In this document: one piece after another, positions 1-64,000 of the stretch | Layout of the letters: each line of letters opens with the position of its first letter | Numbering within the stretch: the stretch's first letter is position 1 | Assembly: GCF_000147355.1 (NCBI RefSeq) | Contig: NC_014506.1 | Span: forward strand, 1,488,001 to 1,552,000 | Reading direction: 5' to 3' | Length of the DNA: 64,000 bases | Source of the DNA: Sulfurimonas autotrophica DSM 16294 | GTDB taxonomy: Bacteria; Campylobacterota; Campylobacteria; Campylobacterales; Sulfurimonadaceae | The notes under the pieces: generated by a model | The model's input: only the letters and a program-made list of their open reading frames with translations | Databases searched by the model: none | What the model was told of the DNA's origin: nothing | Made by a program: the position numbers and the translations under genes

Positions 1-447
1 TGGGTCATTTTCACGATAACCCCATATCCATTCCTTATTTTCATAAGCTTTATCACTTGTGATATTTACGATTGCTTTTACATTGGCATTTCTACAAGCT
101 TCAAATACTTTAAGCGTACCAATGACATTTGTTTCATATGTCTCAATTGGGTTTTCGTATGAGAGTCTAACAAGCGGTTGAGCAGCTAAATGAAATACAA
201 TATCTGGTTTATAAGTTTGCATTGTTTGATTTAATTTATCTACATCTCTAATATCACCAATAATAGAAATAATATCTAGATTTAAAAACCCTATATGATT
301 TGGAGTGGTTGGAGCTTCCAAAGAGTAACCAACTACTTTTGCGCCCATTTGATCTAGCCAATATACAAGCCATGAACCTTTAAATCCAGTATGTCCTGTA
401 ACTAATACAGTTTTATCTTTATATATATTGGAAAAAAGATTTTGCAT
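1..447 (-). CDS. rfbG: CDP-glucose 4,6-dehydratase, N-terminal part (runs off the left edge)
   Basis: Converts CDP-glucose to CDP-4-keto-6-deoxyglucose, the entry step to CDP-linked 3,6-dideoxyhexoses. The 149 visible codons read as an extended short-chain dehydrogenase: the nucleotide-binding glycine motif GHTGFKGSW lies near residues 17-25, followed by an FHLAAQPLV strand near residue 86 and the NITSDKAY segment typical of RfbG. The ATG overlaps the rfbF stop codon by one base (TAATG), so the two are translationally coupled. The Tyr-Lys catalytic pair and the C-terminal half lie outside the window, so completeness is unknown. Family assignment is strong because the partner rfbF is directly upstream. 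Confidence 0.9.
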   Translation of the reverse strand, partial: MQNLFSNIYKDKTVLVTGHTGFKGSWLVYWLDQMGAKVVGYSLEAPTTPNHIGFLNLDIISIIGDIRDVDKLNQTMQTYKPDIVFHLAAQPLVRLSYENPIETYETNVIGTLKVFEACRNANVKAIVNITSDKAYENKEWIWGYRENDP

Positions 448-1220
448 TACCATACTTTCCAAGGTGCTATTTTTTCTTTCCATAATTGATTAAGTTTTTG
501 ATTGTCCCTTAGAGTATCCATTGGTTGCCAAAAACCATGATGTTTGTATGCAACCATTTTTCCATCAAGTGCTAAATTTTGTAGTGGTTTTTGTTCAAAT
601 ACACAACTTTCATCTTCAGAAATATAATCAAAAACTTCTGGTTCACATATAAAAAAACCACCATTGATCCATCCTGCCTCTGTTTTTGGTTTTTCAATGA
701 ATTTTTTAATATTTTGATTATCATCAATATCTAAATTACCAAACCTAGCTTCAGGTTGAATTGCAGTCATCGTAACAACTTTTTGATGTTCCTTGTGAAA
801 TCTTACACTATCAGCAATATTAATATCAGAAACACCATCTCCATAAGTAAGTAAAAAAGATTCGTTCCCTATATATTGTTGAGCTCTTTTTATCCTACCG
901 CCAGTCATGGTGTCTAATCCAGTATCTACTAAAGTTACTTTCCAAGGTTCACTAGTATTATTATGCACTTCCATTTTGTTTGTTTGCATATTAATAGTAA
1001 CATCACTTTGGTGTAAAAAATAATTTGCAAAATATTCTTTTATATAGTACCCCTTATATCCGAGTAAAATAACAAAATCATTAAAACCATAATGTGAATA
1101 TATTTTCATGATATGCCATAAAATCGGTTTTCCTCCGATTTCAACCATCGGTTTTGGTTTTAAATCTGTTTCTTCAGATATTCTTGTTCCGTAGCCACCG
1201 GCTAATAATACTACCTTCAT
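447..1220 (-). CDS. rfbF: glucose-1-phosphate cytidylyltransferase
   Basis: Makes CDP-glucose from CTP and glucose-1-phosphate in the cytoplasm. The 257 residues match the family length. The N-terminus has the nucleotidyltransferase signature LAGGYGTRISEET with a following KPKPMVEIGGKPILWHIM segment, and TYGDGVSDI near residue 125 supplies the metal-binding Asp. It overlaps the upstream colD by four bases (ATGA) and the downstream rfbG by one, so it belongs to the same transcript. It opens a second, CDP-based sugar branch beside the GDP-mannose-based one made by the genes upstream. Confidence 0.95.
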   Translation of the reverse strand: MKVVLLAGGYGTRISEETDLKPKPMVEIGGKPILWHIMKIYSHYGFNDFVILLGYKGYYIKEYFANYFLHQSDVTINMQTNKMEVHNNTSEPWKVTLVDTGLDTMTGGRIKRAQQYIGNESFLLTYGDGVSDINIADSVRFHKEHQKVVTMTAIQPEARFGNLDIDDNQNIKKFIEKPKTEAGWINGGFFICEPEVFDYISEDESCVFEQKPLQNLALDGKMVAYKHHGFWQPMDTLRDNQKLNQLWKEKIAPWKVW

Positions 1221-2380
1221 TTCAAAACCTTTGCTAAATATTTAATTTCATTTTCTAAATCAACCTGAGAATTTCCAACAAAAAATCCGTTTTCATGTAA
1301 ATAATCTGCATTGCTAAGCTTGTCATGTATTTCATAATCAAAAAATTTCATTACGTCATTTCTTATAAAATTGCCAGTGACTATTGGCCGGCAATCAATG
1401 TTATTCTCTTGCAGTTTTTTAATAATATCTTTTCTTTTAAGATTTGATTCTGGTTTTATAATCAGTGAAAACCCAAACCATGAGCTATTGTCAATATTTT
1501 TTTGTATCAAAAAATCGGGATGATTTTCAAAAAGTTCTACAAAAAGTTTTGCATTTTTTCTTCTTTGTTCTAAAAAACTTGGTAATTTTTTTAGTTGTTC
1601 TACCCCTATGGCTCCACTCATCTCTACTGGTCTTACATTATATCCAGGTAGCACAAACCTGAAAGACTCCTCAAACCAGTCATCACTTTTATTTGAAACT
1701 TTGTTTTCTTTTGGAAGGTTTCGAGTCCATCCATGTGCCCTCATAGAAAGTAGTATATGATAAAGCTCTTCATCATCAGTCGTAACAAATCCACCTTCCA
1801 TTGTCGCCATATGATGAGAAAAGAAAGTCGAAAATGTTCCCATAACACCAAACGTTCCTGCTTGTTTGCCTTTGTACTCTGCTCCCATAGATTCACAGTT
1901 ATCTTCCAAGATAAAAATATCTTTATCTTTTATAAGTTTATTAATAGCATCAAAGTCATTTGGATTACCAAGTAAATTAACTGCCATAATCATTTTCGTA
2001 TCATCTGATATAGCTTTTTCTAAAGCATTTAAATCATAATTTAATGTTTCCAAGTCAATATCTACAAATTTAAGTTTTAGCCCGTATTGTTGCAAAGGAA
2101 AATATGTTGTTGACCAAGATACAGCTGGTACTATTACTTCATCTCCGCGTTTTAACATAGGGTTATTTGTATAAAAAAGAGCTGCAGTAGCTATAAGATT
2201 TGCAGTTGAACCGGAGCTAACCATTACCGCATATTTTCGACCTAAAAATTTAGCAAATTCTTCTTCAAATTGCTTTACACTGTCACCCATTGTAAAAATA
2301 TCTTTATTTACAACATCCTGTATAGCTTCTAACTCTTTTTCATCCCAAGTAGATGTTGCTAACTGATAACTATTTGTCAT
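1217..2380 (-). CDS. colD: GDP-4-keto-6-deoxy-D-mannose 3-dehydratase (ColD), colitose pathway
   Basis: A PLP enzyme of the DegT/DnrJ/EryC1 aminotransferase fold that removes the C3 hydroxyl of GDP-4-keto-6-deoxymannose on the way to GDP-colitose. The diagnostic feature is at the PLP site: residues 188-190 read Ser-His-His within FFSHHMATMEGG, where sugar aminotransferases have Lys; ColD uses His there. Length (387) matches E. coli ColD as I remember it (388), as do the blocks VMVSSGSTANL, VPAVSWSTTY, LEDNCESMGAEYKG, RAHGWTRNLP and CRPIVTGNF. It lacks the Cys cluster and extra length of the iron-sulfur RfbH dehydratases, so it is not the partner of RfbG. It overlaps the upstream epimerase/reductase gene by 11 bases. 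Confidence 0.92.
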   Translation of the reverse strand: MTNSYQLATSTWDEKELEAIQDVVNKDIFTMGDSVKQFEEEFAKFLGRKYAVMVSSGSTANLIATAALFYTNNPMLKRGDEVIVPAVSWSTTYFPLQQYGLKLKFVDIDLETLNYDLNALEKAISDDTKMIMAVNLLGNPNDFDAINKLIKDKDIFILEDNCESMGAEYKGKQAGTFGVMGTFSTFFSHHMATMEGGFVTTDDEELYHILLSMRAHGWTRNLPKENKVSNKSDDWFEESFRFVLPGYNVRPVEMSGAIGVEQLKKLPSFLEQRRKNAKLFVELFENHPDFLIQKNIDNSSWFGFSLIIKPESNLKRKDIIKKLQENNIDCRPIVTGNFIRNDVMKFFDYEIHDKLSNADYLHENGFFVGNSQVDLENEIKYLAKVLK

Positions 2381-3302
2381 TGAGTACCTCTTGTAAGTAA
2401 TAATTATATATTTTTTCTATTCCATCTTTCAATGATGTTTTATAGCGCCAACCAAACTCTTTTAATTTTGTATCATCTATACGCTTTTGTTTCATTCCTA
2501 CAGGCTTAGTTAAATCATGTATAAACTCACCCTTATAGCCAATTTCTTCAGCAATAGCTTTATAGTATTCATTAATTGTATAGTCATGCCCCAAACCAAC
2601 ATTGATATTTTGAGGCATATTCTCAAAGTTCTCTAAAGCATAGTAAATAAAGTCAGCTAAATCTTCGGCATACATAAACTCTCGTCTGGCTTCGCCATCT
2701 CCCCATATATCAATACTCTGTTGAGAAGATTCTTTAGCATCATGTATTTTTTTAATCACAGCAGGTAGCATATGTGAATGTTTTGGCTCAAATTTATCAT
2801 ATTTACCATATAGGTTACATGGAATTACAGTTTTATACGCATAAGAATTATCTTCTCTATTAATATATTCACAAAGACGAGTAGATGTTATCTTTGCTAG
2901 GGCATATCCTTCATTTGTAGGTTCTAATTCACCTTTTAAAATCAACTCTTCTCCAAGTGGATTTATGGCCTCTCTTGGATACATACAAGAACTACTCAAA
3001 TTTATAAATTTTTTAATTCCTCTTTCTTTTGCACCCATAATAATATTTAATCCCATCTGAGTGTTCTCAACAAGAAATTTTACAGGGTTTGCAATATTTG
3101 CCTGAATACCACCTACAATGCCGGCACAATGTATGACAATATCAGGCTTATTCTTTTGTAAGTATTCATCTACACTCAATTTATCGAGTAAATTTAATTC
3201 GTTACTTGATGGAGTCAATATCTTATATTTTTTTGACTTATTGTATTCAGCAATATTACGACCAACCATACCAGAAGAACCGGTTATTAACATTTTTAGC
3301 AA
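2370..3302 (-). CDS. fcl: GDP-L-fucose synthase family epimerase/reductase (Fcl or ColC)
   Basis: NADPH-dependent 5-epimerase/4-reductase of the short-chain dehydrogenase superfamily, 310 residues. Visible are the cofactor motif GSSGMVG (residues 8-14), the LSSSCMYP segment (about 103-110) with the catalytic Ser and Cys, the YALAK Tyr-Lys pair (about 133-137), and a His-bearing KHSHMLPAVIKK segment near 174-185. In the fucose pathway this family acts directly on the Gmd product; in the colitose pathway the homologue ColC acts on the ColD product. Since colD follows with an 11-base overlap, ColC is my preferred role, but sequence alone does not separate the two. Nine bases separate it from gmd. 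Confidence 0.85.
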   Translation of the reverse strand: MLKMLITGSSGMVGRNIAEYNKSKKYKILTPSSNELNLLDKLSVDEYLQKNKPDIVIHCAGIVGGIQANIANPVKFLVENTQMGLNIIMGAKERGIKKFINLSSSCMYPREAINPLGEELILKGELEPTNEGYALAKITSTRLCEYINREDNSYAYKTVIPCNLYGKYDKFEPKHSHMLPAVIKKIHDAKESSQQSIDIWGDGEARREFMYAEDLADFIYYALENFENMPQNINVGLGHDYTINEYYKAIAEEIGYKGEFIHDLTKPVGMKQKRIDDTKLKEFGWRYKTSLKDGIEKIYNYYLQEVLNDK

Positions 3303-3311
3303 TAATAACCC

Positions 3312-4460
3312 TTATTCAAAATAATTCATAATGGTATATCCACCATCTTTAAGATACTGTTCTTTCGTCATGAGTTTTAAATCATTTTTCATCATATCAT
3401 TTACGAGTTCTTCCAGTTTATACTCTCGTTTCCAGCCTAGTTTTTGTTCTGCTTTTGTTGGATCACCTAAGAGCAAATCAACTTCTGTTGGTCTAAAGTA
3501 TTTCGGGTCAACAGCTACAACTCCATCTCCCACTTTTAGCTTAGAATTTTCAATGCCAAGTTCCTGAAGCCTTTTTGCGTTAATAGATTCAATGATTCCT
3601 TTTTCATCCACACCTTCACCAACAAATTTAAGATTAATTCCCACATATTGAAAAGCCATTTTTACAAAATCTCTTACTGCTGTTGTCTCACCTGTTGCTA
3701 TAACCCAGTCTTCTGGCTTGTCTGCTTGAAGAATCATCCACATCATACGCACGTAGTCTTTTGCATGGCCCCAGTCTCTTTTTGCATCCAAATTTCCCAA
3801 ATACAGTTTATCTTGTAAACCTAAAGCTATCTTGGATGCTGCACGAGTAATTTTTCTTGTTACAAAGGTTTCTCCACGAACGGGAGACTCATGATTAAAA
3901 AGAATACCATTACATGCAAACATTCCGTAAGCTTCACGGTAATTTACTGTAATCCAGTAAGCATACATTTTAGCGACTGCATATGGGCTTCTTGGGTAAA
4001 AAGGCGTTGTTTCTTTTTGAGGAGTTTCTTGTACTTTACCAAAAAGTTCAGAAGTTGAAGCCTGATAGATTCTAGTTTTGTCTGTCAGTCCCAATAGTCG
4101 TACAGCTTCAAGAATTCTCAGTGTTCCTGTTCCATCTGCATTTGCAACATATTCAGGCATTTCAAAACTAACTGCAACATGGCTCATAGCAGCAAGGTTA
4201 TATATTTCATCTGGCTGTATTTCTTGAATTATTCGAGTTAAGTTCATACTATCAGTCATATCACCAAAATGAAGAAAAAAGTTCACATGTTCTTCATGCG
4301 GATCTTGATATAAGTGGTCTATACGGTCAGTATTAAAAAGTGAAGTTCTTCTTTTGATACCATGGACTATATAGCCTTTTTTTAGTAAAAACTCTGCCAA
4401 ATATGAACCATCTTGTCCTGTTATTCCTGTTATAAGTGCTACTTTTTTATTATTTTTCAT
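3312..4460 (-). CDS. gmd: GDP-mannose 4,6-dehydratase
   Basis: Converts GDP-mannose to GDP-4-keto-6-deoxymannose, substrate for both the fucose and colitose routes. The 382 residues match the family. The NADP motif [10 protein letters not shown] is at residues 12-21; the catalytic Thr-Ser/Glu region is ASTSELFGK and the Tyr-Lys pair lies in [12 protein letters not shown]. The conserved [15 protein letters not shown] and [11 protein letters not shown] blocks are both present. Only two bases separate it from manC upstream, so it is cotranscribed with its substrate-supplying enzyme. Confidence 0.97.
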
Positions 4461-4462
4461 AT

Positions 4463-5845
4463 TTAATCTGTTCCTCTTTTAAAATCATCATCTAGTCTTT
4501 CTATGTCATCTTCACCTGTATAGCTTCCGACTTGTGCTTCTATTATAACTAATAGCTCATTAGTATCATTTGAAAGCCTGTGAATATCACCTGCCTTAAT
4601 GTAAGTAGACTCGTTTTGTTTTAATACAAAAATATCATCGTTTATCGTAACTGTTGCTGTTCCACTTACTACTACCCAGTGTTCATTTCTGTGTTTATGT
4701 CGCTGCAATGAAAGCCTTTTGCCCGGTTTTACTTCTATGCGTTTGATCTTATAACCATCAGAATCTTCAAGTATCGTATAAGTTCCCCATGGTCTATGTC
4801 CTGTCAAGTGAATATTATGCAGTTCTGTGGTTTTTTTAATTTCACTAACAACTTGTTTTACTTTTTGAGAGCTTCCTTTTTTAGAGATTAAAAGAGCATC
4901 ACCTGTGTCAACTACTATCATATCATCTACATCAACAGTTGCTATATACCTGTCATTTCCATAAATAAGATTATTTTTACTGTCTATTTGAATGTATTTT
5001 TCATTAGTTGTATTGTTATTTTCATCTTTTGGCAGTTCTTCATAAAGAGAATCAAAGCTTCCTACATCCGACCATCTTATATCTGATGGAACTACTTTTA
5101 CTTTTTGACTTTTTTCCATCACTGCGTAATCAATACTGTCTTCTGGAATGTTTAACATGGCATCGTGTTTTATTCTAATCGTGTTCTTAGACGAAGTTAA
5201 AGCCTCATTTGCGAGAGCCTGCTTAGACATTTCGTAGATTTTTGGAGAGTATTTTTTTAATTCTTCTAAAAATATTCCTGCTTTAAACATAAACATACCA
5301 CTATTCCAGTAATAGTTTCCTGCTTCTAAATATTTTTCAGCAGTATTAAGATCCGGTTTTTCATGAAAAGCTTTCACGGTCAAATCATCAGCTTCAATAT
5401 ATCCGAACCCTGTCTCTGCAGACGAGGGAGTTATGCCGAATGTAACGAGATTATTTTTTTCTGCTAACTCTTTTGCTCTTCGCAATACTTTTTCATATTC
5501 TACTTCATCTTTAATGAGATGATCAGATGGAGTAACTAAGACTAGCTCATCAGGCTCAAGAGCCATACATGCAAGTGCAATAGCTGGAGCAGTATTTCTT
5601 CCTACCGGTTCTAGTAAATAGCTATTGTGTATTTTCTGCAATTCTTCAAGCTGGTCAAGTGCTAAAAAGTACTGTTCAGAGTTTGAAACTATAAACTGGG
5701 AGTCACACACTTTTGAATTTCTCTCTACCGTTAATTGAAATAATGATTTGTCATCAAAAAGTTTTACAAACTGTTTTGGCATAAGTGTTCGACTAATCGG
5801 CCAAAGTCTTGTACCATTACCTCCGCATAAAATTATATTTGTCAT
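4463..5845 (-). CDS. manC: mannose-1-phosphate guanylyltransferase / mannose-6-phosphate isomerase
   Basis: Bifunctional enzyme giving GDP-mannose: an N-terminal nucleotidyltransferase ([13 protein letters not shown] at residues 8-20, followed by PKQF) and a C-terminal cupin-type phosphomannose isomerase. The isomerase domain shows [16 protein letters not shown] near residues 373-388 with metal-binding His and Glu, and ends with the usual [12 protein letters not shown]. Length 460 is normal for the bifunctional form. It sits two bases after the regulator gene and two before gmd, making the GDP-mannose segment of the operon contiguous. Confidence 0.96.
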
Positions 5846-5847
5846 AA

Positions 5848-6156
5848 CTAGGCCATTCCCTTCATAACTTCCAACTCTCTCTGTAACTCTTCATATTCAG
5901 CTTTTTTTCTTTGTATAAAGTTTTTCGTAAGTGCTACTTTTTCTTTGAAGCCTTTTTCTGTGAGTAGGTATTTGTACTGGTTTTTATTTTTGTTTTCAAA
6001 AAAATTCTCAGCTTTTATAAGCCCTTTTTCTATAAGGGCTTTTAAGACATAGTTTACTTTTCCTACACTTATGCCAAGTTCATCTGCTAGTGATTTTTGG
6101 CTTTTAAGTGTGTCTATATTTCTAAGAACCGAAAGGGTTAATTCTTCGTTGTGCAA
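5848..6156 (-). CDS. MarR-family EPS-associated transcriptional regulator
   Basis: A 102-residue winged-helix protein: the SLADELGISVGKVNYVLKALIEKGLIKAENF helix-turn-helix and wing occupy residues about 20-50, followed by a Lys/Glu-rich helix at the C-terminus. It fits the short MarR-like regulators that head exopolysaccharide or O-antigen operons. It is the first gene of the minus-strand sugar operon and lies two bases before manC, so it probably regulates its own operon. The promoter should lie in the AT-rich stretch just above 6156. Target sites are not identifiable by eye. Confidence 0.8.
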   Translation of the reverse strand: MHNEELTLSVLRNIDTLKSQKSLADELGISVGKVNYVLKALIEKGLIKAENFFENKNKNQYKYLLTEKGFKEKVALTKNFIQRKKAEYEELQRELEVMKGMA

Positions 6157-6241
6157 ATTAGTTTCTCTTTGTAAAATTCAAGTTTTGAATTGTAGCGTAT
6201 TTTTTGTTTATTTAATGGATTTCAAGTTTGAAAAACGCATG

Positions 6242-6266
6242 GCCCAGGTTAAAACCTGGGTTCCGA
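6242..6266 (+). repeat. short REP palindrome, CCCAGG arm type
   Basis: GCCCAGGTTAAAACCTGGG followed by TTCCGA. The arms CCCAGGTT and AACCTGGG pair perfectly over eight bases across an AA centre. It is one of three family members in the gap between the regulator and pgi, and its tail faces the next copy about 37 bases away. Confidence 0.95.
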
Positions 6267-6303
6267 GAAGATTTATGTACTTTACATGTAAAGATGCTCT
6301 TGC

Positions 6304-6330
6304 TCTTCGGAAGCAAGGTTTTAACCTTGC
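6304..6330 (-). repeat. short REP palindrome, GCAAGG arm type, inverted
   Basis: On the plus strand this reads CTTCGGAAGCAAGGTT then TTAACCTTGC. The arms GCAAGGTT/AACCTTGC are changed on both sides relative to the CCCAGG type, so pairing is kept. Its head faces the long copy at 6354 across a linker (CTTTTAGTCTTTAAAGACGC) that recurs in similar form at 16835 and 54151. Confidence 0.95.
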
Positions 6331-6353
6331 CTTTTAGTCTTTAAAGACGCATA

Positions 6354-6426
6354 GCCCAGGTTACAGAAAAAAATTTAGTTTTTTTCTAAGTCACGCTTTA
6401 GCATTTGAAAACATGGGTTCCGAAAA
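6354..6426 (+). repeat. long REP variant with two nested hairpins
   Basis: The outer arms GCCCAGGTT and the distal CATGGGTTCCGAA enclose an A7/T7 hairpin (AGAAAAAAA, loop TTTAG, TTTTTTTCT) and a weaker GCTTTAGC hairpin. The fold is a three-way junction rather than a simple stem-loop. The TTCCGAA tail ends five bases from the pgi stop codon. Confidence 0.9.
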
Positions 6427-6430
6427 CGTT

Positions 6431-7666
6431 TTATGATTGCAATTTCTTTTTCAATATCATCTTACCACTTTCCACACCTGGTTGGTCATAAGTATTTATA
6501 TACATAAACTTGCCGCATAATGATGTTAGTAGTTCATACTCATACATTAGTGATGCAATAGCGCTTTCACATACTCCGTCTATGGTAATGACATCACATG
6601 GGATGTCATTTAGATTTTGAATAGCTTCTATGGTTGCATCTGCCTGACTTTTTATGAGTGATGAAAATTCTAAGTCATTGAGGTAGTCTAAATCTTCTAG
6701 TCCTTCTAATGTAATAGCAGGAATCTTTAAGTCATTGTCAAAATTTTCTACTTTTATGACGGTTACTGTTTTGTCACGTCTGCCTTCTATTATGAGTTGG
6801 AGAAATGAGTGCTGGTCTATGGGGCCTATAATGCCGATAGGTGTGAGTCCTTGTCTTGTATTGTTTATATCTACTTTGCCTAAACTTTCTCCCCAGAGTT
6901 GGATGTACCATTTATTAAAGCCTTCAAGCCTAGAAGAGTATGAGAAAACTACGTTAATGTTGAAGCTGTTTTTGTATTCTACTAAGAATCTTGCTTTTTT
7001 TAAGAGTCTTGTTCTGACTAATGAGCTTTTTGCCCAGGTTGAAACCTGTGTTCCAAAGATGCCGAAGAAGTCATTATTTGTCTCTTTTGCACCTTTTAGG
7101 AGTTCATCTATATTTATGCCTACTATTGCAAGCGGCAACAATCCAACTGCTGAAAAAACAGAAAATCGTCCGCCTACATTTTGAGGTATGTCAAATGTTG
7201 TCATTGCATTTGCTTGTGCATAGGTGTTAAGTTTTGAATCGCTTTCTGTGATGATGACAGTATTTGTATGATTACATGTAACCAAAGAATTAACATATTT
7301 AAATATGGCCACGGTCTCTACAGTCGTTCCCGATTTTGAGATAACCACAAACAGAGTATCTTCAAGGTCAATATTTTCTATTTTAGATTTGATGTCTATA
7401 GGGTCTGTAGTTTCAAGAAAAAAGAGTTTTTTACTTAAGTTTTTGGAGTGTTTGAGGTACTTATATATAGCATAAGTTCCAAGTGTGCTTCCTCCTATAC
7501 CGATAACTACCACATTGGACTGTGTAACAGTTTTTGCATACTCTTTAAAAGGTGTAGTGTCTTGAAATGGAAGGTTATAGTAACCAATGTATTCTTTTTC
7601 TTTAACTATTTCATTAAAAATATCTTCATCTGAAATGGTCGGATTAAAGTTGTGGCTGTATTGCAT
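6431..7666 (-). CDS. pgi: glucose-6-phosphate isomerase with an in-frame REP insertion
   Basis: Interconverts glucose-6-phosphate and fructose-6-phosphate. The 411 residues show the SIS-domain signatures GIGGSTLGTYAIYKYL (about 56-71), VISKSGTTVETV (about 108-119), NVGGRFSVFSAVGLLP (about 163-178) and the LWGESLGK block. A REP palindrome lies inside the gene at 7032-7057 and is read as FGTQVSTWAKS (about residues 203-213), between the GAKETNN helix and RLLKKARFLVEYKN. The frame is kept, so the protein is probably still active with a short extra loop. galU lies six bases upstream on the same strand, suggesting a galU-pgi transcript. Confidence 0.95.
   Translation of the reverse strand: MQYSHNFNPTISDEDIFNEIVKEKEYIGYYNLPFQDTTPFKEYAKTVTQSNVVVIGIGGSTLGTYAIYKYLKHSKNLSKKLFFLETTDPIDIKSKIENIDLEDTLFVVISKSGTTVETVAIFKYVNSLVTCNHTNTVIITESDSKLNTYAQANAMTTFDIPQNVGGRFSVFSAVGLLPLAIVGINIDELLKGAKETNNDFFGIFGTQVSTWAKSSLVRTRLLKKARFLVEYKNSFNINVVFSYSSRLEGFNKWYIQLWGESLGKVDINNTRQGLTPIGIIGPIDQHSFLQLIIEGRRDKTVTVIKVENFDNDLKIPAITLEGLEDLDYLNDLEFSSLIKSQADATIEAIQNLNDIPCDVITIDGVCESAIASLMYEYELLTSLCGKFMYINTYDQPGVESGKMILKKKLQS
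7032..7057 (+). repeat. REP palindrome inside pgi
   Basis: GCCCAGGTTGAAACCTGTG followed by TTCCAAA, a slightly decayed CCCAGG-type unit. On the gene strand it is read in the same register as the copy at 7965-7989: GTQVSTWA here, GSKVLTLP there. No stop codon arises in that frame. Confidence 0.9.
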
Positions 7667-7672
7667 ACTAAT

Positions 7673-8635
7673 TTAGTTCTCACTCTTTTGATAAAAATAA
7701 TTAGTAGCTTCAACAAAACCATCGACACTGCCGCAGTCAAATCTTTTGCCTTGAAATTTATAGGCGATAACTTTTCCTTGTTTGGCTTGTTCTAACAGTG
7801 CGTCTGTTATTTGGATTTCTCCGCCTTTGCCTGGTTTTGTCTCTCTTAATATATCAAAAATATCAGGTGTGAGAATATAGCGTCCTATGATTGCCAAGTT
7901 TGAAGGAGCATCTTTGGGGTCTGGTTTTTCTACCATGTTTGTAACTTTAAAAACCCCTATATTAGGCAAGGTTAAAACCTTGCTTCCGATATCATTTTGT
8001 AACTTTGTTATACTTTCTTGTGCAGTAGAAACTTTGTTTCCGTCTTGCTCTCGGAACCCAGGTTTTAACATGGGCTGAACTTCATCTGAAATATCCATCT
8101 CTTCTACAGCAACCACCCCATATTTGTTCGTCTCTTCTAAGGGCACTTCTTCTACTGCCACAATGGAACATTTATACTTTTCATAAAGCTTCACCATCTG
8201 GGAGAGAACGCCCTCTGCTTCATTATCACACAAGTCATCTGCAAGTATAACGGCAAACGGCTCTTCTCCTATGAGCGTTTCACCTGTAAGTATTGCATGA
8301 CCCAGCCCTTTCATCTCTATTTGTCTGGTGTATGAAAATGTACAGTTTGTGATGACATTTCTTATTTCAGTCAGATAACTCTCTTTAGCTGTGTCTTTTA
8401 TCTGATGTTCAAGTTCGTAAGAGATGTCAAAATGGTCTTCAATAGCACGTTTTCCACGCCCTGTTACTATCGCCATCGTGCTTAGTCCTGCTTCTATTGC
8501 CTCTTCTACACCATATTGTAGCAGTGGTTTAGTTAGTACGGGAAGCATCTCTTTAGGAATGGCCTTAGTAGCCGGAAGAAATCTTGTACCATAGCCTGCA
8601 GCGGGGAAAAGACATTTTTTTATACATCTTTGCAA
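7673..8635 (-). CDS. galU: UTP-glucose-1-phosphate uridylyltransferase with a REP-derived insert
   Basis: Makes UDP-glucose for surface polysaccharides. The start has PAAGYGTRFLPATKAIPKEMLP (residues 11-32); ILADDLCDNEA and the closing GKRFDCGSVDGFVEATNYFY are family-typical. Length is 320, against about 274 for Campylobacter GalU as I recall it. The excess lies between NKYGVVA (170-176) and MVEKPDPKDAPSN (234-246), where the usual dozen residues become about 57. That segment contains two oppositely oriented REP units, read as QPMLKPGFRE (187-196) and IGSKVLTLPN (216-225). The active-site blocks flank the insert intact, so the enzyme is probably functional. Confidence 0.96.
   Translation of the reverse strand: MQRCIKKCLFPAAGYGTRFLPATKAIPKEMLPVLTKPLLQYGVEEAIEAGLSTMAIVTGRGKRAIEDHFDISYELEHQIKDTAKESYLTEIRNVITNCTFSYTRQIEMKGLGHAILTGETLIGEEPFAVILADDLCDNEAEGVLSQMVKLYEKYKCSIVAVEEVPLEETNKYGVVAVEEMDISDEVQPMLKPGFREQDGNKVSTAQESITKLQNDIGSKVLTLPNIGVFKVTNMVEKPDPKDAPSNLAIIGRYILTPDIFDILRETKPGKGGEIQITDALLEQAKQGKVIAYKFQGKRFDCGSVDGFVEATNYFYQKSEN
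7965..7989 (+). repeat. REP palindrome inside galU, GCAAGG type
   Basis: GGCAAGGTTAAAACCTTGC then TTCCGA, a perfect eight-base-pair stem. It forms the left half of an inverted pair with 8050-8076; the tails face each other across 60 bases, all of it read in-frame as GalU. Confidence 0.95.
8050..8076 (-). repeat. REP palindrome inside galU, CCCAGG type, inverted
   Basis: On the plus strand CTCGGAACCCAGGTTTTAAC then ATGGGCT, with one mismatch in the arms. It is the right half of the inverted pair in galU and is translated as PMLKPGFRE. Confidence 0.93.
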
Positions 8636-8710
8636 TTTGAATACCTTGATTATTTTATTTTGTTTATTATACTCTAAAAAGATTTGTTTTTTATAAATAA
8701 ATGGCTTTTT

Positions 8711-8736
8711 GTCCAGGTTAAAACCTGGGTTCCGAA
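8711..8736 (+). repeat. short REP palindrome after pglB
   Basis: GTCCAGGTTAAAACCTGGG then TTCCGAA, with one arm mismatch. The tail ends 17 bases from the pglB stop codon, the usual placement for the family. Confidence 0.93.
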
Positions 8737-8753
8737 AAGACTTTTTAGATATG

Positions 8754-10949
8754 TTATATTTTTAATTTATATACTTTTACACTTGGTGTTAACATGACAG
8801 GTTCAAAAAGTTTTTTATCATAATTTTGCAAAACCATAAGCTGAATATAAAGTGAATTATAAGTTTTTTCATCTACTAACAAAAAAGTATTATAATTACT
8901 CATAAATATTACACTTATATTTGATGAAAGGTTTACAGGCTGTACCTTTTTATGCAGTTGCATACTTTTATCATAATAAGTTTTAACAAACCTTCTTATG
9001 AGCACAGTTTTATTTCCAAAAGTAAGCTGCAAAGTTTTTTTGTCTAAAAATATATTTTGTGCAAGCTGTATTGTATTTCCTAAGTCTTTAAAATTTCTGC
9101 TTGCAAAGAAAAAAGGCTGCTTGCCTTTTACTCCATTCATAAGGTCTATATTTGAAAAAAGTGTCACTGTCGGGTAGATATTTATCATTCTATATGGCAA
9201 ATAAAAGTAAATATCTCTTGTCTTTTTAGGTAGTTTTACATCTAATGAAAGCTTACTTAAAAAATCATTTGCGTTTGTAAAACCGTAATCCTTTGTCATA
9301 TATTCTATATTGGAAAAAACTGTCAAATTTTTATCTTCTATCTCTTTTTTATACTCTTTTTGAAATTTGAATTTCTTTTCTGTGTATTCAACATCTAATC
9401 TTGCCATATTTGCAGCCTCTTTTTGCGTGTGCGTCAACATATAACTCACAGGAAAATTAACTGCTCCATTATGTTTTCCACCGTCTGCCAAAGTCTTTAC
9501 ATCAGCATAATACCGGATAGGATAACCGTAATCCCACCAAGAAATCACATAATCATCTCTCTTTGCTTTTTTGCCTAAAGCATCTAAAACTTTTACCTCA
9601 TTAGCATTAAAAACTGTTGGCACTTTATACATTTCTATATGTTTATAATTTGGATATAAAACACCTAATGTCAAAACAGTCATAAGTAAAAATTTGATAC
9701 GATTTTCTTGAGCATCTTTAACAGCTATTTGCTTTATAAATTTTTCAGAAATTTCTGTTATTAAAAAGGCAATTCCAAATGCCAAAACAGGAACAGCATA
9801 AATAGTAAATCGAAGTCCGCCGACATATGCCAAAAATCCAAGACCTACAAGAGGCAGTGACAGTATCATAATCCTTTGTTTATAAAGAAGGTAAATATAA
9901 CCAAGTAAAGAGATGAAAAATGTTATAGTATTTCCGCTTATACGATTTGCAAATGTTTCAAAAGGGATGTGCCCGGCTTCGCGAACTGTCTGCATTACTG
10001 TGAAAAAATGCAACCCAAGTCCTTTGCCTGTACTACTTACACTATTTCTAAATACATAACCTTTAAGTTGTGCCCAAATAGGATCAAACCCTCCTGTGGC
10101 AAAAAATCCAATTATGGAAAGCCCTAAAATATAGTAAATATATTTGTCATATTTTTCTTGTTTAAAGGCATAAAAGGCAGCCAAAACGAAGCCCAGGCGG
10201 ATAAATCCATCTGTATTCATCATAGCAAACATCATAATGGCAAGCAGTTTATAGTTATATGAGTTTTTTCTATCAAATATTAAAGTATATGCTAAAATCA
10301 GACCAAAGAAAGAAAATTCCAAAGAGTAGCTTTGCGGATACCACCATCTATACACCAAAATATCTAAAGCTGTAAAAAGCAGATAAATGTCTTTGTTTGT
10401 TTGTACAGCCCAAACGATAGACCAAAGCAGGAACATCGGTAGAACAATATTGAGCATATCGGTATCGTAATACCCTGCCATTGTACGATTATAATAACTC
10501 CAAGCCACAGAAGCTACAAGTGCTGCGATAAGGCCCATTTCGAGATTTTTAAGTGCTTTGGCTATAAGGATAATAGGGATGACAACAAGTGAGCTTAGAA
10601 AAACCGGCATATAAAATATAATACTCTCAAATGAAAACGGTAAAATTTTGACAAAGAATGCTGTTAGTTGTGACGCTGCCGATGTTACAGGTGAGAGATC
10701 GTTAAACTGATGAAACTTGTCAAAATACTCTTGTGCATTTGGATTTGTACTCGTTCCTGAGAGTAAATCCCGCGCACCTTCAGCCCAAATATAACCGTCA
10801 TTTGTGTTGATCATAAACTGCCCGTTAAAGTGAAAAGGTGCATAGCCTCCAAACTGGTAGACCCAAATCAAGCGCATAGCAACTGAAAAAGCAAATGCAA
10901 TGAGTATATAAAAAAGTGTTTTCTTATTTTCTGTTGTAAGTGTTAACAA
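8754..10949 (-). CDS. pglB: PglB/STT3 oligosaccharyltransferase (protein N-glycosylation)
   Basis: Inner-membrane enzyme that transfers a lipid-linked oligosaccharide to Asn in periplasmic proteins. At 731 residues it has an N-terminal GT-C domain with about a dozen membrane segments and a soluble C-terminal domain. Catalytic features are visible: TNDGYIWAEGARD (Asp51), YYDTDMLN (Asp162 and Asp164), a Glu in TVREAG (324) for external loop 5, and the sequon-binding WWDYG at 471-475 with GGLRFTIYA (Arg380). It is best placed as Campylobacterota PglB. The other pgl genes are not adjacent; neighbours are galU and a family 2 glycosyltransferase, each separated from it by REP repeats. Confidence 0.95.
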   Translation of the reverse strand: MLTLTTENKKTLFYILIAFAFSVAMRLIWVYQFGGYAPFHFNGQFMINTNDGYIWAEGARDLLSGTSTNPNAQEYFDKFHQFNDLSPVTSAASQLTAFFVKILPFSFESIIFYMPVFLSSLVVIPIILIAKALKNLEMGLIAALVASVAWSYYNRTMAGYYDTDMLNIVLPMFLLWSIVWAVQTNKDIYLLFTALDILVYRWWYPQSYSLEFSFFGLILAYTLIFDRKNSYNYKLLAIMMFAMMNTDGFIRLGFVLAAFYAFKQEKYDKYIYYILGLSIIGFFATGGFDPIWAQLKGYVFRNSVSSTGKGLGLHFFTVMQTVREAGHIPFETFANRISGNTITFFISLLGYIYLLYKQRIMILSLPLVGLGFLAYVGGLRFTIYAVPVLAFGIAFLITEISEKFIKQIAVKDAQENRIKFLLMTVLTLGVLYPNYKHIEMYKVPTVFNANEVKVLDALGKKAKRDDYVISWWDYGYPIRYYADVKTLADGGKHNGAVNFPVSYMLTHTQKEAANMARLDVEYTEKKFKFQKEYKKEIEDKNLTVFSNIEYMTKDYGFTNANDFLSKLSLDVKLPKKTRDIYFYLPYRMINIYPTVTLFSNIDLMNGVKGKQPFFFASRNFKDLGNTIQLAQNIFLDKKTLQLTFGNKTVLIRRFVKTYYDKSMQLHKKVQPVNLSSNISVIFMSNYNTFLLVDEKTYNSLYIQLMVLQNYDKKLFEPVMLTPSVKVYKLKI

Positions 10950-10971
10950 AATAATCCTTATCTAGTTTTTT

Positions 10972-11000
10972 GCCCAGGTTGAAACCTGGGTTCCGAAGAA
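10972..11000 (+). repeat. short REP palindrome upstream of pglB
   Basis: GCCCAGGTTGAAACCTGGG then TTCCGAAGAA. It sits between the pglB start and the end of the glycosyltransferase gene, and its tail faces the inverted copy at 11038. Confidence 0.95.
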
Positions 11001-11037
11001 TTGGCAATTTTTTACCAAATTTTGATGCATTATCCAG

Positions 11038-11067
11038 CTCTTCGGAAGCAAGGTTTCAACCTTGCCC
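11038..11067 (-). repeat. short REP palindrome overlapping a gene's 3' end
   Basis: On the plus strand CTCTTCGGAAGCAAGGTTTC then AACCTTGCCC. It overlaps the last codons of the glycosyltransferase gene: the repeat encodes the end of KGQG and supplies the TGA stop at 11056-11058. Confidence 0.93.
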
Positions 11068-11871
11068 CTTTAGTCTTAAAAATTTTAATTTACTGCTATA
11101 AATTTCAATGTCTGCCATTTTATCATATTTTATGGCACCTTTTAATAATAGCGTATATTTTTCTGCCAAAGTTTCTAACACTAAATCCTCATACTCTGTA
11201 TCTAAGAGTTTTTCTAATGATTTTATCCGAAATCTATCCATTCCCCAATGCTTAAAACTAAGTTGATCTTCATGCCCGGCATACTTTATTATAAGTTTTT
11301 CATTTATTAAGCCTATTTTTTCACTACAGGCAATTCTAAGCCATAAATCATAATCTTCACATACTTCCAAAGACTCATCAAATAAGCCGTATTTATCCAA
11401 CAACTTTTTATGCAGAAGCACGGAAGATGGAGCAATATTGCAATATGATATATTTTCTACAAAAGCATCTTTGCCTATCTTTTGAAATTTTTTTGGCACT
11501 TTTATCTCTTTCTCATTTCTTACCCACTTTTCATCTGTATAACTCATGAAAATATTTGGATTTTCTTTATGAAATGTCGCTTGTTCTTGAAGTTTTTGCA
11601 AATGCCATTCATCATCAGAATCCAAAAATGCTACCCACTCATTTTTTGCTTTTATAATGCCTGCATTTCTTGCAGATGAAACACCTTGATTTTTTTGGTA
11701 AAAATATTTTATATTTGGAAAATCTTGTATTATTTGATGTGTTTCATCGTTTGAACCATCGTCGATTATAATGACTTCATCGGCTGTAAAAGTCTGAGAG
11801 CAGACAGATGCCACGGCTCTTTTTAAAAGTTTATAGCGATTATGTGTAGGAATAATAACTGAAATTTTTAT
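11056..11871 (-). CDS. family 2 glycosyltransferase with an ATA start codon
   Basis: A GT-A fold glycosyltransferase of 271 residues. The classic N-terminus ISVIIPTHNRYKLLKRAV is encoded upstream of the first conventional start (a GTG at 11814), so the gene must begin near 11871. There the codon is ATA, eight bases after AAGG; the only upstream in-frame codons before a stop (TAA) offer no ATG, GTG or TTG. Downstream are the nucleotide-binding DDGSNDET (about 37-44), the metal-binding DSDDEWH (about 85-91) and the acceptor-side ED in CEDYDLWLR. The stop codon comes from a REP repeat. Either the gene uses a rare start or its start codon is lost; the acceptor sugar is unknown. Confidence 0.8.
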   Translation of the reverse strand: MKISVIIPTHNRYKLLKRAVASVCSQTFTADEVIIIDDGSNDETHQIIQDFPNIKYFYQKNQGVSSARNAGIIKAKNEWVAFLDSDDEWHLQKLQEQATFHKENPNIFMSYTDEKWVRNEKEIKVPKKFQKIGKDAFVENISYCNIAPSSVLLHKKLLDKYGLFDESLEVCEDYDLWLRIACSEKIGLINEKLIIKYAGHEDQLSFKHWGMDRFRIKSLEKLLDTEYEDLVLETLAEKYTLLLKGAIKYDKMADIEIYSSKLKFLRLKGQG

Positions 11872-11890
11872 GATTTTTTCCTTTTTGGAT

Positions 11891-11918
11891 TCTTCGGAAC
11901 CTAGGTTTTAACCTAGGC
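11891..11918 (-). repeat. short REP palindrome, CCTAGG arm type
   Basis: On the plus strand TCTTCGGAACCTAGGTTTTA then ACCTAGGC. The perfect arms CCTAGGTT/AACCTAGG are a third pairing-preserving variant. Its head faces the copy at 11941 across the linker containing AAGCCTAAAA. Confidence 0.95.
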
Positions 11919-11940
11919 TGAATTGCTTTGAAGCCTAAAA

Positions 11941-11968
11941 GGCAAGGTTAAAACCTTGCTTCCGAAGA
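11941..11968 (+). repeat. short REP palindrome after the RAYT gene
   Basis: GGCAAGGTTAAAACCTTGC then TTCCGAAGA. It lies 19 bases beyond the transposase stop codon, with its tail towards the gene. Confidence 0.95.
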
Positions 11969-11987
11969 GCATACATCTAAAGTCATA

Positions 11988-12494
11988 TCACTCATATTTA
12001 CTAAAAACTCTCTCATCCGTCAAACCTGCTTTGAGTGCATTATTTTTTATATAATTATACACACTGACAAAATGTTCTTCATCTCTTATTGCTTTGTCAA
12101 AATACCCATTTGCCCAAAATTTTCCATCTCTTTTTAAATATTTATTTAATTCTACAGCACTTTTACCTTTTATATATTTCATAATTTTGTCTAAATTTGT
12201 ATTTTGTTTCAATAAAATATGTATATGATTTGGCATTATTGCCATGATTTCTACATCATATAAATTTTCATCTTCTTCTAAAATCGTATCAACCATAATA
12301 TCTATAGCGTCTTCAAAAAAATAAGCACCATTTTGACTCTTATCTAAATATTGGTCTATTTTGTATTGTTTGATTTTTTCTGTGTCTGTGGAGTTTTGTA
12401 TACGTTTGACGTATTCCTCGACGCTGTCATGGGTTCTAAATGTTACAAACTGGTAATGTTCTTGCAGGTCTAAGTGGTGTAGTTTTGTGTGCAA
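11988..12494 (-). CDS. REP-associated tyrosine transposase (RAYT, Y1_Tnp family)
   Basis: A 168-residue single-strand DNA transposase of the IS200/IS605-like HUH superfamily in its domesticated RAYT form. The metal-binding pair is His90/His92 in MPNHIHILL, WANGYFDKAIRDEEHF at 127-142 is typical of the family, and the nucleophile is likely Tyr148 in YIKNNALKAGL. REP palindromes lie on both sides (11891-11968 and 12530-12597), the expected arrangement for a REPtron, so this is the natural candidate for moving the repeats in this window. The start is TTG, five bases after AGGGG. There are no terminal IS ends or tnpB, so it is not a free insertion sequence. Confidence 0.92.
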   Translation of the reverse strand: MHTKLHHLDLQEHYQFVTFRTHDSVEEYVKRIQNSTDTEKIKQYKIDQYLDKSQNGAYFFEDAIDIMVDTILEEDENLYDVEIMAIMPNHIHILLKQNTNLDKIMKYIKGKSAVELNKYLKRDGKFWANGYFDKAIRDEEHFVSVYNYIKNNALKAGLTDERVFSKYE

Positions 12495-12529
12495 TATTTC
12501 CCCTACTAAAGTATTTTAAAGCCCTGTCT

Positions 12530-12558
12530 GCCCAGGTTGAAACCTTGCTTCCGAAGAG
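12530..12558 (+). repeat. hybrid REP unit upstream of the RAYT gene
   Basis: GCCCAGGTTGAAACCTTGC then TTCCGAAGA. The left arm is CCCAGG type and the right arm is CCTTGC type, so the outer base pairs are broken. This looks like a recombinant between two subfamilies. Confidence 0.9.
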
Positions 12559-12571
12559 CCAAAAACGCATA

Positions 12572-12597
12572 GCCAAGACAAAAGTTTGAGTTCCGAA
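12572..12597 (+). repeat. decayed REP unit after mqnE
   Basis: GCCAAGACAAAAGTTTGAG then TTCCGAA. The arms are eroded but length, register and tail match. It ends ten bases from the mqnE stop codon with the tail towards the gene. Confidence 0.7.
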
Positions 12598-12606
12598 ACA
12601 GTTATT

Positions 12607-13650
12607 TTACCACACTTTAATTTCGTTATAAACGCTGTCTCGCTCTACGGGTGTAAAGCCGCTATTTTTTATAAGTGCCGTAAAATCTTCCAAATTTACA
12701 CCGTTGGCACTTTTTGCGCCTGCGGCTGAGTTTATGGACTCTTTTTCTATGGTTCCGTCCAAATCATTTGCACCGAACTCTTGTGCTACCAGTGCTAAGT
12801 TTACCGTTGATGTCACCCAATATGCTTTTAAATTCGGTACGTTATCAAGTACCAGTCTTGCAATTGCCATTGTTTTTAATATCTCATTGGCAGTGATGGG
12901 TTTTTCAATTTTCAAGTAATTATTTTCCGTCTGATAGACAAGCGGGATAAAGGCATTAAATCCACCCGTAATATCTTGAAGTTCACGTATACGCATCATA
13001 TGATCTATTCGGTTTTCACGACTCTCTATATGTCCAAAAAGCATGGTAACATTAGATTTTTTACCGCGTTCATGCCATTTTCTGTGAATTTCAAACCACT
13101 GGTCTGATGTTACTTTGCCTTTACAGATATAATCACGCACTTTTTCATCAAAAATTTCAGCACCGCCGCCAGGCATAGAATCGACACCGTTTTCTACCAT
13201 CAAATCCAGTACCTCATCATAAGAAAGCCCATGATGACGGGATAAAAAGTCAACTTCTGCAGCGGTTAGTGCTTTTACATGTAGATGCGGATACGCCGTT
13301 TTAATCTTTTTAAATATACCCAAATACCAGTCCAGTGTGACATTCGGATTATGTGCGGAGACGATATGCACCTCTTTTGCACCGTGAGCATCTACTTCGG
13401 CAACAATTTTCATAATATCTTCATGTGTCATTGTATATTGATTCGGATTTTTTCGGGTTGCTGAATAAGCGCAAAATTTACACACATCTGCACAAACATT
13501 TGTCGGGTTAATATGACGATTTATATTAAAGTAAGTTTTTTTGCCGTGAAGTTCTTGACGTTTTTTATCGGCAAATTCACCGAGTTCAAAAAAGTCCATA
13601 TCGTACAGTTTTAGTGCGTCATCAAAATTTATTCTATTATTTATATTCAT
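12607..13650 (-). CDS. mqnE: aminofutalosine synthase (menaquinone biosynthesis)
   Basis: Radical SAM enzyme that makes aminodeoxyfutalosine in the futalosine route to menaquinone. The 4Fe-4S cysteines are in CADVCKFCAYS (residues about 53-63), in the CX3CX2C spacing, and SMPGGGAEIF and VSAHNPN are conserved in MqnE. I place the start at the ATG at 13650, preceded by AAGG at six bases; an upstream in-frame ATG at 13680 lies inside the kinase gene and lacks a comparable site. That gives 347 residues. It follows lsrK by eight bases, so it is probably cotranscribed although the functions are unrelated. Confidence 0.95.
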   Translation of the reverse strand: MNINNRINFDDALKLYDMDFFELGEFADKKRQELHGKKTYFNINRHINPTNVCADVCKFCAYSATRKNPNQYTMTHEDIMKIVAEVDAHGAKEVHIVSAHNPNVTLDWYLGIFKKIKTAYPHLHVKALTAAEVDFLSRHHGLSYDEVLDLMVENGVDSMPGGGAEIFDEKVRDYICKGKVTSDQWFEIHRKWHERGKKSNVTMLFGHIESRENRIDHMMRIRELQDITGGFNAFIPLVYQTENNYLKIEKPITANEILKTMAIARLVLDNVPNLKAYWVTSTVNLALVAQEFGANDLDGTIEKESINSAAGAKSANGVNLEDFTALIKNSGFTPVERDSVYNEIKVW

Positions 13651-13658
13651 TTTATACC

Positions 13659-15224
13659 TTATAATCCGGGGGCTTTCCACATTGAAGTCGTGATATTATC
13701 ATCAACTAGCTTTAATTGTACTTCATATGCCTGCTGCCATTTGATTTTTAATTTGTCATAAATTTTTTTATTTTCCAAATTCGGTTCATAAGTTTTTTCC
13801 CAAACTACCAGCTCTTTTGCTGCACTTGCCAAATCTTTATAAATACCACAGCCTACGCCCGCAGCCATGGCAGCACCCAAGGCTGTTGCCTCCGTAATGC
13901 GAGGAATTTTTACTCTGTAACCTGTCACATCTGCTACTATCTGTGCCCAAAGTTGACCTTTGCTCGCACCGCCTGCAAAAACGATTTCATCAAACGCTAC
14001 ATTGCTGAACTCTTTTATCTTTTCTAAGTTTATACTTGAGACTATTGCTGCATTCTCTTGTAAACTTCTAAACATTGAAGCACGATTATATTTCTCATCA
14101 TCCAACCCGAGATTTAAAAAGCTAGGTGCTGCGTGGTACCATTTTTTATACTTCATAGAGTCTGAAAATATAGGAAGTATCCCATAAGAGCCAGCCGGAA
14201 TTTTTTGCGCTTTTTGCTCTAAAATTTCATACACATCACAGCCTTTTTCCTCTGCTTCTCTCATTTCCAACTCACAAAAAGCATCTCGAAACCAACGCAT
14301 AACCAGTCCTGAGAAAAATGTAATGCCCTCAGCTTGTGAGAGCCCTCTAACTACATGTGGATTCACTCGCACGCTCATATCTTTTGGCGGTGCGACATCA
14401 CTTTTGATGTTAACGACCTGCTGCCAGAAAGAACCACCTAATATTGCCACTTGTCCAGCTTCTACAACACCCAAACCTGCTGCACCGAGCTGAACGTCTC
14501 CACCACCCATAATAACTTTTGTAGATGTTGAAAGCCCTGTCTCATCAGAAGCCTTTTTTGTAACAAAGCCCATAACAGAGCCTACTTCTAAAACTTTAGG
14601 AAAAATAGTCTCTTTAATACCGACTTTTGCAGCCATCTGCGGCATCCAATTTCTCTCTTTTAAACTAAAAATACCTGTTGTCCCGCCATTGCTCGGATCA
14701 CTCGCTATCACACCGCTCAAACGTGCCAAAATCCAATCGCCTATCATCGAAATACGGGCTACTTTATTATAAATTTCAGGGCGATTATTTTTAAGCCACA
14801 AAAGCCGAGGCAATGCACCCAAAGCAAAGGTTTGCCCTGAAGCTGTATAAAATTCTTCTTCAAGGTCTGCAAAATTTTCTTTTAAATAACGCACTTCTTG
14901 TGAAGCTCGTGCATCCACATTGGCAACAGCCCATAGCTCTTTACCTGCCTCATCATACAAAACAATGCCCTCACGCATACTTGTTGCACTCACGCCTAAA
15001 ATATCATCAGGATTTATAGCGGCTTTTTGTATCGCTTCTTGTATACATGTAACGATTAAAAACCAGTTATGCTTACAATCAAAAGTCATGGAATTTGGCA
15101 CATTTTCTTCTTCTAAATGTGTCCATTCTCTTTGTCCGACTGCTATTTGGTTGGCTTTTGTGTCAAAAATTACGGCACGGATACTACCTGTGCCTGCATC
15201 TATTGCCATGAGGTATTTTTGCAT
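13659..15224 (-). CDS. lsrK: autoinducer-2 kinase (FGGY family)
   Basis: Phosphorylates the autoinducer-2 precursor DPD after uptake. The 521 residues resemble enterobacterial LsrK closely rather than xylulose or glycerol kinases: the start has MAIDAGTGSIRAVIFD, then VSATSMREGIVLYD, WAVANVDARAS, DPSNGGTTG, GGGDVQLGAAGLGVV, FWQQVVN, RVNPHVV, TMRWFRDAFC-like MRWFRDAFCELE, KWYHAAPSFLNL and the closing TTSMWKAPGL. The FAGGASKGQLWAQI phosphate-binding block is near residue 420. A class II aldolase and an LsrG-like protein lie just upstream. No lsrACDB transporter or lsrR is in the window, so how the substrate enters is open. Confidence 0.88.
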   Translation of the reverse strand: MQKYLMAIDAGTGSIRAVIFDTKANQIAVGQREWTHLEEENVPNSMTFDCKHNWFLIVTCIQEAIQKAAINPDDILGVSATSMREGIVLYDEAGKELWAVANVDARASQEVRYLKENFADLEEEFYTASGQTFALGALPRLLWLKNNRPEIYNKVARISMIGDWILARLSGVIASDPSNGGTTGIFSLKERNWMPQMAAKVGIKETIFPKVLEVGSVMGFVTKKASDETGLSTSTKVIMGGGDVQLGAAGLGVVEAGQVAILGGSFWQQVVNIKSDVAPPKDMSVRVNPHVVRGLSQAEGITFFSGLVMRWFRDAFCELEMREAEEKGCDVYEILEQKAQKIPAGSYGILPIFSDSMKYKKWYHAAPSFLNLGLDDEKYNRASMFRSLQENAAIVSSINLEKIKEFSNVAFDEIVFAGGASKGQLWAQIVADVTGYRVKIPRITEATALGAAMAAGVGCGIYKDLASAAKELVVWEKTYEPNLENKKIYDKLKIKWQQAYEVQLKLVDDNITTSMWKAPGL

Positions 15225-15274
15225 GTTTTCTTCTTTTGTTTTTTTAGAAATATTTTAAATTTAAAAGTAACTCA

Positions 15275-15303
15275 GCCCAGGTTAAAACCTGGGTTCCGAA
15301 GAG
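15275..15303 (+). repeat. short REP palindrome after the aldolase gene
   Basis: GCCCAGGTTAAAACCTGGG then TTCCGAAGA, with perfect arms. It separates the aldolase gene (stop at 15311, seven bases away) from lsrK, with its tail towards the aldolase stop. Confidence 0.95.
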
Positions 15304-15310
15304 CATTTCA

Positions 15311-16486
15311 TTACTTTTTCAGTTTTGCCTGTTCCAGTTCCCAGTATTCCATTTGAAAACTCTCTTCTTCGCTGATGCTTTGGTATCCGCCGAGTTTATC
15401 GGCACGTAAGACTGCAAGCATTGTGTGATTTACTATATCATTTATGATTGCTGCCTCTTCTCTAGTTTTGCCAAAAGAGATGACTGCAAGATTTTTTATA
15501 ATCATATAATTTGGTGCAGGATTTAACATCACCTCATCTTTTGCATACTTGTTAAAATACGCTCTATACTCTTTTATGTATCTTTCAATACTGCCTTCTA
15601 AATCAGTATCTTCCATTATTAAAGGCACTCTTTTTGTTCGTATAATATGCTCAGGCGTTAAAACTCCGCGAGAAGCAAACTCTTTGAGATTCTCTTGTGA
15701 AGCATAAAAAGAGGCTAAAGGAGACTGGTTGATGTTGATAGAAACATCATAGCCTTTTGCTCGTGATAAAACCTTAGTGATTTTGCCGATATCACAATCG
15801 CTATGAACATAATTGTGCTCTAAATGGACAAGTGCATGCTCATCCAAAAAGTCTTCTGCTTTTATGACCGCTTCAATCATTTTGTCATAAGATTTTTTCG
15901 CATCATTATCGAAGGTAAAAATACCATGATGATGTAAAATGATGCCGTCAATACTCTCCCAGTCCAAATCTTTTGTCATCTCATATATTTTATGCGCCAG
16001 CTCAAAGCCCGGCATTACATAATCAACGATTAAAAAATTTGGAAAGAGATTTACGATATGCTCGTCTCCATTGACTGAATTTGAAATAGTAACTATTGCA
16101 TCCGCATGTGTGTGGTCTACAAACTTATAAGGAATAAGGGCATGCAGTATCGCCTCTACTGAAGGATTTGGCGCAGACTTATCTATCATCGCTTCTCGTT
16201 GCAGGCGCACCATTTCACTGTCGCTGAGTTCTGGCAGTTTCGCCATTTCCAGGAGTGCATCAAGTTTTACAGGAGCAAAACCTTCTGCTTTTATGCTTGC
16301 CAAGTCCCAGCCACTGCCCTTTACATGTAACACATCTTCGCCGTCTATTTTATTTTTAAGCGAGGTATTTCCTCCGCCGTGCAGAACCAGTTCATCATTC
16401 TGTCCTAAAAGATTTGAGCTGTAGACTCGTAAGTCCAAATCATTTTTGCAGGCGTTTGCTTTTTTTTCATTCCATAAATTATCCAT
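15311..16486 (-). CDS. class II aldolase/adducin-family protein
   Basis: A 391-residue zinc-dependent class II aldolase-like protein. The phosphate-binding HGGGNTSLKN is at about 36-45, HTHADAIV (about 124-131) gives two metal His, and HHHGIFTF (about 195-202) supplies the third. It resembles the N-terminal aldolase half of the larger RhaD-like aldolase/dehydrogenase fusions, without the dehydrogenase half. It overlaps the LsrG-like gene by eight bases and precedes lsrK. By position it could cleave a phosphorylated autoinducer-2 breakdown product, a step done by the thiolase LsrF in E. coli. That role is inference; the substrate is unknown. Confidence 0.85.
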   Translation of the reverse strand: MDNLWNEKKANACKNDLDLRVYSSNLLGQNDELVLHGGGNTSLKNKIDGEDVLHVKGSGWDLASIKAEGFAPVKLDALLEMAKLPELSDSEMVRLQREAMIDKSAPNPSVEAILHALIPYKFVDHTHADAIVTISNSVNGDEHIVNLFPNFLIVDYVMPGFELAHKIYEMTKDLDWESIDGIILHHHGIFTFDNDAKKSYDKMIEAVIKAEDFLDEHALVHLEHNYVHSDCDIGKITKVLSRAKGYDVSININQSPLASFYASQENLKEFASRGVLTPEHIIRTKRVPLIMEDTDLEGSIERYIKEYRAYFNKYAKDEVMLNPAPNYMIIKNLAVISFGKTREEAAIINDIVNHTMLAVLRADKLGGYQSISEEESFQMEYWELEQAKLKK

Positions 16487-16778
16487 AATTTACCCCCAAA
16501 ACTTCTAATTCATCTGTATATTTATCTTCGCAATACGGTTCATATGAAGATTTATATACTTTGTAATGTGCTGAGGCTTTATGCCCGTCTAAAGCGGCCT
16601 CGTTTTCCCAGGTCTCTACTGCCATAAATCTTTTTCTATCATTTTCATATTGAAAAATCTCATAAAACAGGCACCCTTTTTCTGCTTTACTTGGCTTAAC
16701 CATGGCAGATAAGAGTTCTTTCATTTTATCTTCACAGCCCTCTTTTGCTATAAATGTTACGCTTTTTGTAATTGTCAT
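16479..16778 (-). CDS. LsrG-like antibiotic-biosynthesis-monooxygenase-fold protein
   Basis: A 99-residue ferredoxin-like ABM-fold protein. The GHKASAHYKVYKSSYEPY stretch (about 66-83) mirrors the His-rich HYK segment of LsrG, the isomerase acting on phosphorylated autoinducer-2. It heads the minus-strand unit LsrG-like, aldolase, lsrK, mqnE, and its stop overlaps the aldolase start. ABM proteins are diverse, so without lsrK nearby I would leave it unassigned; the context makes phospho-AI-2 isomerase the best reading. Confidence 0.75.
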   Translation of the reverse strand: MTITKSVTFIAKEGCEDKMKELLSAMVKPSKAEKGCLFYEIFQYENDRKRFMAVETWENEAALDGHKASAHYKVYKSSYEPYCEDKYTDELEVLGVNYG

Positions 16779-16810
16779 TTTTTATTTTCCCTTTTTATTT
16801 TTTAACTATC

Positions 16811-16834
16811 CCCAAGCAAGGTTGAAACCTTGCC
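16811..16834 (-). repeat. short REP palindrome, GCAAGG type
   Basis: CCCCAAGCAAGGTTGAAACC then TTGC; the CTTCGG tail is altered to CCCC. Its head faces the long copy at 16857 across CTTTTAAGCTTTCTAGACGC, a linker very like the one at 6331. Confidence 0.88.
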
Positions 16835-16856
16835 TTTTAAGCTTTCTAGACGCACA

Positions 16857-16929
16857 GCCCAGGTTACAGAAAAAAATTTAGTTTTTTTCTAAGTCAGGCT
16901 TTAGCCTTTGAAAACCTGGATTCCGAAAG
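16857..16929 (+). repeat. long REP variant with two nested hairpins
   Basis: Outer arms GCCCAGGTT and AACCTGGATTCCGAA enclose an A7/T7 hairpin and a GGCTTTAGCC hairpin. Compared with the copy at 6354, the second inner hairpin reads AGGCTTTAGCCT instead of CGCTTTAGCA, and pairs better. It ends about 50 bases before glnD, whose possible -10 (TATAAT, 16970-16975) is very close to the start codon. Confidence 0.92.
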
Positions 16930-16980
16930 GCATTTTAAATTTTAAAGATAAATTATATCAAAAATTCAATATAATATCAT

Positions 16981-19494
16981 ATGAATTTACTTTTAGAAAT
17001 AGAAAATGTTATAGAAAAAAAAGGTTCTGACTTTGAACTCTCAAAACTCTTCAAACAATACATAAAAGAGTACAAAGAATCTTTGCCTGAGTTGTTTACA
17101 AAAAATCAGGGTAAAGATTTTTTGGTACGTCATACAAAAAAACTTGACTCCATTATAGAATTGATGTACAAAACTGTCCTGCGCCGTGCTTTTGGAAACT
17201 ATCTGCCTATGCGAAGTTCCATTCCTATTGCCATTGTTGCCCTTGGCAGTTACGGACGGGAGCAGCTTTGTGTGCACAGTGATATTGACTTGCTTATAGT
17301 TTATAAAGATGTCGAGGGTTACAATTGTGAACTTATCATCGAAAAACTTTTTTATCTTGCACTTGATGCCGGTATGAAACTCGGTCACAGAGTACATGAA
17401 ATAGATGACCTTTTTAAAGCCAGCACAGAAGATGTCACCATAAAAACTTCTTTAATGGAATCAAGACTCATTACAGGTTCCCCATTTACCTGGCATGCAA
17501 CACAAAGAGAGCTAAATAAAATTCGTCTGCATGAGCAAAAAAAGTTTCTTCTTGCTAAAATCAAAGAAGCGCAGGAGCGCAGAAAAAAATATCCGACTTC
17601 TATGCAGCCAAATATAAAAAAGAGTGTCGGCGGGCTTCGAGATGCACAGCTTATTTACTGGGTGGCAAAAACAATCTACGGTATCAACAGCACAAAAGAA
17701 CTCAGTGGCGCAGTCTTTAGCGATGAAGAATACAAAGAATTTCGTATAGCGCTTGAGCTGCTTTACAGAGTCCGCAGTGCCTTACATCTTATCACGAACA
17801 GACAAGAAGACAGGCTCCTTTTAGAATATATTCCTCAGGTCAGCAAACTTTTAGGCTTTAAAGAGCAAAAAAAACTTGCAAGTAAAGTTTTGGAAGCCCA
17901 ATGGCGCATCAATAATTTTGCACAAATTTTTGTCAAAAAAATGGTACGTCCTTTCATATATGATGCTAAACATATAGCTGCTTTTCGAAGAAACAGACTC
18001 CAAAAAGGTTTTTATGAGTACAATTCAAGACTTTATGCTTCTTTTAAACTCCAGCCACAGGAAATCTCTGACTTACTACAGTTACTTATAAAACTAAAAG
18101 ACAAAGATTACCGCTTTGATGCCGGTTTTTTACATCAATTTACTATTACCAAAATTTCACACCCTCTTGAAGACACAACCTATGCACTCTTAAAAAAGCT
18201 TTTCAAAAAAGCACATATTGCTTCATTTTTAAAGCTTTTTTATGATGCGGGAATACTGCCGGAACTTTTTGAAAACTTTAAAAAAGTAATGCATCTGCCG
18301 CAATTTGACGGGTATCATCATTATCCTGTAGACATTCACTCCATAAAATGTGTCCAGGCACTCGAAAATATCAAAGAACCTTTTTTACAAGCTCTGTATA
18401 ACGAAATGGACGAAGAGGAGAAGCTGATACTTAAAATTGTAGTATTTTTTCATGACAGCGGCAAAGGCAGAAAGCAAGACCACAGTGAAGTTGGTGCAAA
18501 ACTTGTCGTTCAATTTGCAAAATATATAAATCTCAATGAAGAGCTGACAAAAAGAGCTGTTGTCCTCGTAAAACAACATATACTCATGAGTAATGTCGCT
18601 TTTAAAGAAAATATACACAATGAAAAGACACTGTACAAATTCATGTCAAAAGTAGGTGATGCCAAAAATCTTAAACTGCTGTATATTCTCACCTATGCAG
18701 ACATCAGCGGTGTAGGTGGAGATATTTACAACTCTTTTAATTCTAAGCTGTTGTATGATTTGTATCTCAGTGCACTCGAAATTGCCCAAAATACGGGAAG
18801 AATTACCGATGCAAAAAAAAGGCTCCTCATTGAAGCCAAGGTTAAAAATCTTGATGAGTTTAAAGAGCTGCCAAGTTTATTGCAAAAAAAAATTTTAACC
18901 ATAGAGTCAAATCTTTTTTTCTTTAAACATTCACCTCAAGATATTATTAACATTGCAAAAATAGCCAAAGAAACAAAAGAATACAGCTTTAGAGTAAAAA
19001 ATGTCAACTCTCTAAGTATAGAAATATATCGAAGAATCCCATTAAATATCAGTTACCTGCTTGCTACATTAGCCCACCTTAATGTTGCTTCTATGGAAAT
19101 TTTTACACTTTTTGACAGTATCAAATATTTTAAAATCGAATTTATACAGAATGTAGACTCTAATGTACTTGTTGAAGTCCAAGATATTATAGACAATGCT
19201 TTTGATATGGACAAAGAAGTAAAACTCAAAAATGTCAACATAAAAAGAGAAGAAATTTCAATAGATTGTGAACACTCTCTCACCCACGCCGAGCTTGCCA
19301 TTCATACTGCAAACCAAATAGGTCTTTTAGCTTATGTAATGCACAAATTTGAAGAATTAAATATAAATATCATTACAGCAAAAATTCACTCAAGCAAACA
19401 TAAAGTAAGAGACAGCTTTTTAATGGAAAAACAAAACGATATATGTAATAATGTCGAAAAAATTTATGAATTATTGTCAGATAATACAAAATAA
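16981..19494 (+). CDS. glnD: [protein-PII] uridylyltransferase / uridylyl-removing enzyme
   Basis: Senses glutamine and modifies the PII nitrogen regulator. The 837 residues contain a nucleotidyltransferase domain with GSYGREQLCVHSDIDLLIVY (about 89-108) including the paired metal Asp, the GGLRDAQ block near 218, an HD domain with FFHDSGKGRKQDHSEVG (about 490-506), and two ACT-like regions at the C-terminus. Length is close to other GlnD proteins. glmS follows nine bases later, so the two are probably cotranscribed. gdhA further along the window is a related nitrogen-assimilation gene. Confidence 0.94.
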   Translation: MNLLLEIENVIEKKGSDFELSKLFKQYIKEYKESLPELFTKNQGKDFLVRHTKKLDSIIELMYKTVLRRAFGNYLPMRSSIPIAIVALGSYGREQLCVHSDIDLLIVYKDVEGYNCELIIEKLFYLALDAGMKLGHRVHEIDDLFKASTEDVTIKTSLMESRLITGSPFTWHATQRELNKIRLHEQKKFLLAKIKEAQERRKKYPTSMQPNIKKSVGGLRDAQLIYWVAKTIYGINSTKELSGAVFSDEEYKEFRIALELLYRVRSALHLITNRQEDRLLLEYIPQVSKLLGFKEQKKLASKVLEAQWRINNFAQIFVKKMVRPFIYDAKHIAAFRRNRLQKGFYEYNSRLYASFKLQPQEISDLLQLLIKLKDKDYRFDAGFLHQFTITKISHPLEDTTYALLKKLFKKAHIASFLKLFYDAGILPELFENFKKVMHLPQFDGYHHYPVDIHSIKCVQALENIKEPFLQALYNEMDEEEKLILKIVVFFHDSGKGRKQDHSEVGAKLVVQFAKYINLNEELTKRAVVLVKQHILMSNVAFKENIHNEKTLYKFMSKVGDAKNLKLLYILTYADISGVGGDIYNSFNSKLLYDLYLSALEIAQNTGRITDAKKRLLIEAKVKNLDEFKELPSLLQKKILTIESNLFFFKHSPQDIINIAKIAKETKEYSFRVKNVNSLSIEIYRRIPLNISYLLATLAHLNVASMEIFTLFDSIKYFKIEFIQNVDSNVLVEVQDIIDNAFDMDKEVKLKNVNIKREEISIDCEHSLTHAELAIHTANQIGLLAYVMHKFEELNINIITAKIHSSKHKVRDSFLMEKQNDICNNVEKIYELLSDNTK

Positions 19495-19503
19495 AGGCTC
19501 TGT

Positions 19504-21318
19504 ATGTGTGGAATTGTTGGATATATAGGTAAAAAAAATACAAAAGAAATTTTATTAGACGGCCTTAAAGAACTGGAATACAGAGGCTACGATTCTGCCG
19601 GAATTGCCATACTCAGTGATGGCGAATTTTCCAGTTTTAAATCTGTGGGGAAACTTGTTAACCTTGAAGAAAAGACCAAAGATTTTGTTACAGATAAATT
19701 TGCCGTAGGTATCGGTCATACACGCTGGGCAACACATGGTAAGCCTACTGAACTCAATGCTCACCCACATGTAGGGCACAACTCTTATGTTGTGCACAAC
19801 GGCATTATAGAAAACTATGCAGAGTTAAAAAAAGCTTTACTTGATGAAGGTGTAGTCTTTTTAAGCCAGACAGATACAGAAGTCATCGTACATCAATTTG
19901 AAAAAAACCTACAGTATGCAGACAACGCTTTTGAAGCCTTTAAAAAAACAATTTCCGAGCTAAAAGGTGCATATGCCATACTTCTTGTAACAAAAAACGA
20001 AGATGAGAAAATCTTTTTTGCCAAAAACGGTTCACCTATGCTTGTAGGCATCAATGAAGAGAATGAAAAATATTTTGCTTCATCAGACACACCGCTTATT
20101 GGACAATGCAGTGAAGTCAATTACTTTGAAGATGGTGATTATGGCTATGTAACTAAAGAAGCAATCGTTATATATGATAAAGAGGGACATACAAAAAAGC
20201 CGCACTTCACAAAACTCTCTACAAATAAACTCTCAGCACAAAAAGACGGCTACAGATTTTTTATGGAAAAAGAGATATACGAGCAAAGCGCAGTTATTGC
20301 TGATACGCTGCTTGGACGTTTGAGTGAAAATGAAGTACTCTTTGATGAACTTGAAGATGGCTTTTTTGACGGCATTAATGAAATAAAACTTTGTGCCTGC
20401 GGTACTTCTTATCATTCAGCCCTTGCCGCTTCTTATATGTTTGAGCGTTACTCGCAAGTAAAAACTTCTGTTGAAGTTGCTTCAGAATTTCGTTATCGCT
20501 CTCCTATTATGAGTAAAGATACGCTCTTTATTGTTATTTCACAAAGTGGAGAGACTGCCGACACCTTAGAAACACTAAAAATGGCTAAAAAAGCAGGGCT
20601 TAAAACGCTTGTTATATGTAATGTAGACAACTCATCCATGGTTCGCATCGCCGACACTTCTATACTTACACGTGCGGGCATAGAAAAAGGAGTGGCTTCA
20701 ACAAAAGCTTTTGCTACACAGGTTACCGTTTTTTGGATGCTCTCTTTACATGTAGCCCGGATAAGAAAATCACTCGATGAGAGTGAGATAGAAAAACAGA
20801 TAAAATTCTTGCGTAATATTCCAGCCAGTGTAAGTGTCAGTGATGTAATGCATGAGAGGATTAAAAGACTCTCAAAGCGTTATCTGCACGGACATGGTTT
20901 TTTCTTTATCGGCAGAGATGTTTTCTTTCCACTGGCACTGGAAGGTGCACTCAAACTCAAAGAAATTTCTTATCTGCATGCAGAAGGTTACCCAAGTGGA
21001 GAGATGAAACACGGTCCAATTGCTTTGGCTGACCCGGAACTTTTTACCATCGCACTGCTTCCCCAGCATATGCTATATGAAAAGTCAAAAAGCAATGTCG
21101 AAGAGCTCAGTGCAAGAGACTCGACGATTTGTGCCATCAGTCCTTTGGAATTTGACAAAGCAGATGACTTTATACAAACAAAAGAGCATGAACATTATAT
21201 GCTTGAATTTTTTGAGATGATGGTCGTTGTACAACTATTATCATTAGAAATTTCTATACGTCTTGGAAATGATGTTGATATGCCGAGAAACCTTGCAAAA
21301 AGTGTAACCGTAGAGTAA
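19504..21318 (+). CDS. glmS: glutamine-fructose-6-phosphate aminotransferase
   Basis: Makes glucosamine-6-phosphate for cell wall and LPS. The 604 residues start MCGIVGYIG, leaving Cys2 as the glutaminase nucleophile after Met removal, followed by HTRWATHGKPTELNAHPH. The SIS domains show CACGTSYHSALA (about 299-310), ISQSGETADTLETL (about 345-358) and the closing MPRNLAKSVTVE. There is no glmS ribozyme-like region upstream: only nine bases separate it from glnD. Confidence 0.97.
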   Translation: MCGIVGYIGKKNTKEILLDGLKELEYRGYDSAGIAILSDGEFSSFKSVGKLVNLEEKTKDFVTDKFAVGIGHTRWATHGKPTELNAHPHVGHNSYVVHNGIIENYAELKKALLDEGVVFLSQTDTEVIVHQFEKNLQYADNAFEAFKKTISELKGAYAILLVTKNEDEKIFFAKNGSPMLVGINEENEKYFASSDTPLIGQCSEVNYFEDGDYGYVTKEAIVIYDKEGHTKKPHFTKLSTNKLSAQKDGYRFFMEKEIYEQSAVIADTLLGRLSENEVLFDELEDGFFDGINEIKLCACGTSYHSALAASYMFERYSQVKTSVEVASEFRYRSPIMSKDTLFIVISQSGETADTLETLKMAKKAGLKTLVICNVDNSSMVRIADTSILTRAGIEKGVASTKAFATQVTVFWMLSLHVARIRKSLDESEIEKQIKFLRNIPASVSVSDVMHERIKRLSKRYLHGHGFFFIGRDVFFPLALEGALKLKEISYLHAEGYPSGEMKHGPIALADPELFTIALLPQHMLYEKSKSNVEELSARDSTICAISPLEFDKADDFIQTKEHEHYMLEFFEMMVVVQLLSLEISIRLGNDVDMPRNLAKSVTVE

Positions 21319-21395
21319 ATGTGATAAAAAAATAACTCTTTCACTTTAAATTAATTTAATTCTTGCTAAAATCTAAAGTTAAATTTCTAATATAA

Positions 21396-23252
21396 GTGAA
21401 TATTATGCAAACTAAATCGAAACTCTTACTCTTTGTTGCGCTAATGCTTCTAGGTCTTGGCATTGCCACAATTATAAACATCTCTTTAAACTTTAGAGAG
21501 TACAGTATAAAAAGTGCCACACAAAAAGCCACAATGGCCGCAGCAATCGTTAAAGACGGATTAACGGCGCATATGGTGAACGGTATCATGGATAAAAGGG
21601 GTTATTTTCTCAACCAAATCAGCTCCAATAATGACAAAATTAAAAACTTATGGATTGTACGTTCAGACAAAGTTATAGAGCAATACGGCGATGGTTTTAA
21701 CAGTGAGACGGTACGGGATGATATAGATAAAGAAGTTTTAAAAACAGGCAAGACGGTTCAAAAAATCACCGAATCTACTGAAAACTCAATGCTGAGAATT
21801 ACAATTCCGTATAAAGCAACTGTTAACAACGGTCCCAACTGTTTATCATGTCATAATGTAAATCGCGGCGATACGCTCGGTGCAGTCAGTATGGAATTTG
21901 ATATAACAAATATGCGCAACGCCGGAATGTTTACTATACTGAAAATTCTTGCACTCAATCTTGTATTTATCATCGTTGTTTTATTTCTTATAAACTACTA
22001 TATTACACCGTACATGAAACTTTTCTCCAATATGCAAAAAGGTATAAGAAAAGCCTATAAAGGAGACTTTTCACATGAGTTTACAACAAGCGTCAAAGGT
22101 GATGCAAAAAATATTATAGACCAGCTCAATACTCTGTTTAGAAAAATGCAAGAAACATTCGGCGACATAAAATACAATCTTGCAACTTTTATTCCTCAAG
22201 GCTGTGTCTCTTCAACTGACCCGCTTCAAGAAGCAAAAACAATTATCGGCGAGCTCTCAGATATATACAAATTTAAAAAGACAATTGAACATGATCCTAC
22301 AAAAGAGGTAGTATATCAAAGAGTTGTAGATGTACTGTGTAATAAATATGAACTCTCACATTTTGCATTTTATGAAATAGATACACTTAAAGCAACAAGA
22401 AAACTGATTTATATTTCACATGGAAAAAGTGTTTGTAAAGATGAAGTAGATGCAGATGCTTCACTTTGTAGAGCACATAGAACAAATACAACGGTAATTT
22501 CCAGTGAATTTGTTAATTTATGCCGAGAGTGCAATTGTGAAGGACTGGAATATATATGTATCCCTTTTACTATTAATGATGAAAATTCTCTAGTTCTTTC
22601 TATTACTGCCAAAGACAGAAATGAGTTGAATAAAATCAATGCCTTTGTCAAAAGTATAGAAAATTACCTTGAAGCTGCCAAACCGGTAATAGAGAGTAAA
22701 ATCCTAATGTCTAAACTGCGAGACACTTCACTCAGAGATGCAATGACAGGACTTTATAACAGAAGATTTTTAGAAGAGTTTATAGATACTTTTGCAAGTC
22801 AAGCAAAACGTGAGAATACAACATACAGTGTAATGATGCTTGATGTTGATTTCTTTAAAAAAGTTAATGACACCTATGGTCATGATATAGGAGATAAAGT
22901 CATTGCTAAAATAGGCGAAGTACTTCATAACAGTATCAGAGAGTCTGATTTGGCTATTCGTTATGGTGGAGAAGAGTTCGTTGTATTATTACACAATGCT
23001 ACAGATGAGGGAACACAAAAGATAGCTTCAAAAATACACTCTGAATTTGCAAAACTGACATTTGATGTGGGCAACGGCAAAACTATACAAAAAACTATGA
23101 GTATTGGTATAGCAAAATTCCCTAGAGACGGTGACAGTATTTGGAAATGTATTAAGTATGCAGACACTGCATTATATGTGGCAAAAACTACAGGTAGAAA
23201 TAAAATTGTTGAATATACGCCAGAAATGTTAGAGGATGAACATTTAAGATAG
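21396..23252 (+). CDS. membrane diguanylate cyclase with a CXXCH heme-type sensor domain
   Basis: Predicted to make cyclic di-GMP in response to a periplasmic signal. Order: membrane helix (about 10-30), periplasmic DUF3365-like domain (about 31-185) containing NCLSCHNVNRGD, a c-type heme-binding CXXCH, a second membrane helix (about 190-213), a HAMP-like linker, a Cys-rich GAF-like region (CRAHRTN and CRECNCEG, about 355-390) and a GGDEF domain. The GGDEF domain has DAMTGLYNRRFLEEF, the metal-binding MLDVDFFKK and the signature RYGGEEFVVLL, so it should be active. The start may be GTG (21396) or the ATG three codons later. Confidence 0.9.
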   Translation: MNIMQTKSKLLLFVALMLLGLGIATIINISLNFREYSIKSATQKATMAAAIVKDGLTAHMVNGIMDKRGYFLNQISSNNDKIKNLWIVRSDKVIEQYGDGFNSETVRDDIDKEVLKTGKTVQKITESTENSMLRITIPYKATVNNGPNCLSCHNVNRGDTLGAVSMEFDITNMRNAGMFTILKILALNLVFIIVVLFLINYYITPYMKLFSNMQKGIRKAYKGDFSHEFTTSVKGDAKNIIDQLNTLFRKMQETFGDIKYNLATFIPQGCVSSTDPLQEAKTIIGELSDIYKFKKTIEHDPTKEVVYQRVVDVLCNKYELSHFAFYEIDTLKATRKLIYISHGKSVCKDEVDADASLCRAHRTNTTVISSEFVNLCRECNCEGLEYICIPFTINDENSLVLSITAKDRNELNKINAFVKSIENYLEAAKPVIESKILMSKLRDTSLRDAMTGLYNRRFLEEFIDTFASQAKRENTTYSVMMLDVDFFKKVNDTYGHDIGDKVIAKIGEVLHNSIRESDLAIRYGGEEFVVLLHNATDEGTQKIASKIHSEFAKLTFDVGNGKTIQKTMSIGIAKFPRDGDSIWKCIKYADTALYVAKTTGRNKIVEYTPEMLEDEHLR

Positions 23253-23256
23253 GTTC

Positions 23257-23283
23257 AAATCTTCAGGCAAAACCTGAAGATTT
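23257..23283 (+). terminator. bidirectional terminator hairpin between the cyclase gene and mrp
   Basis: AAATCTTCAGG and CCTGAAGATTT form a perfect 11-base-pair stem around a CAAAA loop. It lies four bases past the plus-strand cyclase stop and before the minus-strand mrp stop, so it can serve both convergent genes. Confidence 0.85.
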
Positions 23284-23291
23284 AAGAAAGC

Positions 23292-23316
23292 TTAGAAAGT
23301 TCATTGAACTTTCTAA
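23292..23316 (-). terminator. second inverted repeat overlapping the mrp stop
   Basis: TTAGAAAGTTCA and TGAACTTTCTAA pair perfectly over 12 bases around a single T. The hairpin includes the mrp stop codon (23313-23315) and may add to termination or protect the mrp mRNA end. Confidence 0.6.
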
Positions 23317-24470
23317 CTGCAGCCGCACCCGCCGCCACTTTGCTCTTTTGATGCAGAAGCTCCACCGGTTGAACATGCGCTTACACCAGGAGGTGTTGTC
23401 GGTTGAACAGACTGATTATCTACTCCGCCGTTTGCATTTATCTCTTCAATAGTATTCCAGATAGACTCAGCAGCCTTCATATATCTTTTTGCGCTCTCTG
23501 AAGACGGATCTACGAAAGTAATAGGTTTTCCTTCATCTCCGCCTGTGCGAATACTTGGCTCGATTGGAATCTCAGCAATTATTTGAGTATCAAATTCTTT
23601 TGCCATTGGTGTAGATGTTCCTTTACCAAATATATCATACTCAACACCAGTATCTGGAGCGATAAAACCGCTCATATTTTCAATAATTCCGGCAATTGGA
23701 ATATTTAATTTTTTAAACATATCTAATGAACGACGAGAATCATCCAATGATACACCCTGTGGTGTTGTTACAGTAAGACCTGCAGTTACAGGAACACTTT
23801 GTGCAAGTGTTAACTGTGCATCACCTGTTCCCGGTGGCATATCAATAACTAAAACATCTAATTCTGACCATAAAATATCACGTAAGAACTGCTCAATCGC
23901 TTTCATAATCATAGCACCACGCCAGATTAATGATTGACCATCTTCCATCAGTGAACCCATAGACATCATCTCAATACCATATGCTTTTATTGGAAGTACT
24001 TTATTTCCGTTTACTTCCGGTTTCACATCAGAAACACCCATCATACGAGGAACATTCGGTCCATAAATATCAGCGTCTAAAAGACCTACTTTTTTCCCTT
24101 GTGCAGCTAAAGCTATAGCAATATTTACAGATGTTGTAGATTTTCCAACCCCACCCTTACCAGAACTTACCATTAAAAAGTTTTTTACTTGCGGAGCAAT
24201 ATTTTTACCATGAGATGAACTCTCTCTCGGCATTTGCGGTGCTTTTACATTTACAGTAACATTTGCTGCTCCTGCTGATTTTAAAGCTTCTGTTGCTTCA
24301 TCTTTAATTTGTTGTGCAACTTCTGGTGCTGATGATGTAATTTCAACAGTGAAACTAGTATCATTACCATTAACAACTATATCTTTTACAAAACCAAAAG
24401 TTACGATATCTTTGGTAAAACCGGGATACATAACTTTAGACAGTGCTGATTTTACGATTTCTTCAGTCAT
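23313..24470 (-). CDS. mrp: Mrp/ApbC iron-sulfur cluster carrier ATPase
   Basis: P-loop protein that carries or inserts 4Fe-4S clusters. The 385 residues comprise an N-terminal DUF59-type domain (1-85), a deviant Walker A SSGKGGVGKSTTSVNIA (about 102-118), LLDADIYGPNVPRMMG, and the DMPPGTGDAQLTLAQ block (about 214-228). The C-terminus is a Cys-rich tail ending GGGCGCS, which probably replaces the usual CXXC cluster site. It is a single gene, convergent with the cyclase gene and about 96 bases downstream of thiC on the same strand. Confidence 0.94.
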   Translation of the reverse strand: MTEEIVKSALSKVMYPGFTKDIVTFGFVKDIVVNGNDTSFTVEITSSAPEVAQQIKDEATEALKSAGAANVTVNVKAPQMPRESSSHGKNIAPQVKNFLMVSSGKGGVGKSTTSVNIAIALAAQGKKVGLLDADIYGPNVPRMMGVSDVKPEVNGNKVLPIKAYGIEMMSMGSLMEDGQSLIWRGAMIMKAIEQFLRDILWSELDVLVIDMPPGTGDAQLTLAQSVPVTAGLTVTTPQGVSLDDSRRSLDMFKKLNIPIAGIIENMSGFIAPDTGVEYDIFGKGTSTPMAKEFDTQIIAEIPIEPSIRTGGDEGKPITFVDPSSESAKRYMKAAESIWNTIEEINANGGVDNQSVQPTTPPGVSACSTGGASASKEQSGGGCGCS

Positions 24471-24566
24471 ATTATTCTTTCCTTTAATTTAATTTATTCA
24501 TTTGAAACTATAGTATATCTAAATAAGACAAATATTGTCTTGTTTAAAATCAATTTATTTTTAAGC

Positions 24567-25997
<1,431 letters not shown>

Positions 25998-26132
25998 TTA
26001 TATATAGTGGAAATATAATCAAATAAAGTTAATCTAACATAAAGGAAAGTAATTGATAGGATTATTTATGTAAGGTTTGAAAGTAATAGTGACTAATTTA
26101 CACAATCAAGATAAAAAAAAGCTTTTTGAGTG

Positions 26133-26138
26133 TATAAT
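26133..26138 (+). promoter_or_regulatory. -10 box for ispDF
   Basis: TATAAT, 31 bases before the TTG start, with a T-rich GCTTTTTGAG stretch just upstream, as is usual for Campylobacterota housekeeping promoters that lack a clear -35. Confidence 0.5.
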
Positions 26139-26169
26139 TTCGTAACACTTTGAAATTGTAGGAGACTAT

Positions 26170-27294
26170 TTGTCTGATTTAACACTTATATTATTGTCAG
26201 CCGGTAGTTCTAGTCGTTTTGATACCACTGTTAAGAAACAGTGGCTGCGTATACAACACAAACCTTTGTGGCAATTTGTAGCAGACAAGTTTGAAAAGAG
26301 TGGACTTTTTTGCAAAATCATTCTTGTCGCATCCCAAGATGATATTGCATTTATGAAAAATTATGCAGACTATGACTTTGTTCAAGGCGGCAATAGCAGA
26401 CAGGCATCTCTGAAAAATGCTTTATTACATGTAAAGAGCGAATATGTTCTAGTAAGTGATATAGCCAGAGCCTGCATATCTGAAGAATTGTTACAAAGAA
26501 TACTCGCTAAAAAGGGAAATGCTGATTGTATTGTTCCTTATTTACATGTAACAGATACTATTGTTTACGAAAACACTACAATAGACAGACAAAAAGTGAA
26601 AAGAATCCAAACTCCTCAACTCTCCCGCACTAAAATACTCAAAAATGCCCTGCAAACATCTACAGAATTTACGGATGAAAGTAGTGCTATTGTAAGCTAT
26701 GGTGCCACCCGTGCATTTGTAGAAGGGGATGAGAATGCTTATAAAATAACCTTTATTCAAGATTTAAACAAACTGCCGTGTTTGAGTGGACCATCAAGTG
26801 ATATTTTAAGCGGAAACGGTTTTGATGTTCATGCTTTTGATGATAAAGGTGATATGTATCTTGGCGGAGTTAAAATAGATACAGAGTACGGATTTAAAGC
26901 CCACAGTGACGGCGATGTAGCTCTTCATTCATTAATAGATGCACTTTTAGGGGCTGCAGGGATGGGTGACATTGGTATGCTTTTTCCTGATAATGATGTA
27001 GCCTATAAAGGCATAGATTCAAAAGAACTGCTCCAAAGAGTCGTAGCGAAAATCTATAATTACGGTTTTGAAATTATAAATGTAGATATTACAATAGCTG
27101 CACAAAAGCCAAGAATTGGTGCTTATAAAAATAAAATGAGACAGACGATTGCTGAGATATTACAAATTGACAAAGCCAGAGTAAATGTAAAAGCAACAAC
27201 AACAGAAAAACTTGGTTTTATAGGTCGAGAAGAAGGTGTTGGTGTGATTGCAAATGCAAATTTAAAATATTTTAACTGGAAGATGATAGGATAA
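26170..27294 (+). CDS. ispDF: bifunctional IspD/IspF (MEP isoprenoid pathway)
   Basis: Fusion enzyme catalysing CDP-ME synthesis and the MEcPP cyclase step of isoprenoid biosynthesis. Residues 1-210 are IspD (LSAGSSSRFDTTVKKQWL near the start), and 215-374 are IspF with the metal-binding GNGFDVHAF and AHSDGDVALHSLIDALLGA blocks and the closing EKLGFIGREEGVGVIA. The start is TTG with AGGAG ten bases earlier. Two copies of TTACATGTAA fall inside the IspD half (26425 and 26542). The receiver gene begins one base after the stop. Confidence 0.96.
   Translation: MSDLTLILLSAGSSSRFDTTVKKQWLRIQHKPLWQFVADKFEKSGLFCKIILVASQDDIAFMKNYADYDFVQGGNSRQASLKNALLHVKSEYVLVSDIARACISEELLQRILAKKGNADCIVPYLHVTDTIVYENTTIDRQKVKRIQTPQLSRTKILKNALQTSTEFTDESSAIVSYGATRAFVEGDENAYKITFIQDLNKLPCLSGPSSDILSGNGFDVHAFDDKGDMYLGGVKIDTEYGFKAHSDGDVALHSLIDALLGAAGMGDIGMLFPDNDVAYKGIDSKELLQRVVAKIYNYGFEIINVDITIAAQKPRIGAYKNKMRQTIAEILQIDKARVNVKATTTEKLGFIGREEGVGVIANANLKYFNWKMIG
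26425..26551. repeat. two copies of the dispersed palindrome TTACATGTAA
   Basis: Copies lie at 26425-26434 and 26542-26551. The same ten bases recur at 6282, 7272, 16321, 36244, 37383, 41400, 44543, 56173, 56800 and 58103, nearly all inside genes of unrelated function and on both strands. The role is unknown; see the finding on this palindrome. Confidence 0.7.
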
Positions 27295-27295
27295 G

Positions 27296-28183
27296 ATGAA
27301 GATATTAATTATAGAAAACGAAGTTTATTTAGCCCAGAGTATCGCAACAAAATTAGGCGAGCTAGGTCATACATGTGAAATGTGTACATCAACAAGAGAT
27401 GCGATAGGAAGCAATAATTATGATGTTGTCCTTCTCTCAACAAATATTAATGGACAAGATTTCAATCCTGTTATTGAAACATTTAAAAACTCTATTGTTA
27501 TTTTAATGGTTTCATATATAAGCAATGACACAGTCTCCAAACCGCTAAGTGCCGGAGCCAAAGACTATATACTTAAACCATTTATGATTGAAGAACTGGT
27601 ACGAAAAATCGACCACTATCAAGATTATGAAAAACTCAAAAAGCGCAATGAAGCTTATGAAAAATATCTTGCACATTCATTTTTAAATACAAAGCATGAA
27701 CAAGATTTGGACAACATAGAACTGCCTCTTTTTGTCTCATCAAATTTTCAAAAATATGCAGATGCATTTGCATTTGAATATGCTCAAAAGAAAAATCTGC
27801 CTATACATTTTCTTTCTTTAAGCGATCCCAAAACACTAAATGAAATAGGCTCTCTCCCACAGAACTCAATCATATATATAATTGACTACCAAGTAGTCAA
27901 AAAAAGTGATAAAAAACGCTTCTGTGATCTTATCGAAGGTAAAAAAGCAATTATTGCCAGTAGTGATAAAATTGAAGAAGTGGCCCACCCTGTCATAGAA
28001 ATAAAAAGTGAAAGTAATGTTTTTGACAAGGGTGAAATTCTGCCTATTGAAGACTATGTAAAATTTATTGTTTTAAATTATCAAGATAAATACCCGGATA
28101 CTGAACTTTCAAAAAAACTTGGTATCAGCCGTAAAAGTTTATGGGAAAAGAGAAAAAAGTATGACATCATCAAGAAAAAATAA
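27296..28183 (+). CDS. receiver-like protein with Fis-type helix-turn-helix, phosphoacceptor missing
   Basis: A 295-residue response-regulator-shaped protein. The N-terminal receiver fold (1-115) keeps the switch Lys in YILKPF but has Glu7-Asn8 in place of the acidic pair, and Ser48 in VVLLSTNI where the phosphorylated Asp should be. A middle region (about 130-240) resembles the shell of a sigma-54 activator ATPase domain without any Walker motif. The C-terminus (TELSKKLGISRKSLWEKRKKYDI) is a Fis/NtrC-type helix-turn-helix. It is likely phosphorylation-independent. Its end overlaps the sat start by 23 bases. Confidence 0.8.
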   Translation: MKILIIENEVYLAQSIATKLGELGHTCEMCTSTRDAIGSNNYDVVLLSTNINGQDFNPVIETFKNSIVILMVSYISNDTVSKPLSAGAKDYILKPFMIEELVRKIDHYQDYEKLKKRNEAYEKYLAHSFLNTKHEQDLDNIELPLFVSSNFQKYADAFAFEYAQKKNLPIHFLSLSDPKTLNEIGSLPQNSIIYIIDYQVVKKSDKKRFCDLIEGKKAIIASSDKIEEVAHPVIEIKSESNVFDKGEILPIEDYVKFIVLNYQDKYPDTELSKKLGISRKSLWEKRKKYDIIKKK

Positions 28184-29351
28184 AACACTTTTTATAGATA
28201 AAGAAGCGGCCTCTGCACTCGAACTTGTTTCTGAATCTCTTTTAGCTCCTGTTACAAAACTCATGAATGAAAAAGAATTTCAAGAGGTTTTAAAAACAGG
28301 ACTCATAGACGGACAATCCTTTCCTTTTCCTTTCGTATTGGCACCTTCTGGAAAGAAGAACGAAGAGACCATCCAAGCATTGGAGCCAAATGAAGAGATC
28401 AGCATCATTTGCGACGGAGAAGAATTTGCGACACTCACAGTCGAAGATACTTTTAAAATTCATCCCAAAGAACGTGTCAAGCACATTTACGGTACAGACG
28501 ATTTAACGCATCCGGGAGTTATGGCAACCATTAAAAGAATCGGTAATTGGGCTCTTAGCGGAAACTATACAATATTGCACAAGACAAAAGATAAAAACAA
28601 AATCAAAATTCAACAGGCAAAAGAGCTTATCGGTACAAAACACACCAGCTCTTTAGTAATGGGTGCAAATCCGCTGCATCGCGCACATGAAAGACTCATT
28701 CGTCAAACACTTGAAAATACCGACTTGCTTGTTATATTTTTACTCAAACCTTATGACAGTGCAAACTTGAAATATGAAATAAGAAAAGAAGCCCTGGAAT
28801 ACTTTATAAATAATTTTCTGCCAAAAAATCGTGTGATAATTGTTCCACTTGAGAATAGTTATATTTTTGCCGGATACAATGAAATCATCATCGATGCTAT
28901 TGTTGCAAAAAATTACGGTTGTGACAGGCTTACTATCGGTCGTAATCATGCAGGTCTTGGTATGTTTTATGATTGTAACTCAAATAAGTCGATTATAGAC
29001 AGAGTAACCGGCATAGATATTGAAATAACAGTTGCAAGTGAATATGTATACTGTGACGAGTGCAAAACGCTTGTAAGTAAAAACACCTGTCCGCATGGGC
29101 AACATCATCAAATCTCTTATCATGCCGATTCAATTTTAGAACTTTTAGAGGCCGGGCTGTTACCGCCTGCCGTTTTAATCAGAAAAGAAATTTCATCATT
29201 TTTGCTCTCAAAACTTTTTCCAAACAGATTTAAAAATTTGGAAAAGCTCTACTATGACACATTTCCTGTAAAAGGCTTGCTCGAAGAGCATAATGAAAAA
29301 GATTTTTATCTTGAGCTTATGAAGCTTTATCAAACAACATCATTAACCTAA
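28161..29351 (+). CDS. sulfate adenylyltransferase-like protein with altered active site
   Basis: A homologue of ATP sulfurylase (396 residues from the ATG at 28161; an upstream in-frame GTG at 28119 is deep inside the preceding gene). The fold is clear from NPLHRAHERLI (170-180) and IGRNHAGLG (259-267), but the canonical Gln-Thr-Arg before NPLHRAHE is Met-Gly-Ala (167-169), Asp is Asn in GRNHAG, and the ISGTxxR loop reads ISYHADSI. Four Cys/His around 298-312 (CDEC, CPH) could bind zinc. The sulfate-binding residues are thus changed, so it may not be a working ATP sulfurylase. pgpA starts ten bases downstream. Confidence 0.75.
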   Translation: MTSSRKNKTLFIDKEAASALELVSESLLAPVTKLMNEKEFQEVLKTGLIDGQSFPFPFVLAPSGKKNEETIQALEPNEEISIICDGEEFATLTVEDTFKIHPKERVKHIYGTDDLTHPGVMATIKRIGNWALSGNYTILHKTKDKNKIKIQQAKELIGTKHTSSLVMGANPLHRAHERLIRQTLENTDLLVIFLLKPYDSANLKYEIRKEALEYFINNFLPKNRVIIVPLENSYIFAGYNEIIIDAIVAKNYGCDRLTIGRNHAGLGMFYDCNSNKSIIDRVTGIDIEITVASEYVYCDECKTLVSKNTCPHGQHHQISYHADSILELLEAGLLPPAVLIRKEISSFLLSKLFPNRFKNLEKLYYDTFPVKGLLEEHNEKDFYLELMKLYQTTSLT

Positions 29352-29360
29352 GGACATACA

Positions 29361-29867
29361 ATGAACTGGTTTTTTCTAACATTAGGGTATAGCGGACTTT
29401 CACCAAAAGCTCCTGGAACAATGGGAACATTAGTCTCACTGCCGCTGGGCATGGCAATACTTATATATTTTGATGCGACAACTCTTTTTTTGGCTGCACT
29501 GCTTATTTCTATTATTGCCATTAAGGTTATAAACAAATATGAAGAAGAGTCAGGGAACCATGATGACCAAAGAATAGTCATAGATGAACTTGCCGGTATG
29601 TGGTTCGCGCTCAGTGTTGCGCCTGCTGCAGGTGTTGCAATTGGTGAGATAATGAATCTGCAAAACGGATTTTTAATTCAGTCGCTGCTTTCTTTCGTCC
29701 TTTTTAGATATTTCGATATTACAAAACCTTCAATTATCGGCAGAATAGACCGCGAAGCAAAAGGCGGTGTCGGCGTTATGGGTGATGATATTGTTGCAGG
29801 TTTTGCAGCCGGAATATCTTCAGCTGCACTTTGGCAGGGATGGTTCTATCTTTCTAAAATGCTATAA
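29361..29867 (+). CDS. pgpA: phosphatidylglycerophosphatase A
   Basis: Membrane phosphatase of phosphatidylglycerol synthesis, 168 residues. The GYSGLSPKAPGTMGT start (about 8-22), DDQRIVIDELAGMWFA (about 68-83) and the C-terminal GGVGVMGDDIVAG (about 140-152) carry the conserved acidic residues of PgpA, with three or four hydrophobic helices between. It ends the plus-strand run from ispDF and is followed by a hairpin. Confidence 0.94.
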   Translation: MNWFFLTLGYSGLSPKAPGTMGTLVSLPLGMAILIYFDATTLFLAALLISIIAIKVINKYEEESGNHDDQRIVIDELAGMWFALSVAPAAGVAIGEIMNLQNGFLIQSLLSFVLFRYFDITKPSIIGRIDREAKGGVGVMGDDIVAGFAAGISSAALWQGWFYLSKML

Positions 29868-29884
29868 AATGCATATATAACTCT

Positions 29885-29902
29885 TAAAAAGTTTACTTTT
29901 TA
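29885..29902 (+). terminator. terminator-like hairpin between pgpA and ywbE
   Basis: TAAAAAGT and ACTTTTTA form a perfect eight-base stem around TT. The stem is AT-rich and therefore weak, but it sits centrally between two convergent genes and gives U-rich ends on both strands. Confidence 0.5.
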
Positions 29903-29921
29903 TAGCTTTAGGGGGTTGACA

Positions 29922-30116
29922 TTAATAGACCTCTTTTACGCGCCCTACTTCACCACTCATCAAACGAACTTTAATACCGTGGGGATGTGTCGCAGACTTT
30001 GTAAGAATATCTCTTACAATGCCGTCTGTTAAATATCCGGTACTCTGATCTTGCTTTAAAACAATGGCAACAGAAGCACCATGCTTTATATCTGCTCTTT
30101 TTTTACCGTCAAGCAT
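29922..30116 (-). CDS. YwbE-family small protein
   Basis: A 64-residue protein matching the DUF2196/YwbE family: the start MLDGKKRADIKHGASVAIV, the TGYLTDGIVRDILT core and an HPHGIKVRLMSGEVGRV end. The family is widespread and of unknown function, with a small beta-barrel look. Its ATG abuts the mscS stop (one shared base), so it is coupled to the channel gene. Confidence 0.85.
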   Translation of the reverse strand: MLDGKKRADIKHGASVAIVLKQDQSTGYLTDGIVRDILTKSATHPHGIKVRLMSGEVGRVKEVY

Positions 30117-31960
30117 TATATTTTTTCCTTTCCTGATTCTGTTTCGTTATAAATAGACAACGACGGGAATGCAAATTCCAAAGAGTTATTTTCAAAAATT
30201 ATCATTATTTTTTCCATAACATCTTGTTTAGTTTTAAGCCACTCTTCCCAGTCAACTGATTTTGAAAAACAGTATATCAAAATATTTATGCTGGAATCTC
30301 CAAACTCGTCAAGATAGACAAGCAGTGTCTTTTTAATCCCTTCAAGATCATCTTTTGAAACAAGCTTTGCCATATGCCCATATTCTATTTTATACTCATA
30401 CATTGTATCTTTTGTCGCTATTTGAGGATGATTTTGCAGCATCTCTTTAATCTCTTTTATTGCATTTTTAATATCTGCTTGTTTTGAGTCATATTTTATA
30501 CCCAATGTCATTTTTATTCTGCGGCCAAGTTTTCTTTTGTTCCAATTTTTTATATCTTTAGATGCAAAAATACCATTAGGAATAGCAATAAGTGCATTAT
30601 CAAAAGTTCTCAGTGTTGTCACACGCAGACCAATCTCGACAACAACACCTTCTTTACCATCTACTTCTATCCAGTCACCTTGAGAAAAAACATCGCTAAA
30701 AAGGACTGAGAGTGTTCCAAAAAAGTTTGAAATAGTGTCTTTTGCTGCAAATGCAACTGCAAAACCACCGATACCAAGACCAGAAAGCACTGCCGTTAAA
30801 TCTACTCCTGCAAAATAAAGAACAATTAACAAACCGATAATTACAATAAAAAAATTGATAATTTTTAGCCCGACATTAATCAGTTCACTTTTAATATTTG
30901 ATTTTTCTTTCTCAAAAGTGTTCAATTTAATAACCGCTGCAGTATTTACAATGATGTAAATAATAAGCGTAAAATAAAAACCGTAAATAATGTTAAATAT
31001 ACGGGAGACTTCCTCTATGGAGCTGAAGTTGTTGTATACATAAATCACCATATTTACATTGATAATCAATATAAGAACTTCTATGCTTTTACGAAGTTTT
31101 TCAAGTATCTGTTCAGAGTACCTGCTTAAAAAATCTATTTTGAGAAAAAGTTTTTGCAGTGCAATATAAAAAACTTTTCTTAAAAAGTAAATAACCAAAA
31201 TCAATAAAAAGATAATAATAAGTTTTACAACACTCAGTCCATAAGGTTCCAAAAGCCTATCGACTGTTTTAACTGAGGTAAATGAGTCTATAAAAACCAC
31301 AGGCTTGATAATATGATATTTTGAATATTTATTGAGTCTGTAGAGTTTATTTTCAGCCTTATATAAAAAGGCAATAAAGTCACTGTTAATTTCTTGCAAG
31401 GCATAATATTCACGTATATTTTGTTTTGTAGCTTTGAGGATGGAAGAATCATCTTGAAGCGCTAAAATATCTTTATAATCTTTTGTTGTTATTTTACTCA
31501 GCGCTTCCTGATTTTGTGCCGTGTAAATATTTAACTTCTCTTCAAAGTCATTTATTGTCGGCACATCTAAAGATAAGAGCACATTCTTAATAAGAATATT
31601 TTGGTTTTTTACTATTGCGTACGATTTAAGCTGCACCTCATCTCTAATTACCGCATATCCATTACCTGCGCGCTTATTGATAGAAATAATTTTTTTGAGT
31701 GAAAATATTTCGGTACTGTAATCTTGCACATTTTCAATGTAGTATTGTTTATTGGATATAATTTTATTTAATTCCTGATCATACAGATACTCCTGTTTTT
31801 GCACCAAATCTTCTATCTGTTCTTGTGATAGATTGGCATCATTCATTTGATAGACTAACTGCAGTTGCGTATCTATAAATTTTGAATATTTTACTTTTGC
31901 ATTAAGCGTAACTCCAAATGCAAATAGGACAAATACAAGTATTATTTTAAAGTTTTTAAT
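30116..31960 (-). CDS. MscS-type mechanosensitive channel with an ATT start codon
   Basis: Osmotic-release channel of the inner membrane. The C-terminal part is classic MscS: a pore helix GLGIGGFAVAFAAKDTISNFFG, then the beta domain with QGDWIEVDGKEGVVVEIGLRVTTLRT. Four or more further helices and a periplasmic coiled region precede it. The first ATG (31846) would leave out a clear signal peptide (KNFKIILVFVLFAFGVTLNA) encoded in-frame just upstream. That peptide begins at an ATT at 31960, five bases after AAGGAG, and there is no ATG, GTG or TTG between it and an in-frame TAG. I therefore set an ATT start, giving 614 residues. Confidence 0.88.
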   Translation of the reverse strand: MKNFKIILVFVLFAFGVTLNAKVKYSKFIDTQLQLVYQMNDANLSQEQIEDLVQKQEYLYDQELNKIISNKQYYIENVQDYSTEIFSLKKIISINKRAGNGYAVIRDEVQLKSYAIVKNQNILIKNVLLSLDVPTINDFEEKLNIYTAQNQEALSKITTKDYKDILALQDDSSILKATKQNIREYYALQEINSDFIAFLYKAENKLYRLNKYSKYHIIKPVVFIDSFTSVKTVDRLLEPYGLSVVKLIIIFLLILVIYFLRKVFYIALQKLFLKIDFLSRYSEQILEKLRKSIEVLILIINVNMVIYVYNNFSSIEEVSRIFNIIYGFYFTLIIYIIVNTAAVIKLNTFEKEKSNIKSELINVGLKIINFFIVIIGLLIVLYFAGVDLTAVLSGLGIGGFAVAFAAKDTISNFFGTLSVLFSDVFSQGDWIEVDGKEGVVVEIGLRVTTLRTFDNALIAIPNGIFASKDIKNWNKRKLGRRIKMTLGIKYDSKQADIKNAIKEIKEMLQNHPQIATKDTMYEYKIEYGHMAKLVSKDDLEGIKKTLLVYLDEFGDSSINILIYCFSKSVDWEEWLKTKQDVMEKIMIIFENNSLEFAFPSLSIYNETESGKEKI

Positions 31961-31970
31961 GAGAACTCCT

Positions 31971-33326
31971 TTATATGCCTTCAGCTATCATGGCATCGGC
32001 TACTTTTTTAAAGCCTGCAATATTTGCACCGTCTACATAGTTGCCTTCTACTCCATAATCCTTAGCAGTCAATGCAACACGTTTACATATCATACGCATG
32101 GTCTCTTTTAATTTTTCATCGACTTTGGCATAACTCCACTTACTCATAGAGGCATTTTGACTCATTTCAAATTCACTCACAGCCACGCCGCCTGCATTGG
32201 CAGCTTTTGCAGGAGCAAAACATATATTGTGCGACTGCAGCAATGCTATGGCATTTGGAGTAGAGGGCATATTTGCACCCTCAGACACACTTACACAGCC
32301 ATTTGCAATCAAATTTTGCGCATCAGCCTCATGCAGTTCATTTTGCGTAGCACATGGAAAAGCCGCATAGCATGGGATGTTCCAAACTGCCTGTGCTCCT
32401 TCAGGATACTCAAATACCGGCGTATATTTCGCCTCAGTATGTGTTTGTACATACTCCTCCAATGAGGTTCTTCGATTTAATTTTAATTCTTTTAAAAGTT
32501 CTAAATCTACTCCCCTTGAATCATAAATAGTTCCATGCGAATCAGAGCACGAAACCACTATGGCTCCAATCTGCTGTAATTTTTCTATAGCATGTAAAGC
32601 CACATTTCCTGCGCCGCTCACAATACAAATTTTTCCATCTAGCGGTTCTTTTTTTTCTATTTCAAGCATACTTTGTGTAAAATAGACAACGCCGTAACCC
32701 GTAGCTTCAGGTCGCATGAGTGAGCCGCCAAAGAAATACGGCTTACCTGTTAAGGCTCCTTCATAAGAAGATGTGATTTTTTTATATTCTCCAAACAAAT
32801 ACCCTATTTCACGAGAGCCCACACCAATATCACCTGCCGGTACATCAATACGCGGTCCTATATATTTATGCAGTTCTGTCATAAATGCAGTACAAAACTT
32901 CATAACTTCAAAATCACTTTTTCCTTTAGGATCAAAATCACTGCCTCCCTTCCCTCCACCGATAGGAAGCCCCGTCAGTGAATTTTTTAAAATTTGTTCA
33001 AAGCCTAAAAACTTCAACACACCCTCATTCACACTCGGATGAAAACGCAATCCCCCTTTATATGGTCCAAGTGCATTGTTAAACTGTACCCTGTAACCTG
33101 TATTGACCTGAATTTGATTATTATCATCTAGCCAGGTGACTTTAAATTTTATAATTCTGTCAGGGACTACAAGCCTGTCAAGAATTGCATATCTTGAGTA
33201 TTTCCCATCTGACTCAAGCAATGGAGCAATGGAATAAATCACTTCTTCCATTGCCTGATAAAATACATTATTCTCTGCACAATTACTATTTTCAAATTTT
33301 TTAATTTTAGTTTCTGCTATTGACAA
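31971..33326 (-). CDS. gdhA: NADP-type glutamate dehydrogenase
   Basis: Forms glutamate from ammonium and 2-oxoglutarate. The core blocks are GLRFHPSVN, GLPIGGGKGGSDFDPKGKS with the catalytic Lys, PAGDIGVGSREIGYLFG and the dinucleotide motif VSGAGNVALHA. I choose the TTG at 33326 as the start because GAAGGA lies seven bases upstream and the protein then begins SIAETKIKKF. That gives 451 residues, close to the usual 447-450. The longer reading from 33377 adds 17 unlikely residues. mscS follows ten bases later with its own ribosome binding site. Confidence 0.95.
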   Translation of the reverse strand: MSIAETKIKKFENSNCAENNVFYQAMEEVIYSIAPLLESDGKYSRYAILDRLVVPDRIIKFKVTWLDDNNQIQVNTGYRVQFNNALGPYKGGLRFHPSVNEGVLKFLGFEQILKNSLTGLPIGGGKGGSDFDPKGKSDFEVMKFCTAFMTELHKYIGPRIDVPAGDIGVGSREIGYLFGEYKKITSSYEGALTGKPYFFGGSLMRPEATGYGVVYFTQSMLEIEKKEPLDGKICIVSGAGNVALHAIEKLQQIGAIVVSCSDSHGTIYDSRGVDLELLKELKLNRRTSLEEYVQTHTEAKYTPVFEYPEGAQAVWNIPCYAAFPCATQNELHEADAQNLIANGCVSVSEGANMPSTPNAIALLQSHNICFAPAKAANAGGVAVSEFEMSQNASMSKWSYAKVDEKLKETMRMICKRVALTAKDYGVEGNYVDGANIAGFKKVADAMIAEGI

Positions 33327-33507
33327 AAAAAATCCTTCATTATTTATTTTATATATTATATATGAATTGTACCACATGCAAGAAAAAAAACTGATATTAT
33401 TTAAAAAAGTAACATAAATTGATAAAAATTTGATATTTTAAAAAATTCATAATATATAATATATTATTATGTTACAATATTGTGATTTAATTATAAGGAA
33501 CCTCTCC

Positions 33508-35421
33508 ATGTTTAGAAATAAAAGTATAAAAGAGCAGATGTGGCTGTTAACAATTGTTATAGTTGTATCACTCATCGGTGCAGCTGGATTTACATATTAT
33601 TCCCTCAATAGTATCGAAAAAGAGTTCAATGAAATAAAAGAAGCCTCAATAGATACATCCCTTACTATCTATGATATAGAAAAAAGAATGAACTATATCA
33701 GCAGAAACGACAGAGATGTTATGCTTGGTGGTAATTTGAAAAAAGACAAAAAAGAACTCAGAGAAAATATTAGTGCAATTGCGCAAAACTTCAAAAAACT
33801 AGAAACAGCATCAAAAAATGGTTCAAACAAAGAACTTTTGAAAAAAGCAAAATATTCAACACTGAAATTTATTAACGAAGCTTATAGGTATATAGATTCA
33901 TTAACAGTTGATGATATTAAAAACAACAAAGAAAAAATTTATCACATATATCATCAAAAACTCTCGCCTCTGGCTATGGAATCACGAAAATATTTCAAAA
34001 CTTTTGTAAAAAACAAAAAAGAGCAATTTGGTAAAGATATGGATAATATGAAAAATGCTATTACATTTTACAAATTATTCGTACTTGGATCAAGTTTTTT
34101 AATTATCATTATTTTATTTTTACTCACTACAAAAATCAGAACTTCTATGGTCTCCGGCATCAATAGATTCAGATGTTTGATAGAGACTGCCTCTAATGGC
34201 GATTTTAGTAAAAAAGATGAAATCAGAACACATGGAGACACCGAACTCGATGCTATGGGTAAAGCACTTAAAACCCTTATAGAACATACTGAAAATATGA
34301 TTCATGAAGTAAATAGTGCCATAACAAATGCATCGCAAGGTGACTTCAGTAAACCTATAAATACTGAAGGCATGCATGGAGAATTTTTGGTTGCAATTGA
34401 AAACGTCAGCAAAAGTATAGACTTTATGAAAGAACAGTATCAAAAAGCACAAAGAGATGCATTTAACTCACAACTCAGCGTTAAAAGTGTCAATGTATCC
34501 GAATCACTTACTGTTATTCAAGCTGATTTAAAAACAAATATAGACAATATTAAAGAAGTAACAAATGCCACAGATTCTGCTGCAAAACTGGCAAATGACT
34601 CTAGAGAAAACATTAATGATGTTGTCAATGAACTGCACGAGCTTAACGAGCAAGTAGGCACAAACCATGCAAATATAGATGAACTTGCTTCTCAAACAAA
34701 CAATATTACTTCGGTTATAGAACTTATTACTGATATTGCAGACCAAACAAACCTGCTTGCCCTAAATGCTGCCATAGAAGCAGCTCGTGCGGGTGAACAT
34801 GGTAGAGGGTTTGCAGTTGTTGCGGATGAAGTAAGAAAACTTGCAGAGCGTACACACAAAGCAACAAGTGAGATTTCAATCTCTATAAAATCACTTCAGC
34901 AAGGTATGAGTGAGATCCAAACTAGCTCTGAGGTGATGAAAGAGACCGTTGATGCTTCTACAGGTAAAATAGAAGAGTTTGAGACAACACTGATAGAACT
35001 TAGCGATAATTCTACAAAAATCGTTGACCAATCATACTTTATGGAAAACAGTATATTTGTAGTCTTGGCAAAAATAGATCATATATTATACAAATCACGT
35101 GCATACAACTCTTTGGTATCTTTGAAAAAGATCTTAAAAGCAGTAAGCTCACATGAGTGTAATCTCGGACAATGGTATGATCACGAAGGCAAAGAGCGAT
35201 TTAGCAATACTTCGGCATATTCTAAAGTGGCAAAACCACATAATATTGTACACACAAATGCAAATCATAATCTTGCTTATCTTGAGGTACAAAGTCCTGA
35301 GGAAGAGGTATTGCAGCATGCAGATGGCATTCTTCACAATTTTGAAGAGATGGAAAATGCTTCTGAAGAACTTTTTGCGCTTTTAGATACTATGCTTGTT
35401 GAGTCAAAAGAGACACATTAA
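33508..35421 (+). CDS. methyl-accepting chemotaxis protein with C-terminal zinc-binding CZB domain
   Basis: Chemoreceptor of 637 residues from the ATG at 33508 (AAGGA nine bases upstream). A membrane helix (about 10-32), a helical periplasmic sensor (about 33-185), a second helix (about 190-210) and HAMP precede the signalling hairpin, whose tip reads [20 protein letters not shown]. After it comes a CZB domain with [13 protein letters not shown] and KPHNIVH, whose His and Cys bind zinc in this family and have been linked to oxidant or pH sensing. It stands alone, divergent from gdhA. Confidence 0.92.
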
Positions 35422-35438
35422 TAACAAGACAAAGAGAA

Positions 35439-35810
35439 TCACTCCCAATCTTCATATTTGGAGTAGGAGTGCTTGTCTTTTTTATAACGTTTGGCATTTT
35501 TACTTTTTTCCAACTGGTTTGCACTGTAAAGCAGCTCTTCTTTAATATTATCAATATCTTCATTAGAGTCTTTATAAGCAATCATCTTTTTCACGAATTG
35601 TTGTAAATCTTGAAGTTCTCCCTTGTAAAGTTGTACTTCTTCAACACGGTTAAGAAGCTTTAGTGCATTGTCAATTTTTTTATTGTATTTTTCATTATCC
35701 AATGTGTCACTGTTGGACAAATATGACAAAATACTTTTTTGAAACCTTTGTAATGCTCTTATATAACGAAGTCTACTTGCATTCTCAATTACCTTTTTAG
35801 ATGCTGCCAT
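35439..35810 (-). CDS. hypothetical protein, helical and charged
   Basis: A 123-residue cytoplasmic protein that I do not recognise. It is predicted helical throughout, rich in Lys, Glu, Asn and Tyr, with no Cys, membrane segment or signal peptide. The C-terminus is strongly basic then Tyr/Asp-rich (KRYKKDKHSYSKYEDWE). It is convergent with the chemoreceptor gene and divergent from the rhodanese gene, so it is probably a single-gene unit. Confidence 0.7.
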   Translation of the reverse strand: MAASKKVIENASRLRYIRALQRFQKSILSYLSNSDTLDNEKYNKKIDNALKLLNRVEEVQLYKGELQDLQQFVKKMIAYKDSNEDIDNIKEELLYSANQLEKSKNAKRYKKDKHSYSKYEDWE

Positions 35811-35835
35811 TTTCGTCCTATTGTTTATTTGTTAG

Positions 35836-35841
35836 TATAAT
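35836..35841 (+). promoter_or_regulatory. -10 box for the rhodanese gene
   Basis: TATAAT, 36 bases before the ATG at 35878, in a T-rich stretch. Confidence 0.5.
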
Positions 35842-35877
35842 TATATCTAAGAACTCGAACAATATATGGAGAAAATA

Positions 35878-36276
35878 ATGAAAAAAATAATTTTTATGCT
35901 TATGGTGCTTGCTGTAACTTTATTCGCCGAGGTTCAGGATGAATATATATCAAAAGAGCTACTCAAACAAAATATTCCAATCGTCGACATTAGAACACCG
36001 GGAGAATGGAAAGAAACCGGTCTTTTAAAAGATGCCATTCCAATCATGTTTTGGGATGCAAAAGGTAATTATGATGCAAGAAAATTTTTAAATGAATTAA
36101 ATAAAAAGGTTGATACTACAAAACCTTTTGCCCTTATCTGCCATACAGGCAGCAGAACTTCTATGGTTGCTCCATGGCTGGCAAAAGAATTTGGATATAA
36201 GGTCATTAACTTAAAAGGCGGCATGGAATATGCTACAAAAGGCTTACATGTAAAGACTGTTCCTTACAAAAAATGA
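35878..36276 (+). CDS. exported single-domain rhodanese
   Basis: A periplasmic sulfurtransferase-like protein of 132 residues. The N-terminus MKKIIFMLMVLAVTLFA is a signal peptide ending near AEVQ. The rhodanese domain shows VDIRTPGEW (about 35-43) and the active-site loop CHTGSR with the catalytic Cys near residue 87, then NLKGGMEYATKG. I prefer the ATG at 35878 to the in-frame one 12 bases upstream because it gives a standard signal peptide. It overlaps the next small gene by four bases (ATGA). Confidence 0.9.
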   Translation: MKKIIFMLMVLAVTLFAEVQDEYISKELLKQNIPIVDIRTPGEWKETGLLKDAIPIMFWDAKGNYDARKFLNELNKKVDTTKPFALICHTGSRTSMVAPWLAKEFGYKVINLKGGMEYATKGLHVKTVPYKK

Positions 36277-36398
36277 ACAGAGTGACGACGATTTTAAAAT
36301 TTCTTTTTTTTCTAACACTGAGAATTGTACTTACATTTGGAGTGTTAGGATTTATAATTTTTTTGCTGTGGGGTTTTTTGTATCTTATCTTCTACTAA
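36273..36398 (+). CDS. 41-residue single-pass membrane protein
   Basis: A short open frame, start ATG sharing ATGA with the rhodanese stop and ending TAA at 36396-36398. The product begins MNRVTTILKFLF and is almost all hydrophobic (IVLTFGVLGFIIFLLWGF), giving one membrane helix with a basic start. The overlap points to translational coupling with the exported rhodanese. It overlaps the end of the convergent hypothetical gene by four bases. No family recognised. Confidence 0.6.
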   Translation: MNRVTTILKFLFFLTLRIVLTFGVLGFIIFLLWGFLYLIFY

Positions 36399-36868
36399 AG
36401 AAGAGATTTTATTACATTACTTACCCCTTGATGCAAGTTATAATTTGCTATAGGAAAATCCAAACCTTCATTTTCCAAATTCACCGTATATCTACTCAAA
36501 TATGTACCTAAATCACTTAAATCAATTGGCATATAATTTTCACATTTTTCATCATCAAGTTTGGTTCTTAATAATTTTTTTGCCTCATTAGAGTCTGCAA
36601 GTGTAAAAGCCAATGTTTTGAGACTTAAAAAATCACTCCATTGTAAAAAAATTTCAGGAGTCAGGATGTCAATATATTTCCCTTCAGGCGTAAAAAGTAA
36701 ATCATTATCGCGCAAAGGTACTAAAACTGAGAGTATAGCACGCGAAAAAGGTACAATTTTATCACTCCAGAAGGGAGATTCATTTCTTGTTTTGAGTTCT
36801 TTGTCAATTTCATTTACTATTGTATTTACACTTTCATTTTTAAAAAGTTCATATGTTTCTTGTTTCAT
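36395..36868 (-). CDS. hypothetical protein, 157 residues
   Basis: No family recognised. The sequence is soluble and acidic, with a distinctive SPFWSDKIVPFSRAILSVL stretch (about 31-49) and TPEGKYIDILTPEIFLQWSDF (about 60-80). The FWSDKIV segment recalls TraG/VirD4-type coupling proteins, but there is no P-loop and the similarity is weak. It starts divergently from the DUF445 gene and ends convergently on the small membrane ORF. Confidence 0.65.
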   Translation of the reverse strand: MKQETYELFKNESVNTIVNEIDKELKTRNESPFWSDKIVPFSRAILSVLVPLRDNDLLFTPEGKYIDILTPEIFLQWSDFLSLKTLAFTLADSNEAKKLLRTKLDDEKCENYMPIDLSDLGTYLSRYTVNLENEGLDFPIANYNLHQGVSNVIKSLL

Positions 36869-36912
36869 AATTTAATCCATTAAATATTTTTCCTAATCAT
36901 ACACTTTTAGTA

Positions 36913-36918
36913 TATAAT
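36913..36918 (+). promoter_or_regulatory. -10 box for the DUF445 gene
   Basis: TATAAT, 25 bases before the ATG at 36944, with AAGGAGAGAGAG as a strong ribosome binding site between them. Confidence 0.5.
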
Positions 36919-36943
36919 TTCACATTTAAAAAGGAGAGAGAGT

Positions 36944-37651
36944 ATGAAATTAAATAAAAGTTTTATTACAAACCTGATTGCACTGCTTCTTGTTGGAATT
37001 TCTTTTGCGGTTCCTGTGTATAAAGAGTTCTTTTTATATACAGGTCTGTTTGCACTCTCAGGTGCCTTGACAAATCAACTCGCAATTCATATGCTTTTTG
37101 AAAAAGTACCTTTTTTATATGGATCTGGTGTCATTGTAGAGAGATTTGAAACATTTAAAAGTGCTATTAAAAACCTTATTATGAATGAGTTTTTCACAAA
37201 AGAGCAGTTAGAAAAGTTTTTTGTCAATGAAGAAAAAAAGATAGATTTGGAACCTATAATTGAAGAAACTGATTTTACACCTGCCTTTGATGCCTTAAGC
37301 AAGACAGTAATGGAGTCCTCTTTTGGCGGAATGCTTGGTATGTTTGGCGGAGAGAGTGCTCTAAGTGCTTTAAAAGACCCTTTTACATGTAAACTCAAAT
37401 CAGCAGTCATTAAAATAGTCCGCTCAAATGCATTTAATGACACCCTGCAGCAACACCTGCAAAGTTCATCATTGAATGATGATATGATAAAATCAATCGA
37501 AAAAGTCATAGATGCAAGACTCAATGAACTGACCCCTCAAATGGTCAAAGAAATCGTGCAAAAAATGATACGTGAACATCTTGACTGGCTGGTTGTCTGG
37601 GGTGGAGTTTTTGGTGGCCTTATCGGACTGCTAAGTTCTTTTTTACTCTAG
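36944..37651 (+). CDS. DUF445-family membrane protein
   Basis: A 235-residue protein with N-terminal hydrophobic helices (about 8-45), a charged helical middle (about 60-205) and a C-terminal membrane helix (WGGVFGGLIGLLSSFLL). The ALTNQLAIHMLFEKVPFLYGSGVI block (about 40-63) is the DUF445/YheB signature. Function is unknown; the family is often found near envelope genes. The stop overlaps the convergent S4-domain gene by four bases. Confidence 0.82.
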   Translation: MKLNKSFITNLIALLLVGISFAVPVYKEFFLYTGLFALSGALTNQLAIHMLFEKVPFLYGSGVIVERFETFKSAIKNLIMNEFFTKEQLEKFFVNEEKKIDLEPIIEETDFTPAFDALSKTVMESSFGGMLGMFGGESALSALKDPFTCKLKSAVIKIVRSNAFNDTLQQHLQSSSLNDDMIKSIEKVIDARLNELTPQMVKEIVQKMIREHLDWLVVWGGVFGGLIGLLSSFLL

Positions 37652-37866
37652 AAGTTTATACTAAGTACCTCTATCGTAACATCATCACCAACTATCAAAA
37701 CATCGCCAGCGATAATTTTAGCCCGTTTTCTCAGCTCAACTTCACCATTTCTCAAAACATAGCCTTCAGCTACAATCATTTTTGCCTGTGCGCCACTGTC
37801 AACAAGATCCAGCACTTTTAATAATTTAAAAAGTTCTATGTAATCATCTTTTAATTCAAATTTCAT
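37648..37866 (-). CDS. S4-domain RNA-binding protein (YbcJ-like)
   Basis: A 72-residue protein that is essentially one S4 RNA-binding domain: KVLDLVDSGAQAKMIVAEGYVLRNGEVELRKRAKI (about 18-52) matches the YbcJ type. Probably a ribosome- or RNA-associated accessory protein. It forms a single short unit, convergent with the DUF445 gene. Confidence 0.85.
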   Translation of the reverse strand: MKFELKDDYIELFKLLKVLDLVDSGAQAKMIVAEGYVLRNGEVELRKRAKIIAGDVLIVGDDVTIEVLSINF

Positions 37867-37927
37867 TTATTCTCCCCTCTATTTAATTTTTTAGAATAAT
37901 AGCTAAATTTACACAAAAGTACATATA

Positions 37928-38173
37928 TTAATTATCAATAATATTTAACTTTTTTGCTCGTGTTAATTTTTTTATTTCATATTCACGCTTTGATGCGATA
38001 CTTCTATTTTCACATTTTTCATTATATACTAATATTACCGGTCTTCTAACTTTAGTATATTTTGCGCCTTTGTCTGAGTTGTTATGTTCATATACTCGTC
38101 GCTCTAAATCTGTAGTTATCCCCGTGTATAGGCTGTTGTCACTACATTGTAAAATATACACATAATATGCCAC
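37928..38173 (-). CDS. GIY-YIG domain endonuclease-like protein (UPF0213)
   Basis: An 81-residue stand-alone GIY-YIG nuclease fold: YVYILQCSDNSLYTGITTDLERRVYEHN (4-31) contains both tyrosine motifs and the catalytic Arg, and SKREYEIKKLTRAKK (about 61-75) the conserved Glu. These small proteins are common and their role is unsettled. It stands alone between the S4 gene and the divergent response regulator. Confidence 0.9.
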   Translation of the reverse strand: MAYYVYILQCSDNSLYTGITTDLERRVYEHNNSDKGAKYTKVRRPVILVYNEKCENRSIASKREYEIKKLTRAKKLNIIDN

Positions 38174-38273
38174 TTTTACATCCTTTGAGAGAACTATATC
38201 ATAATTAAAGTGTCATTTTGTAACAATTTATCAAGAATGCATAGATTTAGTTGTAAATAATAAAATGTTATAT

Positions 38274-38279
38274 TATAAT
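38274..38279 (+). promoter_or_regulatory. -10 box for the response regulator gene
   Basis: TATAAT, 53 bases before the ATG at 38333, within a long AT-rich intergenic stretch. Confidence 0.4.
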
Positions 38280-38332
38280 ATAGACTTAATTTATCACAAA
38301 TTAGTCACTTTTTTTTAATACAGGAAAAGCAT

Positions 38333-39085
38333 ATGGAAAAACACAGAGTAATAATTGTTGAAGATGATGAAATCACATCACTAAATTTAAATATGTCTTT
38401 ACAAAAGCATGGATATAGTGTAGTAGCAATGTGCGATAACACTTCCCAAGCAAAAAATAAAATAGCTACGCATAATCCAGATGTTATTATTATTGACATC
38501 TCTTTACAAGAAAGCAATGATGGTATTGAACTTGCAAAAACTATAAAAGAAGAGTATGACATTCCTTTTATTTATTTAACATCATACAGTGATGACGACA
38601 TTATTGCCCAGGCAAAACTGACTGAACCTTATGGGTATATAGTAAAGCCTTTTGATCCGGGTTCTTTACATGCAACTATACAAATGGCTTTGTTTAAATA
38701 CCAGCAGGAAAATGAAAGAAAAGAGAATATTGATTCACTCAAAGTAGATAAACTAAATCTAGAAAAACTGCTCTATTCCAAACGTTCATCTGATAAGCCT
38801 ATTGTACCTTTTGGCGGTGGTGATTATCATCTCGATATTAGTATATGTGAGACTTTCTACAAAGGAAAGAAGATAAAACTTACAAAAAAAGAAAATGCAT
38901 TTTTGCGACTTCTCGTTGCCCAACTTGGACTAGTTGTATCGTTTGAGCAGGCAATGAATTATGTCTGGGAAGAGCACGGTGCTACTGAAAACAGTGTAAG
39001 AACTCTAGTCTGGCGCCTTAGAAATAAACTTGAAACAGATATTATAAAAAATGCCTCAGGAATTGGTTATTATATAGAAGAGTAA
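38333..39085 (+). CDS. OmpR/PhoB-type response regulator
   Basis: A 250-residue transcription factor. The receiver (1-120) has the acidic pair in IVEDDEITS, the phosphoacceptor Asp in VIIIDISL (about residue 55) and Lys in YIVKPFDPG. A helical linker leads to a winged-helix DNA-binding domain (KLTKKENAFLRLLVAQ to SVRTLVWRLRNKLETD, about 184-238) ending GIGYYIEE. It converges with the hybrid kinase gene, one base apart, which makes that kinase its natural partner although they are on opposite strands. Confidence 0.92.
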   Translation: MEKHRVIIVEDDEITSLNLNMSLQKHGYSVVAMCDNTSQAKNKIATHNPDVIIIDISLQESNDGIELAKTIKEEYDIPFIYLTSYSDDDIIAQAKLTEPYGYIVKPFDPGSLHATIQMALFKYQQENERKENIDSLKVDKLNLEKLLYSKRSSDKPIVPFGGGDYHLDISICETFYKGKKIKLTKKENAFLRLLVAQLGLVVSFEQAMNYVWEEHGATENSVRTLVWRLRNKLETDIIKNASGIGYYIEE

Positions 39086-39086
39086 A

Positions 39087-41381
39087 TTAGTTTACTTTGA
39101 TTGAGGCAATCTTTTTTTCTATCTCTTGGAATGTTTTTTCATAAGGATAATCTACATTCTCAAGTTTTGCCCTCTTCTCAATTTCATTTGCATTTTTTTG
39201 TAAAAGTTCAATTCTAAAATTTCCGCTTGATCCTTTGATATTGTGAGATAAAAGAGCTATTTTTTTATAATCCCTTACTTTAATAGCTTGCGCAAGATCT
39301 GTCATTGTACTTTTCATTTTTTTTATAAATAAGGTCAAAAGCATAATAAGTTCATTCTCATTCAACATCAACTCTTTCATTAGTTTTTTAGAGTCCAGAC
39401 CGATAATCTCTTTTTTATTTATTAAAGATACATCAGTTTTATCTTCATATGTTACGCTATATGAATCTAATTTCAAGTAAGCTATAAACACACGTTCCAA
39501 CTCTTTTAAGACCAAAGGTTTTCCCAAGAATGTGTCAAACCCATTGAGGAGATCTTTTTCTTTATTTCCCTTTAACACATTGGCAGTCAGTGCCGAAATA
39601 GGTGTATGACTTAAGCCCTCTGCCTCTTCATATTTTATGATTTTTGCTACGGCATCTGTACCGTTCATAACAGGCATCTGTTCATCCATAAGTATTAAAT
39701 CATATGTATTACGTTTATACAGGGCAACTGCTTCTTGCCCATTAACAGCCAAATCAAATGTTAACCCATATTTACTAAGAATAATTTTTATAAGTTCCTG
39801 ATTCGCTTCATTGTCTTCGGCTACTAAAATATGCCCTTTGAATTTATTGGATATTTTTTTATCATGTGTTAATGACAATTCCGGGTTAAGCAATTCATTA
39901 AATATTCTATGGATTTTAGAACAATACAGAGGGAAGCACATTGCATGAATATGATTGTATTGTTCGTATGTATCATATTCTCTACTCATCAATGCTATGT
40001 ATTTCTTTTCTGAATTAATAATCTCTTTTTTCATTTGTACACTACACTTTTCATGCACAAATATACATATATCAAATTCACAATCGAGTGTGTCAACAAC
40101 ACTAATGTCCATCGTAAAAATTTCGGCATATTTTATAAATGATTCATGTCTAAAGTCTAAAACTTTATCTTTTGCATAAACAACCATTTTTAATTTTTGA
40201 AAATCACTTATATCATTAAAAATCTGGCATTCATCATTTTGAACTTCTACCGGAATGTCCAGCCAAAATGTACTCCCCTCTCCCACTTTTGAGTTTACAT
40301 GTACTTTTCCGTGCATTAATTCTGCAAGCTGATGTGAAATACAAAGTCCTAGTCCACTTCCCTCTTTATTGTCATGTTCACTTGAGCGTGCCTGTGTAAA
40401 AGCAACAAATATATTTTGTAAATCTTCTTTATTTATACCTACACCGTTATCGTTTACACTGATTGTAAGCTGCTGATTATGACAACTCGCTTCTACCTTG
40501 ATGACACCGCCAACAGGTGTAAATTTAATAGCATTACTTAAAAAATTAGAGACTATCTGCTTGATTCTAAGCACATCACCAAATAACTCTTTTGGAATCC
40601 TGGGATCTATAAATGAGGTGATAGTAATATCTTTAGAATTGGCACTTGCTACAAATAACTCCATTGTATGACTTAATTCTTCATGTAGAGAAAAAACTTT
40701 TGCCTCAATATTAAACTCACCGCTTCTGAGTTTTGAAAAATCCAAAATATCATTGATAATGCTCAATAAATTTTCACCGCTGTTTAATATAATATCTAAA
40801 TAATTTCTATGTTTGTTAGAAATATCTTCATCCATTAAAAGATTAACGAAACCTAAAATAGCATTAAGTGGTGTGCGTATTTCATGTGACATATTGGAGA
40901 GAAAATACTCTTTTGCTTGAGCAGCACGTAAAGCTTCTTGTCTTGCATCTATAAGCTTTTGAAAAATACTGTCTGTATAATATTTCAAAATACCTTTAAA
41001 ATTTTTGTCAAATATATAAGAGATATCTTCAAATATCTCTTTTGAATTTACCTTAGCATCATAGGTAAACTCTATCATAGAACGACGAAAGTTACTGCAT
41101 ATTTCAAACAACTCATCCGCACTGATTTCACGAAACTTCAAATATGCCAAAAACTCCTGCATAACAGGGCAGTCTCCAATATCTCTGCTGCCTGCTATAA
41201 CACCCATAAAGTAATCAAAAACACCGCTGGCATATTTTTCTATAAAATCTTTTTCATTTATCTTATGTAAAATCAGTATTTCTTTAACAGATGCATACGA
41301 TATCCATTGGTTTAGTATATCTGCTTTTGAAACAGTAAATACATTTTTTTCAGCCTTTAAATGTGCAATACGCTCTTCCAT
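39087..41381 (-). CDS. soluble hybrid histidine kinase with receiver and HPt domains
   Basis: A 764-residue phosphorelay kinase. Residues 1-150 form an unrecognised helical sensor, and no membrane helix is seen, so it is cytoplasmic. Then follow the H-box SNMSHEIRTPLNAILGF (about 163-179), the ATPase with NDNGVGINKED and GSGLGLCISHQLA, a degenerate receiver-like stretch (about 375-480), a true receiver (LVAEDNEANQ, DLILMDEQMPVMNG with the phosphoacceptor Asp) and a C-terminal HPt (LSHNIKGSSGNFR). The relay could pass to the regulator gene that ends one base away. Confidence 0.93.
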   Translation of the reverse strand: MEERIAHLKAEKNVFTVSKADILNQWISYASVKEILILHKINEKDFIEKYASGVFDYFMGVIAGSRDIGDCPVMQEFLAYLKFREISADELFEICSNFRRSMIEFTYDAKVNSKEIFEDISYIFDKNFKGILKYYTDSIFQKLIDARQEALRAAQAKEYFLSNMSHEIRTPLNAILGFVNLLMDEDISNKHRNYLDIILNSGENLLSIINDILDFSKLRSGEFNIEAKVFSLHEELSHTMELFVASANSKDITITSFIDPRIPKELFGDVLRIKQIVSNFLSNAIKFTPVGGVIKVEASCHNQQLTISVNDNGVGINKEDLQNIFVAFTQARSSEHDNKEGSGLGLCISHQLAELMHGKVHVNSKVGEGSTFWLDIPVEVQNDECQIFNDISDFQKLKMVVYAKDKVLDFRHESFIKYAEIFTMDISVVDTLDCEFDICIFVHEKCSVQMKKEIINSEKKYIALMSREYDTYEQYNHIHAMCFPLYCSKIHRIFNELLNPELSLTHDKKISNKFKGHILVAEDNEANQELIKIILSKYGLTFDLAVNGQEAVALYKRNTYDLILMDEQMPVMNGTDAVAKIIKYEEAEGLSHTPISALTANVLKGNKEKDLLNGFDTFLGKPLVLKELERVFIAYLKLDSYSVTYEDKTDVSLINKKEIIGLDSKKLMKELMLNENELIMLLTLFIKKMKSTMTDLAQAIKVRDYKKIALLSHNIKGSSGNFRIELLQKNANEIEKRAKLENVDYPYEKTFQEIEKKIASIKVN

Positions 41382-41394
41382 ATACTGACTCTCT

Positions 41395-42213
41395 TTATAT
41401 TACATGTAACAAAAAATATGATGCAGTTACAATAACCGCCAACTTCACTAAAGATATGACGGTAGTTGCAACAATATTGCCTAGCTGACAGCTATCACAT
41501 GCAATATGCAGTTTTCCTTCATACTGTGCATAAAAAAAGTAAACTACGTTTAAACAAATCACTCCATATACTGTATAAAGTTGATACATCCACAAACTTT
41601 GTAAAGTCTGCTTATTTTCAATAAAAAAAGATGCCACCAAAGGCAAAAGCATAAGAAGCATGACCATATTTATAAGTTTTAAAATCTTATCTCTGTGAAA
41701 TATTGTAGGGCAATAATCAGCATTTTCACTGTTTATACCATTTTCCAAATTTTTTTCAAATTTTTCTTTTTCCTCTTTGGACATTTTTTGAACAAATGTA
41801 GCCCCAAATGTATAGTCTATTTTCCTTTGAATTCTTATGGAAAATTCTCCACTTGCCTGCATGGATTTGTCATTGCCGTTTCTGTCTTGATAGACAACAC
41901 TTATTTTATCATATCTCTGAATCTCGGCACTTTTATCCGGATAATATGCTGTTTGTTCATCTGTTATAATTGTACCACTGTGACTGATTAATCTCGGATT
42001 AATCATCTCGATAAACTCTCCAGAATCATCTTTTACAATAACTACATTATAGTAACTTCCAATTTGATAAGCACTTAAAGCATCCAAATTATTTTCATTG
42101 ATAGTATCTTTGAGATCTTCTATCAAGGCAAATAACGTTTCATCAAAAATTCTTACATCCGTGGCATACTCTACACTTAAAGGCGTTGGGTATTGAATAA
42201 TAGTACGTACCAT
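41395..42213 (-). CDS. membrane-anchored, catalytically inactive peptide-deformylase homologue
   Basis: A 272-residue protein from the ATG at 42213 (AAGG six bases upstream; an in-frame ATG at 42267 is less likely). Residues 1-155 follow the deformylase fold: MVRTIIQYPTPLS start, SAYQIGSYYNVVIV for the GLAAPQIG box, INPRLISHSG, and IQRKIDYTFGATFVQKMS where active enzymes have HEIDHLxG. The metal His are Arg130 and Tyr134, the catalytic Glu is Lys131 and the EGCLS Cys is absent. Three hydrophobic helices (about 178-197, 209-228, 246-268) follow. Function unknown. The gene lies between the hybrid kinase and the sqr pair on the same strand. Confidence 0.8.
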   Translation of the reverse strand: MVRTIIQYPTPLSVEYATDVRIFDETLFALIEDLKDTINENNLDALSAYQIGSYYNVVIVKDDSGEFIEMINPRLISHSGTIITDEQTAYYPDKSAEIQRYDKISVVYQDRNGNDKSMQASGEFSIRIQRKIDYTFGATFVQKMSKEEKEKFEKNLENGINSENADYCPTIFHRDKILKLINMVMLLMLLPLVASFFIENKQTLQSLWMYQLYTVYGVICLNVVYFFYAQYEGKLHIACDSCQLGNIVATTVISLVKLAVIVTASYFLLHVI

Positions 42214-42281
42214 GAAAAACCTTTTTGGATGAGAGATAGAGGTGCTGCGAAAGAAAAACTCTCGCAACTATAAATAATTAT

Positions 42282-42455
42282 CTAGTGACTTTTACCAACT
42301 ACAATAATCATTTTTACATTAATTATGACAAATCTAATAAATTGCCAAATAACACATGTTCTCATTGAACGAGCAAATTTACCTGGTATCATTGTTAAAC
42401 TAAACTGCTCTTTTTGAAAATTTACTTCTTCTTCTACTAATTTTTTTTCGCTCAT
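42282..42455 (-). CDS. 57-residue protein downstream of sqr
   Basis: A small frame starting ATG at 42455 with GGAG five bases upstream and ending TAG. The first 20 residues are very charged (MSEKKLVEEEVNFQKEQF); the rest is basic and hydrophobic (CVIWQFIRFVIINVKMIIVV), one likely membrane helix. It begins 14 bases after the sqr stop, so it is cotranscribed. It may tether or assist the membrane-bound quinone reductase; that is inference from position only. Confidence 0.7.
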   Translation of the reverse strand: MSEKKLVEEEVNFQKEQFSLTMIPGKFARSMRTCVIWQFIRFVIINVKMIIVVGKSH

Positions 42456-42469
42456 ATTGTCTCCTTTTT

Positions 42470-43939
42470 TTATTCTGGGATTAATGTCCAGCCTGGGTTA
42501 AGTTTTGCTTTGTACATAAACAAGTGATGTAAAATATGTTTAATCCAATGTCCCGCAAGACCAATTTCACCAAATGTATAATCTGTATCACGACCTGTTC
42601 CAGGATACTTCTCAAAATCTGGAACAACAGGATAAACAGTCATAGCAGCAGCCGTACCGTCAAAGACACCTTTACCAGCACTTGCAACACAAGCAGCACC
42701 CATTTCAGCCATAGAAGCCTCATGTAAATGAGCATTTTCACCTTTTGTCATCAAGTCACATACGGAATGTGCAACTGCTTTACCGATGATACCTGAAGGC
42801 ATACCTGTTCTTGGAGGTGTAGGATTAATTGGTGTTCCATTTGGAGATTTCATCGGTTTCGAAATAAAATGCGGTGGTGCAAAAGCAATACCTGCAGCAA
42901 ACATATTTTTATATGTAGGATTTTGGTATGTTCTTGGCCAGTCACTTGCTTTCCACTCTGCATAAGGTTTAGGAGTATAATCAGCATCAACTTTCATAAA
43001 ACCGTTTGGAGCGAATACAGTGCCTGTTATATCTTCACCTGCTTTGTCATAAGCTTTTAGTCCTACACCAGCAAATGGTGGTATAAGCATTGAAAAATCA
43101 AATTCTTCTTCACCCATACTCCCATCAAGTAATTCATAATGAACTTTGCCAGATTCTACTTTATTCACATGCGCACCTATTAACCAGTCAATACTACGCT
43201 CAGCAAAAAGTGACTCTGCAAAAAGTTTTGAAGATACTACATATCCGCCAACTTTCATATGAAGTCCACCCATACCAAAATCACCTAAAAAAGATTCATT
43301 TGAAATCCATTTCATATCTGCCATATCACGAACACCGGCTTTTTTTAACTCATGTTCTATATTGAAAATATACTCAAATGCAGCACCCTGACATGTACAC
43401 ATACCGTGACCTGTACCTATTAAAAATTTTTGACGAGTTCCGCCTTTCATTTTCTCAATTGCTTCATTTAATTTTTCTGAAGCATGCACAGCATGGTCAG
43501 CAGTACAAACAGAAACTGTATGCTCACCTAAATTTGAGCCTTCGCCTAACCCTGGAGTTGCTCCGAAATTTAATTTCGGTCCTGTTGCATTAACAATATA
43601 ATCATACTCTATATTTTCAGTTTGTCCCGCTTTATCAGCGCTTGTATACTCTATAGTAACAAAAGGCTTGTCACTTGATCCAGAACCTTCTGGATTTAAA
43701 GAGACTGCTTTTGCCTGATGATAATCAATACCGGCTTTTGCATAAACAGGCGCCAAATCAAATGTCACATCTTCTTTTGTCATTTCACCGACACCAACCC
43801 ATATGTTTGATGGAATCCAGTTCCATTTTGCATTTGGCGTAACAACTACAACCTCATGCTCCGAGCCTAACCATTTTGCAGCGAATGTTGCCGTTGTATG
43901 ACCAGCAACACCACCACCTAATACAACTAATCTTGCCAT
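42470..43939 (-). CDS. sqr: sulfide:quinone oxidoreductase
   Basis: Flavoprotein oxidising sulfide at the periplasmic face of the inner membrane and reducing quinone. The 489 residues start with the FAD motif VVLGGGVAGHTTATFAA (about 4-20). NATGPKLNFG and the second FAD-binding IPPFAGVGL block follow. Redox-active Cys candidates are in VSVCTADHA, GMCTCQGAAFEY and GAACVASAGKG, and the C-terminus (HILHHLFMYKAKLNPGW) is the membrane-contact tail. At this length it belongs to one of the longer Sqr types. With a menaquinone gene also present, it fits a sulfur-oxidising lifestyle. Confidence 0.92.
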   Translation of the reverse strand: MARLVVLGGGVAGHTTATFAAKWLGSEHEVVVVTPNAKWNWIPSNIWVGVGEMTKEDVTFDLAPVYAKAGIDYHQAKAVSLNPEGSGSSDKPFVTIEYTSADKAGQTENIEYDYIVNATGPKLNFGATPGLGEGSNLGEHTVSVCTADHAVHASEKLNEAIEKMKGGTRQKFLIGTGHGMCTCQGAAFEYIFNIEHELKKAGVRDMADMKWISNESFLGDFGMGGLHMKVGGYVVSSKLFAESLFAERSIDWLIGAHVNKVESGKVHYELLDGSMGEEEFDFSMLIPPFAGVGLKAYDKAGEDITGTVFAPNGFMKVDADYTPKPYAEWKASDWPRTYQNPTYKNMFAAGIAFAPPHFISKPMKSPNGTPINPTPPRTGMPSGIIGKAVAHSVCDLMTKGENAHLHEASMAEMGAACVASAGKGVFDGTAAAMTVYPVVPDFEKYPGTGRDTDYTFGEIGLAGHWIKHILHHLFMYKAKLNPGWTLIPE

Positions 43940-44108
43940 ATAATTTTCCTCTATATTTAAGTTCTTAGTAACTTTATCAAAATGATATCACAATGTTATC
44001 ACAAGTAGTTATTATATTTTATTATAAACAGAATAAGTTAAAAAAATAAACCCTTACAACTTGCCTATTTTCAGGCCTTCTAGAACTTATTAGTTATAAA
44101 AATTAAGC

Positions 44109-46667
44109 TTATTTTAATATTTTATCTATAATTTCAAAACTATTTTTTGAAAGCCCCTGTGTAGAAATTACACGCGAGAGCTCTTTTTTCATCAAATTTT
44201 GATTATGATTATTCATTTTATTACAAACTTTAAACGCTCCGCAGAGACCTGAAGCCATTTGCGGATTAATTTTATCTATCGCTATGATTTTATCGGCCAA
44301 AAATTTATACCCGCTTCCGTCTTTAGCATGAAAATATTTATGGTTTCTTGCGAATGAGCCGACTAAAGAGCGCACAAGATTTGGAACTTTTTCATCATAT
44401 ACTTTATCTCTTTGCAGTTTTTCAACACGTTCTAACACATCATATCTGCTTGAAGATGCCAGAATAGCAAAATACTTATTCATAACAAGTGTTTCATCTT
44501 TATATTTGTTATAAAAATCTTGTAATGCAACTTCCGCATAGTTTACATGTAAGTTCTCCAATACATCCAAGGCTACAATTCTGTCTGTCATTGTCAAAGA
44601 CTCTTCATACTGCTTTTGAGCCAGCTGTGCGACCTCATCACTTTTAAGTGCAAAGAGAATTTTCAACACTCTGTTTTTAATAGCCCGCTTTGCTATATAT
44701 TCTGCATCTAAGCTCATTGATGCAGGGAAATGATTTTTCTTGTAAATATCCAAAAGTTTATTTTTGAATTTTTGGGCTATTATTTTGAGTAATTTGTCTT
44801 GTGCCGTATATATTACATCAAAATCAATTTTTTCCTGAAGCTGCATAATTGCAGAAACCGAAGGTAATTCCAAAAGCAGTGCCTTGTAAGATAAATCAAC
44901 GTCTAAATCCAGTAAATAGCCATAAGCCTGTACAAATGCTTTGTCAATTTCATCTGAAGATATCAGCTTGTTTATCGTCTGTAATGCAAAGTTTTGCGTC
45001 GCTTCATACTGCGTAAAACTGTTTGTATCGTATTGCATCAAAAAGTCATATTCACTCTTTTTTTGCTCTATGATAATCGGTGCAGAAAAATCCCGATTGA
45101 TTGAGAGCACAGGTTTCGTCTCAAAATTTTCAAAGACGAATGTTTCATGCTCTTTTGAAACTATGAGTGTTTTTACCAAAACTTCTTTACCCTCTTCATC
45201 AAGCAGTCCCATTTTCAATGGATAGTAATAAGGCTTTTGTTTTCTATCCTCAAGTGTATCCGGAATTATTTGCGTTAAAGAGAGTTTATATGTTCCGTTA
45301 GCAAAAGACTCTTCGACTTTAAGACGAGGCGTTCCGCTTTGATGGTACCAAGTCTTGAAAGCTTCAAGGTTAATATCTCCGCCCTTACTCATTGCCCATA
45401 AAAAATCATCTGTCGTCACTGCCTGTCCGTCAAAAGTTTCAAAGTACAAATCAGTCGCCTTTGCATACTTTTTCTCACCCAAAAACGTATGCACCATGCG
45501 TATAACTTCAGCCCCTTTTTCATACACAGTCGCCGTATAAAAATTATTCATAGATATATAAGACTCCGGCTGAATCGGATGACGCGTTGGGGAAGCATCT
45601 TCTACAAACTGCCGCTCTCTGAGTGCTTTTACATCTTCTATGCGCTGCACCTCAGCTGAATTCATATCTGCTGAAAAGCATTGGTCACGAAATACTGTCA
45701 GTCCCTCTTTGAGTGTCAATTGGAACCAGTCTCTACATGTAATACGGTTTCCTGTCCAGTTATGAAAATATTCATGGGCTATTACACTCTCAATCCCCAT
45801 AAAATTTGCATCCGTTGCAGTATCCATATCTGCCAAAACATAGGCTGAGTTAAAGATATTAAGCCCTTTGTTTTCCATAGCTCCCATGTTGAAACTGTCT
45901 ACCGCCACAATATTGTAAATTTCCAAATCATATTCGCGGCCGTATTTTTTTTCATCCCACTTCATTGCCTCTTTGAGTGAACGCATTGCATGATGGCACT
46001 TGTTTTCATTGCCTAAATCACAGTAAATATTTAAAACGATTTTATTACCGCTCATTGTGACAAACTCATCACTTATACTGCCTAAATCACCTGCAACAAG
46101 AGCAAAAAGATACGAAGGTTTCGGGTGCGGATCATGCCATGTTACCCCGTGGCGTTCATCAAAACTCTCATGACACTTTATTTTATTGCCGTTACTAAGC
46201 AAAATCGGATATTTTTTCTTGTCTGCGACAACCGTCGTTGTAAAAACACTCATAATATCAGGACGGTCAAGATAAGGCGTTATACTTCTAAAGCCCTCAG
46301 GCTCATTTTGTGTACAGAAAATATCACCTGATTTATACAAGCCTTCGAGTTCTGTATTATTTTGCGGGTATATTTTGTTTTTTATTTTTATTTCAAATTC
46401 GGTCGGAACATTTATAATAGTGAGATTCTCTTCTTCTATAATATAACGACTCTCCTGTAGTTTCAAGCCGTTTAAAGAGACTTCCAAGAGCTCCAAACTG
46501 ACCGCATCAAGCTTTAAATCTTTTTCATTCGTATCTGCTTTTGTTATCTGCATGCTATTTGTTACAATAGTCTCTTCTTCAAACAACTCAAACGTTAAAT
46601 CTACCGTTTTTATTGCATACGCAGGTTTCTTGTAATCTTTTAAATATTTTGTTTGTGCTTTGCTCAT
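44109..46667 (-). CDS. pepN: aminopeptidase N
   Basis: M1-family zinc metallopeptidase of 852 residues, cytoplasmic. The exopeptidase motif GAMENKGLN (about 257-265) and the zinc site VIAHEYFHNWTGNRITCRDWF (about 289-309) with HEXXH and the downstream Glu are intact. It resembles the E. coli PepN type (870 residues). It overlaps the rhlE stop by one base, so it is coupled to the helicase gene upstream. Confidence 0.96.
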   Translation of the reverse strand: MSKAQTKYLKDYKKPAYAIKTVDLTFELFEEETIVTNSMQITKADTNEKDLKLDAVSLELLEVSLNGLKLQESRYIIEEENLTIINVPTEFEIKIKNKIYPQNNTELEGLYKSGDIFCTQNEPEGFRSITPYLDRPDIMSVFTTTVVADKKKYPILLSNGNKIKCHESFDERHGVTWHDPHPKPSYLFALVAGDLGSISDEFVTMSGNKIVLNIYCDLGNENKCHHAMRSLKEAMKWDEKKYGREYDLEIYNIVAVDSFNMGAMENKGLNIFNSAYVLADMDTATDANFMGIESVIAHEYFHNWTGNRITCRDWFQLTLKEGLTVFRDQCFSADMNSAEVQRIEDVKALRERQFVEDASPTRHPIQPESYISMNNFYTATVYEKGAEVIRMVHTFLGEKKYAKATDLYFETFDGQAVTTDDFLWAMSKGGDINLEAFKTWYHQSGTPRLKVEESFANGTYKLSLTQIIPDTLEDRKQKPYYYPLKMGLLDEEGKEVLVKTLIVSKEHETFVFENFETKPVLSINRDFSAPIIIEQKKSEYDFLMQYDTNSFTQYEATQNFALQTINKLISSDEIDKAFVQAYGYLLDLDVDLSYKALLLELPSVSAIMQLQEKIDFDVIYTAQDKLLKIIAQKFKNKLLDIYKKNHFPASMSLDAEYIAKRAIKNRVLKILFALKSDEVAQLAQKQYEESLTMTDRIVALDVLENLHVNYAEVALQDFYNKYKDETLVMNKYFAILASSSRYDVLERVEKLQRDKVYDEKVPNLVRSLVGSFARNHKYFHAKDGSGYKFLADKIIAIDKINPQMASGLCGAFKVCNKMNNHNQNLMKKELSRVISTQGLSKNSFEIIDKILK

Positions 46668-47938
46668 TATTTTGCATCCCGTTTGGTCGTTTTTCTCTTT
46701 TTCTTTGAAACCATACCTGTCGTATTTTTATTATATTGACGCACTTTTTTATTGTCAGGTTTTTTATGCTCAGCTTTGAGTTTGACTTCATCCACATCTT
46801 TTCTACGAATATTGGGATCAGGTTCAAAACCTTCAACAGTTTCTTGCGGTATTTTTTGACCTATAAGCTTTTCTATATCTTTTATGTCATACTTTTCATA
46901 AATATCTATAAGTGAAATCGCTTCACCCTCACGTCCTGCACGCCCTGTTCTTCCTACCCGATGCACATAATCTTCCGGGATTGACGGTAGTTCATAGTTG
47001 ATCACATACGGCAGTTCTTCTATGTCTAGCCCGCGTGAAGCAATGTCTGTTGCCACTAAAACCCTAATTTTTCCCTCTTTAAACTGGTTAAGCGTTTTAA
47101 GACGGTTTGCTTTTGTTCTGTCGCCGTGAATCACGCCGCATTTTAATCCGTCTTTTTTCAACTCTTCGCTCAGTGCATCAGCACTGACTTTAGTTCTGGT
47201 AAAAACCAAAACCTGAGGAAAATTTCTTGAACCTATCAAGTAAGCCAAAAGCTCGGCTTTTCTTACAGTATCTACAAGATATGCCACTTGATTAATAGTA
47301 TCAACTGTTGTATTTTTCTTCGCTGTTTCGATAAATGCAGGCTTCGTTAAAATAAGCTTAGAAAGTTTTCGTACCTTATCACTAAATGTAGCGGAAAAAA
47401 GAAGTGTTTGATGTCTTTTTGGCAGCAGCGGATGAATTTTTCGAATATCTTTGGTAAATCCCATATCTAACATTCTGTCGGCCTCATCAAGTACAAACAC
47501 TTCTACATCTTTAAGGCTTAATCCATTTTCTATATGTTCAAGTAATCGTCCCGGTGTGGCTATAACAATCTCCGTCCCTTTTTTCAAGGCCTCGCGTTGC
47601 TTTTGTAAATCTTTACCACCAACTAAAATTGTTGTTTTTATATCCATATACTTGGAGTACGCAGTAATATCCTCATAGATTTGTATACTCAATTCTCTTG
47701 TAGGAGAAAGTATTATGGCACGTACACCTTTGCTTTCAACATGCTTACGCATTTTTTGCAGTATCGGCAATGCAAAAGCAGCCGTCTTACCTGTCCCGGT
47801 TTGAGCTGTAGCAAAAACATCTTTTTTTCCCAGCACCAAGGGAATAGCTCTTGTTTGAACAAGTGTTGGCTCTTTATAGCCCAAATCGTTTATAGCATCA
47901 AGCAACGGCTTAAAAATTCCCAGCTTTTCAAATGACAT
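46667..47938 (-). CDS. rhlE: DEAD-box RNA helicase RhlE
   Basis: ATP-dependent RNA helicase, 423 residues. The Q motif and FEKLGIFKPLLDAI start, motif I AQTGTGKTAAFALP (about 40-53), motif Ia PTRELSIQI, motif II VLDEADRMLDMGF, motif III SATFS and motif VI HRVGRTGRAGREG are all present. The tail is basic (KKKRKTTKRDAK), typical of RhlE. It heads the rhlE-pepN unit and diverges from the GGDEF/EAL gene. Confidence 0.95.
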   Translation of the reverse strand: MSFEKLGIFKPLLDAINDLGYKEPTLVQTRAIPLVLGKKDVFATAQTGTGKTAAFALPILQKMRKHVESKGVRAIILSPTRELSIQIYEDITAYSKYMDIKTTILVGGKDLQKQREALKKGTEIVIATPGRLLEHIENGLSLKDVEVFVLDEADRMLDMGFTKDIRKIHPLLPKRHQTLLFSATFSDKVRKLSKLILTKPAFIETAKKNTTVDTINQVAYLVDTVRKAELLAYLIGSRNFPQVLVFTRTKVSADALSEELKKDGLKCGVIHGDRTKANRLKTLNQFKEGKIRVLVATDIASRGLDIEELPYVINYELPSIPEDYVHRVGRTGRAGREGEAISLIDIYEKYDIKDIEKLIGQKIPQETVEGFEPDPNIRRKDVDEVKLKAEHKKPDNKKVRQYNKNTTGMVSKKKRKTTKRDAK

Positions 47939-48061
47939 CTTCTTCCCTTAATTCATATATGTAATTTTAGCATATTTTATAATTTTTGTATCACATTTTT
48001 TTTATAAATTAGATAATAAAATTTAATACTTGATTAAGCAATATTTGTGATATTTTTGTGA

Positions 48062-48067
48062 TATAAT
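48062..48067 (+). promoter_or_regulatory. -10 box for the GGDEF/EAL gene
   Basis: TATAAT, 18 bases before the ATG at 48086, preceded by T-rich DNA. Confidence 0.45.
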
Positions 48068-48085
48068 TAGAGAAAAAGTAGCCCA

Positions 48086-49942
48086 ATGATTCAAGCTTAT
48101 AAAAATTACTTACATAAACTGCTCAACTCCAATACCAATGAAGTAAGTGCAAATGAGTTAAAAGAAGCTTCAATTCTTATTGTACCGATGATAATCGGGC
48201 CTGTTAGCCTTATATGGGCACTTATTTATGCCATTTTTGGGCAATATATACCGGCAGCTATTCCTCTTTTTTATGCACTTGTATCTTTTTTAAACATTTG
48301 GTGCTATAAAAGAAATGGTAATCTTTTAGTAGTTCAAAAAGTACAAATGTTTTTAGTTCTCTTTCTTCCTTTTTTTCTCATGTGGTCATTAGGCGGTTTT
48401 GCGCAAGGAAGCTACGTTATGATATGGGCATTTTTTGCGCCTGTCGCTTCTCTTGTACATGATAAAAAAGAAAATTCGCTCGACTGGCTTTATGCTTTTA
48501 TAGCTTTAGTCGTCTTATCTGTAATTCTGGATCCAATTCTTATAAAGACATATCACCATACCATACCACCTTTTGCGCAGGAAATTTTCTTTTTCCTCAA
48601 TATAACCGCTGCACTCAGTGGCATATATATTCTACTTAAATATTTTATACGCAAAACAGATATTTCTACAAAACAAAAACTTAAAGACAAGCATAACGAA
48701 TTAATGGAATACACACAAGATGAGTTAACAAAGATGTTTTACACAGATGCTTTAACGGGACTTCCAAACAGACGTGCCCTTATTGAAGCAAAAAAAGAAG
48801 AAAAACATTTCTCCTTGCTACTAATAAATATAGATACCTTTAGTCAAATCAATGACCTCTATGGAGAAAAATTTGGAGATAAAGTTCTTGTTGAGTTTAG
48901 TAAATTTTTATTAGAAAACCTTAAAAAGAATCCTGAGTGCAAATTCTTTAGACTCAACGGTGATGAATTCGTTCTTCTTTCTAAAGAAACAAACCATGAT
49001 GCGATCAAACATAATGTAGAACTTCTCATTCATGGTATACACCAACATCCCTTACATATTGATGGTCAAGACATTTATTTAAATATTACAGTCGGGGTCT
49101 CTTTTGAAGAAACAGAGCTTCTTCTTCCAACAGCAAATATGGCACTTAAACTTGCCAAAAAAGAGTCAAAAAACATCATCTTTTATAGTGATGAAGCTTC
49201 CTTAAATGAAGAATATGAAAATAATTTAAAATGGATACAAGAGATAAAAGATGCTATTTTGGAAGATAGAATAGTCATGTATTTTCAACCCATTATGGAT
49301 AACAGCACAAATACAATAAATAAGTATGAATCACTGATACGACTAGTGGACAGACAAGGCAATATAATTACCCCATGGCATTTCTTAGAAATCGCCAAAA
49401 AAGCAAAACTCTATAAAAAACTGACAAAAATTGTTGTTAAAAAAAGCTTTGATGCCTTTAAAGACAATACTTATGAATTTTCTGTGAATCTAACTATTGA
49501 AGATATTTTAGACAAAGACATAAAATCTTTTATTTTTAACATGTTAGAAGAATATAATATCGGCAATAGAGTCATTTTTGAAATTGTAGAGAGTGAAAGT
49601 ATAGAAGATTTTGATGAAATCGAAAAGTTTATACATGAAGTAAAAAAATATGGCTGTAAAATTGCTATAGATGATTTTGGAACCGGGTATTCAAACTTTG
49701 AGTACCTTATGAAACTTCAAGCTGATTTTATAAAAATAGACGGTAGTATCATCCGCACAATTGTTGAAGATAAGCGTTCTGAAATTCTCACGTCCGTAAT
49801 TGTCGCCTTTGCAAAAGAGATGAACATCAAAACCATTGGTGAATACGTCGAGACAAAAGCTATACAAGATAAACTTGTAGAATTAGGTGTCAATAAGTCA
49901 CAAGGTTATTATTTTGACAAACCTAGAGCAGAAATTAAATAA
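48086..49942 (+). CDS. membrane GGDEF/EAL cyclic-di-GMP protein
   Basis: A 618-residue protein with five or six N-terminal membrane helices (about 25-195), a GGDEF domain (about 215-370) and an EAL phosphodiesterase domain (about 385-615). The GGDEF signature is degenerate (RLNGDEFVLL, Asn in the first position), so cyclase activity is doubtful. The EAL domain has KYESLIRL for the EAL box (Ser in the middle) but keeps the metal-binding EIVESES and AIDDFGTGYSNFEYL, KIDGSIIR and the final Glu (TIGEYVE). It probably acts as a phosphodiesterase. Confidence 0.9.
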   Translation: MIQAYKNYLHKLLNSNTNEVSANELKEASILIVPMIIGPVSLIWALIYAIFGQYIPAAIPLFYALVSFLNIWCYKRNGNLLVVQKVQMFLVLFLPFFLMWSLGGFAQGSYVMIWAFFAPVASLVHDKKENSLDWLYAFIALVVLSVILDPILIKTYHHTIPPFAQEIFFFLNITAALSGIYILLKYFIRKTDISTKQKLKDKHNELMEYTQDELTKMFYTDALTGLPNRRALIEAKKEEKHFSLLLINIDTFSQINDLYGEKFGDKVLVEFSKFLLENLKKNPECKFFRLNGDEFVLLSKETNHDAIKHNVELLIHGIHQHPLHIDGQDIYLNITVGVSFEETELLLPTANMALKLAKKESKNIIFYSDEASLNEEYENNLKWIQEIKDAILEDRIVMYFQPIMDNSTNTINKYESLIRLVDRQGNIITPWHFLEIAKKAKLYKKLTKIVVKKSFDAFKDNTYEFSVNLTIEDILDKDIKSFIFNMLEEYNIGNRVIFEIVESESIEDFDEIEKFIHEVKKYGCKIAIDDFGTGYSNFEYLMKLQADFIKIDGSIIRTIVEDKRSEILTSVIVAFAKEMNIKTIGEYVETKAIQDKLVELGVNKSQGYYFDKPRAEIK

Positions 49943-49992
49943 AATATGGATATAATTTTTATACAAATAAAATAAACTATATAAGTATAAAA

Positions 49993-50481
49993 ATGATAAG
50001 AAAAACACTCAAAAAGACTTCCAAACATAAAAAATTAAGAGACTTTATAAAAAAGTATAAAATTCCCATAGAATACCTCTCCACAAATCGTAAAATGATT
50101 TCCCGCGGTGTATTAATAGGGCTCTTTATTGCCTTTATTCCTATGCCTATGCAGATGGCAGCAGTTTTACTTTTTGTTCCCTTTGTAAAGTTTAATGTCC
50201 CTGTAGCACTTGCTATGTGCTGGCTGAGTAATCCCTTTACTATGCCGCCGATGTACTATATGGAGTATTTGACCGGTTCATTTTTACTCGGCATACAACC
50301 TGAACCAGTACAAATGACAATGGAGTGGTTTTCAAACAACTTAGACAATATTTTTGTTCCTCTCTATTTTGGAACTGCCATCTATTCAATTTTCGGTTCT
50401 CTGATTGGATACTTTTTGGTTAATTATTTATGGAAATTATCAGTACACGAAGATAGAAAAAAACACCACTTAGACAGATAG
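49993..50481 (+). CDS. DUF2062 membrane protein
   Basis: A 162-residue protein with a basic N-terminus (RKTLKKTSKHKKLRDF) and three hydrophobic helices, including RGVLIGLFIAFIPMPMQMAAVLL (about 37-59) and the SNPFTMPPMYYMEY block diagnostic of DUF2062. The function is unknown. It is 50 bases after the GGDEF/EAL gene on the same strand, and its end overlaps the convergent lgt by 12 bases. Confidence 0.88.
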   Translation: MIRKTLKKTSKHKKLRDFIKKYKIPIEYLSTNRKMISRGVLIGLFIAFIPMPMQMAAVLLFVPFVKFNVPVALAMCWLSNPFTMPPMYYMEYLTGSFLLGIQPEPVQMTMEWFSNNLDNIFVPLYFGTAIYSIFGSLIGYFLVNYLWKLSVHEDRKKHHLDR

Positions 50482-51264
50482 TGAATTTTTGCTTTTTTTA
50501 TAGCTGTAAATCATAAAAACAATGCCCACAAGTAAAAACGGAATGCTCAGGAGCTGCCCCGTACTGAGGCCAATACCAAGTGAATAGTCTGCCTGCTTTA
50601 CTTTTACAAATTCAATCAAAAACCTTGCACTAAATACTAAAACAAGAAAAAATCCGAATAAGAAGCCTTTTTGAAGCTGTTTGTAATTTTTTATATATAT
50701 ATATGTCAGAAGAAAAAAAATGGCGAGGTAAGAAAATGCTTCATAAAGCTGTGCAGGATGTCTCGGCAGTGAATCCACTCTCGAAAAGACAACAGCCCAA
50801 GGCAAATCACTCGGCTTACCAATAATTTCAGAGTTCATAAAATTTCCCATACGAACAAAAAAGCCAAAAAGTGCCGTGGGAACAACAAGACGGTCAACAA
50901 GCCATAAAAAATCTATTTTATATTTTTTACATCCAAGGTACAGAGCAAGAAGCACACCCAAACCGCCGCCATGTGAAGCAAGTCCGCCTTCCCACACTGC
51001 AAAAATTCTCATAGGATGCGCCAAATAATAATCAGGGTCGTAAAAAAGGCAGTGCCCGAGTCTTGCACCGACAACAATACCGATAATGGCATATAAAAAG
51101 AGCGGCTCAATTGTGCTTTCGTCTTTATTTTCCAGACGATACACCCATTTCATAAACTCTAAGCCTGAAAGTATTGCCGCTGCAAATAAAAGCCCGTACC
51201 AATGTACCTGAAGTGGTCCAAATGAAATTAAAACAGGGTCAATATTCCATACAAAATGATGCAT
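50470..51264 (-). CDS. lgt: prolipoprotein diacylglyceryl transferase
   Basis: Inner-membrane enzyme that transfers diacylglycerol to the lipobox Cys. The 264 residues carry seven hydrophobic helices and the Lgt signature FVRMGNFMNSEIIGKPSDLP (about 137-156), with the conserved Arg, Asn and Glu, plus HGGGLGVLLAL and RHPAQLYEA. One base separates it from the Fe-S protein gene upstream, in the unit hemN, Fe-S protein, lgt. Confidence 0.97.
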   Translation of the reverse strand: MHHFVWNIDPVLISFGPLQVHWYGLLFAAAILSGLEFMKWVYRLENKDESTIEPLFLYAIIGIVVGARLGHCLFYDPDYYLAHPMRIFAVWEGGLASHGGGLGVLLALYLGCKKYKIDFLWLVDRLVVPTALFGFFVRMGNFMNSEIIGKPSDLPWAVVFSRVDSLPRHPAQLYEAFSYLAIFFLLTYIYIKNYKQLQKGFLFGFFLVLVFSARFLIEFVKVKQADYSLGIGLSTGQLLSIPFLLVGIVFMIYSYKKSKNSLSV

Positions 51265-51265
51265 A

Positions 51266-52549
51266 TTAACTCTTGAGTGCTTCTGCTATAAGTTCAATCG
51301 GATTTTTAAAGACAGTCTCAACGCCTGCATTGTGCATAGAGTTGTTTATTTGCATACGGCAGGCACTACACTCTGCACTGACAATCTCCGCTTTTGTTTC
51401 TTTAATCATGGCAGCTTTAGGCACACCGGCTGCTTTGGCAAAGTGGTATTTTTCCGTCTGCATAGTAACACCACCGAATCCACAGCATAAATTAGGGTCG
51501 CTCATCTCAACAATTTTATAATTTTGACGAATGAGATTTCTCGGTTCTTCATGAATTCCCTGCATTTTTTTTGCATGACATGGGTCATGGTAAGTAACAA
51601 TAGGAGAAGCCTTTTTCTTTGATGCGAGCAGATGTTCCAAATGAGTATGGTGCTGCAGCCACTCTGTTGCCATAAAAACTTTGCTCATCACAGCTTTTGC
51701 ACGGGCTTTCCATTCCGGCTGGTCATGGAAGTAGTGTTCATAATCAATTTTAAGCATTGCGCTGCATGTAGCCTCAGGCACTATAATAGCCTCAACATCA
51801 TCAGCAAATTTTTCAAAATATTCGATATTGAACTTGGCATTGTAATCAACCGTATCAAAATCTCCTGTAAAATAGGCAGGAGCAGAACAGCACTTTTGAC
51901 TTTTTGCCAAAAATGCATCAATTTCAAGTGCTTTAAGTATCTCTAGCAGAGAATCTCCGACATTTTTATAGTTGTAATTTCCAAGACAGCCTATAAATAC
52001 AGCTACTTTTCTCTTCCCACCGTTATTGATATTTTCAGGATGAGAATTTAAAAAGGATGTTTTTGTCAAACTCGGCATCAATCTGTCTGATTTTATCATT
52101 GGCAGATTAAAACGCGATGTCATTGAATCTATATCGCTTTTTATCTTAAACCCGCAGGTTTGGAAGGTATAACCGAGCTTAAAAGCAATATCATTGAGCC
52201 ATCTGTGGCGAAGCAACAGAAAAAATGCTTTTTTATACCAGGCGATGCCGAATTTTTGTGCTATATCACTGCGCACCTGCTCTATTATCATATCTGTCGG
52301 CAGTGATTTTGGGCACACTTCCACACAGGCAGTACATAAAAAACATGACTCAAAAATACCTTTTGCCGTCTTGTCAAGTTCCAGATTCCCACGTTTATAA
52401 GCCCCTAAAAGGTCTATAAATCCACGTGGAGAAGTAACCTCATCAGCATTGACATTATGAATTGTACATACAGGAATACACTTCCCACACTTTATACAAT
52501 CATCAGCTATTGCATCAAAACTGAAAATATCTTCTACTCTTTTACTCAT
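51266..52549 (-). CDS. (Fe-S)-binding protein with two CCG domains (GlpC/GlcF/HdrD type)
   Basis: A 427-residue iron-sulfur electron-transfer subunit. Two 4Fe-4S ferredoxin motifs are near the N-terminus: CIKCGKCIPVC (about 18-28) and CFLCTACVEVCPKS (about 69-82). Two cysteine-rich CCG domains follow: GCLGNYNY with KCCSAPAYF, and YHDPCHAKK with LCCGFGG and ECSACRMQI. Such proteins pair with flavin dehydrogenases for glycolate, lactate or glycerol-3-phosphate, but none is adjacent, so the substrate cannot be named. It is two bases downstream of hemN. Confidence 0.85.
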   Translation of the reverse strand: MSKRVEDIFSFDAIADDCIKCGKCIPVCTIHNVNADEVTSPRGFIDLLGAYKRGNLELDKTAKGIFESCFLCTACVEVCPKSLPTDMIIEQVRSDIAQKFGIAWYKKAFFLLLRHRWLNDIAFKLGYTFQTCGFKIKSDIDSMTSRFNLPMIKSDRLMPSLTKTSFLNSHPENINNGGKRKVAVFIGCLGNYNYKNVGDSLLEILKALEIDAFLAKSQKCCSAPAYFTGDFDTVDYNAKFNIEYFEKFADDVEAIIVPEATCSAMLKIDYEHYFHDQPEWKARAKAVMSKVFMATEWLQHHTHLEHLLASKKKASPIVTYHDPCHAKKMQGIHEEPRNLIRQNYKIVEMSDPNLCCGFGGVTMQTEKYHFAKAAGVPKAAMIKETKAEIVSAECSACRMQINNSMHNAGVETVFKNPIELIAEALKS

Positions 52550-52551
52550 TC

Positions 52552-53922
52552 TTACACCGTCTTTGAAAATGTTTTATCGCTGCTTGCATGGCGTTTCATA
52601 TAGGCATCAAAAGGCATCGCTATATTTCTAATCAGCAGTGTTCCCGTTTGTGAACATGCTATGCACTCATCATTCATGATTATCAACTCTTCTTCCACAA
52701 AAGGTTTTAAGTCCAAAATAGCATCTTCAAAATATTTTTTAAATTCCAGTCCATATATAGCTTCAAAGCGTTTGATGTCGAGTTTAAAGTTACTCATCAG
52801 TTCCATAATGACATGCTGGCGTATCTGATCATCTTCACTTAATGCAACGCCACGTTCAAATGGAAGTTTTCCGGCATCTATCGCTTCTTCATACGATGGC
52901 ATATCTTTAAAATTCTGTGCATAATAATCAACGCCTTCACCGATTGAAGTGAGTCCCACACCTATTAAATCTGCACCGCCTTTTGTTGTATAGCCTTGGA
53001 AGTTTCTGTGCAGCTCACCCTTGTCTATGGCTTTAAAAAGTTCATCTTCAGATTTTGCAAAGTGATCCATACCGATCATTTTATAACCATTCTCTGTTAA
53101 AAAATCAATTGTATATTGCATAATTTGGAGCTTTTCATCAGGACGAGGCAGTGTTGTCTCATCAATCTTTCTCATTGTCTTTTTCAACCAAGGCACATGG
53201 GCATAATTAAATACCGCAAATCTGTCCGGGTTTAAAGTAAGCGCCAAAGAAAGCGTCTCTTTAAAGGTATCAAGTGTTTGAAAAGGCAGCCCGTAAATTA
53301 AATCAACATTGACCGAATGCATATTGTATTTTCGTGCCAAATCCATAGCATCTTTTGTAATGTTATAAGGCTGAACCCGATGCACAGCAATCTGCACTTT
53401 TTCATTAAAATCCTGCAAACCGAAACTTACACGGTTAAATCCATGCTCGCTCATGACTTTCATTTGGTCTTCATTGATGTGACGCGGGTCAATTTCACAA
53501 GAAATTTCGGCATCCGGCACAAAATTTGGAAAATATGATTTAATTTCACTTATAATTTCATCTAACTGGGCAGCGGAAAAAAATGTAGGTGTTCCCCCGC
53601 CAAAGTGCATTTGAATCACTTCACGGTTCATATCCAAATGCTTAGACAGAATTTTAAGCTCACGTTTTAAATAATCCATATAACGAATCATTTTATCTTC
53701 TTTAGAAGTAAATACAACATTACATCCGCAAAAATAACAGGCATTTTTACAAAATGGCAGGTGAAAATAGAGGCTCAAAGGACGTGAAGAGTCTTGTGTT
53801 TCTAATTTTTTCACATATTCATCATATCCGAATGCATCATTAAACTCCAATGCTGTCGGGTAAGACGTATAACGAGGTCCCGGTTTTGAGTATTTTGTAA
53901 ATTTTGCGAAATCTAATGCCAT
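52552..53922 (-). CDS. hemN: oxygen-independent coproporphyrinogen III oxidase
   Basis: Radical SAM heme-biosynthesis enzyme, 456 residues, matching E. coli HemN length. The start FTKYSKPGPRYTSYPTALEF, the cluster motif CKNACYFCGCNVV (about 58-70) with the extra HemN Cys, HFGGGTPTFFS and the C-terminal IRNIAMPFDAYM are family-typical. It heads the minus-strand unit with the Fe-S protein and lgt, beside a 300-base stretch filled with REP repeats. Confidence 0.97.
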   Translation of the reverse strand: MALDFAKFTKYSKPGPRYTSYPTALEFNDAFGYDEYVKKLETQDSSRPLSLYFHLPFCKNACYFCGCNVVFTSKEDKMIRYMDYLKRELKILSKHLDMNREVIQMHFGGGTPTFFSAAQLDEIISEIKSYFPNFVPDAEISCEIDPRHINEDQMKVMSEHGFNRVSFGLQDFNEKVQIAVHRVQPYNITKDAMDLARKYNMHSVNVDLIYGLPFQTLDTFKETLSLALTLNPDRFAVFNYAHVPWLKKTMRKIDETTLPRPDEKLQIMQYTIDFLTENGYKMIGMDHFAKSEDELFKAIDKGELHRNFQGYTTKGGADLIGVGLTSIGEGVDYYAQNFKDMPSYEEAIDAGKLPFERGVALSEDDQIRQHVIMELMSNFKLDIKRFEAIYGLEFKKYFEDAILDLKPFVEEELIIMNDECIACSQTGTLLIRNIAMPFDAYMKRHASSDKTFSKTV

Positions 53923-54025
53923 GTAATTTGTTCCTAATGCTAAATATTTCTTTGGATTATCTCTAAAAAGTGTTGAAGAATGGATAAAATAATAAACTTA
54001 TAATAAAAAAACGCCAAAAAGCCTA

Positions 54026-54117
54026 AATTTTTTCTGTAATCTTGCCTGCTCTTCGGAACCTAGGTTTTCAAACGCTAAAGCGTGACTTAAAAAACTAAAT
54101 TTTTTTCTTTAACCTTA
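54026..54117 (-). repeat. long REP variant plus the remnant of another
   Basis: The 301 bases between hemN and msbA hold no gene; they contain REP copies. At 54026-54046 a piece of a long copy remains (AAATTTTTTTCTGTAATC). At 54049-54117 lies a full long copy: CTTCGGAACCTAGGTT, then ACGCTAAAGCGT, a shortened A6/T7 hairpin, then AACCTTA. Confidence 0.88.
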
Positions 54118-54121
54118 CTTT

Positions 54122-54150
54122 CTCTTCGGAAGCAAGGTTTTAACCTTACC
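54122..54150 (-). repeat. short REP palindrome, GCAAGG type
   Basis: CTCTTCGGAAGCAAGGTTTT then AACCTTACC, with one arm mismatch. Directly tandem with the long copy on its left, and head-to-head with the copy at 54172 across CTTTAGGCTTTAAAGACG. Confidence 0.93.
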
Positions 54151-54171
54151 TTTAGGCTTTAAAGACGTATA

Positions 54172-54197
54172 GCCTAGGTTAAAACCCAGGTTCCGAA
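54172..54197 (+). repeat. short REP unit with mismatched arms after msbA
   Basis: GCCTAGGTTAAAACCCAGG then TTCCGAA; the left arm is CCTAGG type and the right arm is altered. The tail ends 26 bases from the msbA stop. Confidence 0.9.
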
Positions 54198-54223
54198 AAA
54201 CAAGACAACTTTATCTTACTTCT

Positions 54224-55936
54224 TTATAATTTTAGCTCTCCAGCCAATCTTTGATAAACTCCCGAACACTCTAAAAGCTCTGTATGTGTACCGCTTGCCA
54301 CTATGGCCCCTTTTTGCAGTACCAATATTTTATCGGCATCCTCAATTGTAGAGAGTCTGTGCGCGATTGTGATTGTGATTTTATCTTTTGTGTAGGCATC
54401 AAGTGCTTTTTGTATACGTTTTTCACTCTCATTATCAAGCGCTGATGTTGCTTCATCAAAAAGAAGCAGTGAAGCATGCTTGTAAATGGCTCTGGCTATA
54501 GCGATGCGCTGTCTCTGCCCGCCTGAAAGATTGGCTCCCGCTTCGCTCATCATGGTATGAATTCCATCTTCGAGGTTCATAACAAAATCATAAGCATCAG
54601 CCAGTTTCAGTGCCTCTATGACTTTATCTTCATCTATAGTATCTTCACCATAAGCAACATTTGCCGCCAACGTATCTTGAAAAATATAAATACGCTGTGA
54701 AACAAGTGCTATATGATGCTTAAGCGATTTTTGCGTAAACTTTTTGATGTTGCTGCCGTTGATTAAAATCTCTCCGCTGTCGGGGTCATAAAAACGTAAA
54801 AGCATATTCATAAAAGTAGATTTTCCGCCGCCGCTGTCACCCACAAGAGCAATATGCTCGCCTTGATGAATTGCAAGATTTATGCCGTCTAAAATATTGG
54901 TATTTTCATATTTAAGCACCACATTTTTATACTCTATGCTTTTTATGTCTTCCTGCAGCTCTTTTGGACCGTCTTTTATAGCATTTTCTCTGTCTATCAC
55001 TTCAAAAACACGCTCACTTGCCGCAAGAGCATCTTGAATTTTTGAATAGGTTCCGCCAAGTTTTCGTATAGGCTCAAACACAAGTCCCACAGCAGTTATA
55101 AAGGCAGTAAACTCTCCAACGGTCATTTTGTCATCAAACACCTCTTTACCGCCGACATACACAACAGCCGCCAGCCCCATAACAGCGATAATTTCCATAA
55201 TCGGCGATACGAGTGCGCCTACATAAATCGCTTTCATATTAATCTTAAAAAAGTTCCAATTTTCTACGCTGAAGCGTGAGATTTCAAATTTTTCCGTTGC
55301 ATTTGCCTTAATAATTTCGCTGTTGTTAAAAACCTCTGTAAGGCGTGAAACCAAATCGGCATTTTTACTTTGTGAACGGTGTGAATATTTTTTTAGTTTC
55401 TTTGCAATAAGCATCAGAGGATAGATAATCAAAGGGACGACGATAAGTGTATAAAAAGACAAAAGCGGGTTTAAATAAACAATATATCCGACCAACGCAA
55501 TAACTGTCAGTAGATCCCGAAACATATCAGGCAGCATGTTTGAGACAAAAAACTGTATACGGCTGATGTCATTTGTTACACGCGAAATCAGTTCTCCGCT
55601 TCTATTTGTATATAAAAATGCCATATCAAGATTTATCATTTTGTCTAAAAGAATTTCACGAAAACGAGTAACGATACTCTGCCCGATATACTCCATAAAA
55701 ACAGTCTGTATGTACTTACCAAATGCCTTAGTCACATAAATAGCAATTAAACCAAGAGGAATGATATAGAGCATCTCTTTCTTTTTGTCAATGAACATAT
55801 CATCCATCATCGGCTTCATAATCTGCGCTGTTGCCACAGTTGATATAAGAATCAAAATACCGCCAAAAATGACAAGCATATAGTATAATTTATACTCTTT
55901 GATGTAAGGCCAAAATCTTTTAACAATCTCTTTCAA
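54224..55936 (-). CDS. msbA: MsbA-type ABC exporter (lipid A/glycolipid flippase)
   Basis: A 570-residue half-transporter with a six-helix membrane domain (about 15-310) and an ATPase domain (about 335-570). Walker A is VGDSGGGKST, signature ANLSGGQRQR, Walker B LLLFDEATSALD, with the switch His in TIAHRLST. It is placed next to LPS glycosyltransferases. The Campylobacterota flippase PglK has the same architecture, and because pglB is also in this window that alternative remains possible; context favours an LPS role. Confidence 0.88.
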   Translation of the reverse strand: MKEIVKRFWPYIKEYKLYYMLVIFGGILILISTVATAQIMKPMMDDMFIDKKKEMLYIIPLGLIAIYVTKAFGKYIQTVFMEYIGQSIVTRFREILLDKMINLDMAFLYTNRSGELISRVTNDISRIQFFVSNMLPDMFRDLLTVIALVGYIVYLNPLLSFYTLIVVPLIIYPLMLIAKKLKKYSHRSQSKNADLVSRLTEVFNNSEIIKANATEKFEISRFSVENWNFFKINMKAIYVGALVSPIMEIIAVMGLAAVVYVGGKEVFDDKMTVGEFTAFITAVGLVFEPIRKLGGTYSKIQDALAASERVFEVIDRENAIKDGPKELQEDIKSIEYKNVVLKYENTNILDGINLAIHQGEHIALVGDSGGGKSTFMNMLLRFYDPDSGEILINGSNIKKFTQKSLKHHIALVSQRIYIFQDTLAANVAYGEDTIDEDKVIEALKLADAYDFVMNLEDGIHTMMSEAGANLSGGQRQRIAIARAIYKHASLLLFDEATSALDNESEKRIQKALDAYTKDKITITIAHRLSTIEDADKILVLQKGAIVASGTHTELLECSGVYQRLAGELKL

Positions 55937-56010
55937 ATGTGCTCCATTAAATTATTGTGACATTTTACACTATATATTCTATATATATGTTAATTTATTT
56001 AAAGTTTATT

Positions 56011-56034
56011 CTCAAGCAAGGTTTTAACCTTGCC
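56011..56034 (-). repeat. short REP palindrome, GCAAGG type
   Basis: CTCAAGCAAGGTTTTAACC then TTGC, with perfect arms; the tail is partly lost. Head-to-head with 56055, with the usual CTTTAGGCTT linker. Confidence 0.9.
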
Positions 56035-56054
56035 TTTAGGCTTACAAACAATTC

Positions 56055-56080
56055 AGCTCAGACTGAAGTCTGGGTTCCGA
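56055..56080 (+). repeat. short REP palindrome, CAGACT arm type
   Basis: GCTCAGACTGAAGTCTGGG then TTCCGA. Arms CAGACT/AGTCTG pair fully although the sequence differs from the other types. The fourth pairing-preserving variant. Confidence 0.88.
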
Positions 56081-56104
56081 AAAATTTATCAAGGTTTCTT
56101 AAGA

Positions 56105-56120
56105 CTCAAGCGTGACTTAG
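56105..56120. repeat. remnant of a long REP copy
   Basis: CTCAAGCGTGACTTAG matches the middle of the long variant (AAGCGTGACTTAG at 54078 and 57268) without its arms. It ends eleven bases before the -10 box of the following gene. Confidence 0.7.
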
Positions 56121-56130
56121 GCTATTTTGC

Positions 56131-56136
56131 TATAAT
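56131..56136 (+). promoter_or_regulatory. -10 box for the GT9 gene, next to a REP remnant
   Basis: TATAAT, 24 bases before the ATG at 56161. The DNA just upstream is REP-derived, so the repeat may contribute to the promoter. Confidence 0.5.
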
Positions 56137-56160
56137 TTCATAAAAACAACAAAGATTCCT

Positions 56161-57237
56161 ATGAAATATCCTTTACATGTAATAGTGAGAAAAAAACTCT
56201 CAAGTCTCATAAACGGTGTACTTTCTTTTTTTACACGTAAGTCTGCACATCAAAAATATATAGATGTCAATGAAATCAAAAACATTCTTATCATAAGACC
56301 CAATTACCGCATAGGAAACTTGATCTTTTTAACGCCGCTTATTAATGAACTGCAAAAAAATATTCCAAATGCCAAAATAGACATCATTGTAGGCATGAAG
56401 CTTGCCGGTAAAATCCTCGAGCCTATGCCAAATGTCGATAAAGTCATAGATATTCCAAGAAAACTGCTTTTACATCCGCTTGAAATGTTTGCATACATTC
56501 ACAAAACAAGGGCAAAAAAGTATGATGTTGCCTTAAATATTTCGGGCGGTTCTACCAGTGCCCAGATTGTCACGGCACTTGTCAAAGCAAAATACAAGGC
56601 CAGTTTTTCAAGTGATAAACTCTGGGCAGATTTCACACATATCCAAGAACGCGGACGACCTACTCATATACATATGGGGCTGGAACCGCTGGAATTTTTA
56701 CGATTTTTCAATATAGAAGTGCCGCAGCAAAAACCAAACTTAGATATTAAGCTCACTCAAGATGAAATAAATGAAGCCAAGAATGATTTGCAAACTCTGT
56801 TACATGTAAACAATATATCTGCTGATAAAAAAGTCATAGCCATTTTTAGAAATGCCCGTTTTGATAAAAAAATAAGTGATGTATGGTGGAGCCAATGGAT
56901 AGACGAACTTTTAAAAATCAACCCTAACACAATTATAGTAGATATACTTTCACCAGATATTCCCCAAAAACTCAATGAAAAGGTGTTAGAATATTCCAAT
57001 AAAAACCTTAGAGTTCTTGGAGCATTTTTTAAAACTTGTGATTTATATGTCAGTGCAGACACAGGACCTATGCACCTGGCAGCTGCCTCAGGTGCCAAAG
57101 TCTTGGCACTTTTCAACAAAACAAATATGGAAGTTTACGGCGCTTTGGGAGAGCAAAACAAAACTGTTGATATGGAAACTCTCTTGCCGCAAGATGTGGC
57201 AAAAATCACTATCAATTGTATAACAAGTCAAAGTTAA
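56161..57237 (+). CDS. GT9-family glycosyltransferase (heptosyltransferase-like)
   Basis: A 358-residue GT-B fold enzyme of the ADP-heptose:LPS heptosyltransferase family. The N-terminal domain begins ILIIRPNYRIGNLIFLTPLINEL (about 41-63), and the C-terminal sugar-nucleotide site reads VSADTGPMHLAAASGAKVLALF (about 297-318). It is the only plus-strand gene here besides the truncated ligase fragment, and it is bounded by REP copies. Which core sugar it adds is not clear. Confidence 0.88.
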   Translation: MKYPLHVIVRKKLSSLINGVLSFFTRKSAHQKYIDVNEIKNILIIRPNYRIGNLIFLTPLINELQKNIPNAKIDIIVGMKLAGKILEPMPNVDKVIDIPRKLLLHPLEMFAYIHKTRAKKYDVALNISGGSTSAQIVTALVKAKYKASFSSDKLWADFTHIQERGRPTHIHMGLEPLEFLRFFNIEVPQQKPNLDIKLTQDEINEAKNDLQTLLHVNNISADKKVIAIFRNARFDKKISDVWWSQWIDELLKINPNTIIVDILSPDIPQKLNEKVLEYSNKNLRVLGAFFKTCDLYVSADTGPMHLAAASGAKVLALFNKTNMEVYGALGEQNKTVDMETLLPQDVAKITINCITSQS

Positions 57238-57243
57238 CTTTAT

Positions 57244-57310
57244 CGGAACCTAGGTTTTCAAACGCTAAAGCGTGACTTAGAAAAAAACTAAATTTTTTTC
57301 TGTAACCTAG
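57244..57310 (-). repeat. long REP variant with two nested hairpins, best-preserved copy
   Basis: CGGAACCTAGGTT opens the outer stem and AACCTAG closes it. Inside are ACGCT-AA-AGCGT (perfect) and AGAAAAAAA-CTAAA-TTTTTTTCT (perfect nine-base stem). The copy fills the 74-base gap between two convergent genes, six bases after the GT9 stop and one base before the stop of the membrane-protein gene at 57312. Confidence 0.95.
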
Positions 57311-57311
57311 A

Positions 57312-58601
57312 CTAATTACTTATAACTTCCTTTTTTATATAAGTTTTCGTATCTTGTATATAATCAGTGTTAATTGAATATTTTCGACTGTCTATCGCTC
57401 CCATTATATTTATAAATACAAAATAAAGCACTATCCCAATCAATAATTTTGGCATATATGCCTGTGCATAATCTTTGAGATAAATAACCACAGGCATAAG
57501 CGCAAAAGGAAACACAATGATTAAGTGCCAGTAGCTAAAAATTATCGGTGATAAAATTGAGCTGATAAATACCCCGATTAAAGCTCCAAAAACATACAAA
57601 AGCAGCCACTCCTGTTTTGTTTCAATTAGTGCATTTCTGGTAAAAAGTTTTCCTTTGACTAAAGTATAAAAATACATATTCGCTTTATAGGAAAAATATA
57701 TACTCACAACACCAATAGAAAAGACTATTGCCTTATATACGTAAACAAATATCATCTGCACACCATGAGAAGCACCCAGCCAATCAAAATGCGCACTCGT
57801 AATCAATTTGTTGGGAAAGAAAAAAGAGCCGTATCGCAGCCAGTAAATAAAAGATTTCAGCACAGGATATACATGTACTCCGCCCCAGCCGATATATCTA
57901 CCCGTATCGTCTGAATGATGTGCTATTGCACTGTTTTGCATGACAGCCTGCAAATAGGGAATCAAAGAAATCCCCACAATAAGAGCCCCGAAAAACACGC
58001 CGTACCAGTTCACTTTTACCATTTTTCTATACAGCAGATAGAGTGAAATAAGTGAGAGTATAATCCATGAGTAGTGAAACTGCAGCGCCAGACCTATGGC
58101 CGTTACATGTAACAGGGAGTAGACAAAGGAGCTTTTTTCACGCTGTTTGTAAGCACTCCAAATATGCAGGGCCGAGAAGAAAAAAAGATAGGACGGGTTA
58201 TACAAAATATTTTCAAATAAAAACCAGGGGTTGAGCCAGTAAAGTACCAAAAATATCAGACGGACATCTGTTTTATAGATATCTTTTAAAACATTATCTA
58301 AAAAAAAATATGACCCAAGATGCAAAAATATCAAAAACAGCATTGGCGACATCGGTGAATCATAAAGCATTACAGGCAGTGCCACAACATACGAAATCAT
58401 ACTACCCGGAACATTTCCCACGGCACTTGCCGCATTGCCGTAATTTATCCATATATGTTTGTATGCACCCATATAGCCTTTGTAGAGCATCTGCGTCTGA
58501 TCACCTGTGAGGATTTGATGCTGTGCATAAAAAAGTGAGAGTAAAAGCCCCAAACTCAAAAGCAAAATCTGAAGAACTATGAATTTTTTTTCTAAATGCA
58601 A
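57312..58601 (-). CDS. polytopic membrane glycosyltransferase, GtrC-like position
   Basis: A 429-residue protein with about ten membrane helices and a GT-C appearance: an acidic motif in the first periplasmic loop (LTGDQTQMLYKGY, about 32-44), aromatic-rich loops and a lipid-phosphate-sugar transferase layout. It does not match a named family by eye. It lies eight bases downstream of gtrA, in the slot where Gtr systems carry the serotype-specific transferase that moves a sugar from undecaprenyl phosphate to O-antigen or another acceptor outside the membrane. Confidence 0.7.
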   Translation of the reverse strand: MHLEKKFIVLQILLLSLGLLLSLFYAQHQILTGDQTQMLYKGYMGAYKHIWINYGNAASAVGNVPGSMISYVVALPVMLYDSPMSPMLFLIFLHLGSYFFLDNVLKDIYKTDVRLIFLVLYWLNPWFLFENILYNPSYLFFFSALHIWSAYKQREKSSFVYSLLHVTAIGLALQFHYSWIILSLISLYLLYRKMVKVNWYGVFFGALIVGISLIPYLQAVMQNSAIAHHSDDTGRYIGWGGVHVYPVLKSFIYWLRYGSFFFPNKLITSAHFDWLGASHGVQMIFVYVYKAIVFSIGVVSIYFSYKANMYFYTLVKGKLFTRNALIETKQEWLLLYVFGALIGVFISSILSPIIFSYWHLIIVFPFALMPVVIYLKDYAQAYMPKLLIGIVLYFVFINIMGAIDSRKYSINTDYIQDTKTYIKKEVISN

Positions 58602-58609
58602 AAATACTC

Positions 58610-58987
58610 CTATTTAAATGTCCAAAATTTATGAATGACAAAAGTTATTAGCGGCATTATAGCAACAATAAGAAGCGTATGTAAATAACCGTTTTGAATG
58701 GGAAAAATATCGGAAAGCAGATAAGAGAAAAGAAACGTCCCATACTGCACCAAAAAGAATTTGATAAACTTTTTAAAATGAAAACTTGTGCTAAAAACAT
58801 AAAGCGTCTGAAAAATATATGAAAATATAAAAGCCGTAAAAAATGCTAATGTATTTGATACAAAAACAGAAGCAGCAAAAAAGTATATAATAGCCCATGC
58901 ACTAAAAAGGTGCACAAGTGTTGCGATCACTCCAAAAAAACCATATTTTGCCAGCTGGAGAATATGGCTTTTAATATTCATCTTCAA
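58610..58987 (-). CDS. GtrA-family membrane protein
   Basis: A 125-residue protein with four hydrophobic helices; KYGFFGVIATLVHLFSAWAI (about 14-33) and the end TFVIHKFWTFK are the GtrA signatures. The family is thought to flip undecaprenyl-phosphate-linked sugars. Its start overlaps the end of the GtrB-like gene by 17 bases, tying the pair together. Confidence 0.9.
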   Translation of the reverse strand: MKMNIKSHILQLAKYGFFGVIATLVHLFSAWAIIYFFAASVFVSNTLAFFTAFIFSYIFQTLYVFSTSFHFKKFIKFFLVQYGTFLFSYLLSDIFPIQNGYLHTLLIVAIMPLITFVIHKFWTFK

Positions 58988-59903
58988 TGATGTAAACAGG
59001 TCTGTTTTTTGATTCTATATAGATACGTCCGATGTATTCGCCGAGAATGCCTATGCCCATTAATTGAATACCGCCTAAAAAAAGTACGACCGTAATCATA
59101 GAAGCATACCCTGGAGAGTCCACACCGAAAATAAGTGTTTTTAAAATAATCCAAGAACCGTAAATAAAAGAAATAAATGCGATAACCAAGCCAATATAGA
59201 ACCACACACGCAGCGGAGCAGTAGAAAAGCTTGTAATTCCATCAAGTGCGAAATTCCATAATTTCCAGCCATTAAAACTTGTCTCTCCCGCTGCCCGTGA
59301 GTCTCTTTTATACTCAACAACAGCCGTTTTAAACCCAAGCCATGCAAAAAGCCCTTTCATAAAACGCTGGCTTTCAGGCAATTGTTTCAGCTCATCTACA
59401 ACACGTCTGGACATCAGCCTGTAATCACCGACATTGTGCGGTATTTCTATATCTGAAATTTTATTATGAATCTTGTAAAAAAACTCGGCACTTATACGTT
59501 TTGCAAAAGAGTCAGTTGTTCTGTCAACCCGCTTGCCCACAACAACATCATACCCCTCTTCATATTTTTTTACAAAATCTAAAATAAGCTCGGGAGGGTC
59601 TTGCAAATCAACGTCTATAGGAACAACAACCTCCCCGTCTGCCATATCAAGCCCTGCACTGAGCGCCGCCTCTTTTCCAAAGTTGCGTGAAAGACTTATG
59701 ACACGAACCTCATCATACTCTTTCGCTTTTTGCTTTAAAATTTCCAAAGTTTTATCTCGACTTCCGTCATTGACAAAAACAATTTCATACGACCTGTCAA
59801 GTTCTTTTAACACAATGAATATTTTTTCTAAAAATATATCTATAACATCTTCTTCATTATAACAAGGAACAACTATGGAAATAAAAGGATTCTTATTTTG
59901 CAC
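58971..59903 (-). CDS. GtrB-like polyprenyl-phosphate glycosyltransferase
   Basis: A 310-residue family 2 transferase with two C-terminal membrane helices (about 228-250 and 265-288). SIVVPCYNEEDVID is at the start, FVNDGSRDKTLEIL binds the nucleotide sugar, and DVDLQDPPELI carries the metal site. It matches GtrB/DPM1-type enzymes that load a sugar onto undecaprenyl phosphate at the cytoplasmic face. With the next two genes it forms a GtrB-GtrA-GtrC unit. Confidence 0.92.
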   Translation of the reverse strand: MQNKNPFISIVVPCYNEEDVIDIFLEKIFIVLKELDRSYEIVFVNDGSRDKTLEILKQKAKEYDEVRVISLSRNFGKEAALSAGLDMADGEVVVPIDVDLQDPPELILDFVKKYEEGYDVVVGKRVDRTTDSFAKRISAEFFYKIHNKISDIEIPHNVGDYRLMSRRVVDELKQLPESQRFMKGLFAWLGFKTAVVEYKRDSRAAGETSFNGWKLWNFALDGITSFSTAPLRVWFYIGLVIAFISFIYGSWIILKTLIFGVDSPGYASMITVVLFLGGIQLMGIGILGEYIGRIYIESKNRPVYIIEDEY

Positions 59904-59988
59904 AAGCCACCTACTATCTTAAAATATTTTATATAATTATAGCGTTTTTAATCTTATTTGAGTAAACTTACAGAAAACAACTGAGAGT

Positions 59989-60345
59989 ATGATAAAACAA
60001 ACAGATTACTCAAAATATATAAACTATGCACTTATCGCTTATGCTTTTAGTTTTCCTATATCAAAAGCCACAACGAATTTTTTTGAGATTTTGGTAATCA
60101 TTCTTTGGATTTTAGAAGGGAACTGGAAAGAGAAACTTGCCTTATATAAAGAAAATCTTCTAAGCGTTACCATTGCCCTTTTAATCGGTTTTAGTCTTCT
60201 CTCGATTCTTTGGCACGGCAATGCTGAAATTACCTTAAGATATGTCGAAAAGTATAGACATCTTCTAATTATATTTGTTTCTTATTGGGTTGATAACTGT
60301 CTAGTTTATAGGGGACATTCCACATCGGATATTTACAGTTCCTGA
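59989..60345 (+). pseudogene. truncated O-antigen ligase-like fragment (N-terminal)
   Basis: The frame has three hydrophobic helices (about residues 12-40, 55-72 and 88-98) with the SFPISKATTNFFEILVIILWI start seen in Wzy/WaaL-type O-antigen ligases, which normally run to about 400 residues. After about residue 100 the reading loses membrane character and stops. The following DNA encodes a different protein in another frame, so this is the remaining N-terminal quarter. A -10 box (TATAAT, 59932) still precedes it, so it may be transcribed. Confidence 0.65.
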
Positions 60346-60727
60346 TGAAGACTTATATGAGCAAGGATATTTCCCGAGTTTATTTAATGATGATCACAAG
60401 TCTACTTTTACAATATCTAAAAATCAAAGTTGGTCAAATAGGTCTTTTAATATTTTAGACTTAGTTAGTGCCTTACCAAATAGTCAATTAATAAAAATAG
60501 AACTACAAGATAATGACTATCAAAGAAATTTATTACATCATAGTATTTATACAAGAAAAAATGCTTATAAATGTACAAATATAATAAGAAAATTTTCATC
60601 AATTTTTAAAATATTCGGAATTAGAAACCGTATGTCTAACTATTTATCACACATTTTCAGACTTCCTATAGATCAAAGTCATAACAATGCACTAGCGCAA
60701 ATTTTTGTTATTCTTAAAAAAACATAA
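60305..60727 (+). pseudogene. C-terminal remnant of a SAM-dependent methyltransferase
   Basis: This 440-base stretch has no complete gene. In the second frame it is open from after a TAG at 60302 to TAA at 60725. It encodes GDIPHRIFTVPDEDLYEQG, then FPSLFNDDHKSTFTI, and ends SHNNALAQIFVILKK. The HxDLYE, FNxDHK and ALAQIxVxLKK patterns are those of the C-terminal half of class I methyltransferases from polysaccharide clusters. The N-terminal SAM-binding half is absent and no start codon leads it. The junction with the ligase fragment lies near 60300. Confidence 0.7.
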
Positions 60728-60787
60728 TATTACTAATTACCAAACTTTCTAAAATGCAGAGTGCAAATATATAAATAAACGTATAGA

Positions 60788-61804
60788 TTAAAGCTTAGAA
60801 AATAATAACTTTATATTTTTTTCTAATATTGTACTTGAAATATTCTGCTGCTGATACAGCTTACCATCATTAAATTTGTCATAAACAGAGATAAATTTAT
60901 CATCATTTGGATCAACAAAAATTGGATGCGTATATGTAAATATCGCATAAATATATGTATTCATTGCCATTGATAAATGCATTATTCCTGTATCTGGAGT
61001 AATAATAAATTTTGTTAATTTTATTAATGAAGCAATTTCACTTATTGATAAAGAATCTAGTTTAATATATGGTAATTTACTCAATTTTAAAAAGTCTTCA
61101 ATAAATTTTTCTTGAAGATATTCCTGAGTAGGATTTAAAATAATAGCTGGAATAAAGTTATATGTTTTATAGATATATTTTACTAATTCAAGATATTTAT
61201 TCATATCTAATAATTTTTCTTCTTTGCTGGCTCCAAGATTTAGCAAATATACATTTTCTACATCTACATTGAATTCTTTTAAATATTCTTTCATTTTTAA
61301 ATCATTAACTTTTGTCGTAAAAAAAACAGGTCGTAAAGAGTGTTTTTTTGAACTCAATGGTTCAATAATAGAAATCATATATGAATATAACGACTGCTCA
61401 TCTTTCAATCTATCTTTTAGACAATCATTATTTACATTATAAATATATTTTCTTTTTTGTTGACAAAAACCTAATTTATATTTTGCATTTGAAAATAAAA
61501 CCATCCAAGGCGAAGAGCCACCATTATATAAATTTACTATCAAATCAAATTGTTGCTTTCTAATTTCAAAAGTAGCTTGCATTTCCTTTATTTTTTTTTG
61601 CAATTTATTAATAGATCTATTAATTATAATGAGATCATCAACATAGACATTATCTTCTAAAAGGTAAACTCCCACAGGGTCTACGATAGCCGTTATTTTA
61701 GCATCAGGGTATATCTCTTTTAAAGCTTTAAGTATAGGTGTCCTTATAAGTACATCTCCAAATAATCCAAACATAATTACAGCAATTTTTTTGATATCTT
61801 GCAT
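60788..61804 (-). CDS. GT9-family glycosyltransferase
   Basis: A 338-residue heptosyltransferase-like protein: the start IAVIMFGLFGDVLIRTPILKALKEIYP (about 7-33) and the C-terminal ITPDTGIMHLSMAMNTYIYAIF (about 271-292) mark both halves of the GT-B fold. It diverges from the other two GT9 genes nearby. Codon use is more AT-rich and Lys/Asn/Ile-heavy than the central genes, as usual for polysaccharide loci. Acceptor and sugar unknown. Confidence 0.87.
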   Translation of the reverse strand: MQDIKKIAVIMFGLFGDVLIRTPILKALKEIYPDAKITAIVDPVGVYLLEDNVYVDDLIIINRSINKLQKKIKEMQATFEIRKQQFDLIVNLYNGGSSPWMVLFSNAKYKLGFCQQKRKYIYNVNNDCLKDRLKDEQSLYSYMISIIEPLSSKKHSLRPVFFTTKVNDLKMKEYLKEFNVDVENVYLLNLGASKEEKLLDMNKYLELVKYIYKTYNFIPAIILNPTQEYLQEKFIEDFLKLSKLPYIKLDSLSISEIASLIKLTKFIITPDTGIMHLSMAMNTYIYAIFTYTHPIFVDPNDDKFISVYDKFNDGKLYQQQNISSTILEKNIKLLFSKL

Positions 61805-61875
61805 ATCATCTTTAGTATATTTTTTTAAAATAATATTACTCCTCTTCTTCTTTTATGAAAAACTATACTTAGTTT

Positions 61876-62418
61876 TTATCGCCATGCTATATCTTCTTTA
61901 ACAACTTTTGCAGGGTTTCCTGCAACTATAACAGCAGCAGGAACATTTTTAGTTACTGTAGAATTAATAGCAATGACAGAATTTTCGCCAACATTTACAC
62001 CTTTTAAAATGGTGACATTATCTGCTAACCATACATTATGCTCAATAGTTATATCAAGTCCATGATTAATAATGTCATTATTTTGATATATATAATGCCC
62101 GTCAGATGTCATAATTTTAACATTTCTAGACAACATGCATTCATCTTTTATTAGTAAACGTTTACTTTCCTTTGCTGAGAGATAACAACCATGACCTACA
62201 ATACAATTTTTCCCAATATAGATAGAGCAATTATCACCTAAAATTTCTATTTGTGTATATCTTATTGTAACTCCATCGTGAATAACTAATTTATTGTTTT
62301 TTCCATTTATAGATATATCGCAATTAGCAATTTTGGCACTTGAAGATATGTTTAGGTCTACGTTACCTTTCACTCTTATTTTATTCCTAAACTTCTGCAT
62401 CAATGTAAATTTTTTCAT
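61876..62418 (-). CDS. left-handed beta-helix acyltransferase
   Basis: A 180-residue hexapeptide-repeat O-acetyltransferase-like protein. The repeats run from about 35 to 165 (IGKNCIVGHGCYLSAKES, IEHNVWLADNVTILKGVNVG, NSVIAINSTVTKNVPAAVIV), ending in VAGNPAKVVK. It probably acetylates a sugar of the surface polysaccharide. It overlaps the GT4 gene by four bases (ATGA), so the two are cotranscribed. Confidence 0.88.
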   Translation of the reverse strand: MKKFTLMQKFRNKIRVKGNVDLNISSSAKIANCDISINGKNNKLVIHDGVTIRYTQIEILGDNCSIYIGKNCIVGHGCYLSAKESKRLLIKDECMLSRNVKIMTSDGHYIYQNNDIINHGLDITIEHNVWLADNVTILKGVNVGENSVIAINSTVTKNVPAAVIVAGNPAKVVKEDIAWR

Positions 62419-63494
62419 ATCATTGCCTTATAAAGTTTATCAAGCTGCTTATCCCAGTCAAATTTTTCTCTAGCTTTTAAATAACCGGCTTTTGAAATAC
62501 TCTCTTTCAAATCTTTATTTTTATAAAGCAGTTCTATTTTCTCTGCCAAATCATTTATACTTCCGTCAAATAGCAATCCATCAGCACCATCTTCGATAAT
62601 TTCAAGAGGACCTCCTTTATTTGTGGCAATCATCGGAACTCTATTTACCATCGCTTCAACTACAACAAGTCCAAAGGTTTCATTTTCTGTTGCTAGTATG
62701 TTGACATCAAAACATTGCATATATTCATCTACATCTTTGGTAAAACCGGTAAAAATCACTTTATCTTTTAAGCCCAAATCAGAAACTTTGTCTTGTAATG
62801 TCTTAAGATATTCTTCATCCATTGCTGAACCTACAATGAGCACTTTTATATCTAAATCTTTTAAAGCGTATAAAGCTTCTATAACCTTATATTGCCCTTT
62901 TCCTTCTTCTATTCTGCCTACTATACCGACAATAAATTCATCTTTCAAATTGTATTGTTTTTTCAACTCAGCCACTTTTACTTCATCTATTTTTGAAGCT
63001 TTTACACCAAGATACACCATCCCAATTTTTGGTCGTATCTCTGAGGGAATAAACTTTTCAAGCTGCTCTTTTACCTGTAATGTCACAGCATGCATCATAT
63101 CTATATTTTTGTACAGCCATTTATGATAAAAATCATCTTTAAATCTTGTCATTCTCATATGTCTGCTTTGCACCAGTTTTGGTTTTTTCTTACTCAAAAC
63201 TTTTGCTAACACAGCAGTTATAATATCTCTTGTCCAGTGAAAATGAACTATATCTATATCATTTTCATCTATATATTTTGCCAGTTGCAATGCCGGTATA
63301 AAAGGAAAAAGTTTATTTCTTTGTATATGAAACTTATCAATATTTTCAAGGTAATTATCAAGTTTTGTCCCCGGTGCGACAACTACTTTACATGTAGCCT
63401 TAGAAGAAAAGTTTTCATAACAACTCGCTACGAACAACTCCAAACCGCCTAAACCGTGTGCCAAACAGAGTTCTAATATATTTTTATTTTTCAT
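62415..63494 (-). CDS. GT4-family glycosyltransferase
   Basis: A 359-residue retaining GT-B enzyme. The N-terminal half has LCLAHGLGGLELFVAS (about 7-22) for acceptor binding and HFHWTRDI. The C-terminal half shows FIVGIVGRIEEGKGQYKVIEAL (about 188-209) and the EX7E motif in NETFGLVVVEAMVNRVPMIATNKGG. It begins 11 bases inside the end of the neighbouring GT9 gene and overlaps the acyltransferase start, giving a compact three-gene unit. Confidence 0.92.
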   Translation of the reverse strand: MKNKNILELCLAHGLGGLELFVASCYENFSSKATCKVVVAPGTKLDNYLENIDKFHIQRNKLFPFIPALQLAKYIDENDIDIVHFHWTRDIITAVLAKVLSKKKPKLVQSRHMRMTRFKDDFYHKWLYKNIDMMHAVTLQVKEQLEKFIPSEIRPKIGMVYLGVKASKIDEVKVAELKKQYNLKDEFIVGIVGRIEEGKGQYKVIEALYALKDLDIKVLIVGSAMDEEYLKTLQDKVSDLGLKDKVIFTGFTKDVDEYMQCFDVNILATENETFGLVVVEAMVNRVPMIATNKGGPLEIIEDGADGLLFDGSINDLAEKIELLYKNKDLKESISKAGYLKAREKFDWDKQLDKLYKAMI

Positions 63495-64000
63495 ATAAAT
63501 TATCGACTAATTTTTTTGTAGAAGCATACACATCATCAACAGTAGGAGAGCTGTATTCTATATTGAAAACGCAATCATGTTTTGCTTCTCTTGGCCAGTA
63601 CCTAAAAGGCGGAATCTGAAAAAATATCCCCACAGTAGGCGTTTGCAAGGCAATTCCAATATTCCTGATACCTGTATCATTAGAGACTAAACACCTGCTA
63701 TCGGACAAAAACTGCATGACATCTTCTATACTCATTGTCTCTTGCAAAGCAACATTCTTTATAGGAGCCAACGGTTCATAAATTTCTAAGAACTTTTCAT
63801 TTTCTCCGATACCCTGCAAAATAACATGCTCATAATTTTTATATTCTTGGGACATTTTTTCTATCAGTTGTCTAAATTTATCTTTTTCCCAGCATTTATT
63901 TTCCGTAGAGGCTCCGGCAAAATATATAATGCGTTTTTCCTCTCTTTTTGGGTATTTTTCATTCAACCCATACTCTAAATTTGTTCTTGTTTTTGCTCCT
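63484..64000 (-). CDS. GT9-family glycosyltransferase, C-terminal part (runs off the right edge)
   Basis: The frame is open to the window edge and continues beyond it, so the TTG at 63966 is not the true start. The 171 visible residues are the C-terminal domain of a heptosyltransferase-like protein: RIIYFAGASTENKCWEKDKF, then VILQGIGENEK, and SRCLVSNDTGIRNIGIALQTPTVGIF for the sugar-nucleotide site. PPFRYWPREAKHDCVF follows. It is first in the visible minus-strand glycosyltransferase unit. Confidence 0.85.
   Translation of the reverse strand, partial: GAKTRTNLEYGLNEKYPKREEKRIIYFAGASTENKCWEKDKFRQLIEKMSQEYKNYEHVILQGIGENEKFLEIYEPLAPIKNVALQETMSIEDVMQFLSDSRCLVSNDTGIRNIGIALQTPTVGIFFQIPPFRYWPREAKHDCVFNIEYSSPTVDDVYASTKKLVDNLYEK

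Follow-up and report, generated by a model that had tools for sequence, protein, structure and literature searches.

The REP-associated tyrosine transposases (RAYTs, also TnpA_REP) of gammaproteobacteria are vertically kept, domesticated genes. Two issues are unsettled in the field: by what means REPs spread, and whether RAYTs have been domesticated or have kept their mobility. Among TnpA_REP subclasses, whose hosts include Epsilonproteobacteria, most are accompanied by REPs with a GT[AG]G foot; subclass 2.6 and class 3 are atypical (PMC6006769). GTAG repeats were reported in all proteobacterial divisions, epsilon included, together with CGTC and GTAG repeats in Sulfurovum NBC37-1, REPs located within genes, TIRYTs with non-GTAG repeats and a REPtron deleted in many E. 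coli strains (PMC3733652). In group 2, the GTAG guide is essential (PMC8266576), and S. gotlandica figures in RepRanger in a generic REP count only (PMC12306157).

Here, we analysed a stretch of 64,000 nucleotides (the window; bases 1488001-1552000) of Sulfurimonas autotrophica DSM 16294, whose genome is a single contig of 2,153,198 bp. A preliminary description had proposed that the window holds a RAYT framed by its own REP family and knew of no such description in Campylobacterota. The latter point was overstated, given the epsilon cases in PMC3733652 and PMC6006769. A search for Sulfurimonas together with REP-associated tyrosine transposase returned nothing, and neither GGAA-footed REPs nor Sulfurimonas REPtrons were found described in the openly accessible main texts searched. 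REP-RAYT systems, including non-GTAG feet and epsilonproteobacterial cases, are already known, and it is the GGAA-footed setting that appears to be new. Below, genomes and loci carry G and L numbers, G000 being S. autotrophica.

A single RAYT gene in the S. autotrophica genome

The gene occupies positions 11988-12494 of the window on the minus strand, starts with TTG and encodes a TnpA_REP-like HUH/Y1 transposase of 168 residues with catalytic H90, H92 and Y148. Its match to Y1_Tnp (PF01797) reached 46 bits for a cut-off of 23, and it was the sole Y1_Tnp gene found in the genome. N89, H90, H92 and Y148 showed no variation in alignments of 19 and 43 relatives, and W127 and D133 were likewise invariant among the 43, so that the initial assignment of the domain and of its catalytic residues was borne out. 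The best NCBIfam model was the REP-associated tyrosine transposase NF047646 (REP_Tyr_transpos) with 68.9 bits, as compared with 36.4 bits for the IS200 model; because the curated cut-off of 80 was not reached, the protein is not filed under this narrower equivalog. When the AlphaFold (AF2) model (pLDDT 90) was submitted to Foldseek, 4er8, the E. coli RAYT-REP complex, came out at rank 1 (E 5e-7). Superposed on 4er8, the model scored Z 14.2 with 131 residues aligned at 2.1 A, from residue 2 to residue 168; IS608 TnpA gave Z 12.2 over about 100 residues. The predicted fold is nearer to TnpA_REP than to IS200 TnpA. Between close pairs, dN/dS was 0.07-0.14, as for a gene under purifying selection. 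Collectively, the Y1_Tnp domain with its HUH motif and catalytic Tyr, the fold and the flanking multi-copy REPs place the protein in the RAYT/TnpA_REP superfamily.

GGAA-footed REPs flank the gene and recur in the genome

The whole block (11893-12597) lies between mqnE and a glycosyltransferase gene. Downstream of RAYT, positions 11893-11966 hold a perfect inverted pair (REPIN), whose two feet point outward and whose units are separated by 24 nt. It is made of REP-B (11893-11917, plus strand), with foot TTCGGAA at 11893-11899 and hairpin CCTAGGTT-TT-AACCTAGG, and REP-A (11942-11966, minus strand), with hairpin GCAAGGTT-TT-AACCTTGC and its foot read as TTCCGAA at 11960-11966. REPs had been announced on both sides of the gene; upstream, this was true only in part. 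The REP found there (12531-12555, minus strand; foot TTCCGAA at 12549-12555) is imperfect, with a hybrid A/B stem and no clean palindrome, and the outer edge on the mqnE side is a bare TTCCGAA without intact hairpin (12591-12597, minus strand).

Read with the foot at left, a REP unit is (T)CGGAA followed by an 8-bp stem, a 2-nt loop and the returning stem. Two main stems occur in the genome, A (GCAAGGTT/AACCTTGC) and B (CC(T/C)AGGTT/AACCT(A/G)GG), and most often one A and one B unit face each other in inverted orientation, their feet outward, across a linker of 20-25 nt. These recurrent A-B pairs, spaced about 50 bp, have the inverted orientation and fixed spacing of REPINs or BIMEs. The pattern AGGTTNAAACCTNNNTTCCGA had 33 matches in the genome at up to two mismatches, versus 0 for the reversed control; 22 were exact, 15 fell inside the window and 12 copies lay within 6 kb of RAYT. 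The first count of about twenty relatives in the window therefore holds only if degenerate and loop-interrupted copies are included, the pattern itself giving 15. Among the intergenic copies are REP-B at 6243-6266, 8712-8735 and 10973-10996 (all minus strand) and REP-A at 6307-6330 (plus strand). A further REP-A is at the pglB/glycosyltransferase boundary (11042-11065, plus strand), and a REP-B lies between the aldolase and AI-2 kinase genes (15276-15299, minus strand). Distal copies include a REPIN of REP-A and REP-B (54126-54196) and a REP whose GACT/AGTC stem shows a compensatory change (56057-56080, minus strand). The neighbourhood (3312-16486) consists of sugar-nucleotide, N-glycosylation (pglB) and menaquinone (mqnE) genes, and the order pgi-galU-pglB-glycosyltransferase-mqnE is common to G001.

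We compared 21 distinct REPs, three of them from relatives. GGAA was present without exception, and the stem showed two-sided changes at 6 of 8 pairs, with a covariation of 0.64 versus 0.21 in shuffles. Pairing stood at 96%, a value biased upward by the choice of rows as near-palindromes, which does not create the two-sided changes. The structure was far above shuffled and slid controls. Thus, the repeats have the short hairpin, the fixed 5' tetranucleotide and the compensated stem that define a REP structurally. They lack the canonical 5' GT[AG]G foot, GGAA being invariant and GTAG not enriched. The TTCCGAA tail put forward earlier as the candidate recognition element is indeed conserved; more exactly, it is the 5' GGAA foot of the opposite strand and so occupies the position of GTAG in E. 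coli REPs.

The same foot was met around related RAYTs, a GGAA- or GGAT-footed hairpin lying within 800 bp of the gene in 33 of 43 sampled clade loci. The leading foot word, obtained unsupervised, was GGAA. It was carried by 44% of 219 hairpins within 800 bp of the 43 clade RAYTs versus 9% of 69 distant hairpins (p 1e-8), bearing in mind that this control set is small and that foot words were tallied after the motif had been spotted by eye. Other feet were GGAT (L020, L021 and L044) and GGGG/GGGGC (gammaproteobacterial members); L052 fits neither. A one-residue foot code, in which the residue after the conserved Trp would be A with GGAA and Q with GGAT/GGAC, was suggestive, but it was broken by L034 (Q, GGAA) and L044 (A, GGAT) and was discarded.

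Incidentally, we noticed another element, some 43 bp long (core TTTAGTTTTTTTCTAAGTCACGCTTTAGC), which sits in REP loops and does so in two REP types. It is found in the window at 6386-6425, 16889-16930, 54024-54094 and 57236-57314, and amounts to 10 copies in S. autotrophica, 10-15 in G115 and G137, and 14 in G206, whereas most genomes of the genus lack it. This short sequence may be an element that targets REP loops. Also, G115 has an apparently complete insertion sequence in a REP loop between mqnE and the glycosyltransferase gene (L179, ~15500-17000); ACTTCAGT is apparently duplicated there, and the element resembles known REP-targeting IS elements.

REP type follows RAYT lineage across the family

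Clade RAYT relatives, at 39-72% identity, were found in about 23 of 200 family genomes, and their distribution in the genus was patchy (about 20 of 107 genomes). Three REP types were each associated with RAYT (Fisher p 2e-4, 1e-3 and 3e-5 for types 1, 2 and 3). Type 1 reached at least 5 copies in ten genomes, six of which have a clade RAYT. Type 2 (CCCGTACTTYAGTGCGGG) was found only in G115, G137 and G150 (83, 115 and 232 copies), which are exactly the genomes carrying the 71-72% RAYT. Type 3 reached at least 5 copies in eight genomes, six of them with the matching RAYT lineage. When the types were united, a RAYT was present in 12 of 18 REP genomes versus 11 of 182 others (p 3e-9, 200 family genomes). 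Judging from these sequences, REP stem type matches RAYT lineage and not host lineage, which upholds the proposed pairing of the RAYT with its own repeat family. The host-tree control was weak: well-supported branches yielded only 4 independent pairs, none of them discordant (each was concordant or tied), and the sign test was not significant.

The stricter prediction that the repeats abound only in genomes with this RAYT clade failed. Profile search found no clade RAYT in six genomes with at least 5 type 1-3 REPs (G073, G159, G176, G184, G144 and G151). Four of these are incomplete (78-91%), and completeness is 100% for G073 (20 copies) and 96% for G159 (21 copies). This indicated that REPs persist without RAYT. 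An equal abundance of the repeat in close relatives without any RAYT, which had been named as an observation that would refute the pairing, is thus seen in part, in G073 and G159, yet the strong association remains. Orphan REPs are expected after RAYT loss. As for remnants, the RAYT-negative genomes yielded just the long Y1 class or weak fragments, that of G144 being unconvincing. The longer Y1 transposases (about 250 aa, 25-36% identity; e.g. L025-L031) are frequent in the family; we did not see TTCCGAA near them, and they resemble the REP-less subclass 2.1. In the plasmid collection, four records held distant RAYT relatives alone (28-35% identity).

REPs have entered genes and cluster near RAYT

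Some REPs of the window are not extragenic, the copies at 7036, 7969 and 8051 being inside genes. In galU (ORF 7673-8635), a REP pair with feet inward (7966-8074) lies within an in-frame insert of about 44 residues. G115, G137 and G150 have the insert at the identical place, with REPs that have diverged and are still palindromic, and nine relatives lack it. In pgi (ORF 6431-7666), a 10-residue in-frame insert is one REP (7033-7056, minus strand). G001 has nothing there, and at the same site in G087 the insert is longer, spans about 28 columns and contains REPs of the type proper to G087. A REP pair was also in frame within a priA-like ORF (L113; named by eye), and the RAYTs of L016 and L017 have REP sequence in frame inside their own C-terminal coding region. 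Insertion sites were too diverged for the target sequence to be read.

REPs were concentrated around RAYT. In S. autotrophica, 8 of 22 insertion loci, counted by hand, were within 13 kb of the gene (p 5e-13). The same held in genomes with RAYT at unrelated loci: G164 had 11 of its 14 copies within 6.1 kb, all seven copies of G095 were within 1 kb, and in G064, 15 of 54 copies were on RAYT's 11-kb contig. Clustering was weak where copies were many (8 of 83 in G115 and 6 of 115 in G137 within 40 kb). This suggests that REPs would spread locally first and then expand genome-wide.

The RAYT block occupies different sites

The mqnE-glycosyltransferase junction holds the block in S. autotrophica and is short, without the block, in G184, of the sister lineage, and in G001. 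In G039, G137 and G115, it holds REPs without RAYT, one REP of G115 having an IS inside. In G115, G137 and G150, RAYT is located about 3 kb away, between the aldolase and AI-2 kinase genes, a junction with a REP alone in S. autotrophica and G184 and with nothing in G001 and G039. MqnE alone splits S. autotrophica from these three genomes, but the four RAYT-bearing genomes group together in the MqnE+GlmS host tree, though without strong support (84/87). For this group, we therefore prefer vertical descent over transfer, and the simplest reading is that the block relocated or that it was duplicated and then lost alternately.

Other lineages called for transfer. G081, G143, G095 and G164 have close RAYTs and type-3 REPs in common, a grouping at odds with their host genes (rejected, p 5e-37); host genes also reject the RAYT grouping of G091, G180, G140 and G087. 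In the RAYT tree, gammaproteobacterial methanotrophs, Psychromonas and Ghiorsea nest among Campylobacterota, with binning errors of metagenome-assembled genomes possible for some. An apparent recent duplication in G108 was set aside: both copies are embedded in a stretch of 15.9 kb that is identical, pointing to an assembly or segmental duplicate, not to transposition.

Discussion

The locus is probably a REPtron, composed of a HUH/Y1 single-strand-DNA transposase of the RAYT (TnpA_REP) kind and of a REP family that it mobilizes. A RAYT dimer would bind the REP hairpin on single-stranded DNA, probably during replication, would read the GGAA foot as guide instead of GTAG and would nick beside it through Tyr148. 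REPs and REP pairs may then be copied or moved, near the gene at first and genome-wide later. With a REP on either side, RAYT itself might also travel, reaching another site or another host. Once RAYT is lost, REPs would stay as inert relics. A wider reading, to which we give a little under an even chance, is that the GGAA-footed REPtron, in contrast to the domesticated RAYTs of gammaproteobacteria, is a mobile unit. It would pass by horizontal transfer between Campylobacterota (and into vent gammaproteobacteria), bringing its REP type along; REPs would be seeded around the arrival site and afterwards throughout the genome, and the REPtron would make short-range moves until its loss left orphan REPs. 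A single genus would then display the life cycle of a REP family.

A possibility was that RAYT is domesticated for a host role, REPs being fossils of past mobility kept as terminators, mRNA stabilizers or protein-binding sites. The strong purifying selection on the gene, the single copy in S. autotrophica and the orphan REPs of G073 and G159 are all consistent with it. Yet we consider it unlikely, since RAYT is patchy in the genus and sits at different loci, host genes reject its groupings, REPs inside galU, pgi and the priA-like frame have no terminator role, and the RAYTs of L011 and L020 contain stop codons.

An ordinary IS200-like element, in which RAYT moves together with the REPs on either side and scattered REPs are degenerate ends, would account for a whole block that G184 and G001 lack at a precise junction and that G115, G137 and G150 have elsewhere. 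It appears improbable, however, given one full copy per genome versus 33-232 REP copies, a fold closest to TnpA_REP and not to IS608, and the higher score of the RAYT model over the IS200 model. Several near-identical full copies per genome, the hallmark of IS200/IS605, were not found in S. autotrophica, which has one. Finally, spread of the repeats by a different enzyme or by recombination, with RAYT as a bystander beside a repeat hotspot, would fit the six genomes with repeats and no RAYT and the REPs without RAYT at the junction of G039, G137 and G115, but it is hardly credible, as repeat type follows RAYT lineage and not host lineage, REPs also cluster at RAYTs that lie at unrelated loci and no further Y1 transposase was found in S. 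autotrophica.

With the REPtron as the preferred reading, the value of this one genus lies in RAYT-REP pairs caught at various stages, in housekeeping genes with empty sites and in REPs concentrated around RAYT. Moreover, GGAA, GGAT and GGGG make up a natural non-GTAG foot set with which the reading of the guide tetranucleotide could be tested.

Among known systems, the TnpA of IS200/IS605 (IS608, ISDra2) shares the fold, hairpin recognition (here a candidate feature) and the 5' guide tetranucleotide, but no TnpB was seen beside RAYT and the repeats far outnumber the transposase. TIRtrons (PMC3733652) likewise combine a RAYT-like gene, the TIRYT, with flanking non-GTAG inverted repeats that can form moderate families in dimers. 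In contrast, each Sulfurimonas unit is self-complementary, folding into a hairpin whose foot does not vary, and thus fits a REP better than long TIRs. Subclass 2.6 (group 5) and class 3 also have genes flanked by "atypical" non-GTAG REPs, with a CnGA foot in class 3 (PMC6006769); they differ in that subclass 2.6 is mostly from Bacteroidetes, with weak structures and YIH[QN]NP, and class 3 has a Y----Q motif. The likeness to subclass 2.4 (Bertels group 4), drawn solely from motif comparison with the table in PMC6006769, comprises the NH[IFV]H and YIxNNP motifs and in-frame REPs within the RAYT gene (L016, L017), whereas GT[AG]G feet and WQ are reported there and GGAA with mostly WA is found in the Sulfurimonas clade. 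The E. coli RAYT (subclass 2.2, Bertels group 2; PDB 4er8) has in common the HUH/Y1 fold with HxH and Tyr, REP pairs flanking the gene, a hairpin with a 5' tetranucleotide foot and dispersed REPINs. Its foot is GTAG instead of GGAA; the Sulfurimonas stem is short (8 bp), with a TT/TC loop and without conserved bulge, and the Sulfurimonas RAYT is horizontally patchy. Finally, when the proteins are aligned via the W motif, E. coli Q95, which contacts the guide (PMC8266576), corresponds to A128, whereas D100 and R104 are matched by D133 and R137.
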